Assembly (NCBI GenBank): GCA_949710005.1
Contig: OX453272.1
Location: forward strand, 6,754,133-6,818,132
Length of the DNA: 64,000 bases
From: Ricordea florida
Lineage: Eukaryota; Cnidaria; Anthozoa; Corallimorpharia; Ricordeidae
Direction: 5' to 3'
The stretch's first letter is position 1. Every line of letters begins with the position of its first letter. A program made the position numbers and the translations under genes. Below the pieces are notes generated by a model. That model did not search any database. It saw only the letters and a list, made by a program, of their open reading frames with translations, and was not told where the DNA came from. Positions 1-64,000 of the stretch are shown one piece after another.

Positions 1-2191
1 AGATTGTTTTCTTCGCAGGATCATAGTGCGCAAGGACTGGGGTTGAAGTGAGCTCCTTTTTCAACTTCTCAAAGGCATCCTGCTGGGTCAGACTCCAAAG
101 GAATTCATTCTTCTTGCTCAGAAGATCTCTGATTGGTTTGGTTTTCTCTGCTAGGTGGGGGACAAATTTTCCTAACTGGTTCACCATTCCGAGAAACCTG
201 CGGATGTCACTCACATTCTGGGGTGTGTCCATGTCCTGTATTGACTCTGTTTTCTCTGGGTCAGACTTGATTCCATCTCCGTTAAGAACATATCCAGCAA
301 ACTTCACTTCTTTCTTTGAAAATTCGCACTTTTCTGCATTTAGGGTGGCTCCAGCGCCATCAAGTTTCTTTAATACCGCTTTGAGTCGACGGTCATGTTC
401 CTCTTGGGTTTTCGCATGGATGAGCATGTCATCAATAATAGAAATGTGGCCCTCGGATCCCTCCAATATTTGGCTCATCTTCTTTTGGTAATGTTCTGGC
501 GCAGACTTGATCCCGAACGGCATTCTATTGAAACAGAATCTGCCAAAGGGTGTGATGAATGTTGTCAACAAGCGGGAATCTGGGTCGAGCTTCTCTTGCC
601 AGAATCCAGAATTGCAGTCCAACTTGGTGAAGAACTTCGATTCACTGATTTGGGCCAACAGGTTGTCAATTTTTGGTAAAGGGTATGTCTCTCGTAGAAC
701 ATTCTCATTGAGTTTCGTTAGATCGACACATATGCGAATTCTCCCATCAGGCTTTGGAACAACAACCATGCCTGCACACCAGTCGGTTGGTATGTCAACT
801 TTTGAAATGACGCCAAGGGTTTCCATTCTCTGTAGCTCTGCTTTGACCTTCGGCATGAGAGGTAGGGCTACACGTCTTGGTGTTGTAATCGCATAAGGTG
901 TTGAACCAGGTTTCAACTTGATGCTGAATTCTCCTTCCAGCTCTCCCAGACCTTTAAACAAATTAGGGTACATTGTTTTAACTTCTTGCTCAATTCTTGT
1001 GCTGTCATCAGAATGGATTGTTTCGACTTTTTGTACCAGGTTCAAGGCTTCAATGGCTGGTCGTCCTAGCAACGGTTCTTTTAGGTTGTCCACGATGTAG
1101 ATTTCTTGTGTAGTCGCCTTGCCATTTCCGGCTTTCAGGTTTCCTTTGATTACTCCTTTTACGGAAAGTTTAGACTGGCCAGGTCCAAACAGTTCTCGCG
1201 AGGATTTATGGAGATTGCCCATTCCGGTTTGCAAGTACAGGGACTCTGGGATGACTGTCACGTCTGCACCAGTATCAATTTTAAAGCGCATCGTTGCTTT
1301 TCCGAGCAATAAATTCACGGACCATTTTGCTTGGGATTCATCGCCTTCGACTGCTCCAAGGAAATAACAACCTTCGTCTGAAGTACCACTTTGTATTTCT
1401 TCGTCTACCGAACGAACAATTTTGCTTTTACATTCTGAAGCGTAGTGTCCACGTTTCTTACATTTCAGGCAAGTCGCATCGGAAGCTGGACATTTTTCTC
1501 TTTTGTGTGCTGGCGATTTGCCACATCGATAACACTTCTTCGCGGGAGGCCTTTTAGAATTTTTCTGATCTTTCGTTTCTTCGGGCAATTTTACTTTATC
1601 TTTCGGCGGTTTCCACTTGGTGTCTCGAATGCGGTTAATTTTTCCATCTTCTCCATCTCCTTTAAGGATTTCATGATGTTCCTTTACCAGCTCTGAAGAT
1701 TTCGCTTGCTTCACGGCTTTATCGAGTGTGAGCGTATCATCTTGCATAAGCTTTTGTGACAACGTGGCGTTACGAATACCAACAACGATGCGGTCTCGTA
1801 TTAATTCTTCTTTGAGAGTTCCAAACTGGCAGGTCTCTGCAAGCTCGTACAGGCTTTCGATGAAATCGATCACGGATTCTTGTTCGCCTTGAACACGCTT
1901 GTTAAATCGAGCTCTTTCGAAGATAACATTTGTGCGGCCCACAAAGTGTGTTGCGAAACGTCCTTTTACGGTCTCGTAGACTTGATCGTCTGCAGCGAGT
2001 TGAAAGCTTCTGAAGATTTCGTTCGCGTTTCCACCCATAGCGTAGACTAACGTGTTTATCTGCACTTTCTCGTCTTTTTCGTCGAGGCCAGCAGCAATGC
2101 GATAACATTCGAAGCGTTCGATCCATCGTTTCCACTCCTCCGGTTTCTTTGAATCTAATTTTTCTGGTAGAGGAATCTGAGATGATGCCAT
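1..2191 (-). CDS. Gypsy Gag-Pol polyprotein, partial
   Basis: Open frame of about 730 codons from the ATG at 2191 to the window edge with no stop. Gag N-terminus begins MASSQIPLPEKLDSKKPEEW. Two CCHC zinc knuckles follow near residues 220-256 (CYRCGK... and CLKCKKRGHYASEC; the first has five instead of four residues before the His). The aspartic protease active site DTGA is at about 306-309. The reverse transcriptase has CVDLTKLN, then the catalytic IDD at about 586-588 (IIDDM, a variant of the usual YxDD). The sequence ends in the connection/RNase H region (TPVLAHYDPAKKT). Zinc knuckle, protease and RT all fall in the same frame, so Gag and Pol are fused without a frameshift. The intact frame suggests a young copy. 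Confidence 0.9.
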   Translation of the reverse strand, partial: MASSQIPLPEKLDSKKPEEWKRWIERFECYRIAAGLDEKDEKVQINTLVYAMGGNANEIFRSFQLAADDQVYETVKGRFATHFVGRTNVIFERARFNKRVQGEQESVIDFIESLYELAETCQFGTLKEELIRDRIVVGIRNATLSQKLMQDDTLTLDKAVKQAKSSELVKEHHEILKGDGEDGKINRIRDTKWKPPKDKVKLPEETKDQKNSKRPPAKKCYRCGKSPAHKREKCPASDATCLKCKKRGHYASECKSKIVRSVDEEIQSGTSDEGCYFLGAVEGDESQAKWSVNLLLGKATMRFKIDTGADVTVIPESLYLQTGMGNLHKSSRELFGPGQSKLSVKGVIKGNLKAGNGKATTQEIYIVDNLKEPLLGRPAIEALNLVQKVETIHSDDSTRIEQEVKTMYPNLFKGLGELEGEFSIKLKPGSTPYAITTPRRVALPLMPKVKAELQRMETLGVISKVDIPTDWCAGMVVVPKPDGRIRICVDLTKLNENVLRETYPLPKIDNLLAQISESKFFTKLDCNSGFWQEKLDPDSRLLTTFITPFGRFCFNRMPFGIKSAPEHYQKKMSQILEGSEGHISIIDDMLIHAKTQEEHDRRLKAVLKKLDGAGATLNAEKCEFSKKEVKFAGYVLNGDGIKSDPEKTESIQDMDTPQNVSDIRRFLGMVNQLGKFVPHLAEKTKPIRDLLSKKNEFLWSLTQQDAFEKLKKELTSTPVLAHYDPAKKTI

Positions 2192-2226
2192 TTTTGATTC
2201 TATCGGCCGGGTTTTTCGTCGTTTTC

Positions 2227-2243
2227 CGATACTCCTGACACCA
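2227..2243 (-). other. tRNA primer-binding site of the Gypsy element
   Basis: On the minus strand TGGTGTCAGGAGT lies directly after the LTR end. TGG pairs with the CCA end of a tRNA, and the following bases resemble the complement of the 3' end of a tRNA-Leu (TGGTGTCAGAAGT...). The tRNA assignment is from memory of tRNA sequences and is tentative. Confidence 0.6.
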
Positions 2244-2369
2244 TGTAATGTTTTTATTCTTGTTCGCCTTGACTCAACAGGACTCTAAGTTGTGTACCAA
2301 ACACGTGCGTAACCATTTATAGTAAAAGGTGATCTCTTAACACGTGATGTGTTAATCATTGACCGCACA
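2244..2369 (-). repeat. Short LTR (about 126 bp) of the Gypsy element
   Basis: On the minus strand the segment starts TGTGCGG and ends ATTACA, the expected TG...CA ends, directly before the primer-binding site. It contains a TATA-like box (CTATAAATGG) followed by an AATAAA polyadenylation signal, in promoter-then-polyA order. The upper edge is set by the TGT end and by the resumption of LINE reading frame. The partner LTR is outside the window, so the boundaries are not confirmed by a second copy. Confidence 0.65.
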
Positions 2370-5300
2370 AAAATAACCAAAAAACAGCCGGTCCAGGGTT
2401 TTGGAAATTTAATAACTCTCTTCTTAATAATGAAGAATTTGTAACAAACCTAAAATTCTTTTTACTACAAGCCAAGGAAAAACATAGTGGAACAAACGAT
2501 AAAAGACTTTATTGGGAAATGATTAAAATGGAGATTAGAGACTTTTGTATCCGTTTCTCTAAACGTCTTGCTAAAAGTAAAAAGTCGAGAGAAATAAATT
2601 TACTCTGCAAGTTAAAACATTTAAATATGCGTCTTGATCAAAATCCGCAAGAAGCCAATTTAGTAACAGAAATTGAACGTGTCAAGCTTGATCTTCAAAG
2701 GATCGCTGAGCACAAAACAAAAGGCGCGATTATAAGAAGCAGAGCACGGTGGTACGAACATGGCGAAAGAAATACGAAATATTTCTTGAATCTAGAGAAG
2801 CGCTCACATGAAAGGAAGCATATTGTTAAATTAAAAACCGACCAAAACGAGTATGTCGAGGAACCAAAAAGGATCTTGTGCGAGATGGAAACATTTTATA
2901 AAGCTTTATATGCCTCGCGAATAACAGCTAACACATTTGATGCTTCAGCCTCATCCTTCTTAAACCCTGACAATGCACAGAGACTTGATAACGAGCAGCA
3001 AAAATCTTGCGAGGGCCTCATTACCGAAGAAGAAAGCTTATCCTCTCTCAAAACGTTCGAAAAAAAATAAAACCCCAGGTACAGATGGACTGACTGCAGA
3101 ATTTTATTTGTGCTTTTGGGAATTCGTAGTAACTCCTTTAATAGACTGTTTAAATGACGCCTATTGCAGAGGTGAAATGTCGATCTCGCAAAGGAGAGGT
3201 GTGATTTCATTGTTGCCTAAAAAGAATAAAGACACCCTCCTCCTCAAGAATTGGCGGCCAATTTCTTTGTTGAATATTGACTACAAAATAGCTACGAAAT
3301 GTATAGCAAAACGATTAGAGAAAGTCTTACCTAGGTTGATAAATAGTGACCAAACAGGGTATGTTAAAAACCGCTTTATAGGAGAAAACATTCGGCTAAT
3401 ATCGGATGTAATTGAATTGTATGAGAAAAAACAACTACCTGGCATGTTACTCTTTATAGATTTTGAAAAAGCATTTGATTCCTTAGAGTGGAAGTATCTG
3501 TTCAAAGTCCTTGAAGTAATGAACTTTGGGCCAATGTTCCAAAAATGGATCCATACCTTTTATTCCAATATCACCAGCTGTGTGATAAATAACGGGTTTG
3601 CGTCCAATTTCTTTCTGCTTCAAAGAGGAGTCCGACAAGGGTGCCCCTTATCGGGGCTCTTATTTGTCCTGGCAATTGAGGTATTAGGCCAAGCGATTAG
3701 GAAAAATGAAAATATCCGTGGTTTGAAAATTAACGACACCGAATTAAAATTAAGTATGTACGCGGATGATATCACTGCATTTATAAAAGATGATTGCTCT
3801 GCTAATCACTTGTTCAATCTTTTAAACGATTTTGGAGCCTGTTCAGGTCTAAAAATAAATATTTCTAAAACGGAAGGAATGTGGCTTGGCAGTCTCAAAT
3901 GCAATTTAGGTAAACGTTCTCCATTCAATATTACGTGGCCTGAAAAATATGTAATCGTGCTAGGTGTGGCCTTCGCATACGATCCTTCTGTTAGCTACAA
4001 AATAAATTTCGAGGAAAAATTTGTTGCGCTAAAGAAAATTTTAAACCAATGGACGACCAGAGGCTTAACGCTAATGGGAAGAATTTGTATCATTAAAACC
4101 CTCGCCATCTCCAAGCTTGTTTATAATACTTCCGTTCTTACAGCTCCACCGAAATTTACTAGTGAAGTTAATGATGTTTGCTTCAAGTTCATATGGAACT
4201 TCAAGCCTGATAAGGTCAAACGTAACACGCTTATAGGTCCAAAAGAGAAAGGTGGCCTTAACATGGTAGATTTCACCATGATGGACAAGTCTTTGAAAGC
4301 AGCATGGGTTAAACGTTTATATGAAGCTGGCGATGCCAAATGGTGCTCTCTCTTCTCATTGGCTACATCCCAATATGGTGGCTCTTTTCTTTTGGAATGC
4401 AATTTTAATGCACCCGATCTAAATTTTGCCTCGTATGTGCCGTCTTTTTATAAGGAAATATTGACTGCCTGGCAGGAGCTACACTCCAAAGACCCTTCTT
4501 CTGCTAAAGAATATGAAAATGAAATTATTTGGAACAACCGCTTTATTAAAATAGATGGGAAATCAGTCTTCTACCCATCCTGGCATAGAAAAGGAATAAT
4601 CAAAATTGGTCATCTGTTAAACGAGAACAGAAAGTTTTTATCAAGATCCGAGTTTCAACATAAATATGGTATGACAGTAAATTTCCTAACATATAATGGC
4701 CTTCTTGCCGCGATCCCTGAGGTATGGAAAAGATCAATTGTAAATTCTGAACGAACGCTTACTGATCTTGACAGCAAAGACCTTCCTCCTGCGAATGTCA
4801 CTGCCAAATCTGCTCGCGAATTGCTTGTTTTAAAAGTGTTCAAAGCTCCAAACGTAGAAACTAAACTAATTGAAAAATGTCTTCCTATTAAAGCCATTTA
4901 TGAATTGCCTTTCAAGGTTACATTAGAAAACAAACTCAGATGTTTTCAATATAAGATTATACATAACATCCTACCCACCAACAGCAGACTTCATAAAATG
5001 AAATTGAAAATTTCTCCAAGTTGCGATCGTTGTAGCTCTCCATATGAAACTTTACCTCATCTGCTTTATGAGTGTTCGACGGTACAAACATTCTGGCAAA
5101 AAGTTATTGTATGGTGGAATGAAAAACGATCGGAAAAAGTCACCTTAATTGATACAGATATTTTTTACGGTTACAAACCAGAATCAAGCAGTTTTTATGC
5201 CCTGAATCATTTCCTTATTATCGCTAAGTATCACATTTTTCTGTCATGGTGGAATATGGTATCTCCAAGTCTTGATATCTTCCTTCTTTTACTCAACGAA

Positions 5301-5782
5301 AAGATCTTATATGAACGTACAATTGCTGTTAAAAATAATACTATGATGAAATTCAGATCAAAATGGACAACACTTTGCACATGAGCTCCCCTCAAATATT
5401 TGCCCCAGAGGTTGTGCCACTATTTGCTCGTCTTTTTTATTATTTTTGTTTGACTTTTTTTTTTTTTTTTTTCTCTTTATAAACTTATTTTACTTGTTAT
5501 CTTACTTTCTTTTTCGCTTCTTTTTTGCCTTCTCCTAGTAGTAGAATAAACTAATGCTATTCGTTATCGTAGGGGGAAAGGAGAGGGAAGAAGGGGGGGA
5601 AGGGAAAGGAAAAAAAAAAAAATTGTAATACAGCGTGATTAATCAGCAATCTTTTTATCTATTTATTTAGGTTTTTTTATTTACTTATTTCTATTTTTCT
5701 TTGTCTTTCTCTTTTTCCTTAAATGTATTGTGATTTTGTTTGAATAAAGGTTTTGGAGAAAAAAAAAAAAAAAAAAAAAAAA
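2370..5782 (+). mobile_element. Tx1/L1-like LINE, 5'-interrupted copy
   Basis: ORF2 sequence starts at the Gypsy LTR edge and runs to a stop at 5384. A roughly 370-bp 3' UTR of T-rich and A/G-rich tracts follows and ends in a run of about 22 A at 5760-5782. ORF1 and the endonuclease domain are missing from this side. The element lies antisense to DNA ligase III and, with the Gypsy element, seems to sit in its fourth intron. Confidence 0.85.
2372..5384 (+). pseudogene. LINE ORF2: reverse transcriptase and zinc-knuckle C-terminus
   Basis: The first frame reads from GPGFWKFNNSLL through RSRARWYEHGERNTKYF to about 3060. An eight-A run at 3060-3067 shifts the frame by one base, and coding resumes as NKTPGTDGLTAEF. 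RT blocks seen: LKNWRPISLLNIDYK, LLFIDFEKAFDS, RGVRQGCPLSGLLF and catalytic MYADD (near 3755). The C-terminus has CDRCSSPYETLPHLLYEC, the CX2CX8HX4C zinc motif of L1/Tx1 ORF2 proteins. These motifs place it in the Tx1/L1 group rather than CR1 or RTE. The single frameshift and missing 5' end make it non-autonomous; the body is otherwise open for about 770 codons. Confidence 0.88.
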
Positions 5783-6410
5783 CCAACATTTACGATCGCT
5801 TTACAAGTATTGAGCCCAATAAAAACCAATAACAGAAACAGGATATTTAACGGAAGAACTAAGCTTAGATATTTAACCCTACTATTCAAGTTGTTTCTGT
5901 CAGTATCCTTGTCCAATTCGCTGCTGTTAGCGCCAGCTTCGAATTTGTGTTCTCCAACATTGCTAAATTTTTCAGCAAGTGATGTGTTCGTCTCAGTGTC
6001 ATAGTTTGTTGTTCAATCGGCTATCACAGTTTTGGCAGCTAACCTATGGCTCATTTGTTATCTCGTAGAACTAGTATGAACTCTGCACGTTGGTCTAGCC
6101 TTCAAGCTAGTATTCGTGGATCGACAGCCCATTTCGACAACGCTAGACATCATTTAGTGTGGGCCTATCACGGACGGCGTGTGCGTTTGTATTTTTGCAA
6201 AACGGTCTTCACAAAAACGGCCATTCGGTAAATCATGTTGTTTACGTAAAGCGAGCATATGAATTCGCCTTCTCATCCCCAGTTTCCGCAGTCCACGCAA
6301 GGAACGCCTGGGACCATGACCCCCCTTTTGGCGACCAAACCGCTAGCATTTTACGACTCGGGCTCTCCTACGGAAGCCCGAGTAAAAAAAAGTTCTTTAA
6401 ATAAACTGAC
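5783..6410. other. Intron sequence, mostly unassigned
   Basis: On the minus strand 5785-6015 is open and would encode a short peptide with a hydrophobic stretch (SLVLPLNILFLLLVFIGLNT), but it has no good start and I do not recognise it. A 10-bp-arm hairpin (ACTCGGGCT ... AGCCCGAGT) lies at 6354-6384. No further ligase exon was found here. Confidence 0.4.
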
Positions 6411-8601
6411 CTGTTCCAAATCTGTCAGCATGTCGTCTTGTTCACAACCAAATATCTATCAAACAAACCAAGAACCAACTGAAATTGAGGCTGTCAATGA
6501 ATAAAGTTGAGCATATTAGTGGAGTGGTATTTACTGCCCCAAGCCAAAAGTAAAGATAAGGCTCAAAAAGCCCCAAATATACAATACCTGACTGAAGAGT
6601 TTGACCAGTTGTTTACTTTGTAAGTTGTACACTCTCTTGTTGACCCCTGGAAGTAACATTTTCACCCACAAATGCAGATCTCCTTTGAAGCCAGCTGTGA
6701 AAGAAAAAAACATCTGGCTCTTATATTTTAAACCTGACCCTCTTACGCTTCAGATGCTGTTTCTATATCATTATGCAATACTTTTCCTAGGGTAAATTTT
6801 CAATGATGTGGGTGTGTGACAGTCTCAGTAAGAGAAAACGAGGGATGGAAGCAAAGAACTGCCCTAAAATACAGGGTGCCACCTTGCATATGGCTACTGA
6901 AAAGATTTATTAGTGTTCTTATTTCCACTTTCTGATACTGTTACGGTAGTTGGGAGTACATTTTTATATCTTTTCCTAATATATACAGAAAGTTTGAGAG
7001 GGATGATCAAAAGAGTCTAGCTGTAATACATAAAATTTTCTCTCAAACCAAAATTTGCATGATAACCATGTAGTGACATTCATGTTTTAGTAGAGCATAT
7101 ATGGTAGGAATGCAAAATTTGTGTCTGACTCACAACTAAATTAATCCTGGCCATGTTACTGGCAATCTGTGTGCATCTACATAGACCCATTTGGTACAGC
7201 TTTAATGTAAAATAAACCAGGCCGGCCTGTGCACCCTTTTTGTTCCTAATTACCTCCAGAACTGCCTTGTTCAAAGAAGTCAGCCAACAGTTTAGTCTTT
7301 GCATTGTAGCTTGGTTCTTCAGCAAGTTTGATACAGATTCTTCTAAACTCTCTAAAGGAATTATCTTTGTTTTGATCATGCTTGCTGTCACTCTTGCCAG
7401 GGGAAGAATGGTCATGTCCACCGACAACTTTGTTTCCAAAATCTGCAGCAGTCTTTGATGATGTCGATGCTTTTGGTTTACCAAATAGAAGAGTTGATTG
7501 AACAACCTTTTTCTTTAGAGTAGTCTTTGTTGCTAGATCTATTTATAAAAAAATTCTTAGAAAATGGTAACTGAACTAAAGTTATCAGTACCTGGATTAC
7601 TAACAACAACATTCATTCTACTCCACCCTCCATTCTCTCTCCCATACCCCTTCCTAAAAAATCTGGATCATGTGCACTAAAGGCATCCACGGTCGAGTGT
7701 TGATCGATATCCTTGTTGAGTGTTGATCAAACACCTTGGTTGACCATCAACATCTCGGTCTAGAGTTGGTAAACAGTCGAGTAATAATTTTAGATCTATG
7801 GATTTTAGACGGTCAACACTCGGCCGACTATCAACCAACTGTTGATCAAGTGCCCATTGAGTGCCAACCGAGTATCGATCGGGATGTCAATTGAGTACCA
7901 ATCAAAATGTTGATCGAGGTTATCCATCTACAGTTGATTGCATATGCCATTAGTACACGTGATCTAAAATCAGCCACAACCCCAAAATCCATGAAGACTA
8001 CTTTAATATGTTTATTACGTGCAAATAATAATTATAAAAAATTATTCATCATTTAAACTAAGGTTATTTTGAGGTTGGTAAAATAATAATTTACAACTTA
8101 TACACTGGCACATACATAGTTACAACTGGTGCTGTACATGGCATTGTGCAAAACTACTGTATAAAATTGTTTTTTATAACTTCAAGGGCACATACTCGCA
8201 CATACATTACCTGTAATAAGACTGAGTATCTTTTTCTGATCATCGTCTTTAAGGTTCTCAAATCCGTCAAGATCCTCTTTGCTGTCGATTTTCTTGGTTG
8301 TTGATCTAGCTCGCGATAGGGAGTCAAAAATACATGGTACATGATACCAATGTTTCATCATTCCTCCATCATCGCTGAAAGGATTAGAAACCAATTTTCC
8401 TATCCTTGCGGAACTTTTTTCTATTTGCAGTTTACATGTTTTGCATTTGGCTCTACCTTGAGGTGCATATGCCACCAAAAACGGCTTCTCTCCTGAGCTA
8501 TCACTCATGATACACAAAATTGAAACAACACGTCGAAACAAAAACGCATAAGTTGAACTATTCACCTTCAAAGGAGAAATGCTCTGTCTCGCAACAAGCA
8601 T
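6411..8601 (-). CDS. LIG3: DNA ligase III, N-terminal exons (partial)
   Basis: ATP-dependent DNA ligase of single-strand break and base-excision repair, nuclear and mitochondrial in animals. Exons: 8601-8211, 7538-7254, 6694-6588, 6455-6411; phases 1, 1, 0, 0 join cleanly and give 276 residues. The N-terminus holds a PARP-type zinc finger (AKCKTCK ... HWYHVPC, CX2C...HX2C). A lysine/serine-rich linker follows, then the start of the DNA-binding domain: FREFRRICIKLAEEPSYN, VKMLLPGVNKRVYNLQSKQ and IFGCEQDDMLTDLEQ, all close to human LIG3. The catalytic nucleotidyltransferase and BRCT parts are not in the window. There are two in-frame starts: 8601, with a 31-residue basic leader, and 8508 (MSDSSGEKPF). 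Divergent from ILKAP. Confidence 0.93.
7666..7964. repeat. MITE-like element with internal GTTGATC motif array
   Basis: Imperfect terminal inverted repeats bracket the segment: GATCATGTGCACTAAAGGCAT at the left (7666-7686) and ATGCCATTAGTACACGTGATC at the right (7944-7964). The interior holds many degenerate copies of GTTGATC/GATCAAC in both orientations at roughly 20-bp spacing. It lies in the first LIG3 intron. No coding capacity seen. Confidence 0.65.
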
Positions 8602-8788
8602 TCCTGTTTAATTCTGCCGAGCATTGTTGGATAATTCTTAAGTTACATAGAATTTTAAAAATAAACTGGCATGATCAAACTTGTCGAATACTTCGCCATA
8701 TTGGTTTGGTTACGTTCCCTTAGCATCCTGGGATATCCAATCAACCGCTGAACTTTCTCTGTTTCTCTCTGTTTTTGTGTCGTGTGGA
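8602..8788. promoter_or_regulatory. Putative bidirectional promoter LIG3 / ILKAP
   Basis: Only 187 bp separate the upstream LIG3 start (8601, minus) from the ILKAP start (8789, plus), so both 5' UTRs and promoters must lie here or in the first exons. A CCAAT box is at 8737-8741. No TATA box is evident, as is usual for bidirectional housekeeping promoters. Transcription starts are not visible from sequence. Confidence 0.6.
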
Positions 8789-11700
8789 ATGGACGATTTA
8801 TTTGGCGACCTTCCCCCACCTTGTAAAGCAAACTATTTATTCGTTTTACGCAAGATCACATTGCTATAAGAGTAATTTCAATGTCTATTTTGTTTCACAG
8901 CAAACGAAGGAGGAATCGCAGTTCGAAGCTCTGTAAATCTTTACGATGACCTTCCAAGTTCAAACTGTGAAAGTGGAGACAACAAGAGAAAACTAGATGA
9001 ACACGATGAAAAAGAAAGTCCAAGTAAACGCTCTGCTCCTAGTAAGTCTTATTTAAATATCTGGCTAGATTTCAGTGCCACTCCATGCGTCATTTTGTAT
9101 GGTGTAGCTGCTTTGTTCAGGTAGTGCACGATGCACGTCCAAACATTTCTTGTGTTCGAAGAACGAAACAGCACAGCTAGCATGCACAATGAAGTAGGGT
9201 GATATGGAAATCTAGCCATTGTGTATTTACGTAACTTGAAAAATTAACTTCGTCAAATGTTAATGTTAATTTAATAGTAACTTACACTCCTGACTAATTT
9301 AAGAAAAAAATTCTAAAAAAAGTTTCTACAATTATATCTTGCAACAACAACAACAACATGCACTTTGTTTTACAAACCAATACAGAGATCATAGCTATTC
9401 TAGTAGCATAATAGTATAGCTATTTCCAGTGTTACTACTGTCAATAATTAACTCCCATACTCAGTTGTACAGCCGACTTTTATTCGTAGATTTTTCAGAA
9501 CCTACATGTAAGTACAAGTTGAAAGGCTTTGTTGCTGAACGAAGAGGAGAGAGAAATGACATGCAAGATGCACATGTCATCTGTGATGATTTCTTGGAAC
9601 AATTTGATGTGAAACCACAAGGAATGTAAGTAAAATGCTTGTTTTATGGCTGGTCCTGTTAGTACAGGAAAGGTGAGGTAGGAAAGGTGAGGTAAATCAA
9701 GAGTTCTGATTGGCCACTTGGTTGGGCAAAACCAAAACAAAATGGCCATATAACAAATGTTTCATTGACCAAGCTTGTTCAGTCAAAATGGCTGGATATA
9801 GGCCTTGTTCCCTTTCACGTTTCTACTGACCTATCTCTCAGTTAATAAAAAAGGAAAAAAAGGACTTGGCCACTACATTAATTTTGATTAGTATTAAGCC
9901 GTACCCTGTACAATATATGTATCTAAATAACACTTGAAAAAATTTGAGACTGGTTACAGTTTTGATAGATAAAATTTTTGGTTTGTTGGCAGTTCAAGGA
10001 TGTGCTACTTTGGAGTGTTTGATGGTCACGCAGGAAACAAAGCTTCACAATATGCAGCAGAACATTTGAACAAGAATATTGTACTCAAGTTTCCAAAAGG
10101 TTGATGGTAAATATAGCTGCTAATTAAATATTGAAAAAGTTGCATTTGATTATTGCAATTTCATACACACAATGAAATAATCACATTGACCACTAATTAC
10201 ATGTACCGTAATAATTATTTTCCGGTGTATAAGTCAAACCATTGTATAAGTTGATCTTGGTTTTTTGACCATGAAATTCCGAATTTTACGATTTAAGTTA
10301 TGTTTAGAGAGGTAAAAATCTTTACCATAATTAGGACAAACGTGTCAGTTACATTTACATTTTATCCCATGTCCTCTTGGGGCTTTTCTGTGAAATATTA
10401 CAATTCTTTCTCGAAGGTGAGATCAGACGTCAGCCTGTAAAGGTGCCTCTGGTAGCTGCTATCAGTCCATATTTGATCTCACCTCAGCCAAACCACAACA
10501 CCAGGAACTACATCCCCTACTCTTCGCAAACAGTGTGTTGGTTCTTTAACGTCCCACAAAGTTATTGCGAACAAGGGTTGTGAGACGGGACATTGATCGT
10601 GTTAACACAAAGAAATGATCCGCAATTCAACAAGTCAATAAATTCATCCCTGTGTTGACAAAATACCTGTGTAAAAAAGGTTTCCATTGCTATTGCTGGA
10701 TATTCTGAAACTAATTGCAATGAGGAAGTGCTACACAAACCAGAGAAACGATAGAATAAACAAGCCGTCATCCTGGTTTACTTTGTAATCCCACTCTTTG
10801 GACACTTGAGTCAACCCTAAGTTTTTGGCCAGTGTATACATGTTCACGAGTCAAGGTTGATTTTTGGGACTGACTTTCTGGACATCAGTGGTTGACTTAT
10901 ATATACACCAGAAAATACAGTAATTGTTGGCTTGTGAAATTAAAGCTAATATTTCAGGCTTGATCACAATGACTTGTAACAATCACCTGTCTGAGAAAGA
11001 AACTATTTATCGAGGACTTAGTTTCTAAAGAAACTGGTGTTGCATGAGTGGAAAGTGAAAACATGTTCTCATTAAAAATGATTTGTCAAGCGAATTGATA
11101 GAGTAAGCTATACAAACCTAAGATTTAAGAGGCGTTGATGTTTCCGATGTTAGCCCTTTTCAGAGCAGAATGAAAGGTGCAGTAACAGATCTTGAGGAAT
11201 GTTGCATGCAGTATTTGCATTTTTGGAATAGCTTTCAGCGTTCCAGTTAATTATTGTATTTGGGGGGGGGGGGGGGATCATGCAGACCATCTAAAACGGT
11301 TACTCAGACCACATGCTAGTAGTGACTAACAGAACATTTGTATTTCACCTGTTGGGTCAAGAAGCCTTCTTTATCAGGTAATTGACCCTATTACTTATCT
11401 GTAACACTGAGCTTTGACTTTAAGTCCAATTCTATTCAAATCTTCATGACGGAGCCCCTTAAACGTTTCACTTAGATCAAAGGCTTAAGTGTGAATTATG
11501 ACTGGGTTTTTCACCGTAACTCCAGTCCAAAAGTACTTTCCATGGAAGTAGATTGGTTAGTACAGTATGTGTAAGATTTGAATTACAGTAGATATACATA
11601 CATAATGTCCTGTAACTTGTCCATTTTCAATGTTTGTAGGAGAAGTGGCCAACAGAGATAGAGAGATTAAGAAGTGTTTAACAGATGCTTACAAGAAGAC

Positions 11701-14700
11701 AGATGATGAGTTCCTACAAGAAGCATCAAAGGCGTAAGTTTAAATTATTTCGCACAGAGAAAGAACTTGGCCATTATCCAGCCGTGTTGACCTTGGTCAA
11801 TAACCTGTAAATTTTTACTGACACAAGTATGTGAGTGGATTCAGAGAGTATTGTATTCCTTGTCATCTTATAAAAGTACCGTGTGTAGCTGCTACAGTGT
11901 AGTTTCATTGATAGTTTTCCCGTTTAATATGATGTACTATATGACCCCCCTTGGTTATTAACCAAGATCATTATGATGTTGTTTGTGACAGGAGCCCAGT
12001 TTGGAAAGACGGGTCAACAGCTGTGACTGCACTTGTTGTGGATGACGTATTGTATGTCGCCAACTTGGGTGACAGCAGGGTAATTATCATTAACCCTTTA
12101 AGCCCCAATATCAATATTCATTTTTTTCTGACTGTTTTCCTACATGTATTTTTGTTATGGTACTAGTGGGGAGAATTTGTTTACATATCAAGATAACTCT
12201 TTTTGTGATCATTTTCATTATTCTCATAACCTGAAAGGTTGATGAACAGTGAGTATTGTAATAAGAAATTGGATGCTGGTCACTACTGGGACATTAAGGG
12301 TTAACAGAAACCTATAAGACTTTGGTTTCTGTTATTGCTAAATACATATTTAATATTTATAAATTACTGGACGGCAGTGTACATGATGACAATCATAAGT
12401 TGGCAAACTTATAGATCAAGACATACATTGCTGAATATTTAAACAAAGTTTAGGTGTCGTTTAAGAAGGTCTTTGTCTAAACCGGGTCTCAACTGGTAAA
12501 CTGGGTTATTTAAACGTCACTTATCTTACCCCATATCACGCTTGTTTCCATCGGGATTTCTGGCATTGAAACTTTGCACAACTTTTTATCCTTTGTTTTC
12601 TATATTGGGATATTGCTTCCCTACCTCGGCAAGTAGAAGTTTTTCTTCTTGGCTAAGATTTGTAATTCGAGATTTTGCTGCCATTTTGTCCTCTGGCCTC
12701 TTTGAAATTCTGAACACATGGTTTTTTGGAAAACAATAGGAATTTTTGTTAAACCGGATGCTGAGACATGGTCTCTGTGGGATGCAGCTCAACTGCATTT
12801 AAATAATGCAATTTAGACCATGCCTTGCCGTGGTCTTTGGAGGCCTTGTTAACCTTGATTTACTCAAAAGTTTAGGTCTAACCTAAACTTGGTTTAAATA
12901 TTCGGCCCTAACTGGTGATGAAGGCTTACAGTGTAACTACTCAAACCATGGCCATCCGCATAAATTTCTATATGAATTTTGAATGTCTGTTTTTGATGCT
13001 GAATAACAGATTTGTGGCAAGTTTCTCCTGACTATGATGATTCTCTTTCAATCTTGGTATGTTTTGTACAGTTATAGAGCAAATTATATGCATTTTAAGC
13101 GAAGTATAACACATTATTTTGTAGAGATTCTATTGTTTGGATATTCAATCAAGATTGGATAGTTTGTATTTATATTTGTTTGGTTGGCCTTGGTTCAAGT
13201 ATGTGGTTGCAACGTTAAATCAATTGGCGTAGTACATAATATTGAGTATTACTTTGTTAATTTCATTGAGTGATAACTAGATGTATGAGAGGTCACTGAT
13301 TATATTAATCTGATTATGATAGCAGTTGTATGGTAAAGATCCGTCCTGATAAAACTGGCTGTGATGTGGTTGATATAAGACTTCTAATAAATTCAGTTGA
13401 ATTAATGTAATTTTTCTTTCATTGTAAGGCAATCCTTTGTAGATGTGGTGATGGCGGTAAAGTTTCAGTTCTTTCCCTCTCTAAAGATCACTCACCTTCT
13501 CAAGTAAGTATTTAAGGTACACTCCTTTGGTATAATCTAGATTTGGATTTGTGAACCAAGATCACTTGAATCACAGTACATCAGAGGAAGTGATTAATCC
13601 TCCCAGGATAAGGATTCCTCAGTTTTTTGATGCATCGTGATCTTGGATCACAAATCAAAACAAAGATCATATCAAAGGAACACTTCTTTACTTAGTCGGT
13701 ACATAGATCTGTACCATACATTTCTTAAAATGTACATGTAAAGTACATCATCATCTGTCTTCTCAAATCATATCACTGTCACTGAATGATACCATTCCTT
13801 GTTATGTAACACAGGTCTCAGACTGTTTAATATTGCACCAAGCTGTCACATGTTCAACTCCCCATATTGCATGACTTTGTATTGAAACAGTGTCTCTAAA
13901 GATGGCACAATCAACTTTCTGCTCCCAGTGTTTTGTTACTACAGTATAAACATACTTTGACAGATCACTCCAGTTTTGGTTATCAGTCATGCTGGTGCAT
14001 ATATGGCACCTTGTTGCACTTGCTGCCTAAAGTGCAGGTCCTTGATTGCTTCTTTTCTTTGCAGTATGAGGAAAGAATGAGGATCCAGAAAGCAGGAGGG
14101 AATGTCAGGTATATATATGCACAAAAACATGTACAGCAGGTCTTATAGAAGGCTTTATTTGTGAAACTGGAGAAATTCATAAAATTCCACCTGATAGTTT
14201 TGATTCTAGTGATCAGTGTTGCCACTGACTGTATCAGCATAAGTTACTGTATATTAAATAGCTTACAGATTGTATGTTGATTACAGAGAAGGCCGTGTGC
14301 TTGGTGTGTTAGAGGTATCACGATCTATTGGGGATGGAAGATTCAAGCGATGTGGAGTATCATGTGTCCCTGATGTTATGAGATGTTCTCTGACAGACAA
14401 AGACAGGTACTGTTACATGTAACAGCTCGTTCTGGAAACATGGCACATAAACTCACTTGTTAGTGCAACCAAATCCTTGGATCCTTGAAAAATTATATTG
14501 GTAATGACATTAATGGTAAATTAATAATAATAATGATGATGATGACGATCATACGTGCATGCATACATACATACATACATACATACATACATACATACAT
14601 ACATAAATTGTAAAAGTAGATTAATCGTAAAACAGTGCTCAATACATACATACATACATTACTTTATTAACCCTTGGATTTTTAAGAGTAGCTTATGCAG

Positions 14701-16519
14701 CTAAGATCTCCAAGCCTTTAATAATCAAATGAGAGAAAGACCACAACACCGGGAACTACATCCCCTACACTTTTCGAACAGTGTGTGGGTTCTTTTACAT
14801 CCCACAGAAACAATTAAAAAGAGTTGTGAGACGGGGCCGATGGTTTATCATCCTTATCCAAGAAGACAAGAAATGATGATGTGAAGTAGTCATTTCTGAG
14901 GGAGGGATTGGAGAATCATTATTATGAAATATGTACCTTAACTGATACTGATTTATGGGGTGAAAGATAACTTTTTGGAGGGGGGATAGGGTGAATGTCA
15001 TGAAATATGCTGAGTGATAAGGACCACTACAGGACCACTGTAGATGAAGTGCTGCATGTGGGGAGTAGGGTGAGTGCACAGCATGGGATATACCCTGATT
15101 ATGAGTGAAATATTGTTTTAAAAGCATTAGTGTTAGGGCTGAAAGATATTGCTCCATGTCATGTTTTGGCTGATGTGACCAATTCCGGTAGACTCAGTGT
15201 TTGATGTGTCTGAGGTGTATCCTGACTTACTGTAGAATAATGGGTACATTACTGGCAGGGGAGGGATGGTATCAGTGTTAGAGCTGAGTGGTGGTCGCAA
15301 CCTGCCAATACCGTAACCAGCGGGGGTAGGGACAGGTAGGAATTGTACCTGTAGATGTTTTTTTTTTAGTGATAGCAATAAGCTCATTTCTCTAGGGGAG
15401 GGCTGGATCAGAAGTGGTCAAAGAAAAATGGCTGTTTAAAAAATATATTTATTGTCGCTAACAGATATCTCCTACTTGCTTGTGATGGACTTTGGAAGGG
15501 ATTCTCTGTAGATTCTGCATTAAAATTTATCAATGACATTCTTGAGGTAAGCGTACAGTAACTGCTGTCATACTTCAGCACAGGGCTTTTAGCTTAAAAG
15601 CTGTCCTTGCCACTGAACTATTAATATTAATTTTGTTGACATGATGTTGGATACTGTATTTATCGGTGCTATCACTCTTTCAATATTGTAATTTTGTTGA
15701 CATGTTTGATACTGTATTTATCTGTGCTAGTGCTCTTTCAATGTAATTGTAGTTTTGTTGACATGTTTGATACTGTATTTATCTGTGATAGTGCTCTTTC
15801 AATATAATTGTAATTTTGTTGACATGATGTTGGATACTGTGTTTATCTGTGGTAGGGCTAATTCCTCTTTCTTTTCTGGCTTAAGAATGATCAGTGCAAT
15901 GAACTAAAGCAATCAGCTGATGAAGGTAAGAAGTTGAACAAACAGTGAAAGCACTCAATTAAGAAGCTGCAAAATTGAAATAAGGTTTTTATGTGTATGT
16001 TAATACCTGCCAAGTTGGTGCATGCGATTAACACTGAAGTTATGTGGTTGTGCACATGTAATACATGTTTCAACTACAACGGGCTCCAAAATCATCCACT
16101 TTATATTATAAAGCTTGTGCTATGATCGGCTAATACACACGATCCATTTGCCCGTGGGTTGCAAGCTGACGTCAGACTGTTAACCAGTATAAAAGTTGTG
16201 AAGTCTAATGTTATTAAAGAAAATGGTACACGCAGCAGCTGTGCAACCATCGAGTTATGGACGCACTTGGGAGTTTGCTAAGCATTCAAAAAGCTAGAGA
16301 TGCTCTTGGTTGCACTTCATGCATCTCTTATGCTTCATTTCTTCATTCATTTCTTCAATTTATTGTTGTGCTGTTTTGCTTTCAGATTCCAATGATATTG
16401 AAACTGACCCAGTGTCTGAGCGATACCAAGCTGCTTGTAACAAGATAGCGAGTGAGGCCATCAGAAATGGAAGTTCAGATAATGTCACAGTTATGTTGGT
16501 GTCAATTACACAGTTATAG
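8789..16519 (+). CDS. ILKAP: Integrin-linked kinase-associated phosphatase, PP2C family
   Basis: Mn/Mg-dependent Ser/Thr phosphatase that in mammals acts on the integrin-linked kinase pathway. Exons: 8789-8822, 8901-9041, 9499-9625, 9993-10099, 11640-11733, 11992-12079, 13429-13503, 14065-14108, 14287-14406, 15465-15546, 15886-15925, 16386-16519; 1086 nt, 361 aa (human about 392). The N-terminus MDDLFGDLPPP matches the ILKAP start; residues 40-58 are Lys-rich. PP2C motifs: GERNDMQDAH (75-84), FDGHAG (110-115; the usual DGHGG has Ala for the first Gly), WKDGSTA (172-178), ANLGDSR (191-197), SRSIGDG (248-254), ACDGLW (282-287), SSDNVTVM (347-354). Metal-binding Asp residues are all present. The exon 3 acceptor could also be 9490, adding three residues. 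AATAAA occurs at 16591 and 16744. Confidence 0.95.
10203..10930. repeat. Terminal-inverted-repeat element in ILKAP intron 4
   Basis: Left end TTTTCCGGTGTATAAGTCAA (about 10217) and right end TTGACTTATATATACACCAG (about 10886) are inverted copies, flanked by further similarity (GTAATAATTA / CAGTAATTGT). The interior contains a fragment of the dispersed SINE-body module found also at 14742 and 55555. No transposase is visible, so it is non-autonomous or composite. Confidence 0.55.
10480..10600 (-). repeat. SINE-body fragment, copy 1
   Basis: Carries the string CCACAACACCAGGAACTACA, then ACAGTGTGTTGGTTCTTTAA and GTTGTGAGACGGGAC on the plus strand. The same sequence is in the 3' body of the tRNA-headed SINE at 55382-55725 in the opposite orientation. 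The tRNA head is absent here. Confidence 0.65.
11000..11250. repeat. Fragment with TTTCTAAAGAAACTGG motif
   Basis: AGTTTCTAAAGAAACTGGTG at about 11020 and TTAGCCCTTTTCAGAGCAGA at about 11151 resemble the dispersed repeat described at 24600 and 27361. It is decayed and only partly aligned. Confidence 0.35.
11263..11277. repeat. Poly(G) tract
   Basis: About 15 consecutive G in an ILKAP intron; a likely slippage and assembly-error site. Confidence 0.9.
12490..12705 (-). pseudogene. Myb/SANT-like domain fragment of a DNA transposon
   Basis: On the minus strand the frame reads KMAAKSRITNLSQEEKLL followed by LAEVGKQYPNIENKG, then with a frame change QSFNARNPDGNKRD. This is the layout of the Myb/SANT-like DNA-binding proteins that accompany Harbinger-type transposons (helix 1 'EEKLLLxEVxKxY', then 'NxNxPDGxKR'). 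It is frame-broken and lies inside ILKAP intron 6. Family assignment is from motif recall only. Confidence 0.5.
14546..14665. repeat. (CATA)n microsatellite
   Basis: Long CATA/TACA run at 14556-14606, preceded by a GATGAT run and followed by a second short CATA run at about 14643-14660. Lies in ILKAP intron 9. Confidence 0.95.
14740..14872 (-). repeat. SINE-body fragment, copy 2
   Basis: Plus strand reads ACCACAACACCGGGAACTAC, ACAGTGTGTGGGTTCTTTTA, GTTGTGAGACGGGGC and CATCCTTATCCAAGAAGAC. It matches copy 1 and the 3' body of the SINE at 55382-55725 in inverse orientation. Confidence 0.7.
15627..15862. repeat. Tandem repeat, about 61 bp x 4
   Basis: Four consecutive copies of a unit beginning TTTTGTTGACATG and containing GATACTGTATTTATC and GCTCTTTCAAT. 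Copies 1 and 4 share an extra ATGTTG insertion that copies 2 and 3 lack. Lies just before the ILKAP exon 11 acceptor. Confidence 0.85.
16105..16325 (+). repeat. Dispersed element, copy 1 (pair with 26630-26895)
   Basis: About 200 bp, with GATCCATTTGCCCGTGGGTT, GCTGACGTCAGA, AGTATAAAAGTTGTGAAGTC and GCAACCATCGAGTTATGGAC in that order. The minus strand of 26630-26895 has the same order and spacing. It ends about 60 bp before the last ILKAP exon. It is probably a MITE; the ends are not sharply defined. Confidence 0.65.
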
Positions 16520-17455
16520 ACTCCTAGTCATTATTTCTCAGTACGTTGTTCTTACATCAACACCATGGCAGAGGTGAAGATATTACAGAAAATAAACATT
16601 GTAAATAACATCTATATGCAATGCTTATACAAACATTTTGGTTTTTTTTAATATAGGGAATGAAGAGTTAAGCTTGATTTAAAGAGGGCCTCCTATGAGT
16701 CATAATGACAAACATACTTTCCCAACAAGGCAATGAAATATTTAATAAACGTAAGTAAACAAAAGGATCATATCATGAATTGCATCTTAAATACCAGTGT
16801 TGCAGTGAAGAACTAACAGAAATCACAATCAGTGACATAATGCAAAATCACTTTTATTCAAACCTCCAAAAGAGTAAAAGTCAAGTAAGCTCTCTTTGTA
16901 GTTCTAAATATGTTGTCTCTTTATAAGCATGCTGTAGTGTTATTTTTCTTAATTGGCTGGCATAACAGATAGCCTGTGTGCAGCTGTCTTCTGGTGGCAA
17001 AAAAAGGAATTAGGGGATAGCTGCATGCAGGCAAAGAGGATAATTCTGTGATTATTTGGGTAACCATTACGAGTTCTGATTGATTAGAAGCAGTTTCAAA
17101 AACTATCTGCTTCTTGTTTATTGCTACAATCAGACCCTTTAATTTTTGAGAGGGTAGTGGGTGGGGGTGGTTTCAGGAAAAAAGTCCTGGCAAACGGACT
17201 TTGTTTGGAGGCCATCTTAAAACAAGACGCCTAGGGGCGTTTCCGTGGGATGCACTGGCCTATGAATGGTTACCCATGGTCACAATCAGTTTGCAAAAAT
17301 TGACCAATTACAGTAAGCTGCCATGGTTAGTCAATGTGACAAGGAAAAGAAATCATGGGGTTCAATAAGGGAGGTGGCGAAATTTACCAGACAGATGAGC
17401 CTTTGGAATACTAAATGGATTTCCGTATGAAACCTATGTAAAAAGACAATGGCTT
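16520..17455. other. ILKAP 3' UTR and intergenic sequence
   Basis: Holds two AATAAA signals (16591-16596, 16744-16749) suitable for ILKAP polyadenylation. No gene or clear repeat beyond that. Confidence 0.5.
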
Positions 17456-17552
17456 CCTATGAACACCATAACACATAGAAAACACCGGTGCTCCGCCGAT
17501 CACCAAAGTTAAGCCCTCTAGGGTGGGGTTAGTGCTTGGATGGGTGACTTGT
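17456..17552 (+). pseudogene. 5S rRNA-derived pseudogene or 5S-headed SINE
   Basis: CCGATCACCAAAGTTAAGC followed by GGTTAGTGCTTGGATGGGTG reproduces the internal control region (A box and C box) and loop of animal 5S rRNA. The upstream AACACCATAACACATAGAAA resembles the 5S 5' half with substitutions. The 3' end of 5S (the GGGTGCTGTAGGC type end) is absent, so this is a truncated, mutated copy. Confidence 0.75.
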
Positions 17553-17637
17553 GTTTTCACGTGTTTTAGGCTTAAAAATATACTATTTATTGGCAAGAGA
17601 GAAAAATCAACATAAAAATTATTGTGTAACATACTAT

Positions 17638-17764
17638 GTGCTTATTGACTAAGTTGGAGGTCCGGACGGGAAAATATTTGGCTCGAGGTCATTCGTGCAT
17701 CATGAACGAGAGCCAAGTATTTTCCCGTCCGGGACGACCTAACCGAGTCAATAAGCATTTTATA
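17638..17764. repeat. Foldback MITE (hairpin)
   Basis: Near-palindrome: TGCTTATTGACTAAGTTGG and CCGGACGGGAAAATATTTGG at the left mirror CCAAGTATTTTCCCGTCCGG and ACCGAGTCAATAAGCA at the right. Arms are about 55 bp with a short loop. Confidence 0.85.
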
Positions 17765-18171
17765 ATATGACCACTGACTAAGTTTTGAAGATTTCGAAAA
17801 TTTGTTTTTAATCCAAATAGAAAGCGATAGCTTGGCGCGCGTGGGAAAAATCACAAAAAGAGATGCTACAAGAAAACTTCCCCTTTACTTTCTCGAGTCA
17901 GAATAAGAATTTCGCTATTCATCAAAAAGCGTGTCGTATTTTCTCATTTCTGTTGTTCAATCTTGTTTTTTTTCCGCAACGAAGCCGACCAAGTGCACCA
18001 GGGCCGGACGGCTTTTTCCGGACCAGCTCAAGTGAACCCGTCCTGCCCTATACACATCAGCTTTTACTATAGTTTTCTATGGGATTGCGTGAGCGGGGCC
18101 GGACGGGTCATATGATAAATAGCTCCTTTGCCCTATTTGGCTATATCCAGTTGTCGCTTTCTTGTTGAGGT

Positions 18172-18395
18172 AAAAGGAAACTTAAGCACGCGCGTTCTTG
18201 AGAGGCGGACGGCAACCGGAAGAGAACATTTCACGTACCAGGACAGTGGTGTCTACCAGATTTTTATAGTGATCATCTCTAATGGAGAAAAGATACTAAT
18301 CAATGTAAATGTAGTTGTGTGAAGACAAAATGAAAGGGGAAACAGCTAACTTCCGGTTGCCGTTCGCGTCTCAAAAACACGCGTGCTAAAGCTCC
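18172..18395. repeat. MITE with inverted terminal arms
   Basis: Left arm TTAAGCACGCGCGTTCTTGA then GGCGGACGGCAACCGGAAG; right arm ACTTCCGGTTGCCGTTCGC then ACACGCGTGCTAA. Arms are about 42 bp and enclose about 130 bp. Confidence 0.8.
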
Positions 18396-18480
18396 CAAAT
18401 ATGTCGAGGCTCACAGCTCTTCTGTCTGTAACGGGGGAGGGTAGGGTGGGGTGGGGGGGCAGCATTATTTAGTTCCTGGT

Positions 18481-21400
18481 TTATTTCATTGCCAGGGGTC
18501 TGTATCGATTGATAGCAGCTGCCATCTCTTGAAGCCTGGGTCGAGAATACGAGCCGAGGAGGATACTGGGACTGAGTACGTCAAGTCCATTTGAATCGAA
18601 ATCTTCCTCAATTCTAACAAGAGAAATCAAGCAAAACATTGAAAGTCGTGGCCAGAAAGAATTCAATTCACTAAAACTCAAATACTTGTTCTAATTCGAT
18701 TCCATGCGAGCTGAACAAGCAAGAAATTCCCAACATCGCTCACTCCAGCTCACTGTCAAATTCCCGTACCATCATGCATAGCGAAAGTCCAATCGAAGAG
18801 TTGAAGATGGAGAGATCTCATGTATATACCCACCACGAGTCCCATTATACGTAATTGTTTCCCTTTAAAGACAGAGATCTCATGTATATGTTGTAGTTAA
18901 ATTTTCTCCTTGGTTCAAATTTTATTTTCCTTTGTTTTCTGGTATGATAATGTATGATAAAGAGTTTGAAACAAAAAAAGTAAAATTTAAACCAAGGATA
19001 AAATTTAACTACAACATATACATGAGATCTTTCCCGTTGAAGAAGACTGCTTGTAGTCTCAGGCAAACTTTTCACTTAAACTCTATGTGAACTTCGTTTT
19101 GCTTTTTGTGATTCAAGCGTAGTCCAAATTTATTTCAGAAATTCACGCGCGCAAAGTTACTGACTGTCGAAAAATCTCGAAGTACAATCTAGATCTTTTC
19201 TGAAACCAACCAACACAAACAATACAACAGATGTGTACTAACTTGCGTAGGATTTCGTAGAGAGACATTTTTCCATCCATGTAGTTGTTCCGTGCATACA
19301 AAATGACGTCTGCAATGACCCTTAAAGAAAAGCAATAAGAGGTTACGAGAACAATGTTTTTCAAGAAGATAAATGATTGTGAGCATGACTTGGTTCTTGG
19401 AAAAGTCTGTTAACACTGTGTCAACGCAAGGAAGGAAAAGGAGATGACATGAATATTTACAGTGCCAGTGAAACTGGCGATTTCTTGTGCTACAATTAAC
19501 AGTGAATGACGGATCAAACTTATTACCTGGTTTGGCAGTATTCTCCCAGTTGTTCAATATACGAGAGATCAATTTCTTCGTGACCAAACTGAACTTGAAA
19601 ACCAAACTGAGTCTTTCCTTTCACTTTCACCTGAAACATGATGTAATTCATGTTAGCGGCGGTTACGCGCGAAAAGTGACCGACGCGGGTGTATAGCGCG
19701 TGTTGCACATTTCGCGCCAGCATTCACGATCCCAACTAACTCGTAGACCGCGTGTTCGTTCCCCATTTTCTTGTTAAGGCAGGAAGGAGATAGGGCGATT
19801 TGGTGTATACAGGAATTTATTTCCAAGAATATCAGTGCATTGCAATAGTCTTCAATTGCTTTTATCTCGATGCACGACTGTTTTATTTTTCAATCCGAGG
19901 CTGTTCACAGGATGTTTTTATTTTTTTCTGAAATCACCCATCCCTTCCCCCGAAAAAATCAAATTGCCATCACTAAAGAACATCAAATATGCGTTATTGA
20001 CCAAGCGTGAGGTGAGAATTGGCCGCTTCCGAACCAAACACGAGGGTCGTAATGGGGCATATTGACCTGAGATCGTGACAATACGGACCGAGCGCAGGGA
20101 GGTACCGTACAAAATCGACAGAGAGCTAATAAGCTCCAGTACGGCCCGACAAGCTAGGTTAGTAAGTAGTTACTCGGGCTACCTGTGGTAGCACGAGTCT
20201 AGGTTTCGGGTTCCTATAAGTCTATCGACAACGTCGAGAATGAGCAAGCCTGCGCTGCTCACGGTCTGCGGTGTCCCTGAAGGCATGAAAGCGAGGCGCC
20301 TTATTCGCAGACATCCTCGTGCTGCGAAGCGTTTATGCGATGACTATGAAGAATTATTTTTCTTCTGTGACGCTCACCACTCTCACAAACGCACACGCCG
20401 TTCGCGGTAGACCCTCACTAAAAGATGTCGAGCTTATTGGAATCTTTCAAGATGATACATGTGGTTCCAGAATCAAGAGCCTTTGGACTTATACCAATGA
20501 CAGTGGGGATAAGTTGCTTATTTATTTCTTTTGTTTACAATTTTCAACAGTTTCTTTTGCAGTCTATCGTTCGTTCAGCTATCAGTAGCTAGCTTGTTGA
20601 TCGCTGCCCTGTACATGGTTCTGGTTGTACTACATTTCATAATTGTGTCGGCAAAGACTTTGATAGACTCTCTACAAAATGACTGTGATGTATTGGAAAA
20701 AGCTGTTCAATTATCTGTATTTGTTCATCCGAATAAAGAGTCCCATTTATTAGAGGAATGCAGGCCTCGTTATGCTAAGTTCCGTATTCATCAGTTTGAG
20801 CAAAAGCCTCGTCTTATTCAAACTCAAGTTTTTCTACCTGCGTGGTCGTGTGGAAAGACATTAGCGGGAAGAGGCGAAATCGGAAGAATAGTATATCCGA
20901 TTAAGGAGAAATATTGTTGTTTTTCCCCACATATCGCTTTTTCGCCGTCGATAACTTGGAATCACGATGAATGGCATCAGGTTTCACAATTGTTTTTCTA
21001 CCGTGGGAACCAAAGAAGCTGATCGGTAAACATTAATCCGATTAGTAAACAAACCCAATTATCACTGAAATTTCTGTAAAACCTTAGAAATCTTTCTGAT
21101 AAAATCACTCAGCAACACGACGTCGACAAGAATTGCGGTGCGATATACAGTCTGGTAGGTTTTTTGCGGTCGTGGAATCAGCCATATAGAATACAAAATA
21201 TATAAACCCAGGAGCTCCTGATAAACCTTAAGCGTAAACTGACATTCACGTTTGTTCGAAGCGGTACTATAAAGTGTAGCCCGAGTGAACGCTCCCGAGA
21301 GCGTCTAGTTTATTACATGGGAACAGTGGGGCCATTCATGCTTAGTCTTTTGTTAAAACACACCTCCGAATAAAATCAAGCAAAACGCACTTCGTAATTA

Positions 21401-24400
21401 AGCTCTGTGGTACGATCTTTCACGCGGATTATTGCCACGTTTTCATTTTTCCTGTGTTATTCGCAAATTTTGAATTTGCCGGCTTTTGTAAACAAAACGA
21501 TACACGGCACATGACCGTTACCAAGGAAAAGGTCCGTATGGCAAAATCCCGACCGAAGAAGCACCAATCAGAGCGTTCAGATTCTCCCCAAGACTACCTT
21601 GCCATGTAATAAAACTAATTATTTCCAGACTACCTTGCCATGTAATAAAACTAATTATTTCCAGACTACCTTGCCATGTAATAAAACTAATTATTTCCAG
21701 ACTACCTTGCCATGTAATAAAGCTAATTATTTCCAGACTACCTTGCCATGTAATAATTAACAATTATTCGCCAAAGGCGAAGTGATTCTCGGTGAATATT
21801 CACCAAGAATCACTGAGTCTGAGGCGAATAATTGTTTTAGTATAAATAAGCAGGTGATTATTTCAAAAAAGAAAAGAAAAGCGTTTTACAAGACAAAAAT
21901 AATTTATTTCATCAAAGCGCACCAACGACTGGCAGCCATTTTGTTCGTCGAGGTGATTATCGGCTGATAATCCGAGATAGCGAACCAATCAGAGCGCGCG
22001 ATTTTGTATAATCACCTGAGTATTTATAGTAAAGCTAATTATTTCCAGACTACCTTGCCATGTAATAAAGCTAATTATTTCCAGACGTCACTGACAACAG
22101 TATCTCACCTTTTCTCGGTTTCCTTGCGAGGCGTCAAAGCTTCGAGCAATGGGGATTCGCGGGGTGGGCAGCACAAAAGGTTGCTGGATCTGTGGATTCC
22201 TTTCACGGTGTTCCTCGGCTATCGCCTGCAACACGAAAAATCACAAAAATAACGAGGATAAGAGAACATCTGCTATTCTTCTTAAGGCAAAGAAAAGCTT
22301 GAAGAAAACAGTGAAAACAAATATTTCGAACCATTTTAATACCGAGAGTGAGAACCCACCTTGGCTTCCTTAGTGACGTCACGCACATGGTAGCTGTCCA
22401 TCATAATCACGAGATCTGCAACCTTGTGCAAAGAGGAGACAAGAGAAGATTACTGATAGACCACAAAAGGTACACGTAGGTTGCACTAAGTGCAGTATAC
22501 ATAACGCCCCAAACGAGTTCAATTATCGCACGGTATTTGTGCTACGTTTGCTTACATCACGCCATCAATTGTGCTCAACTGAGCTTTAGAAAAACCATGG
22601 CGGAAAATTCTACCTACTTCTCCGACGCTGAGGTGGCAAAATACTCGCCCAATTGTTGTCAAGTTTACAAAGAACCTAAACGATCAAAAACACTTGGGGA
22701 TTTCAAGTTTACTCTATTAGATATGTAAGTAAAAGTGGAGTTTGCTCTCCTTGATAATTAATCGCCTTTTTCTTAAAATGCTTAAGAAAACCAGAAGACC
22801 ATGGCTCTGTAACTCTCAACAATTAGATTTCGTAGTTCTAGCAATCGTAAATTTTTATAAACATTCACCTGTTTTATAGTTATTGGCTGACGAGCTTCCT
22901 AAGTTAAATTGAGTTATACTGTCATCCTGTCCTGGTACGATGATACCGGGGCTAGGGGAAACCAGGGATAAAGATCCCCCGTGTGACTTGTATAGACCCC
23001 TGTGCTTCCCGCCCCCCACAGCAAGCCCGTGCAAATCTAAACGGGATACGTGTATCTCTTTATTTTATCTATTTTCTTTCTTTTTTATTTTTTTTCTTTC
23101 TTCTAATTTTATATATTGTTTCACCTCAAAGTAGTCCCCAGATCCTCCAATTACAAGAACAGACGACACACCAAAATCCTCGTACAAACTCCGGACCTGT
23201 TCAAAAGACAACAGACTAACAGCGATGAAGGAACAAACACCAACAGACTAACAGCGATGAAGGAACAAACACCAACAGACTAACAGCGATGAAGGAACTA
23301 ACACCAACAGACTAACAGCGATGAAGGAACAAACACCAACAGACTTACAGCGATGAAGGAACTAACACCAACAGACTTACAGCGATGAAGGAACAAACAC
23401 CAACAGACTAACAGCGATGAAGGAACAAACACCAACAGACTAACAGCGATAAAGGAACAAACACCAACAGACTAACAGCGATGAAGGAACTAAAACCAAC
23501 AGACTAACAGCGATGAAGGAACAAACACCAACAGACTAACAGCGATGAAGGAACTAACACCAACAGACTAACAGCGATCATGAAGGAACAAACACCAACA
23601 GACTAACAGCGATGAAGGAACAAACACCAACAGACTAACAGCGATGAAGGAACAAACACCAACAGACTAACAGCGATGAAGGAACAAACACCAACAGACT
23701 AACAGCGATGAAGGAACAAACACCAACAGACTAACAGCGATGAAGGAACAAACACCAACAGACTAACAGCGATGAAGGAACAAACACCAAATATGAACCC
23801 GATTATGACACTATATAAAGTGAATCCTCGATGAGAGGACCAGTGCTGCCAGGCTATGAAAGTGATCTCAGTAACGAGGTAGGCTTCTGTATTTCATGTT
23901 ATTACACCAAATATCGAGTACTTCCTAATATAGGAGCACGCGATATTGTACTTTAAAATATATCTAAAATATTTATGTATTTCATTATTTTAAAGGAGGT
24001 GATAAACTAGAAAGGGATAGCAACTTTTATCTCCTTTTCACTTTTTAAAGGAATTGTGCATAAACGGTCATTATTAATTAATTTATTTATTAGTTTGGGC
24101 ACTTGGGAATAAGTAAATCGTGTATAATGTAACATAGTGCAACTTAATGCTGCTATGACGAATCGAATACACAAGAAATTGGGATAATCAAACAAGTTGA
24201 TAAATAATGGTAATTGAACTGAATGGAGTGCAATTTGGTCTAAAATCATATGCGTGATTTCAAATATCGAACGAGCACGCGAACGAGCACGCGAACGAGC
24301 ACGCAGCGCGAGTTCGATTTGAAATCACAAGTATGATTTTAGACCAAAATTATACAACACGAAATTCAATTACCACTTTATTACACCCGTTTTGAAATCG

Positions 24401-27400
24401 CAAAGTTTTTTGTCAAAACTACTTATTTGTTTATCTATTCAGAAACCAGGTTTTTGAAAAGAGTGACTTGAAATAATGATGCGATTTAGAGTAAAAAATG
24501 GTGCAATTCGTGAATAAATCACACTGCTATCGGCCAATCAAATTGCAGGGCTCACCTGTGATTTCAAAATGGTTGTAATAAAGTAAGTTATACCACCGTA
24601 CGGTAAAAAAGGGGGATGCTGACGTTTCGATCGTTAGCACTTCGTCAGAGCGAATGACAAAGGGATAACGCTCGAAACAAAAGCACCCTTTTCTGCCTTA
24701 CGGTCGTATAACTTTGACAACTTGTTTGATTTTCTCTATTACTTGTCATTTCAATTCCCCACCGACCCAGCACCAGTTTCTTTAGCAACTACCCCAACAA
24801 TACTTGTTATGAAGAATACATCCCGAGCTTGGAGTAACTTGAGCACGTCACTTGATACTTATTGTCAAATGCAAGCGTCTGCACGAATAGAACTGTTAAT
24901 GAGAGTCAAAGGTAAATACCCAACAGACACAAGATCACACACGCACAAAAAAATCACAATGTTTCAGGGATTGGGCTTTGAAAAGAAAAAATACCATCTT
25001 GCTTTTTACTTTCGGACTTTCCACATCTTGACAAAACAAACTTAAAGAAACAGCGAAAAATACGCAAGGTGATCATTCTTATTCCCCGGCACAGGCCGCC
25101 ATTCTTTTGGCCAGCGCTTAATGAATTGCAGCCCCTGGCAACGAGAATGCAATGTGATGAAAACATTCGTTCTACGAGTTCCCACCTTTGATATGAACGG
25201 AGTGATCGGTTCTTTGTCATTTGAAACAAGTTGCTGCATCCGGGCATCTCGAATCATAAAGTTTGTTGCACTTGTGTCCTGAAGGTGAAAAAGGGAAATC
25301 TTCAGTCTTCAGGATATGACATTTGGTATATACCAACTGAACAACTTTGGCATTTTGAGTAATCTGATTGGCTCAGCATCTCGGGATATTCAACAACATT
25401 CACCTCCTATAAGGTCACTATATTGCCGATTTTATATATTATATTGCCGATTTTTTACTGCTACACTATATTGCCGATTGCTGAATTTTACTTAAACGTA
25501 ACGACCTATTTTTGAAATAAAGTTTCACTGTCACTTTGATGTGACCACGGTTTTCTCCATTGCTATATTCCTGCTATATTCTAAAACAATTATTCTCTTC
25601 AATCTCGGTGAACTGAAGATTTAGAAATATTTTACTCGCTGATTCGCAACTCGGTAAATGTCCTGCCAGTATTCACCTCGACAGCAGAGAATAATTGTAA
25701 ATTATTTCAAGTTTGATTTGATTCTCGTGCAAACCATTTCATTCCAAAGATCTTAGTAGAATTTCCACTGACTGGTGGCAATACAATTCCTTGTGTGTCT
25801 TGTGAGAATTTGCTGCCAGATCGCTTCTACAGTTGATCATTGTCTCAATTCTTACCATCTCCTTGCTTAACAAGATGTTAACATATTCGTATGTGATGCA
25901 AATGAATATATGAAAGACCATATATTTGAACTGCGGATTAATATGTAATGACATTAATTGATCATCGCAGTTATGTACACAACTTAAGCAGCTGTGAAAT
26001 TAAGGCCTGAAAAAAACTCAGGCCTGAACGGGATTCGAACCCATGACCTCTGCGACACCGGAGCAGTGCTCTACCAACTGAGCTATCAAGCCAACTGAGC
26101 TATCAAGCCAACTGAGCTATCAAGCCAACTGAGCTATCAAGCCAACTGAGAGCTTGTCATATTGTGAGTTCGTTATATACCCGTAGGTGAAGAAGAATGA
26201 TGCAAATGAATAAATGAAAGACCATACATTTAAACTGCGGATTATTCGTATTATATATTCGTATGTATATGTTAATGTATGCATCCACTACAGTACCTCA
26301 TCGATGAGTAGGCACTGGACTCCAGTTTCCAGTGCTTCCACAATGTTAGCAGCTTGGGAAGTTGAACCACTAGCATCCTGGGTACTAAACTTGCTCGTGT
26401 CCCGACCATAAGGTAAATTATTGATAAATGAACGGATGTCAACTTTCTCAATACTACGGCCTGGAAAAAGGCAACAAACAAACTAGCTGTAAGCAACGTT
26501 ATTTTGAAGAGGGTGCTGTCATTAAAATAAGTAAATAGATAAATAAATAAATAAATAAATAAATAAATAGGCGTTTGCAGTAGCACATCCACCAGGTGGC
26601 TAGCTATTTGTCCACTGAAGAAATGGTTAACGTGCAGCGTGCAACCATCGAGTTATGGACGCACGGGGTGGTTGCTAAGCACGAAAAAGCGTTAGAGATG
26701 CTTGAGTGCTTAGCAAACCTCCCAAGTACGTACATAACTCGATGGGTGCACAGCTCCTGCGTTTATCATTTCTTGTATAACATAAGACTTCACAACTTTT
26801 ATACTGCTTGACAATCTGACGTCAGCATGCAACCCATGGGCAAATGGATTGCGAGTATTAGCTAATCATAGCGCGCGCTTTCCCAAAGCTATGCTATAAA
26901 GTTCCTTGGTCGAGCTGGAATTCAAAAGTGTTGGTTTTTATGGAGGGAAGAAATCCAGGAGAACCTAGAGCAAAATCCTCGGAGCGAGGAGGGAACCAAC
27001 AAGAAACTCAACCCACATGGGACGGCGGGAAACAAAAATGAGTGATAAGCACCACTACCCCAACTGTCCTGACCCATGACATGGGCCTTCAGCCGTTTAA
27101 TTTTGACAAAGCAACTCTTCAGCGCCAATTACTCACCATCTTCTGCTCGTATTGAGTACCCTGTTGGATCGGTGCACACAAACTCCCGTCCATCCCCTGG
27201 TACGTGGTTGTATATTCCAAACTGAATGGCGTTCAGTAATGTGGATTTTCCATGAAAACCACCACCAACAATCAGTGTAACACCTTTGGGAATTCCCATG
27301 CCCGTGACCCTGGAAAAAGAAAAAGCACATGTGTAATTTCAAAATAATCTCAAACATAAAGTAATGACTGAAGAAGGGCTAACGCTTGAAACGTCGGCAT

Positions 27401-30400
27401 CCTTTTCATATTACGCAGAGTGATGCAAATTACATTATCAACTCGTTTGATCAACCCATTAATGTTTTCAATGACCTTGACCAATCACAAAAGATATTGA
27501 GTATTGTGGTGGTAGTTTCTAAAGAAACTGGTACTGCGTCTGTGGTGAACTGTAACACAAGAAATTGGGATAATCAAACAAGTTGACAAAGTAAATTACA
27601 CCACCTTACAATGACAATGACCATTCACAAAAGAGCCTTTCAATGACCCTAACCAATCACGAAAGAGGCTTAGAATGACTCCAACCAATCACAAAAGAGC
27701 CTTACAATGACCCTGACCAATCGCAAAGGAGCCTTACAATGACCCTGATCAATCACAAATATAGAGGATTAACATCCTATGCACCAATCAGGAACTCAGA
27801 GCAGTGACGGTTACACAAGATCAGCAACAGGTCAGCCATGAAAAGATTTAGGCAATCAACTATTGCAGCAACCAAATCAATTACAAACACTATCAAATCA
27901 ACCAAATCAATTACAAACACTATCTATACTGGAAAACCTCAAAATGTCTTTGTCACTGAAATAATCTAAATTAAAATGACAAAACAAAATAAAATATCAT
28001 AGAATACCAGATACCATATCCTTCATGCTTGATACAATTACACTGTGCAGCACTCCATACAGTTAACTAGTTGAATGGCTCATAAAACAAGTTGATGATG
28101 TAAGTTGTACATGTGTCAGATTTTATTGGAACTGATGCTTGAAATGACAGCTCCCTTTCAATCTTACACAGGTACAACTGACATTATCAACTTGCTTGAT
28201 AACCCATTTTTGTATGTTTTTATTTACCACCAATGCAGCAATAAGGAACTAACTCCTTTCCACTTGCTTTTTATTGCACTACTCACTTTCCAACATGGGG
28301 TAAATCAAAAGTGACCTTCAGACTGTCAGGACTCTTGAACCGTGTAACTTCTGACTTGTCCATGGGTCGGTCATCAGCACCACTCTTACGAGGAAGAACA
28401 GCGCCATCACATACAAATGCTACAAGGTTGGTTGCCGATAGCTGAGACCGCAGATACTCTTGATCCTCCACGCATTCTACATGCTTTTTGAGGTCTGCCT
28501 TGTTCTGACTGCTGTAAGGTATTGCCTTGTAGAAAAAAAAAAAACAATACAAGAACTGCTAAAAAATAGACTCGCAATGCGTGCCTGTGGCTACTGATGA
28601 AATGATCTGTGTAGGATAATATTAGAGATGGTTTCAAGTTGTTGTTGGTTGTCTTTCAAGGAGAACAGAGATAACTGACAAAGAGCTGAACCCAATTTGG
28701 GCTGAAAAATTGCAGGTACAGTAGCTTACGCCTATGACAAAGCTGCATCTTGAACAAAAGTGTGAAGCTGATCGTAATCCATCTGAACACTTGAAATCCC
28801 AACATCCCTCACACGTCAAGTTTACACTCTTACTTACATCCCGATGATATAGTGGCTACCAGCCTTCTGGCTCGCAGACACAAAAATGGGCTACATGGGC
28901 CAGTACAAAAAATACAGGGCTTACCAAATGAAGGGCAGTGTAAGGGTTTGCAGTGTTAACATTTTGGTGTTTTTTTTTGCCAAGGTAGGTTACCATGCTG
29001 TATCACAGTTTTATTAAATCATGCTGTTAAAATTTCTTCAACATTTCCTTTACAGTTTTTATGTGTTTTTCGGCACATTTTCAGACACATCATAACCCCC
29101 TCCCAACGAGTTGATTAACAGAAGTCAATATATCCTCCAGTGGCTGTTGTTTTATAAATTTTGCGAAAAAAAAGACCATGCCACTAAATCTCCGCTTAAG
29201 CAAAATAATTCCAAAATAGTGAATGAAGAAGGAACTATAACAAAAGGGAAGAAAAAGTCACTATCATTAAAAAAAAAAAAACAACTGGAGAGTAACATTT
29301 ATCTCTCGGGCTTCCCAAGATGAAATGCCCAGGTTAAAATTTGATCAAATTTGGTGTTTGTTTTTTAATATGGATGCATGGTCCTAATGTGCATGCGTTA
29401 AGTCAGAAAACTAAGGATTTATAACACAGGAAGCCTGAGTTAACGCAGATATGCGGGTAGTGATGAAGTGTATCTAGGCCCAACCTGTTCAATGACTTCT
29501 GTAAGATCTTCTGTAAGGATTCTTCTACAGATATGTCCCAGAATAGACCTTCCCCGTGCAGGAAGGGACACTGTGAATCGAATCTGTAGACAATGATACA
29601 GTTGTTAAACTAAAAGAAGAACAGTTACATTGAGATCAAAATTACTTTTTAACAAGAGAAAGCAAGTCTATTAAACATGGTCATTTTCTGGTAAAAAAAA
29701 AACCAAGGCCTGGATAAGCGGGAACAGTCATTAAGAATTAAAAGAAACTTGACAAAAAATTAGGATTATGAGCTCTATTCATTACAATTAAAGACAGTGC
29801 ACATGTATGGATCTGACCTGATATATTTGGAAATTACATCATGCCTTTCACAAAGCGACAGAAAATCCAAAAAAATATATTAAAATGAGCAGAATTTAAT
29901 ATAAACCTACATCCATATTTTATTTGTCTATTCTTTACCTCAACCTCTTTTGGACTAACAAGGCAGGACGTTCTTTCAAGGACATGTTGACATGGCCTGA
30001 AAAGCAAATTTATATTCTCTATCTGAAAAACAAGTCTTACACATGTTTTGTATTTATTATGTCAAACATGGTTCATATGGAAAACTGGAAAACTATCCAA
30101 GTACTGATTCTAAGAAAACTGATTCAAATCATACTTGGATGCTCACACCAAGTTTTGAATCATATTAAGAGTTGCTCTTTAATTTATTTAACTAATTCTA
30201 TCAAAATAATAGTCTGAGTGAGACCTTCTAGCTTTAATCAAGCTAAAAAGATTTTGACAGCTAATAATATTATGTACTGAGATCTGTAATTAAAGTAGTT
30301 ACAATTTACACTTCTTTCCAGGGTTCTCCTGCAAAATTTGAAGTAGAGGGAGAATAACTTTGAGTAAGCAGCGGACAATGCCAATAGAAAGACGTGGTGT

Positions 30401-33400
30401 GGTTTTATCGGAGACACGAGGAGGAGGGAGCACACCCTTTATTGTAGGATCCAAATTGGGGTTCTAAAAAGTGCATTTCACATCATGTTTTTGGCGGCAA
30501 TTCTCACGGCCTGAATGATTTCAGATTTCTATTTTCTTGCAGCTATAACAGTTATATTTTTTAATCGCTATGCAGTTGTTGACATAAAAAAATGAAACCT
30601 ATAGTATTTGTGCTTAATTTTATTGACGAATAGGCTCACATTGCAACAAATAAAAATCATTAATTTATTATTATTTACTTTGAGTGGATGGCACACCAAG
30701 GACGACTAGACTGTGAATTATGCCTGTCACCGGAGCTTACCAAGAACTCTGCTTCTTTCCATGCTCATTTACAGAATTCAGTGTCAAATCCATTGACTAT
30801 CTGCAAGTTGATGATTTCATCGATTCTCTATTTTGCTTGACAATGTATTTATTTGATACTGTTGCACAAGTTGAATCTGATTGCTGTTGGGAGTCAATAA
30901 ACAGCACTGTAGGTAAAGATTAAGAGGAAGATAAGAACTAACATTGCTATATCCATGTTTCCTCCTTTCTTGCCATGCCATCCTTCTCCTGAGTTATCCA
31001 GCTTTTTATCATGACCTCCACCTCGCACAAATTTAGAGAATTTCCTGGTAAGGTAGTCTCCTGTTGCAATCTGCTGAATACGCGAACTGGAAAGTGATTC
31101 AGAGCACAGTGGTTATCCCAAAAGTAGAGTAACTAAACAAAAATAATAATAAATTACTAAGGGTGGATTTCCACTGTTGCAGAAATATAACAAATGTCAT
31201 AGTAAAAATTGTGTGCAACATGGCGGTATTACACTCATCCTACACACATGTAACGCTGCAATACTTGTGCCCTGTACTGTAGGTATGGATTAAACTGGCT
31301 TTATGTCTGCAAAAACACAAAGACAAGATTCAGGGCTTTCACATAGATGTAAAAAAGTCGAGTGTTGTGCAACTTTCTAGGTAAGTTTAGGTGAAAGCAC
31401 CTGATGCATAATGTCGATAACTTTATTTGCAAATGTATGTACGGTTATCTAACAGGCCCAGATGTACATTAAATTTAACATAATAGTGGAAATCCACCTT
31501 GATAAAAAAAGGAGAAACAGACAAAGACAGGGGTTTCAAGGCAGCTGTAACACTTCAGGGGCCGTAAGAAAAAAGAAATTTAATGTTAGAAAGTAGGCAG
31601 CGATAATTTGAGAAGTAGGTGGCCAAATGTGCCGGTTTCCGGCTTCTACTGAAACCCCAGCAAAGGTTAAGTCCTTTAGCTGGAATTTAAAAACTTAGTA
31701 AGCCTTTATTTGCTCAAACAATAGAGAAAAAAGGTCGCACCTAATGGAAATAAAGTTAGCCTCTCAATGAAAATAATTTGAACTGGACTAGAAGGAAGAT
31801 GATACACTATAACAGAACTTAGAACTATATTTTAGTTCTTCGAATAAAATTATGCAGGGGCTGATGCAGCAATGTAATACCTGTACATGTACACCCGCCA
31901 AAAGGAAAAAAAGCACTACAAAGAAAATATTGTTTTGATAACTCTATCCTTGTGTTCTCATCGGGAGCCAATTATCTGATTTAAACACTATTTCAAGTTA
32001 GCCTTTAGAACGCAATAAATATTTATATAGGTATTTTGGCTTATCTTATCCACTGGACCACAGTTGAATTATCCTATTGTTGGTGTTTCCACCCTTTGAA
32101 CAACTGAGATCTGAAAATCAAACCTGGTGGCAAAATCAGGGTACTGTGCCACATCCTGGTCCATGGTGACTCTGAACAGTGAAGGGGGTGCAAATGGATC
32201 ACTTTGGATCTTTACAGCATAAAGTTTAAACTTTGGAAAGGTCCAGCAGCCTTGGAAAGCGAATAAAAAAATACAATTCATCATAAATAAATCACAATTT
32301 GGATAAATTTGTAACTCTCTCAATATAGGCATCTATTACTAAGTGGGGACCTTTGGGAAAGAAGGGGTAACTTGTCTGAATTTTAACCTTACAAATCTCA
32401 CAGGTTGTTGAGGCTGCTGTGTTGCTGTGAGAATTCCAACTCAATCTTATGAGTGGTAGCCCAAGCTCTACGCTCTGTGTTGACCTTTGCGAGGTAAATG
32501 TTGTACCTGTAATTCAATTTTAACCTCTAGTTTTAAACCAGCTAAATTTTTTTGAACCAGTTATTTTTTTTCCTTAAACCAGTTTAGTTTTTGTAAATCA
32601 GTTTTCAATTAACTGTCTGAAAAAGGGCCTTTTATTTTTGGGGGTGTAGATAAAAAATAGGGGCTTGGCTATTTAGAGGAGGTTCTAAAAAACAATCATA
32701 TGCAAGAAGAAGAAACAAGAAAGACAGGTGAATTTCCGTTGCACTCTCTCATCCATCAACCCCCTCATAATTTCTACCCTTACCCTACTACCCCTCATAT
32801 TCTTACATCAACCACCCCTGACATACTTACCACCAGGAGCCCATTAACTGTCAAAACTGTTGACGGGCTCCTGGTACCACTCTATCCTTACTCTGCAGTA
32901 ACAAGTTCTTTTTTTTTGCAAGTGAATATATATGAAAAACCATATATCTGAACTGCGGAGTAATATGTACATGTAATGACATTGCTTGATCATCAAGTTA
33001 TGTACACAACTTAAGCAGCTGTGAAATTAAGGCCTGAAAAAAATTCAGGCCTGAACAGGATTCAAACCCATGACCTCTGTGATATCTGTGCGGTGCTCTA
33101 CCAACTGAGAGCTGGGCATGTGAGTAGACGGAGAAGCATGCAAATGTAAGTTCATATTGTACTCACTGGGGTTTGAACCACCAACCTCCAGATCTGTTGT
33201 CTCTGTGCTACTAGGCCAAGCTAGAATTCATTGGCGTTCACTAATTTTTGTTGCTATTATAATATTTATTGATCTCAGACTCCCCTCTGCTTGGCCAACT
33301 TTCTTATCAAAATATGCACACACTTACATGCGCTTTTAACACAAATTTGGACTTGTATTTAGAAAACATGACTGAAGCACCAACAAAAGAAATGCTTTAC

Positions 33401-36400
33401 AAAAAATAGATGATTTAAAGGTGAAACAAACAAAAAATGAATCTCTAGTAACATTGTTTAGCAACGACAGCTTTTTCGACAAAGCAAAGGCATATTTGAA
33501 ACAGCAAGCTGAAAAATGCCTTGGACTTGAGTCAGCACAACAAATCACTTTATAAATGACCAAATGGGAGATGAACACAGTCAAGCAAAAGAACTGGTCC
33601 TATGATTTGCTAGTAACAGAAGACGAAGAGAAAGTGGTGTCCAAAAAAGAGCTTCATGACGTTTTAAGCCTTGCACACAGACACATTAATCACAGAGGAA
33701 GACAAATAACTAGCACATAGATTAACAATAACTATGTACAGTGAAATCAACACTAAGATAATCAGCCTGTTTGTTGCTTCATGTCGTTTTCATGCTGAGC
33801 AACAGTCTATCACCAGTCATGTGAAACTGGTGGAAAAACCTCTTCAGTCCCTGCACTTTCTTTCTCTTTTGGAGATAAACTTAATGGATTTTAAAAACTG
33901 TCCATGCAACTGCAGTGAACCTCACACGAGGGCAATTAACATAATAGACCATCAAAATTAATAGTTCATGCCCAATCCACAAGTGATCAACGGACAAAAA
34001 AGCACAAATATATCAGTGAAAATCAGGAAGATTACAACAACAGAATGATAAAACAAACACAGAAGAGTTACAGAAGCAAATCTTTCAAGGTTGATGATAT
34101 TGTCTCTATAAAGATTGATAAAGTTGACAAAAAAAACACCCATGCATCCAAATATGCTGTTGGGGAAAATTACTCCTACAGAAAATGGCTATGCCAAAGT
34201 TGTTACTCAGTTTGGAGTAATCCAAGGTTATATTGCAACATCCAGGTTACAACCCTGCACAGCAACTGTGTCAAATTACATAATGAAAAAGAAATGTTTG
34301 TAAAGAGACGCACAATTCAAATTGAACTTTGAAGCATATTTATTATGAGCACGTCATAACAATATTATTACTGACATTAACATAAATTGACTTCAGAACC
34401 TTCCTTAATTTATTGTATTACTTTTGTTACTTAAGGATGAACAAATTATAAAATGATATATGTTGCAAAAACAATTAAAATATTAATCTTTTTAAAGCCA
34501 GAAAATGACTCGTACAAACATTTCAAAGTCTGAAGAGATTTGCTACAGAAAACACTCCTCAAACCAAGAAATATAACCTGAACCTCAGTAATAATCTGCA
34601 CTAAGAGCTTGAAGCAGAGAACAGTGACAAATCAAGCGTGAAACATCATCCCAAACACCAATCAACAGGACTTGACAGGGTGCGGGAAAAAAAGAAAATT
34701 GTGCGGGTTTTGGGAGGCAAATTGTGCGGTAAAAAACGGCGATTGTGCGGAAATTGTGCGGGATTGCACAATCGTGTAAACAGATAAATATTCGATCACC
34801 GGGCCCAAAAAAAAAACCGACATGGAGGAATTTCTGGATAAATGAAAAGTGTAATAACTCCCCTCTTAGTTTGGCAATTAAACATAAACCAAATTTCTAT
34901 TTTGCTACAAAATCATGTTGCGTGACACGATCAATTAAGTTTATTTAAAACCGTAATTCCCGGGCGTAATTCCGCTTCAAAATAAAATGTTTTCGACCAG
35001 AACAAGTTACTTTATGAAAAATCCCGACATTTTTGTACTTTCTTTGATATGTAGAGCGAATATTATCTCGTGAAGGTTTAAAACTCTTCACGTTTGAAAT
35101 GCTGCAAAAACCACAACACCGAGACAAGATTGACAAGATTAGACTGAGACTAGTGCCCAGGCCGGCACAGAACTATGAAGAGCCGTCTTGCTGTTTTTTA
35201 TATCCGCTCAAGCTGTTCAATCGCGGAAAGCGGCGGATTTCTCGATTGTTTTGTTAGGTAAATAGCCTAAATATAGCCTAAAAAGTTTCTTTAAACCTTG
35301 GTAATCGATGGGAATACTGATTTAATTAGATTTTTAACCAAATCTTTCCATATTGTGCGGGATTTCGCGGATTTTCAGAAATTGTGCGGGATAGGCCCTT
35401 TGCAGCTGGGGTCACGTGACCTAATTTTTCCGAGAAAATTTTCATATTATGGGCTATAACTTAAAGAATGCCAGAAATGGAAAGAGCGCATCGAAAATAC
35501 CAAAATGGCCAAGTTTGAGGCCCCTGGCATTAATGAGTAAGTTTATACGACAGCTTGAATTTTCGGAAAATTTAGAGGATTTGTATGGAAAATGTTGCTG
35601 GAGAGCAAGACGTTGCTCTCCAACAACTTTTTCTATGCAAACCTTCTTATTCTTTTAAAAATTCAGACTGTCATTAAATCTCATTCCTTCATAATGGGGG
35701 CCTCAAACTTGGCCATTTTGATATTTTCGACATGCTTTTTCCATTTCTGGCATTTGTTAAGTTATAACCCATAATTTTATGAAAAGTAGGTCACGTGATG
35801 GCTTAGCTGCAAAGGGCCTATTGTGCGGCTTTGATCGAATTGTGCGGTCCCGTACCCGCGCACCCTGTCAGAAGACCTGAATCAAAAGCCACGACGAAAA
35901 CAATCCATTCATCTACCCCTTACCTCACTCATTCTGGTTTGAGAGTGAAAATAGGAATTGAGCCTCTTGCTGGAAATGCATAGCACAACGTGTAATAACC
36001 TATATAACCCTAACCCTAATCCTAAACAGTAACCCTAACCCTACTCAGTAGAATGAGTGCTTAACCCTAATTGACCAGTAGAATGAGTATTTAACCCTAC
36101 TCAGTTAAGGGATGAAAGCTAACCATTTGAAATAATGCTTATAAACCATTATCACTAAAATAAAGCTTACTGAAATGTGACACCTTTTACACAATATTTC
36201 AGAGGCAGAGGTACAAATACGTGAGAATGAGTTACAAAACCAAGTTACAAAAAAGAACCAGTTACAAAAATTTAAACCAGTTTAAAAAAATTCAAACCAA
36301 AGACAAAAAATTAATTTCAACTACAACATTAACACCAGCATAATGGTGAAATTAGAAGCTTTGCATGGGGGATAAAACGTACATGGGATTTGAAGAGAAA

Positions 36401-38289
36401 ATTAGCAATGATTTTCAATAAAAATACTTCCCACCTCAACTCATTTGTGCAAATACTTTATGAGTCCTGTGTATTTCTTGGGCCAGTTTGAAGGGATTTG
36501 ATGGGGTTTCAGCTCCAACCGTTTCTCTCACAATATATATCTTTCAAAGGTAATGGCTAGTCCACCAATGGAGCGATCTGGCCTAAGAATCAAATTCCTT
36601 ACTGGAATCAATTGACCGTTGCAAATTTGAAATGGTTGGGGACCGAGATATTTGATTTCAAGCTTCTTTCGATGGCTCAACTGTGGACATTAGTGAGAAA
36701 TAATTCTCTCTACACATTAATGTTCCTCTGAAGCCTACAACGGACGTGTTCTGTTACTATCTGCCGTGGTCCATGTGGAATTTTGAGGTGACTGGAACCT
36801 TTGGAACAAATTTATGGCTGTTTTCCGTCAGTGGATCCCATCGCTTCGCTGATGGACTAGCCAACCTTTGAAAGATCTATATAACAACAGATAAACTTAG
36901 AACTGAAACTTGATCGATACCCTTTAAATTGGCCCAAGAATCACACAGGACACAAAAAATACCACAAATGAGTTAATGTGGGAAGTTTTTATTGAAAATT
37001 GTTGCTAATTTTCCCTTCAAATCCAATACATTTTACCCCCCATACAAAGCCTTACAATTTCACTATAACGCTGGTGTTTACATTACAAAGATCAACAAAG
37101 ACTGTAAAGCTTGGGCTACCTGTGATTATACTACATTGTATAAAGCCAATAACACAATTTGATAAAATCTCTATCATTGTTCCATTTTTTTTCTAGTTTG
37201 GAATTTCCCCTCTACTGAGCCTCCTCTAAGCTTTACACTTACTTTAGACTTACCTAGAATATCATTATATGCCTTGTAGCTTTTTCCTTCTAAGCTGGAT
37301 AGAAGATGACCCAGGTCCTGCAAACGATTGTTCACAAATAATGTTATGAATTATGCCATTTTGCAAGGAAATGACTGGCTCCTTGTATCAACACCAAATT
37401 ATTCAATTTAGGTATTAATTGAGGTAATTGTGGCAGGGTCAATAAGAAGTGTTATTAATTCTGTGATAGAGCAGTTGGAAGGCAGGAGTATGACAAAATT
37501 AATGATAACAAGCAGGTGTAGCACATGAAAATAAATTGAAGAGCCTCCAGGGAAGGGTGGTGAAGATGGATGATTAGAATGACAAATACTGTAGAGTAGG
37601 CAGAGTTAGGGGAGACAATGCAAAGCTAAATGAAGGGGAGGGAGGGGTGAGTGAAGTTTAGCACATGATAGCAACATGTACTTGAAAAACTGAGCCATAA
37701 AATATGGTTGAAAATAATAGAAGTTCGCCTTCTCTAGCTGGTACGAGCTCTTGCCATGGACTCGATCTCTGCTTTCAGCAAACGTCTCCGGGTATTCCGT
37801 GGATGACCTCTCTTTCACTTCCCTTGAGGATTCCATGTCATAGCTTGCCTGGTGACCGCACTAGAAGGCTTTCGAATGGTGTGGCCAAGCCAATTCCATT
37901 TCCTTCTCTGGAATGTTTTCTCCACTGAAGTTTGCCCAGATCTCTACCTTGGTGCAATGTTACTGACTCTATCTGATGATACCAACTGTAAAATACTATA
38001 CAGGCACTTATTAATGAAAGCTTGGAGTTTCTTTGTTGATGCTTTTGTTGATTTTCAAGTCTCTGATCTATAAAGTAGAATAGGCTTACAGATGGAATTA
38101 AAGAGCCTCAGTTTGCTGATGTTCCATGAATTTCAGATATTTCTCATGGCAGCAAAGGTGATGCATGCCTTTGGGATTCTAAATTTATTGTCTGCATCTG
38201 GGCCTCCTTGCTTGTCAATGGTGCTACCAAGCTAACTATCTTCAAATGACTCCTCCCAACTCCCCTTCAAGTTGCAACCAATTTAGTCA

Positions 38290-38323
<34 letters not shown>

Positions 38324-39849
38324 ATTAGAACACAAGTCGACAGCTTGGCGGCTAAAATTAATGTTACCTATGCTTGAACAGACTATGATCCGGATCGAAA
38401 ACAAAAATGTTCTGAGCATTAAGAATTCACTTTGCAAAGCTAGTTGTTGTGGGATTTTAACCAACAGAAATGGAGACTGAATAAAACATTAGAAAACTTT
38501 CTGCCATTCAGCTGTGAATGAGGCTATCTTATTTTAACTTGGTATAATCTGTGTTGTTTGCACTAATCTTCTGTTGTGTGAATTATAAATGATATACACA
38601 TATTTGTGAAGTGACTTTTTTTCTTAACTTTCATCAACTATTTTTGCTGGTGACCAATCCTGAGCAGTCAGTGGCCAAATGACCACTAAGGAAAAAAGTT
38701 AACTTGGAGGGTTGCCCTATTAAAGGGCGACTGGATGTTCCGTTGTTGCATTCAGCCTCAAGATCTTAGTCTTGCGTCTGTGAATGTTCAGCCCCATCTG
38801 TGCAGAGTCATTATCCACGTCTGATATTTTCTCCTGCAACTGTCGTACGTTATGCAAAAGGAGAGCCAAGTCATTGGCAAAGTCAAGGTCATCTAATTGG
38901 GTCAACAGTGTCCACTGGATTCCATTAAATTTTCTCTTGTTTGCTGAAGTCTTCCTTGTAATCCAATTAATAGCCAGCAGGAACAGGATTCGTGATAGGA
39001 TACATCCCTCCCTGATACCCAGTAAGAACCCCAAAGCCAGCTGAGATCTTGCCTGTATGTGTGAAAAAAATACTTCCAAGAAAATTTTATCATGCCCCCT
39101 GCCTACATCTTTGTCCTTAAAATTTGAAAATTGTCTCAAACAAGGTACCTGAGAGGAACGCGAGCCATCACCATATCCCCCTTGGCCATAATAAGGACTT
39201 TCAGTCCTTTCCTCTTTGAAATAACGGCCATGACCTTGTCCTCTGCCTCCTGATGCTCCTCTGTAAAAAAAATAACATGTGCAGTTTAACCATTCTTTGT
39301 AAAGCTACTGAACAGTACTGTACTGTGGTACTGTTTGTTTTACTATACAATGTGGTTCTAACTTTTTCACCTGTGGACCAAATCATGCAATGTGACCATT
39401 CTATGGAAAGCTACTGAACAGTACCGTACTGTGGAACTGTTTGTTTGTCTATACAGAATGGTTCTAACTTTTTCATCTGTGGATCAAACCGTACAGTACT
39501 GTACTTTGGTACTGTTTGTTGTTCAAGAATTAATCTGGAACTATGATTCCTCGACATTCGTACAATCCTTTACAGCGAAATTTACACACTGCAGTTACAT
39601 TCAAGTCATACCCTGGCCAAAACGAAATAAGTCTACACACGGTAACCCTTGATAAGGTACACGTGCGAAAAGTGCACCCACGAGAATCGAGAGGTAGGGA
39701 AGAAGGCAAATGTTTCCCTTTGAAATTGAAACTAATTGCTTGAGATTACAGAGCAGCCTTCTATATAAAAACTAAAGCTGTAAGTTAAACAGAACGATTT
39801 ACCTTCTTCCTCCATAAAGATTCTTGTAGTAAGCTCCACGACGTGACAT
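18481..39849 (-). CDS. ABC-class ATPase with RG-rich N-terminus (PF09818/MRB1590-like)
   Basis: Predicted P-loop ATPase of the 'ABC ATPase' family; the best studied relative is trypanosome MRB1590, an RNA-editing factor. Exons: 39849-39803, 39260-39149, 37317-37254, 32250-32124, 31086-30943, 29996-29939, 29583-29485, 28525-28287, 27309-27137, 26460-26297, 25278-25186, 23196-23125, 22422-22360, 22225-22109, 19630-19527, 19320-19243, 18613-18481; 1887 nt, 628 aa, all phases agree. Residues 1-53 are Arg/Gly/Tyr-rich (MSRRGAYYKNLYGGRRG). Then YAVKIQSDPFAPPSLFRV, ERTSCLV, VSLPARGRSILG, VLPRKSGADDRPM, Walker A GGGFHGKST (312-320), PGDGREFV, signature DASGSTSQ (383-390), Walker B CLLIDED (404-410), GGSGDYF and DLSYIEQLGEYCQTR. 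All ATPase motifs are intact. I infer RNA binding from the RG-rich tail and the MRB1590 precedent; it is not shown. Confidence 0.92.
18884..19032. repeat. Foldback MITE family F, copy 1
   Basis: GAGATCTCATGTATATGTTG at the left is mirrored by CAACATATACATGAGATCT at the right. Inner arms CTTGGTTCAAATTTTATTTT and AAAATTTAAACCAAGGATAA also pair. The core matches copies at 47285-47408 and 48606-48745. It lies in the last intron of the ABC-class ATPase gene. Confidence 0.9.
20239..21022 (+). other. Unrecognised open segments in an ATPase intron
   Basis: An ATG at 20239 opens 56 codons (MSKPALLTVCGVPEGMK...), and a separate frame at 20531-21022 is open for 163 codons. That second frame has a hydrophobic segment (SLLIAALYMVLVVLHFII) followed by a polar part. 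I do not recognise either. The 163-codon frame is long for AT-rich intron DNA and runs opposite to the host gene, so it may be a fragment of an unknown mobile element or a nested gene. No splice partner was found. Confidence 0.3.
21525..21765 (-). repeat. 36-bp tandem repeat within a MITE-like element
   Basis: About four and a half units of CTACCTTGCCATGTAATAAA plus CTAATTATTTCCAG, from about 21590. The left part (GTCCGTATGGCAAAATCCCG ... CCAATCAGAGCG) recurs inverted at 54373-54450. Two more units occur at 22028-22086, on the far side of the hairpin at 21766. Confidence 0.85.
21756..21840. repeat. Hairpin MITE core
   Basis: AACAATTATTCGCC and AGTGATTCTCGGTGAATATT are mirrored by AATATTCACCAAGAATCACT and GGCGAATAATTGTT. 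The arms are nearly perfect and centred near 21798. It is flanked on both sides by the 36-bp units, which suggests one composite element spanning about 21525-22086. Confidence 0.85.
23205..23790. repeat. 32-bp minisatellite, about 18 copies
   Basis: Unit CAACAGACTAACAGCGATGA plus AGGAACAAACAC. Most copies differ by one or two bases (CTTACAG, GAACTAACAC, one with an added CAT). The array starts within about 10 bp of the 3' splice acceptor of ATPase exon 12 (23196, minus strand), so its units form the upstream end of that intron. Confidence 0.97.
24080..24590. repeat. Foldback MITE with TCAAATCGAAC hairpin
   Basis: GGTCTAAAATCATATGCGTG and ATTTCAAATATCGAAC mirror GTTCGATTTGAAATCAC and AGTATGATTTTAGACC. 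A GAACGAGCACGC triplet sits in the loop. Outer parts (AAGAAATTGGGATAATC... and ...TTCAATTACCACTTTATTAC) extend the element; the exact ends are uncertain. Confidence 0.75.
24595..24835 (-). repeat. Dispersed repeat with hammerhead-like motif, copy 1
   Basis: On the minus strand GTC, a 7-nt spacer, CTGACGA, a short hairpin and GAAACGTCAGC occur in order (24611-24660). Downstream on the plus strand are ACTTGTTTGATTTTCTCTAT and CCCACCGACCCAGCACCAGT-TTCTTTAG. The same blocks recur at 27361-27600. I associate this repeat class with Penelope-like elements from memory; no Penelope coding sequence is present. Confidence 0.5.
25890..26160 (-). repeat. tRNA-derived SINE with duplicated A-box
   Basis: On the minus strand TAGCTCAGTTGGTAGAGCA (A-box) and GGTTCGAATCCCGTTCAGGCC (B-box) form a tRNA-like head at about 26030-26100. 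The body ends CTGTGAAATTAAGGCCTGAA... and matches the copy at 32920-33120. The A-box part is duplicated as a 17-bp unit (CTGAGCTATCAAGCCAA on the plus strand), four or more times, to 26145. Confidence 0.85.
26530..26568. repeat. (AAAT)n microsatellite
   Basis: AAATAAATAAAT run of about ten units directly upstream (minus strand) of ATPase exon 10. Confidence 0.95.
26630..26895 (-). repeat. Dispersed element, copy 2, with foldback
   Basis: The minus strand matches 16105-16325. This copy also has an inverted duplication: GCAACCATCGAGTTATGGAC at 26641 is mirrored by GTACATAACTCGATGGGTGC near 26732, giving a roughly 120-bp hairpin. Confidence 0.7.
27361..27605 (+). repeat. Dispersed repeat with hammerhead-like motif, copy 2
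   Basis: CTGAAGAAGGGCTAACGCTT then GAAACGTCGGCATCC at the left, CAACTCGTTTGATC in the middle, and TTTCTAAAGAAACTGGTACT with AATCAAACAAGTTGACAAAG at the right. It shares these blocks with 24595-24835. The upstream GTC needed for a complete hammerhead is missing. Confidence 0.5.
27607..27770. repeat. 32-bp degenerate tandem repeat, about 5 copies
   Basis: Units read AATGACCCTGACCAATCACA plus AAAGAGCCTTAC with scattered substitutions. It lies in ATPase intron 8. A further pair of about 29 bp (CCAAATCAATTACAAACACT) sits at 27872-27932. Confidence 0.85.
31157..31502. repeat. MITE with GTGGATTTCCACT ends
   Basis: Left end AAGGGTGGATTTCCACT (31159-31175) and right end AGTGGAAATCCACCTT (31485-31500) are inverted copies with one indel. 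About 340 bp, no coding. It lies in ATPase intron 4, about 70 bp upstream of exon 5. Confidence 0.8.
32830..32878. repeat. Short perfect hairpin
   Basis: ACCAGGAGCCC and GGGCTCCTGGT flank a 20-bp interior that is itself partly palindromic (GTCAAAACTGTTGAC-like). Function unknown; probably the core of a foldback repeat. Confidence 0.7.
32920..33122 (-). repeat. tRNA-derived SINE, second copy
   Basis: Matches 25890-26100: ATATATGAAAAACCATATAT, CTGAACTGCGGAGTAATATG, AAGCAGCTGTGAAATTAAGG, then a mutated tRNA-like head (B-box GGATTCAAACCCATGACC on the plus strand). It has a single A-box without the 17-bp expansion. Confidence 0.8.
33345..34332 (+). pseudogene. Decayed integrase-like gene (Ginger/KRBA2-like)
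   Basis: Frame-broken remnant. The H2C2 zinc-binding part is visible at about 33650-33700 (LHDVLSLAHRHINHRGRQIT). Then EINTKIISLFVASCRFHAEQ and LLEINLMDFKNCPCNC come in another frame (33740-33960). After a jump over the expected catalytic core, a C-terminal chromatin/GPY-like part reads YRSKSFKVDDIVSIKIDKVD (34072) and TENGYAKVVTQFGVIQGYI with one more frame change. The order matches integrases of Ginger transposons and host KRBA2-type genes. Several stops and the missing DDE centre make it dead. It lies in the ATPase intron between exons 3 and 4. Confidence 0.6.
34674..35869. repeat. TIR element with TGTGCGG-rich ends
   Basis: Left end GACAGGGTGCGGG (34674-34686) and right end CCCGCGCACCCTGTC (35855-35869) are inverted. 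Subterminal TTGTGCGG motifs repeat at both ends (for example at 34700, 34727, 34744, 35353, 35384, 35821, 35840), typical of hAT-like or similar transposase-binding arrays. It carries a nested MITE at 35394-35818. No transposase seen. Confidence 0.75.
35394..35818. repeat. MITE with perfect 14-bp TIR and TA duplication
   Basis: Starts GGCCCTTTGCAGCT and ends AGCTGCAAAGGGCC, a perfect inverted pair, flanked by TA on both sides (35392-35393, 35819-35820). The arms continue imperfectly inward (GGTCACGTGACCTA / TAGGTCACGTGATG; TTATGGGCTATAACTTAA / TTAAGTTATAACCCATAA) to a central GTTGCTCTCCAAC. It is inserted in the element at 34674-35869. The TA target suggests a Tc1/mariner-type mobiliser. Confidence 0.9.
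36004..36112. repeat. Interstitial telomere-like CCCTAA tract
   Basis: Eight or so AACCCTAA/TAACCCTA units interspersed with AGTAGAATGAGT spacers. TTAGGG is the cnidarian telomere repeat, but the units here are short and broken. Confidence 0.7.
36327..37082. repeat. Long foldback element, arms about 245 bp
   Basis: Left arm 36327 to about 36575 and right arm about 36845-37082 are inverted copies. Paired landmarks are TTAACACCAGC / GCTGGTGTTTA, TTTGCATGGGGGATAAAA / TTTTACCCCCCATACAAA, AACTCATTTGTG / CACAAATGAGTT, and CTTTCAAAGGTAATGGCTAG / CTAGCCAACCTTTGAAAG. About 270 bp of non-coding sequence lies between. It sits beside ATPase exon 3. Confidence 0.9.
37555..38245 (-). pseudogene. RTE-type LINE fragment, C-terminal part
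   Basis: Minus strand reads STIDKQGGPDADNKFRIPKA, then LFNSICKPILLYRSET, FINKCLYSILQ, RRKWNWLGHTIRKPSSAV and TRQAMTWNPQGK. This is the conserved tail of RTE-type LINE polyproteins ('RRWRWLGHxLRxP...W.PQGKRKRGRP'). Several in-frame stops are present. It joins the RT part at 38712-39125 once the 38250-38710 insertion is removed. Confidence 0.8.
38246..38711. repeat. Insertion splitting the RTE fragment
   Basis: About 465 bp between the two halves of the RTE coding sequence. It contains TTTAGTCACCATGGCGACTA and TGGCGACTAAATTAG, and toward the other end GTCAGTGGCCAAATGACCAC. Not coding in the RTE frame; probably a separate repeat. Not further recognised. Confidence 0.55.
38712..39125 (-). pseudogene. 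RTE-type LINE fragment, RT part
   Basis: Minus strand is open for about 135 codons: REGCILSRILFLLAINWITR, QLDDLDFANDLALL (the RT catalytic box FADDLAL with the first D changed to N) and MGLNIHRRKTKILR. The N in place of the catalytic Asp, plus the stops downstream, make it inactive. The fragment begins a few tens of bases from the splice donor of ATPase exon 2. Confidence 0.8.
39285..39515. repeat. Dispersed 110-130 bp repeat in tandem
   Basis: Two and a half copies of a unit with AAGCTACTGAACAGTACTGT, GGTACTGTTTGTTTTACTAT and TGGTTCTAACTTTTTCACCT. The same unit occurs at 56240-56380. Confidence 0.85.
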
Positions 39850-41906
39850 CTGTCGACAGAGAAGCCACCACATTTTATAAACCGCGGCACAGCTGAGCAG
39901 TTCGTATACTGGGTACGAATGATCATAAGTCGTCCCCAGGGATACCCCCAAAGGAATCAATTTGGCTGACCAAGAGACATAGCACTTTCAGTAGAATTGA
40001 AAATGTTTTTTTTTTTTTCACGGTTTCGCGCTCCTATTCAATATGTATTATTTTCTATTCTATTTTACATGTTTTTACTTTTTTGCTCAGAGTAAAACCC
40101 CTGTGATTGGAGGCTGATTTCAGTGGTATCAAATTTTCGAGACAACTCCGTTTCTTGACAATAGATGTCACGTAGTAAAACAACTAGAATTCTCCTTTAA
40201 AATATAAATGAAAGCTTGAAAGAGACGCTAGGTTTAGCAGAAAAGAAGAGCTAGAAAAAAATATCTTCAGACAGTAATTCAATATCTCATCCTCATCAAA
40301 ATTTCCCCTTTGCTTAATTATCTTTACCGGTCTGGGTACGGCTCGACACTCCCTTCAAACAGATGAAAAGGCAATTCACAGACAACCGTAACAAAATTTG
40401 TTTCGTTACCATTACTTCTACTGACGCTTAATCCTGAAATGTAAAATTTAGGTCTCTTAAGGTCCAGGTATAGATTTATTTCACCATAAATGAACCACTG
40501 AAAACATCGCCCGACTCCAATGTTCCAACTCATGAGTAGCCACTCCCATTTCGACTGGTATCTGCCACAAACAGAAATCATTACAAAAGCTTGTAGTCAA
40601 CGGTTGTATCCATTTTTAATACAAAAAGTTAGGTAAGACTTTTCGTGATTTTCCTGTGAGATTTCAGGAGCCAAACAACTTAGGAACACGGAGGAAAATC
40701 AATTTTCCGGATCGCTAAGGTTAGTCCACAGTGAAAAGTGAAGGTGTTTTATGCGAACCCTTCTGAAAATCACGAAAATCATTTCTGACTATGTGAAAAA
40801 TCGTAGTTTGCTAACAGAAACGATAAAATACCAGTAGTGTTTTTCTAGTTTTGTATATAAACAGTGTCGTTTACTTTATTTGCGCTTGATTTTTTTAGTT
40901 ACACAATTTTTTAGCAAAAACTAGACTATGGAATTCAAGTAGCGATGATCTGATCGACTCAGTTTCCCAGTACATCTTGAATTGTCCGAGAGACTTTTTT
41001 GTTCGCGTTAAACATGTACTTCTCCTGAACAATGGAAACCACATTTCTTTCCTCACATGAAATTCGTATAAATGAAATATTTCTCTAATTTGCTTTGTAG
41101 TGATCATGCTCTCATTCTAATATGCGACATTCTAGCTCACTTTTACTTATAAATTTTTGTTTTCATGTCTCGCTTAAAGCTTCGTAGAATACTGACTAGC
41201 AAAAGTTGCCATGTTGTATGACTGAGTGGGTATGGGCTTTGCTATGCGCAGATTACTTAATAAGAATTACAATGGGATTTTTTGGTCAAGGAGCTTACTT
41301 GACATGATAAATCAACAAACAAGTATCAAGAAACAAGTACTTTTCAAAGGACTCACTTGTGTTGGATGAACCTACGGAGTTTGTGCCTGCAGATATATAG
41401 CTGCGCTCGCTCGTAAAATATTGTTTTCACCACTCGAAAATAAAATTGATATCTTCAAGCCACCGTGTAATGTTCTTTTTATTATATGGACAAGAAACTA
41501 GCGGGAAAATTTTGTTAGGACGCGCGCGTACATCCGGGACATTTTGGTACATAATTTTTTCATATCTTCACTGAGTGAAAATATAGAAAATACGAGTGTT
41601 TTAGTATGCAGAAAAACACTGTTAGCCATATGATAAATTCCCATATGGCCAGCCTAAATCTCTGCGTTGTCTAGTGAATTTTCATATTCAAGTTGATTAA
41701 AAAAACCTCTGATGAAAATGAAGTTTATCATCACCTCAAAGCACTCCAAGATCCTCTGCTATATTTCAACATTTAAAATCTCAACAAAGTACTATGAGCA
41801 TTAAACCTAGAGGAACGGATAGGAAAAATGAAATATACCAGATTTTCCACTTATGACATTGTTTACTAACTTCATCTTCAATTTCCACCACAAGGACCGA
41901 TGAATT
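39850..41906. other. Intergenic, ATPase 5' flank to ependymin-like gene A
   Basis: Should contain the promoters of the ATPase gene (minus) and gene A (plus). An 85-codon minus frame at 40324-40581 has no recognisable domain. A T-run lies at 40008-40019. Nothing else supportable. Confidence 0.4.
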
Positions 41907-44681
41907 ATGGGAGTACGTTTACTCCTCGTGCTTCAATTAACATTCAAGTGGTTACCTTGCTTCCGGGCGGACGAGTACAAATTCTGCGATGCTAAGCCGC
42001 TGGGCAAGTACTGCCTGCCTGACAACTCAGGATGGCGGGAATGCTTAATTGACGCGTTGGATGAGCCTGCGGAAGAGGTGCACCGCTGTCCGCAGGGGTT
42101 AAGGTGTGGCCTGATATCTGAGCTGTCTTCAATGTCTTGTAACCGAATATACAGGGAGCTAGGATCCAATTGAGAACTTTTAAAAAATCTTTTATTCGGA
42201 CTAAATAAAGAGTGAGACAGGCAGATTTGTGTGCGCAAGTTTAGTTGTCTCCTCTTTCCCTGTGATTTGCTCACCCCAGACTTGTGGCTTACACGTTAAC
42301 TTCGTAGACAGTCAGTGAGTACAGTGCAATATCTGTCAGTGATAAGTAAAAAAGAAACCTACCATCCCGGACAAAAAAGTTGGGACAGCAAGCAAGTTCT
42401 TCCCTCCCCCACTAACAATGTTGATAATCGGGTGAGTTTTTTCCCTTCTTTGTTAGAAAAAACGCGATATTTTTCAACATTGATTAGGGGGGATGAGGGA
42501 TACGTGATCTAGCTCAAGGAGAAGACGGGGATGGAAATTTTGAATTTAACCCCTCAAAGAGACCAATCTGGAAGTGGCCGAAGCTTATGCAGACCCCTAA
42601 AAGAGACCAGTTTATAAAACAGACAAATAAAAAGTACAAAGACTTTTAATGATGGTGAAGACCTTATCATCGAATACTTCACGTGCAACCCTTAACGAGA
42701 CCTTGACGGCTAAAAATAATGACATTTTTCCCAGAACACCCTAAGCGAGACCAAAATCCGAAATTTACATCCCTAAGCGCGGACGACGAGCATCCCCGTC
42801 CATTCCATATGGGAGTTCATCCCCCCGGGTCCCAACTACTTTTGGCCTGGATTGTAGTTGACTATTTGTATCACACAACTACAGAATTCTATTTAGTTGG
42901 GTTCAAAGTAGTACGTTTGAATCACTTTGATGTCATTTTAGGTGTACGTGTACGAATAATCTTGAACAAGGCTCATGTCTCACCCACGTAAAAAACCCGT
43001 GCGTCCGCTCAAACAGTGAGCGTGAACGTCCAGAGTTCCCTCAGTCGTACTTTGGCGTGATTTTCGTGACAGACGCGTTTTGTGACAAGGAGGGATGCGA
43101 GGGTCGCATTGTTGTAAGCGAAAAGTACCGCGACAACAAGAAAGGAGGGCGATCACGTGAAGACCTCGTGATGGGACTGACGCAGCACATGACAGTAATA
43201 ATAATGCCGCAAGATTCGAAATGGAATCAGGTGATTAAAAGTTGTGTTTAATTATTGATAACTTGACTGTTGACTTTGTGAAGAGGTAGGAAGGGGTGGC
43301 GTCAGGGATGGAGGGAGAGGCTGGGTGATTTGGACCTGATGCATTGTGCATGGTGTAGAGCCGTACGTTTTGTGTATTTTATGCTGCCATATTGGGAGAT
43401 ATTCCGTTTAGAGTGCCCCCTTAACCAAGATTCTATATCTCGTATCTCGGGCGCCGGTTCTCAGGTCAACCTAGTCTACATGAAGTTTATTACAGTGTGA
43501 TGTAATTGCGTTCGATGCAGGATAACGCAAGCCTAATCTTGTGTTGATGTCCTGTGCCAGGAGCCCACCCTGTGCACCTGTTGGATGTTATTACTGTTAT
43601 TGGATATCATTATCATCATCTTTGTCATCGTCATCGTCATTGTCATTGTCATTGTCATTGTCAAAATTGTTATTATCATTATCGTTATTATTATTATTAT
43701 TAGCTATTTCTATGTGGTTAACGTAAATTTAGCCCCCCCCCCCTTGAAGATATTTTTAAGGTACCGCGGCCTCGCTTTCATAATCTCAGCTTCAATTCAA
43801 CGCACGTACCTACCTACCCCTGTCTAATCCTTTTTTACCAACAGTCAGGTGCATGCTTGACGTCAGCTCCTCTCAACAATATCGAGCGCACTCGCTAATC
43901 TGTGATAACTCTTAGTAATAATAAACTTATAACCATGCACGGTGGTTGGTATATGCAATTTTATTTTTTGCTTCCTCAGTACGCGATTGACTTAAAAGAA
44001 GGAACACCTGTCTGCAACAAGACCGTTCTTTCCGAGTTCCGAGGTCTCCGAAGAGTCCCGGACAACTTCCGATACAATGGCACAGTGGAGATTCTTGGGG
44101 TTGAATGTGACGATTGGGTTTACGAAGCAAGTAATCAAGGCAACTTTAGCGCTGTAAAAGACAAAGCTAAGAGCGTTGGTTTTAGCCAGACCGTACGGGA
44201 CAAGATATTAAATCGACTCAGGGACAATGTGGAGCTCGCCCCAGGGGGAGGGGGAGATATTGTCGAAGTGCATCACATCTATGTGGCTAAGATCAATGGC
44301 ACCAACGTTCCGTTGAAAGTTGAATTTGCTATCGCAATTCCAAGTCAGAAAATTTTCACTCACTACAAAGAATTCATGGTAGCCTACTATCCCAACAAGT
44401 CAATTAGTATTAGCAGCGAGTCCCGGATTTTTGATCTCCCGGATGTGTGTAATCAGGACGAGGAGGGCGGGGCAATTGCTGATGTACCGCTGGACATACA
44501 GACTGTTAAACGCCACGGGCACCATCTCCAGGGAAAAAAGCGTGGCGAAAATGATTTACAGCAAACCAAAAGATTTATGATGCCTTCAGTAAAAGAAGAA
44601 CTGAGTCCTTCTTCAGATCTACTGGAACATTATAGAGTAGCTGATAAAGTAATAGGAGCTGTCTATCAAAACACAAAATGA
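41907..44681 (+). CDS. Secreted Cys-rich ependymin-like protein A
   Basis: Exons 41907-42103, 42942-43230, 43980-44681; 1188 nt, 395 aa; phases 2 and 0. A signal peptide (MGVRLLLVLQLTFKWLPCFR) is followed by the family's Cys module: EYKFCDAKPLGKYCL, SGWRECL, RCPQGLRCTC, NPC, then VTDAFCDKEGCEGR. The third exon encodes the C-terminal half with GTPVCNKTVLSEF, VPDNFRYNGTVEI and the closing RIFDLPDVC. That half resembles ependymin C-termini (Cys, then 'VPxxF', a long strand region, then 'FxLPxxC'). It is the most divergent of the three paralogues: about 45 extra residues (KDKAKSVGFSQTVRDKI... to a PGGGGD run) and a roughly 65-residue basic tail after the last Cys. Secreted; function unknown. Convergent with gene B, 632 bp apart. 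Confidence 0.82.
42250..42935. other. Intron with degenerate MITE-like repeat
   Basis: First intron of gene A. 42540-42800 has recurring 'cctaaacgagacca'-like units (AAAGAGACCAATCTG, AAAAGAGACCAGTTT, TAACGAGACC, TAAGCGAGACCAAAAT). It ends with CATATGGGAGTTCATCCCCC-CGGG near 42807-42830, a G/C-rich end like those at 49141 and 62460. Confidence 0.5.
43600..43746. repeat. (TCATCG/TCATTG/TTA)n microsatellite and poly(C)
   Basis: Imperfect trinucleotide run 43607-43702 followed by a C-run at 43732-43743, in the second intron of gene A. Confidence 0.9.
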
Positions 44682-45312
44682 ACCCTTCGAACTTCATCGA
44701 CTCGAGAAGTTTTTTCCTTCTTGTTAAATAGCAACACACTCACAAACTTGTTTATGCTTGTATTTATTACAAACATCGATCAAAAGAACATTAAACACGG
44801 ATTTAATCTTCTATTTGGAGTGAAGTAGTTAAGGCAGTTGAAGGAAAAAGCCCTTTGCGCAGATTATGATTTGTTCCTACATTGATTTGTAACGTACTTA
44901 ACAAAGAGAAGGCCTTCGCCTACTAAATCTCACTTGGACTACGTTATTACAGTAAGAATTCTGTTTTTAAGGTTATGGAAATGTGTTCGGCTTCTTAAGG
45001 CCTGAAAACAGACCACAATGCAACGATGTCGTTTTCCTCGAAAATTCGTCATAAATGCTATGTTTGTTGTTGTATTGTTGGTCAAGACATGTAATCACAG
45101 TAGCTGATAATTAAAAACCTTTTTGCTCCAACGCAATAGCGAATAGCCCCTTTTGATGTCGGCTTGCGTCAGACATATGCGTAACTGAAAAACGCTGTAG
45201 ATTCTGCAACACTGACTCATTCAGATTTAACACTAGACATAAAATTTCTTTTGAGCTAAGTCTTGTAAAATCTCATGAATCAGATTTCCATTGCACATTG
45301 TTTGCCATTTTT
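44682..45312. other. Intergenic between convergent genes A and B
   Basis: Both 3' UTRs must fall here. No repeat or gene recognised. Confidence 0.5.
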
Positions 45313-47047
45313 TTAGCCAAACCTACAGAAACTTGGCAGCGTGAAGGTTTTCTTATCAACTTTACCAATCTCAAAGGACGTAACATTTGTGATACGATAA
45401 AGAGATTGGAACAGCGAGTTCGACCTGAACTCTATCATGACTGGAACATATGAAACTTGACCATCTCCGCTGGCCACTGGGAACTGCTGTCGCTCATCAC
45501 TCGTCTCATTTGTGATGTAGATCGATTCAAATGTTGTTGTTTGTCCCTGGTTATGTCCCCCAGTTTTCCATATCCACTGCTCACACAGTCTATAACCAAT
45601 AGCAACTATACCGTTGTAGCTAAAATACCAGGGTACTTGGAATCGAGGAAATATTTTGATTTTGTCATCTAAACACTCTTGTTCGGCCCAATTAACCCCG
45701 TACTACAAAGAGAAAAAAAGTTGAAGTTATGTCCGCTGGTTTGCAGGATTGCCTTCATGAGATGTTTTACAAGAGTAAGCATGCATTTATACCATCCACG
45801 ATTTTTTCTGAGGGGATACTCTACTATGCCCTACCCAACTGGTTTAGTCCAGCCATATTAATTCATAAATTCCATAGCCATTTACAAATATGAAGGCCCG
45901 TTTTCATACAAAAACGATTTTACTGAGTTACCTCGTATGCAGTCTCGTAGTAAGTTCAAGGCAATCAATTGTGGCAAAAGAAGCTAAAAAATGCGGAAGT
46001 ACGAAGGGAAAGGGATATATGGGGAGAAATGGAAACACCTGAAATACATTACCCAGAATGTGTCATGAAGTGCATATAGGAATGTTTACTGGAGTATTAT
46101 TTGGAAACCGAAACAACTACCCTGCTCTAAGGAGGGGAAGTCTGTATCGAATAAACTGGCGCTGCGGATGGTAGGAAATCAAAGGTATAGTAATAATAGC
46201 CTTAAAATTATGATCGACAAATTTGTTTTCACACCTAAAGTAATTGTAAGAAGCAGCGCAGGAAATTCAAAGGGACTCACGAAGTGCCTACATAACTGCG
46301 ATGACCTTTCATCTTTAAATATTTTTTCCGCCGTTCAATGTATGAAATTTCAAATATATATTAACATTCATGTAATGACTTCCTCATAATACCTTGTTTA
46401 GAGTACTTCCATTTCCCGGTAACACAAATGTTGACAAAAATTCGTGTTCGAAGAGATCTTCTCTGGACTTGTTCTCCTTTGCAAGCTGCCATAGTTGTGT
46501 GGTGAAATAAACGGTGCGACACCCCATGGGTGAACATTCTATCCTCTTGCCAATTGAACCCATGGTAAATGTCGGCGGAAACAGAGGGGGAAGCTTGTAC
46601 GGCTGGCATGGGTTAGCGACGGAGCTTGGACAAGATGGGCCGTCAAAACAAACACATCTAAAATTGGTAATGAGAGATCTGGTTTAGTTTGATACTCACA
46701 GTAAGCAACAGAACAATTAACAATTATTTGAATCCCGTTCCAGACGATCAGTACAACCCGGCTACAACGCAATTGCTTAAACTGACTACACAGCGAAGGT
46801 CAAATCTCCAACTGCCTAGCAGCCTGTCTTGTCCGTTTGTTTCCCTTTACCTGGTTTTAGGCGGACATATGTGCAATTTATCGATCATTTTGCCTGTCTT
46901 GTCCACCACACATTCATGCCATCCAGTCAAGTTCGGAAAGCAATATTTCCCGGGGGGACCCTCGTCGCAAAACTCATTGGGACCTGCTTCGTTCTCGCCG
47001 AAGGAGGAATAGAGCAGAGGAAGTAGGACAATGGCAGTCAACAGCAT
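45313..47047 (-). CDS. Secreted Cys-rich ependymin-like protein B
   Basis: Exons 47047-46851, 46657-46393, 45702-45313; 852 nt, 283 aa; phases 2 and 0. Signal peptide MLLTAIVLLPLLYSSFGENE. The Cys module is close to gene C: NEFCDEGPPGKYCFPNLTGW, HECVVD, HICPPKTRCVCFDGPSCP, NPCQPYKLPPLFPPTF, IECSPMGCRTVYFT. The third exon continues YGVNWAEQECLDDKIKIFPR, FQVPWYFSYNGIVAI, LCEQWIWKTGGHNQGQTTT and ends FTLPSFCRFG. Potential N-glycosylation sites include NLT, NGS, NET and NVT. The start is fixed by the 197-nt first exon shared with A and C. A TATA-like TTTTATAAGC lies at 47091-47100 on the minus strand. Predicted extracellular; role unknown. Confidence 0.87.
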
Positions 47048-47149
47048 TTGTACTATTGTACAGTTATGCAGATCTGTGGAACGAAAAATTGCTTATAAAA
47101 AAGGAAGAGGAAAAAAACGAATAGACGCAAATTACAGAACAAATAATAA

Positions 47150-47236
47150 AGAAGGAGTAATAAGTTCATTAATGGAATAATTAGTTCATTAATGGAATAA
47201 TTAGTTCATTAATGGAATAATTAGTTCATTAATGCC
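47150..47236. repeat. 20-bp tandem repeat, about 4 copies
   Basis: Unit AATGGAATAATTAGTTCATT, perfect in the central copies, about 100 bp upstream of the gene B start. Confidence 0.97.
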
Positions 47237-47284
47237 CTTAAGTTGACTCCTGCTTACAAAGAGGCACATATGTAAAATCCTCAG

Positions 47285-47408
47285 TTATAAATGTTGTGGT
47301 TCAAATTTTATTTTCCTTTGTTTCAAATTCACTATCGTCAAATTACCATAACCAAAACAAAAGAAAACCAAATTTGAACCAAGGTTAAAATTGAATCACA
47401 ACATAAAT
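47285..47408. repeat. Foldback MITE family F, copy 2
   Basis: ATGTTGTGGTTCAAATTTTA and TTTCCTTTGTTTCAAATTC are mirrored by GAACCAAGGTTAAAATTGAA and TCACAACATAAATAT. Same core as 18884-19032 and 48606-48745. Confidence 0.85.
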
Positions 47409-48605
47409 ATTGCCAATCCTTGGTCCAAACCGAACAAATTTCTCTTTTCAGGATAGAATCTCATTTGCTTAGGCCTGCATGTGAGAGTAATACTTAACAG
47501 CTTTCTAAGTGGGCGACCCTAAAATCAGTGTTGTGAAAATCTTTTACTATCTCATTACTTATCGGGTGATTTTCCGCGGTTTCGTCTTTTAGGATTTGGG
47601 GTGATTTTAAATTTCGTGGTTACGGGATTCCACGATTCCACCGATCCAGCCTTTAGGGTCGCCCTTCGAAGTCGTCCTCCTGGAGTAAAAAATTTTGATG
47701 CGACATACTATGATTCAAATTAATTGATTACTGAAATAACAATAAATTCGTTTAAAATTAGCATGACTTACATCAATCTATCGTATAAGACCAACTAAGC
47801 AGAGTAAGAAGTTGCCGACCTTACTCAAGTCTAGGCTTACTTGCGAATTATACTAAAGAAGCACCCAAACTGAAAAACAGCCTCGACGAGAATACTATTC
47901 AGTTACTGAACCGTATGCAGAATAGCAACTGGTGTCTTTCTACGATTAAGGATTAATATTAAAGAGGCGTCCGCTTGATAATAACTGGAAGAACAGTCCA
48001 CGCTATGACCAGTGGTTAAGAGCTGAGAAGAAAATTCATGTCGTAGTTTCACTGACAAGCGGAAATAACATGATGGAAATATCCACAACGGCACTGTAGA
48101 TCCCTTTCGGCTTTCAACTATAGCTTGACAAAGCAACTTAATTACCTTCAATGTGCAACAATTGTCTAACAAGTTGAATATCTTACCTGACAAGTAACCG
48201 GAGAAAAAATGTCTGATTTGATGGATGATTTGATTCGAGTCAAAATGCAAGCAATCGAAGGATCTAGCTTGGTACAGTCTGACACTTCTAGGAAAAATTG
48301 CTTAATGCGCTAGGTCACGCAAACTCAGTGACGTGACATACCGGTAGTTCTTAACAAAATACAAATTCTCCTTCATAATCCCTGCACCTTTCATGCGTTT
48401 CCATAAGGAGAGTGTGTTAGAAAACCACAATCCAGAATGATTGATCATTCTCATATATTCTCTTTGTTGGTATTGGTTACCATGAACTGACTAAGTTTTA
48501 CTTGGAGAACATAGTTGCTGATCAATAATAATACTTCAGTAATAGCATGCTCGTGATTCCTGTTGGGTTGAATCCAGATTGTAAAGGACAGCAAAGTGTT
48601 TACTG
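47409..48605. other. Intergenic, upstream of gene B
   Basis: A minus-strand frame of 115 codons at 47903-48250 has no recognisable domain or compositional support. A related pair GATTTTCCGCGGTTTCG... occurs near 47560. No gene called. Confidence 0.4.
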
Positions 48606-48745
48606 TGTACTATGGGGTGGTGGTTCAATTTTTTCCTTGGTTTAAATTTTGTTTTCCTTTTATTTTTTGTAAATGGTAATGTATCATGAGTTTGAAACAA
48701 AGAAAAATAGAATTTAAACCAAGAATAAAATTGAACCATAACAGG
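48606..48745. repeat. Foldback MITE family F, copy 3
   Basis: TGGTTCAATTTTTTCCTTGG and TTAAATTTTGTTTTCC are mirrored by AAAATAGAATTTAAACCAAG and AAAATTGAACCATAAC. GTAATGTATCATGAGTTTGA in the loop matches copy 1. Confidence 0.85.
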
Positions 48746-48869
48746 GGCAAAGAAGCAGAGTGTGCGTGTCGTATTTTCGACTCTCTCCTGGGAATTTTGA
48801 CAAAATTATAATTGTACTAATGTCGCCGATTCTAAGAAAAAGTTATGTAAATTTGTAAACTTAACATCC

Positions 48870-49690
48870 GGATTATCCATCTGACGGATATAATTCGTCT
48901 AAGTGTAAGTGCGAAGGCGAATTTGACGAATAAACGGAGGTCATCTTGAAATAGGCCTTCCAGGAAGGCTTGCAAAAATATAGAAACCAGTCACGCTCAT
49001 GTGGAAACTTCACGTCAAAAAGCCAAATACGTTTCGGTCTAATATAAATCTAGAGACGGATCATTTAATCATCCGCCTAAGACGAAATATCCGTCTATTA
49101 GCACGTCTTCAAGACGTGCTAGTTAACAGATGAATCAGCCCGGGGGGGGAGGGGGGGGGGTTACTCCCTTGCGGCTAGCCAGGTTATGTTTTTCGAGATT
49201 TTTGTCTTAAACAGGGTATCGAATTTATCATTTTTTGTCTTAATCAGGGTATCGATTTATCAATTTTTGTCTCAAACAGGATATCTTTTCTTGGACGATA
49301 AACTGCAAAATTTTTATAAGCTGTAAATAGTTTTGTGATTGCCAATGGATTAAATGAGAAAGAGCTTCGATAGGTATTATTCTCTTACACAGGGTATGGT
49401 TTCGGGTTGTGTCTTATTAAACAGGGTATCAAAAATCGGAATTCTGTCTTAAACAGGGTAGGAAAATCAGCGATATTTGTCTTAAACAGGGTCAGGGTAT
49501 GAGGGGGCGCGCCGCACCTCCCCACACAGGGATATATCGAGTACCCCCCCCCCCCCGGGGGAATCAGCCTCGGACGAATTTTGCTCCATAATTCGCCTCA
49601 GCACCGAATTTATACAGACGGATAACTCGTCTCTGACGGATAATTCTTCTCTGACGGATAATTCGTCTGTAGTATAAATTCGGCCATTAC
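48870..49690. repeat. Host MITE with GACGGATAATTCGTC motifs
   Basis: Repeated TCTGACGGATAATTCGTCT-type units occur on both sides (48890-49130 and 49570-49680) and are largely inverted relative to each other (TATAATTCGTC / GACGGATAATTC). The central 49141-49560 is a separate insertion. Removing it and one 9-bp duplicate would restore a continuous element of about 390 bp. Confidence 0.65.
49141..49560. repeat. G-rich-ended MITE with 9-bp target duplication, copy 1
   Basis: Left end CGGGGGGGGAGGGGGGGGGG then TTACTCCC; right end GAGTAC then CCCC...CGGGG. The flanks are identical: GAATCAGCC at 49132-49140 and 49561-49569. The interior has five or six copies of TGTCTTAAACAGGGTATC-like units. 420 bp, non-coding. 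The 9-bp duplication is of the size made by Mutator-like transposases. Confidence 0.9.
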
Positions 49691-49749
49691 AAAGGGTGGA
49701 GCGGTAGGGGAAATTTCCTCTTGATGGCATGGAGAATAAGTGGAGGTTT

Positions 49750-52644
49750 TACGTGACGGCTACCGCACGTCTTTCAACAGGCTTTCCCTGGTGCAATGCT
49801 AACAATTTGAGAACTAAGTAAAACCAAATCCCCATTACCTTGTTAAAAGCTTAAGGTTAATGGTTTAATGTGGGGATGTTGCAATCAGCGCCTTTTTTTA
49901 CAGAATACACTGACACACGCTTACACATCTTTCGAAAGTCTTCCTTTCTTGCCAGGAATTTTCAGTTTTTCCTTCGCCGGTGGTCGCTTAGATTGAAAGC
50001 TGATATTTGTAACTGTTTATGTGAAAATAGCTTTTAATTGCTTTTTGTTAGTAGAGGTTATTAATTTTGAATCGTTTGGAGATGATGTGTGAAACGCTTT
50101 TACACAAAAATGCATCAAATAGAAATGTCATTTTTTTTATTGACAAGAATTATTCATTATCGGAATACACCGTCGAACTCTGCAGATGTTGGAGATCTCA
50201 GTTTAACTTTGTTTTCCTCAGGAAAAAGGGATCTTGGTTATGATTCTTGCGCAAATAAACATGGGTTAATGACTAAAAGTGAGGTCTCAATGGTTCAACA
50301 CTGGCCCACGAGCTCTCACGTAGGTTTATATACACCGAGAAGTATTCGAGTTCCATAATGCGCCAAAGTGAATGAGGCAAATATCAATGCCTCTTGACTG
50401 AACAACCTTGGTGAATAGATAATTTACTGTGCGACGAAAATGGAGAAGACCTCTCCTGCGGGGGAACGCGCGGGACGTAAGCAAGACCGTCTCCATCTTG
50501 TCCTCTGGACTAGCCAATAAGAGTGAAGAATTCAGGTTATAGTCTCGCTCCTGAGAAAAGCAAACGGTAGAGTCACATATTATTGCCAGATGTTTCCCCA
50601 AATAACCTAAATTAACAGCGCATTTTAGCCATCTGGAAATGAATTTCTGTTATAGGGCATTCATAAGAAGGGACAAACTAAACTTCAAAAAGAGGGGAAG
50701 GAAAAAGGATGGGACTGAACCCTGTTCTGAATAAACAGAAGAGACAAAAACGCTCGTACCAGCCGTTAAAAAGGAAATTCAACCATAGGATAAAGAGGAT
50801 AACTTGAAAGCAAGCTCAATTAGTTCAATATTGTTACATAAACAATTACATGGCGTTTATGCGTTGTTTATATTTCGCCTAAAATTAGCAGTTTTACGAC
50901 ATAACGCAGCATATAAAAGGATTTCTAGACGAAAGAGGAAAGCAGATTTAACAACGCATTTGCTCAAAGGAAGCAAAAGAACTTCAGCATGTAAGTGATA
51001 TTATTGCTTCTCGGTATGTTTCTTATTTATGTCTGTTGAATCTCGCAGGTAACATTCTCTGGGATTCCATAGCTCTCTAGATGAACAAATGTTTTAAGGA
51101 AGGCAAAACAACCAATACAGCAGCGGACTTGGGCGGGGACTATAAAACTAATCTGAACGATTGTTCTTGCACCTACTAAAACATTTGATAAGTAAATAGT
51201 ACCCCATCTTTTGAAGTGGAAGTGAGCTTAAAATCATCTTGCAGCGGATGCAAATAGCGATTATTTTTTGAATTGAGGTTTATATGGAATTATTCGCAGA
51301 GTCTGACCGGACTGAAAGCAAACATATCGTTTTACCTCGTTATTCGCAAAACGAAAATTCTATCCACCTTCTTAGTCTATAGGGTATTGTGGTGAATTTG
51401 ATTTAACACTGAATACCCGTTGTGTTCTATTCCTTGTTTAATTTGGAGCGCCAGTACTAACCTTTTGGCTGACTGCAAGTCAAGAGTTTATACCTGCATG
51501 AATTTTCATTCATATATGTTATTCTTGCTGATATTTAAATCCTTCTATTTCTGTGAAAAATTTGTTTCCTAGTTAAACTAGTTTACAAATGGACGGATCA
51601 CATCAGGTCATAAAGGTTCGTTAACTAAACCACAACCCAAAAGAAATATTCCTCTATGATAAGCTACTTACAGATCAAAAGAATTCCTTTAGCGGTCTCT
51701 GTAAACATTTTAGAAAAAAATTACATATGTTTTTACTGGGGTGTACCTTGCTTCAAGCAGGCCCGGTAAGTCTTGAATTGAAAAAAGTCAAAAGCTTCCT
51801 CAGTGCGTACAGTTTTTGTTCCCTTTCCCGTTCTCGCGGTATTGGTGGAAATATAAACTACCTTTTAAGATAAAATTTGCGATGAGAAAATTCGATAGCC
51901 ACTCCCATTTTTGTCACCAATCTTACGCAGTTATGGCTTCCTCACCTTAGCGGCAACCCCTGACTTTTAAAATATAGACAATCACGAAAAAGATCATCTG
52001 TACGTACAAGATATGGGCAAATCCTGACGACTTAGTCGGAAACATCACAGTAGATACAGTTCGAATGGTAAAACAGCTTTGCCACTGGGATTAGATAAAC
52101 AAAAATACATTAAAGTTTGGCGATCTTTCGTGTTTACATAGACGAGTTACTTTTACCGCTACATGATGCAGAGGAAACAAATGATTGGATAAAATTTGAT
52201 ATGCGCGCAAGTTGCCTAAGTCATGACAACAAACCTCTCTAACCAAACACGACATATAAAAGGGCTGCGTTTATGGAATTACAAAGTTAGTGACAAAAGA
52301 AACAACATATAAATTATAAGCAAAACAGCTAATAGTTTAAGCTATCTAATAAAGTCATGTAAGAGTTTATTTTCTTAGCCGAGACATTATGACGACCAAA
52401 ATTAGACAAGGTGTCGTTTGCGGCGTTTGGTTGTGGGAGAGGGCAATTTGAATACCATTTAATTTTTTAGGAGTGGAGCGAGATAAGCCCTCTATCTATC
52501 TACATTCTCTCTGCAGAATATATCTGAGAAGGAAAGAAAGAAATCTGTGACTAATTTTGAAATGAAATTTCCATGAAAAGTTGTATTTTAGTTTATATTG
52601 AAAAATCAGACAAGGTCATCAGTAATACTTCTTTTTACAGGACG
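49750..52644. other. Intergenic between genes B and C
   Basis: Several short open frames (for example 50326-50601 minus, 50804-50998 plus) show no domain. An AG-rich acceptor-like site at 52640 just before the gene C start may mark an untranslated first exon upstream. Nothing else supportable. Confidence 0.4.
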
Positions 52645-55121
52645 ATGTGTCCCGGGTTCCTTCTCGCGCAGGTGCTATTTTTGGTGCTGTTCTCTGTGGC
52701 CTTGTCGTCAGGGTCTTTTTGCGACGAGGGTCCCCCCGGAAGGTACTGTTTTAAGGACCTGAGTGGGTGGTATGAGTGCATTGTGGATAGCAAGACACAG
52801 AATATGACCGAGAAAAAACATCTGTGTCCTGCCAATACCAGGTAGATATGTAATTTATTGCATGCCTGTAATCTGCTGCTGTGTATTAATCCGTTTCGCC
52901 CCCATATGCTAAGATACAAATTCTCCCTAGTGGTACCCATTCATTGAGGAGAATGCGCTAGTATATCAACACAGCTCTCAACTGGTGATCAATCCCCGAT
53001 TATCTCAAAACCTGTATTTATAATTATTATGCAGCAGTTACGAGAGATATTGAACTCTGATCATCAACAAGACGCAGGCATCTGGGAGCGACAACCCTAG
53101 CAATGCCTATTTCGGGAGAAGAAAATAATTTTTCCGGGAATTTGGATATTTCAGTGGGGAATTCGAATCGGGAGACTCTGGAAATTTTTTGGGAAAAATG
53201 ATACAATGTCACGGTAATCACAAATTCGTGAAGTGTTATTTTCTTACGAGAATGTCTGCGACAAAATCGGGAAAAAATTCCAAATTTTCGGGATGACTTT
53301 CGATTTCACAATATTGCGCTCAAACAGCGTTTATTGGACTTGTCACCCCCCGTGTTCAGGTTCAGCGAAGAACAGCATGGAATTTGATGCTGTGCTATAA
53401 ATTCTTTGAAGAAATTAACAAGGTCCTTCAGCTGTAAGCGCAGTTCGAACAAGAAAGGGAACATGTAAGTTCCCACGAAAATAAGTCACATTGTTATATA
53501 CCTAGACTTTCATTCATCAAAACGAGCACTGTGATTGGTTGATTCTTGGTCACGTGCCCTTAAACAAATTCAAATGTATCCCGACCGGGAGACAATTGCG
53601 CAGTTGTTGCCCGCGCGCCAGTTGTACCGTCTTTGTTTGCTTGTTTTTGCTAAGGGAAAGTCTAAATATATAACAAAGCACTTAATGTATGGTCCCTCGG
53701 GAAACTAGTTAGTTTTGTTTTCCCTCGAGTCCTGATGTTTCCCTCGACTTCGTCTCGGGAAACATCAGGACTCTCGGGAAACAAAACTAACTGTTTCCCT
53801 CGGAACCATACATTAAGTGTATAATAATATACTTAAGAAACGGCTCTACAGCTCTAGCTGCTACTACTAACAGACTCATGTGTGAAGTGACACCGACAAG
53901 AAAAGAGTCAGGGACGTGGCTAGGAGTTTTCAAATGGGGGGTCACACTGCATCACAAACAGGGAACCTACCAGATTGCCATGTTGACGTTCACGTTGGGT
54001 TTGACGGGCCTCCGAGGATCCCTCCATCTACACACGCCCTTGAGAGTCGACTGAATTTATTGTACTTCTCTTACTAGATGCCAGTGCTTTTATGGTCCAA
54101 GCTGTCCTGATTCGGTGAAGGATCCATGTGGCAAATTTAAACTGCCTCCACCCTTGCCGGGAGTGTTTTCTTCTTTTTACATACAGGTGGTCACAACGTG
54201 TGGTCCCCAGGGATGCTCTAATGTCACTTACACAGGTGAAATCATGCAGAACGCCACTGCAGGGAAACTACGACATGACAAAGTGGAGTCATTCTGGGAA
54301 ACTCAGTCTGTTTTTCCGTTTAATTTCATCACAGATAGAGAATATATCCAGGTATGGATCGGAGTTATCTCAGTTATTACATGGCAAGGCAGTCTTCCAG
54401 TGCTCTAATTGGTTCTTTTTTGGTCGGGTTTTTACCATACGGACTGTTTACAGTAACGTTTGTTAGCTGTGTAGGTTCTGTTTTTGAAAGCCGGAAAATT
54501 GAAATAAGTAGGTGAGACCGAATACCATATAATAAGCCACTTGCTTATCTTCCGCTTGGGCCGTACCAGGCAATATCGGTCCTCAATCGGTTTAGTTGTA
54601 TTGCGCATGCCGAAAACCGACGAGCTTGTATGAGCCTGTACAAATACAATACATGTAGATGAGTTTTATTTCTCAGATACATTTGTTATCAAAACGCTAT
54701 TAACCCTGTTGCTTTTCCTGGTGTCTAGTTCAACACATTCTGGATCGGGAAGAACTGCTCTCTGGCATTCCGTGCTGACTTCCCGCGCTTTGAGGTGCCC
54801 CCTTACTTCACCTGCAACGAACTGCAGATTCCCAAGCAAGTGAACGCCACCTTCATGCTGTGCTTATGGCAATCAGGAGGGCACAACCCCTCAGAGGAAG
54901 TAACAACTGAGAGGTGGCTTCTGCAGCCGTTAGCAGATGATCGGTATGCACCTTATATTCATGAGGTTCACGTCGTTTCCTCCGCTTCCAGCAAATCGTC
55001 AGTATTGTATGAAACCACCTACCAGGCATTCTTTGCTGGTGTATTTGATCCTGTTCAGCTGACCTTGCCGGACTTTTGTGGAAGAGCGTTAGAAACCTTC
55101 AAAGACAACATGAAGCTGTGA
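52645..55121 (+). CDS. Secreted Cys-rich ependymin-like protein C
   Basis: Exons 52645-52841, 54078-54351, 54729-55121; 864 nt, 287 aa; phases 2 and 0. Signal peptide MCPGFLLAQVLFLVLFSVAL. Cys module: GSFCDEGPPGRYCFKDLSGW, YECIVD, LCPANTRCQCFYGPSCP, DPCGKF, VTTCGPQGCSNVTYTGEI. C-terminal half: GKNCSLAFRADFPRFEVPPY, FTCNELQIPKQVN, MLCLWQSGGHNPSEEVTTER, FAGVFDPVQLTLPDFC. The blocks 'C...FxVPPxF', '(L/V)WxxG' and 'DPxxxxLPxFC' line up with ependymin-related proteins, a LolA-like-fold secreted family. The open frame extends upstream to 52573, but I chose 52645 because it gives the 197-nt first exon of the other two genes and places the signal peptide at the N-terminus. Divergent from gene B. Confidence 0.87.
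52900..53660. other. Gene C intron 1, left part
   Basis: A CGGGAATTTTT/GGGAATTCGAATC-rich stretch at 53105-53300 has several short direct and inverted GGGAAA-type repeats. No gene. Confidence 0.4.
53668..53826. repeat. Foldback MITE (long hairpin)
   Basis: GCACTTAATGTATGGTCCCT, GGGAAACTAGTTAGTTTTGT, TCCTGATGTTTCCC are mirrored by GGGAAACATCAGGA, GGGAAACAAAACTAACTG and GGAACCATACATTAAGTG. Arms are about 70 bp. Confidence 0.92.
54367..54455 (+). repeat. Copy of the 21525 element
   Basis: TTATTACATGGCAAGGCAGT, CTCTAATTGGTTC and GGTCGGGTTTTTACCATACG match the minus strand of 21525-21620 with substitutions. It starts about 15 bp after the splice donor of gene C exon 2. Confidence 0.75.
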
Positions 55122-55381
55122 CTGGTTCACTTCTAGTTTATCATTTTGTGTTTCAAAGTAGATTAGATTGGCATTTAACACTCTTAATAACACACTCGAA
55201 AAGCCGAGTGTATCAAATAAATTGCAAGGCAAATTCAGTTAGGTACGACTTTCTTTCACGATTACTGCAAATGCAAGTTAGATCTAGAACTTAGCAAGCG
55301 CTGCTCGTATTGCATGCTATTATCCAGAATATCTATCGTAGGCCGTTTTACTGAAGCCTGGTTCACACTTTTGAGATAGGC

Positions 55382-55725
55382 GCAAGCGCTTAGCTCAGTT
55401 GGTAGAGCACCGGACTACTGTGCAGGAGGTCGCAGGTCCATCCAACCCCGGCCGGACGAACACTCAGGGTCTTTAAATAACTGAGGAGAAAGTGCTGCAT
55501 TTGCAATGATATTTGCAAATGGTTAGACATGTTAAACTTTCTAGTCTTCTCGGATAAGAACGATACACCGTAGGTCCGGTCTCACAAGCTATGTTCATGA
55601 CAACTTAGTGGGACTTTACGAACCCCTACACTGATCGTAAAGAGTATAGAGGACGTAGTTCCCGGTGTTGTGGTCTGGCCTTTGGGTTGGCGCTTCACAT
55701 ACGGATACCCTCATTGCGCCTTTTC
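55382..55725 (+). repeat. tRNA-headed SINE, near full length
   Basis: Head: TTAGCTCAGTTGGTAGAGCA (A-box) and GGTCGCAGGTCCATCCAACC (B-box-like, with the usual GGTTCGA changed). Body: TCTTTAAATAACTGAGGAGA, TTCTCGGATAAGAACGATAC, TAGGTCCGGTCTCACAA, TAGTTCCCGGTGTTGTGG. The fragments at 10480 and 14740 are inverted copies of this body. Confidence 0.85.
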
Positions 55726-56239
55726 CCCTTGGAATGAATCGTCCAAGAAAAATAAGTATGTTCTGTGTCGGTTCTTTATTCATAAGCACAAGGATGAGAA
55801 AACAAGATTGCTGAAGAACCGTTTATGCTTGTGATTATTTCACGCCGGTTCCCACTTGTTAAAAAAGTATAACACAAGCACAACAAAAAAACTGTTTGCT
55901 TTTCTTGTGCTTATGCTTGTGTTTATCTCACAAGTGTGAACCAGGCTTTATTCAATACGACTTATTGTTCAGTTGCTGCATGAGGCAGTTCCTCGAGAAA
56001 GGTGCCATTTTGAACAGTGGTGTCTAATTTGGCTTTTCAGATTCGCAACATGGCGAGTAAGAGATTCATATAGAAATAGAATATCGCTTTTTATGTATAA
56101 AAATAAAGCATGAGATTACTGTGAAAGAGTTTGTGTTGCAAACTTCAAGTTTGAGCTTTACATACGACTATTAAACTGAGTAACGTGGCACAGTGTAGTC
56201 TGTTGTTTGCACACAATGTGTTTTTAACTGCGAATCAAC

Positions 56240-56385
56240 CCATGCATTCTCTGTGTGACCAATCTATGAAAAGCTACTGAACAGTACTGTACTGCGGTAC
56301 TGTTTATTTTGCTATACAGTGTGGTTCTATCTTTTTCATCTGTGGATCAAGCCATGCAGTGTGACCATTCAATGGCTACCCCAAG
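56240..56385. repeat. Dispersed 110-130 bp repeat, second locus
   Basis: AAGCTACTGAACAGTACTGT, GCGGTACTGTTTATTTTGCT and TGGTTCTATCTTTTTCATCT match 39285-39515. Confidence 0.85.
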
Positions 56386-56587
56386 CGGGGTTTGCTTAAA
56401 CATATTCTCCTTTTTTCAACTGGGTATTTTTGGGTAAGTTGATACATGCAAGAGAAATGCATGTTCTTACCATTATCGACCAAAAAGAATTAAATTTTTA
56501 ATGAAATAGCACGAGTAAGAAACAGAGAAAAAAGATTAAAATGCAAGAATTCCGACTGGCGTGCTTGCCAAGGTAAAAACTAGAATA

Positions 56588-56668
56588 TATAGGATAATGT
56601 CTGAGCTCCGACGCCTTCTTATTTTTTCAGAAGGCCGAGGAGCGAGGGCATTATCCGATTTAATGCAC
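56588..56668. repeat. Short foldback element
   Basis: GGATAATGTCTGAGCTCCGA and CGCCTTCT mirror AGAAGGCCGAGGAGCGAGGG and CATTATCC with mismatches. Confidence 0.65.
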
Positions 56669-57257
56669 CTTTCCATTGTTTTAGAACAAGGAAAACCATG
56701 ACCTGCTTCAAAGTTTTGTTAATTAATCAGTCATTGGTTACAGTTTATGAAATCCCTTGATTTGGAGCTTTAATGTGTTGCAGTGCGGAATAAACTGCCT
56801 TTTCTCAGGGGTGTGGGGTTTGCTAGTCTCAACTGTTTGGTAGTCACTGAGTTTCTTTGCGGTTTAGTTGATGTTGTTTTTCATGGTAAATATGTCCAGT
56901 TATTTTGCAAAACATTCGTCGGAGATGATTGACGATGGTTTTGGATGATTTGCTGTCACAGGCAGTCGACAGATGTGAAAAAGAAAAAGTAGTTTAAGAC
57001 GATGGACTTGATTAATTTATTTCCCAGAGTCTTGATATGTTTGAGCGGAAGAAGCTTGAAGACGACGCAATCAATATCACCGACATGTTTGAGATTGGCG
57101 AGCCTAGTTTGGTGACGGGGCCATTTAAAACTTCAGAAGGTCATCTGTTCGGGAGTATCTTCTTTGTGTACCTTTCTGTTGCAATTCACTTTCTTACCTC
57201 AATTTACTTGCATTGTCTGTGAACTGTAACCAGGATAAACATGGTCATTTTCAAAAT

Positions 57258-57537
57258 AAATAAAGTTCAATTCACAAGTCAATTTATCAGAGAAGTTAGA
57301 AAAAAAGATGGAGCTCGAGGACGGTACCCAGGTAAAAGGTTGCACGAATCAATTAGCAGTTTACAAAAGTATTTTGAATTGAAGGGAAGAAAAGTTAATT
57401 TTTTCTCCAGTGAAACTTTGAAAAGTTACGAAAAGCTCTAGATGTTGGAATGAAAAGTTATGCTCAGAATAACTTAACAATAAGGGCTCTTCAATCTTGT
57501 TCTGTTGTTCTACACAATCTTCTGGTCAACTAGGTCG
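57258..57537 (+). pseudogene. Crypton/DUF3504-like recombinase fragment
   Basis: The frame from 57241 reads FIREVRKKDGARGRYPGKRL, HESISSLQKYFELKGRKVNF, then with a one-base shift KLRKALDVGMKSYAQNNLT. These match the 'FVxEVRKxDGxxYPPxTLYxIxxGIQRxLRxNG...LRKxLDxxMKxLxxxGL' pattern of DUF3504 (QRICH1/ZMYM2/KCTD1-like, Crypton-derived) proteins. The N-terminus and the tyrosine-recombinase catalytic part are missing. A possible upstream exon at 57028-57139 (SLDMFERKKLEDDAINITDM) has both splice sites, but I cannot tie it to this fragment. Confidence 0.55.
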
Positions 57538-59303
57538 AACAGGAGGTCATTCATTGTGGTCACTGAAGTGAAGTAGGAAGTCATTATTTTAAATTTTTCC
57601 ACCTCGGTGACTACAATAATGACCCGATTGGTTCTAAAACAATAAGAAGAATTCTGGTTATCGAAGATAGTAACCTTTTCAAAACAATGAAAAGGTACCG
57701 GTATATTAACTGTCGATTATATAAGGAATCCGCTAAAAGCCTTTGAAGGTATTCCAATTAACACTGTTTGTTTCTTTATATACCCTAACCAATTTTGCAT
57801 ACTGGAAGATGTTATGCGTATTGAAATGAAATGAAAGTCGGCTTTTAAAAATCACAATATAAATCCGAACCGAATGGACCCTTATATGACCCGTGATTCA
57901 CTGCGTTCGATATATGATCATATATCAGTGATAGTATTCGTTTTTTTTCTGGATAACAGTTGGTAATTTTAAAGCAAAAATAGTATTTTTTTTCGGAGAA
58001 AGACATCTTTTTGGGTAATCTTGCGGCTGAGAAAAATTGATTATGGCTAACACTAGTCGTCTTTATTAATTAATAATCCGCTTTTTGTAGCCAATATTGT
58101 TTTTCCTTAAAGAAATTAGTTCTTACTTCATTGAAAAGAGACTAGACTGAGCCCCTTTGTACAACGGAATTGTACTAATTCAAAAATGGAAACGTTTAAC
58201 ATGAAATAGTGCTAATTAATAAAAAGCAATTTCCCGGCGTTTTGTATATATTATAAAAAGGGAGCGTTTCGTTGGTATTATACAAATTCATTTCATTCCA
58301 GCTATAAAATTGTTCCTTCGATTCGTCTCGATCTGTTCAGTTTATCGCCATAATGTTACAAATTTGAAGATAGATGCATGGAATTAATTTAGCCATATGA
58401 ATTTAGTGCCTCTTATAGTGAAGTCCTTGCGGTTTCGGTAATAATCGGATCTCTTCTTAAAAAATAACTTTCATCTGTAATATTGAGCCATTTATAGTTC
58501 TGGCATGACACAATTAGTACTTTTATGTAGCCGGGTAATAGTGACAATAACTCACTTTTTTTGGTGCCCGCATGCATATTTCTAAGCATTTCAGTGGTTT
58601 CTTTTAATTTGTACCTGTTTTGATGTTTTTGAAAAATGATTTATCAAGCTAAAATCGTTTGGATTGGTCAAAATGCGTTTCAAAATATGAAAGATCAGTG
58701 CTTTTTTAACCGTTGTATTTACGTGCTCATTTTTCTTTTGGAAGTGGTGTCTGCTTAAACAAGATTTGTTGAATTACTGCAAGTAACAAGGAGGCCATCT
58801 GAAGTTCTTTCCTGACAGGTTTACTGAGAGAAATGGCGATGCATCATTGAGTGCAACTTGTATCAAAGATCGGATCCATAGATAAATACTCCTCTCGAAA
58901 CCAACTGTCTCATTACCTTTTCATCGATCGCAGTATTTTCACCAAGGAAGACAAAACTTTCTTTGTTTGTGGGGAAACTGTTTTAGTAATTTTCATTTCA
59001 ACCAAGGACAACTCCTATCTTCAACGACGGTCCTCTTGAGTGCACCTACACATACGTTTTCTCGTTCATGATTTATTAATTCTTGAGATCGCTGATTAGG
59101 AGACAATAAAATGAGTTCGGCTTTTTGCTACTGCGATAGCATAACCAGACACACTTTGCAATTGTTACGTATAGTGTGGTCCATGGCAACTCTATCACGT
59201 AGCGCTTCAGCGAAACGTACGCTGTTTAAAAACATAAATATTTATCAGCCGAGAATATAAAATACTTGCCCTCGACTTGAAACACTTTTTTATTTTTCCC
59301 CAG

Positions 59304-59690
59304 CCGCCTAGAAATTCTTGACTTCCTTGAGTTAAAATTTTATTTTGTGAAAGGCGTCAGCCCGGAAAACGACAAATGGCTTATAGTCCAAAGAATGTGC
59401 TATGTGGAAAACAGGGTTACGTGTTTCCATATGTTGGGTAAGAAACAATTTTAATGTCAGTTTTAACTGATTCGAAACTATTTTTCTTATTGTAATTTTC
59501 GAAAAATTCGGTCTTCATTACAGTTATTAACTGAACAAACTCAAGGGGTTAATGCAGGAAATCACTGCAAAAAAATCAGAATATGTACTCGAAAAATTGA
59601 GGATGTATTTTTTTCAGTCATAACCGCACTTTGTTTTTAGGCTCTCTTGTCGTTGATATATGCAGTTTATATTTGGAAGTCGGTCCCTGA
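59304..59690 (+). other. Candidate two-exon coding fragment, unrecognised
   Basis: 59304-59437 has a pyrimidine-tract acceptor, an open frame (RLEILDFLELKFYFVKGVSP, ENDKWLIVQRMCYVENRVTC, FHML) and a GTAAG donor. 59641-59690 has a TTTTTAG acceptor and continues in frame as GSLVVDICSLYLEVGP followed by TGA. The phases agree. No start exon was found and I do not recognise the peptide. It could be the 3' end of a decayed transposon gene. Confidence 0.3.
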
Positions 59691-59999
59691 GGGTAAATTC
59701 AATTATTCATGGTCCTTTTCGATTGAGAAAGGGAAAACAGTAAGAAAACAGGGACTAAAAATTTTTTTCAAAAGGAAGGAGCAAACACTGACATCAACAG
59801 ATCAGAGGAAGACTTGCATACTATGTTCTACGAAAGTGGTAGCCATCGACGAGAAATCGAAAGTAACCATTAGATGAAAGCCATAGCGCGTGTAAGTTTA
59901 GTTATCAAGGGGTTGAATTGAATAATAGTTCAGAATTTAAAATAAATGTGTCGTTGCCTTTTATGCTTCTCAACTGTGAATTCTTAAAAAATGGTTTAC

Positions 60000-62450
60000 G
60001 GTTGTAACTAACTTCCTGTTTCTTCGCGGCAGTGCTTAATCAGTTAGTAATCAAATGCAACAATGAGGCGGAAGAATTTCTTGTCTTAGATGCGAGAACC
60101 TTCGTCATCGCTAAGCAGAAAAATATGCAAAGACGGTTTCGATGAAGAAAAATAGGAGAAACCATGTCTGGCAGGGGCTTATATCACGTTTTGATAAATT
60201 TAGTGAACTTCATCTTTCCACTGAGTTTGAATTCTACCACTTGTGTTTACCCGTAAATGTGTTCTCCGAAGGGGCCAATGAGCTTTATTTATGTTATGTG
60301 TTTTTGTCCCGTTACAGTGGATTTGCGTCATGGCAAAGCGGACGTTATTACTTTTGTGCAAGTATAAAGTAGAAATGACCAGAAATTCACTGGCTGCTGG
60401 GATTTTTGATCCGAAATCGTTCATAAAACTGAGAAAACGTTTGATTAAACTAAATCCCGTCGGGATCAGTGACGTGTAGCAAGCGTTGTTTTCGTCTGGC
60501 CCAAGCAACCTGTCAGGACGAGAAAAGCCAAGCAAATTCAACAGCCGAGTAAATGCAGCTGAGACAAATCAAGTTTAGGCACATCTCTGGGCAATTTTCT
60601 CGAAAATTTGGAATTTTAAAATTTTTGACGTCTTGAACTTTGCTTTGTCCTTGTCAGTATAAACATATCCCGCAAATATCATTCATATCACAAGGAATCA
60701 CAAAATTAATTTATCAAGCACTCAGGGAAATTTATGACTGCCTCAAAACGGATGTTTTGAAGTTTGTTACAAGTCACATCATAAAACGCAGTTAAAATGT
60801 ATTATTCATAACATAGAGCAGTATATACATTTTAGTTATTGAAGCAAATATCAAAACTGGGAAAAACACATTTTCATCTTGCCGTTTATCCTCACCCCAT
60901 GTACTTTCAATTAACAATTGGCATTGTGTAAGACCACAGTGACTTTATTCAAACGTTATTTGCTTGTGAAGAAAGGACTAGGTTATCGTGAGCTGACCCC
61001 TTGTATTTTGGTAAACAATTCATGCCGACTAACATACACAATGAAACGACTTTTTTCTCTCTGTTCGATAAACTGCGGGCTTGTTCAATGAAGGAACTGA
61101 ACATTTGGTTTCAAAATAAGTTTGAAATTTAGTACGTATTTTTCACTTTCAGCAGAAACGTTTCACCTAAAACTATCTGGATAAAGAAAATACTACATGA
61201 TGCTTTTCAACAGTCAAAAAGAACGGATACAAAAGTGTTTGCTAGTAAAGGATGTTATGTTTGTGGGTAAATATGCACGTGTTTCAGTGTGTAACTGGTG
61301 TAATTACAATCCTTAAAGCTACGACAAGGGACTCTATCTTTTACTGAAAGTCATTTTTGGAAGAAAACACGCAGTGCGGACCAATTAATCGTCAGAAAGT
61401 GCTTATTTCAAATCATTTCACAAATGGATACTCGTTATTTGTAAATTGAATTTGTACTTTTGCAAACGCAGTAGTGCTAAAAGAGCATCAAGCGGAAAGC
61501 CTGACTGTCTCTCTAACCTGTTCCACTTTAGGAATAGAGACCTTCCAGCACATTTAAGTTTAAAGACTGTCAATAACTCGTAATCTATGACAAAGCCTCC
61601 GGATTTTTATGAGGCTTGCAGTATACCTTTAAGCCCACGCATTATGGTTTGAAGGCACAAAATAGCATAACGGCTGTCGTACTTTTACTGCAGCAAAGGC
61701 GTCAAGACCAAATAAAAGAAAAGAATTCTACTCGCTGAACAATAGCCTTCATTAATCTTTCCCGCTTGTTTGCTTGCTTACACATTTTCCCTTGTGAATA
61801 TCACTAGATATTGTTTAGAAATTGACCTAAAATATGTCTCTCTATTTTCAGAGTTGATTTAATAAACTTCCTTCGTGAAGCAGTCACCAACTCATATTAC
61901 TTTAACACGTTGGTACATTATTTGAGAGGCAGTCGTTAATTTGATGTTTTATCAGAGGAATTCATCAAAATTATTTTTAAAAAGCGAATTCCATCTTTTA
62001 AGTGAGTGCTCTGTTATCGAGCGAAAGAGGATACGAGGCAGAATATATGGCATTCGACTCTGACAAAATGTTTCTCTCGCGTGCGATTAGTTAAAATAGG
62101 CAACATGACGCAATATGCCTCAGCTAAAATTGGAAAATGGTCGAAGACAATGGAGGATATCCCGCTGGTTACTTCTCTAATTATGAAGCTAGACATAGCG
62201 TTTTACTCTGGAAAAAAGCCATGTGAACGAGATAATGGTGAAACTATTCCCTGACCAGTAGATGTCAGTCTAAAAGTTGACAATTTAGAAAGACCGTAAA
62301 TATTTTTCAAGGTATTAAACCCGTGTTGAAATAGCGTGAGGCTGCGTCTTCGTGGGACGATCAGAGATGAGATTATGATAAGGCCTGGATATTTCTCGTT
62401 GGAAGATTTTTCTATCTCTTCGTCGAATCTTTCAGTTTTCCACTAGCTTG
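60000..62450. other. Intergenic, no gene recognised
   Basis: Short overlapping frames (60142-60372, 60200-60541 minus, 62006-62254) show no domain, splice structure or repeats that I can support. Confidence 0.4.
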
Positions 62451-62459
62451 TCGCTCGCC

Positions 62460-62475
62460 CGGGGGGGGGTACTGT

Positions 62476-62527
<52 letters not shown>

Positions 62528-62528
62528 A

Positions 62529-62569
<41 letters not shown>

Positions 62570-62866
62570 TTAGAATAGGGTATCATTTTTCACGAAACTG
62601 ACCAGTTGGTTGAGAATCAAAAAAAAAAAACTGAACTAGTATAAATAAAATCATTTTTGGAGAGAGAAACGATTGTGGTATAAGGTTTTGTTTTGGCTAG
62701 ACTGTGCTAGTGGAATACAGCTACTCTAGAATAGGAGTGATTTGGGGGGTTTACTCTAGTATAGGGTAGCAAAATTCAGCTGAACCAGCTCTGGTATAGG
62801 CAATGGGTTTCAGGGTTCCAGCGGCACATCCCCACCAAGAAATTCCTAAAGTACCCCCCGCCGGGG
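62460..62866. repeat. G-rich-ended MITE with 9-bp target duplication, copy 2
   Basis: Left end CGGGGGGGGGTACTGTC; right end AAAGTACCCCCCGCCGGGG. The flanks TCGCTCGCC (62451-62459) and TCGCTCGGC (62867-62875) match at 8 of 9 positions. The interior repeats TTTACTCTAGTATAGGGTA. It has the same architecture as 49141-49560 but a different internal repeat unit. Confidence 0.85.
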
Positions 62867-62879
62867 TCGCTCGGCAAAC

Positions 62880-64000
62880 CTTTCTTTGTTTCCAACAAGC
62901 AACCAATACTCAGACGTATCTTAGAACATTTTTGCGCCGGAGAATGTTGTCCCAATCTCCTATCACACATCCATTCCCGTTAAGGGCCTAATCCTAAGTT
63001 TATTTCTGGGAAAAGATTTGATGTCCAAAGCGAGGCCTTGCAAATATTCTCACAGTTGTCTGGTAGTAACACCTAGATCATTATCAAGTTCAAGGGAGTT
63101 AGTTTCTAAATAAACTGGTGCCGCGTCGGTGGAAAATTGAAACACAAAAAAAACGGTTCGTCCGGAGATTTGATAACGTAAGTTTTACCACTCTAGGATT
63201 TAATCATTTCTTAAACGCTACGGTGTTAAAACTCATTTGAAATATCAATTGCTTTCTTGAGTTAAAACTCTGAAAACCTACCACATGGCTTTAATTTTTG
63301 AAGTGGGCGCAGTCTTTGAATACTCGGATTTGAGTTCAAAATTTGATGAAAGTTACGAACTATACTTCTATATAGAATTTGGGTTTACCTGCAATTTTCA
63401 ATCCTTTGAGAATAATTTTATGAATTATAGTGAGTTGACATTTCTTAGAGAACATTCAAACATCATTTTGAGTTTAAGTGGTGATATTTGGTTTTAGATG
63501 TGTACTAAATGGGGTCCCATGAGTCGTGCTTTTTTATTAAAATGCAGCCAATTCAACTTAACTAGCTGACCCTTGAACGAAAAAAAGAAATTCGTACGAT
63601 GTATCAATCGTACGATGTATCAAAATAAGAGGAACATGGATGGTGCCGGGAAGCTTTCAAAGTCCTTTTAAACGGTTTTCTTTTTTTCTTCAGCTACAAC
63701 CACGATAACACACTAAATCCAAATTTCTATCGAAGGGAGTTCCATTGCGAAAGACTGTGCAATGTGTTGAAGTTTAATTTTTGAAATTCTTTTTCAGTTG
63801 TTTTGATAATAGCTGTACATGGAGGCTTTCAGTGACCGTTTTGACCCAGGTTCTTCTCAACAGTAAACTGAGATTGGGTGCAATACAAATATTGATTCAA
63901 TTTCAATTCCAGTGGATTTCAAGTTGTGCTCTGAAAAATCAAGATTTTATGATTTTTGCATCCAACATGTCTCCTACTATGTTTGTTTAGTCTGAACTGA
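62880..64000. other. Right edge, repeat fragments only
   Basis: 63095-63190 contains TTAGTTTCTAAATAAACTGG and GCGTCGGTGGAAAATTGAAA, a decayed copy of the repeat seen at 27361-27605. A 16-bp direct repeat (TCGTACGATGTATCAA) is at 63594-63625. No gene recognised. Confidence 0.5.

Follow-up and report, generated by a model that had tools for sequence, protein, structure and literature searches.

The window analysed here, a 64,000-nucleotide stretch of contig OX453272.1 from the corallimorpharian Ricordea florida, carries three genes that share one architecture. Rebuilding of the spliced models from the DNA bore out the preliminary description of a cluster of three intact genes: g1 (41907-44681, plus strand), g2 (45313-47047, minus strand), and g3 (52645-55121, plus strand) translate without internal stops into proteins of 395, 283, and 287 amino acids. 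The genes g1 and g2 stand tail-to-tail, g2 and g3 head-to-head, and all six introns have GT-AG borders. As had been claimed, the first coding exon measures 197 nt in each gene (41907..42103 in g1, 46851..47047 in g2, 52645..52841 in g3), the second falls between 265 and 289 nt (289 nt at 42942..43230, 265 nt at 46393..46657, and 274 nt at 54078..54351, respectively), and the introns lie in phases 2 and 0 throughout. The third coding exon, including the stop codon, spans 702 nt in g1 (43980..44681), 390 nt in g2 (45313..45702), and 393 nt in g3 (54729..55121). In g1, exon 1 encodes a likely signal peptide and the FCD...CPQGLR part of an N-terminal module, exon 2 the end of this module (CxC...NPC) and the first half of a putative ependymin-like domain, and exon 3 the second half of that domain up to FDLPDVC (C319), followed by a tail of 76 residues.

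The first intron occupies the same column of the protein alignment in all three genes, the second in two of them, with g3 three columns away in a gappy stretch. We attach weight to the shared phase and alignment column rather than to the exact length of 197 nt, which we rejected as informative in itself because differences in signal-peptide length offset an indel. Acceptor-like sites directly before the ATG of g2 and g3, identified by eye, suggest a 5' non-coding exon upstream of both genes.

Elsewhere in the window, frames of an LTR-type gag-pol element run off the edge of the window (2-2284, minus strand), and 2964-5381 on the plus strand holds the frame of a non-LTR reverse transcriptase (PF00078); both element types are our own reading. 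A weak reverse-transcriptase remnant was found at 38723-39304 (minus strand). The minus strand also carries a zf-PARP domain at 8185-8607 (PF00645, E = 1.8e-25), which we take to resemble the zinc finger of DNA ligase III, the start of an ABC-class P-loop ATPase at 28286-28558 (PF09818, E = 2.6e-21), and a tRNA-Thr (GGT) predicted by ARAGORN at 26020-26092.

The three proteins are 25-37% identical in pairwise comparison and recognize one another in blastp searches (g2-g3, E = 1.6e-50; g1-g2, E = 7.9e-24; g1-g3, E = 8.4e-16). Identity between paralogues amounts to 0.42-0.54, 0.46-0.56, and 0.23-0.29 at codon positions 1, 2, and 3. Since the first two positions are far more alike than the third, the genes look as expected for old duplicates under purifying selection.

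To assess copy number, we searched the host genome (538 Mb, 48 contigs) with each protein, using 319 of the 395 residues of g1; the search ran exon by exon with the best candidates scored, and diverged paralogues could be missed. All five places found with g1, seven of nine found with g2, and seven of eight found with g3 fell inside the cluster, and the three places outside were weak (E = 1.05, 0.378, and 2.63). Inspection of open reading frame (ORF) lists by eye recognized no gene at C13:21795842 and a reverse-transcriptase-like frame at C8:20637752, and the ORF at C15:525799 resembles one at 33940-34329 of the window and is probably of mobile-element origin; all three were dropped as further copies. 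Within the window, tblastn likewise returned no additional copy, the best stray being a g2 match at 33979-34134 (E = 0.018) that probably sits in a mobile-element frame. Scans of viral and prokaryote contigs gave 24 and 31 pattern-matching stretches, respectively, none of which was upheld by tblastn. At this sensitivity no other credible copy was found in the 538-Mb genome, the outside matches looking non-coding or mobile-element-like, and the family appears to consist of three genes in one place.

The N-terminal module comprises ~60 residues with eight cysteines and follows the pattern FCD..P.G[KR]YC....[ST]GWxEC...CP...RCxC......C.......C. The motif described earlier as SGWxxC is present, its correct form being [ST]GWxEC with T in g2. 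Pfam offers no credible counterpart of this module; an isavirus fusion protein listed for g3 (E = 0.12; 11.5 bits, where the cut-off is 25) is at chance level. The g3 module found no credible match among PDB sequences, no second copy of the module emerged from the host-genome searches with the g1, g2, and g3 proteins, and no description of it was found in our searches of open-access main texts.

Hydrophobic N-termini with Kyte-Doolittle peaks of 2.0 (g1), 2.8 (g2), and 3.1 (g3) suggest that the proteins are probably secreted, the putative signal peptide of g1 being weak by this measure (2.0 versus 1.9 elsewhere in the protein). Each protein contains five N-glycosylation sequons and is thus probably N-glycosylated. 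The C-terminal half had been described as ending at FxLPxxC; the motif itself is kept in the form [FL]xLPxxC, with L in g3, and it closes the proteins of g2 and g3 while g1 continues 76 residues beyond the last domain cysteine (44451..44678, plus strand). This tail, absent from g2 and g3, has no Pfam match at E = 0.01 and contains three dibasic sites (TVKR-HGHHLQG-KKR, TKR). The G-KKR site would fit release of an amidated HGHHLQ peptide by a proprotein convertase, an agreement that may be due to chance.

We then examined the relation of the C-terminal half to ependymin (PF00811) by profile searches against the 24,736 models of Pfam, in which this family has a curated cut-off of 32.3 bits. With whole proteins, PF00811 was absent for all three genes at E up to 10 and no credible family appeared; the only row, LuxS for g2, was set aside as chance-level (E = 0.22 for the whole protein, 0.13 for the domain piece). 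The isolated C-terminal domain of g2 aligned with positions 19-128 of the 128-position PF00811 profile (14.3 bits, E = 0.046), those of g1 and g3 remaining unmatched. When exon 3 was searched alone, PF00811 ranked first for g2 (14.7 bits, E = 0.034) and was the sole match for g3 (13.0 bits, E = 0.12; 13.5 bits, E = 0.083 after trimming), both matches extending to the last position of the profile. A Staphopain proregion listed for g2 exon 3 was likewise discarded as chance-level (E = 0.22). Neither of two reversed controls matched anything at E = 10. Divided by the 24,736 models, the exon 3 values correspond to ~1e-6 to 5e-6 for one family named beforehand, to be read against three cuts tried for every protein and a fourth for g3. 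The profile search proposed in the preliminary description thus gave a divided answer: g2 and g3 rank PF00811 first by exon 3, all scores fall below 32.3 bits, and g1 was unmatched in every cut. By the operational definition of Pfam, g1-g3 lie outside PF00811.

A profile-profile alignment of exon 3 with five ependymin-related proteins (EPDRs) scored 18.7, and 3 of 300 shuffles of the columns scored at least as high. Against vertebrate EPDR1 alone, hhalign gave weak results (P = 0.077 and 0.11) confined to the last ~25 residues. In short pairwise tests, at most 20 of 1000 shuffles reached the observed score in 6 of 18 comparisons, namely at the beginning of exon 3 for g1 and g3 with the human protein, at the C-terminus for g2 and g3 with the human protein, and at both ends for g3 with one ordinary EPDR of the same genome; the other 12 were not significant. 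By eye, the g2 terminus TFTLPSFC aligns without gaps over ~20 residues with VFTPPSTC of human EPDR1. PDB sequence searches with g3 and with the alignment profiles A1, A3, and A5 retrieved no relevant match. AlphaFold predictions on exon 3 alone (three sequences, pLDDT 31) and on a g2 read-through of exon 2, intron, and exon 3 (pLDDT 37) bear neither way on the fold.

The same genome provides a useful reference. Searching it with PF00811 identified two places, corresponding to two tandem ordinary ependymin-related genes (L011-L012) on the minus strand of contig C13 (28369001-28386000), each probably with at least five coding exons as judged by eye. A hand-joined fragment of an ordinary EPDR from this genome matched PDB entry 6jl9, ‘Ependymin-related 1’ (EPDR1), at E = 1.9e-13, from which we conclude that these genes are true EPDRs. 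As the same fragment reached only E = 0.066 against the beta subunit of the sponge carotenoprotein EPD-BCP1, weak scores appear to be usual between distant EPDRs. Both C13 proteins lack the N-terminal module, and their first cysteine (QFPAPCG, QRPQPCG) lies by eye a few residues past the likely signal-peptide end, so the view that the module sets g1-g3 apart from classical ependymins holds. Strand 6, on which the EPDR C113 equivalent lies, is preceded by a phase-0 intron in g1-g3 and in both C13 genes, whose sites were placed by eye; by a crude simulation in which intron positions were assumed, such sharing has a chance of ~9%. The remaining placeable introns of the ordinary genes are not common to g1-g3.

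Outside the signal peptides, the alignment contains 13 conserved cysteines: seven lie in the module and an eighth at its end or where the domain begins (C83 in g2), two make up a CxxxxC pair, and the others are the C113 equivalent, one just before a conserved Trp, and the last one; g3 carries an additional C186. EPDR1 has the disulfides C42-C172 and C113-C210 (PMC6363788), and in our proteins the place of C172 is filled by Gln or Leu (‘QQFPV’ in g2, ‘LLQPL’ in g3; by eye). Across EPDRs, all three described profiles have conserved cysteines at positions 23, 94, and 186 of the alignment and differ in their extra cysteines (148; 24, 107, and 148; or 107), and some members deviate from these profiles (McDougall 2018, PMC6280359). 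We propose by eye C86/C174/C319 (g1), C83/C164/C280 (g2), and C83/C167/C274 (g3) as equivalents of 23/94/186, those of 94 and 186 anchored by motif and intron and that of 23 by order alone. So assigned, g1-g3 fit none of the three profiles: position 148 (C172) is absent and the cysteine before Trp is extra, which by eye amounts to a fourth pattern. In the pairing that we envisage, the module would use the first eight cysteines, CxxxxC would close on itself, and C113-C210 would be kept. With these 12 paired, the cysteine before Trp (C205/C194/C202 in g1/g2/g3) would be left over. In EPDR1, the hairpin that connects strands 7 and 8 contributes most of the dimer contact (PMC6363788); because the unpaired cysteine would lie near this hairpin, dimers linked by a disulfide can fairly be predicted.

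Taken together, sub-threshold matches of g2 and g3 to PF00811, EPDR-type cysteines, the end motif, and one shared intron make remote homology of the C-terminal half to ependymin probable, set against the absence of whole-protein matches and the silence of g1; the earlier assignment as ependymin-like therefore stands in a qualified form. We interpret g1-g3, with a probability of about 0.65, as ancient clustered paralogues encoding probably secreted, glycosylated, disulfide-rich two-part proteins whose diverged EPDR half most likely binds a hydrophobic ligand. We infer that the C-terminal ~200 residues would form a highly diverged EPDR with the LolA-like beta ‘glove’, a twisted antiparallel sheet of 11 strands with a hydrophobic groove; a lipid or carotenoid, for example, would be held either in this groove or where two subunits meet. 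We regard the ~60-residue, eight-cysteine front module as an addition that probably serves attachment or the binding of a partner and would fix the carrier to matrix, cell, or partner.

That the C-terminal half is instead a separate cysteine-rich secreted fold, with end motif and spacing arisen by convergence, appears unlikely. The empty whole-protein Pfam searches, the complete lack of PF00811 matches for g1, the 12 non-significant pairwise tests, and the want of a usable AlphaFold model would all agree with such a fold; it would leave to coincidence that g2 and g3, only ~36% identical, both rank PF00811 first up to the profile end while two reversed controls stay silent, and that an intron agrees with ordinary EPDR genes. 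A specific role as carotenoproteins, that is, pigment proteins like sponge EPD-BCP1, seems somewhat less likely still. Such a role has been demonstrated for a sponge EPDR (PMC10470211) and proposed for a two-domain coral EPD-like orthogroup, OG000001644 (PMC13044578), but no ligand-lining residue could be reliably mapped onto g1-g3, and identity with that orthogroup is not established, its numbering being off by ~70 residues.

We give the least credence to g1-g3 being structural proteins of the skeletal organic matrix or mucus with the cysteine-rich module as a crosslinker. An EPDR1-like protein occurs among Stylophora skeletal proteins (PMC7115838) and a secreted ependymin-domain protein in Stylophora epidermal gland cells (PMC8162421); given their recognizable ependymin annotation, however, these more likely belong to the ordinary type, of which Ricordea florida has two genes on C13. 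A bolder version of our preferred reading, an ancient EPDR derivative, can be offered only tentatively, as doubtful but less so than these alternatives: g1-g3 might constitute a separate ancient EPDR lineage, in which a new eight-cysteine module is joined to a glove with its own cysteine pattern, the proteins form covalent dimers, the three-gene cluster stands apart from ordinary ependymins, and the g1 tail is cleavable to an amidated peptide.

Under standard annotation these genes come out blank, no Pfam family being credible for the whole proteins. Should they prove to be related to ependymin, the family would extend beyond what searches by sequence reveal, and a testable role as extracellular lipid or pigment carriers would open up for some coral ‘dark’ genes. 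For such tests the cluster supplies defined proteins, together with a cysteine that may link the dimer and a module that may serve in binding. Overall, it is a real, well-conserved cluster and probably a remote modular ependymin relative, not a new kind of system.

Among known systems, EPDR1 and the fish ependymins (PF00811) are closest in the features retained. The ends of g2 and g3 (D...[FL]TLPxxC) resemble that of EPDR1 (D...FTPPxxC), cysteines C113, C210, and probably C42 have equivalents, a conserved Trp (W151 in g2) and Pro (P174 in g2, and in g3) match in position by eye, and a phase-0 intron precedes the same strand. The differences lie in the missing C172, the extra cysteine before Trp, the CxxxxC pair (C107/C112 in g2), the ~60-residue module with eight cysteines in front, and the sub-cut-off Pfam scores. 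EPDR1 itself, which has a hydrophobic groove, occurs in lysosomes as well as in secretions (PMC6363788), EPDR gene clusters arisen by tandem duplication are well known (PMC6280359), and another coral ependymin-type gene belongs to a calcification-linked expression module (PMC11701869). The sponge protein EPD-BCP1 (PDB 8i34), secreted, glycosylated, and of EPDR fold, is a possible functional analogue of g1-g3. The sponge EPDR binds carotenoids at the dimer interface (PMC10470211). Each of its subunits has two conserved intramolecular cysteine pairs, and g1-g3 have lost the one of the C42-C172 type; a module like theirs is not reported in the available part of the published account. Proteins combining an EPDR with a cathepsin (PMC6363788) also join an EPDR domain to a second one, yet there the EPDR is N-terminal and its partner a protease, whereas in g1-g3 the ependymin-like part is C-terminal and its partner cysteine-rich.

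The nearest published counterpart that we met is OG000001644, a ‘dark’ orthogroup conserved in corals, whose AlphaFold model shows two domains, one of them EPD-BCP-like (PMC13044578, 2026). Like g1-g3, it represents coral proteins of low identity to known EPDRs; a linker connects its EPD-BCP-like domain to a second one, so the idea of a two-domain coral ependymin-like protein is partly in print already and the suggestion of an undescribed subfamily cannot be kept in full. Its figure equates I168/F275/Y279 with I40/Y142/F144 of EPD-BCP beta; compared by residue numbers alone, its EPD-like domain starts near residue 150 as against 83 in g1-g3. Its N-terminal part would thus be ~70 residues longer, so that OG000001644 may represent a sister family and not the one described here.
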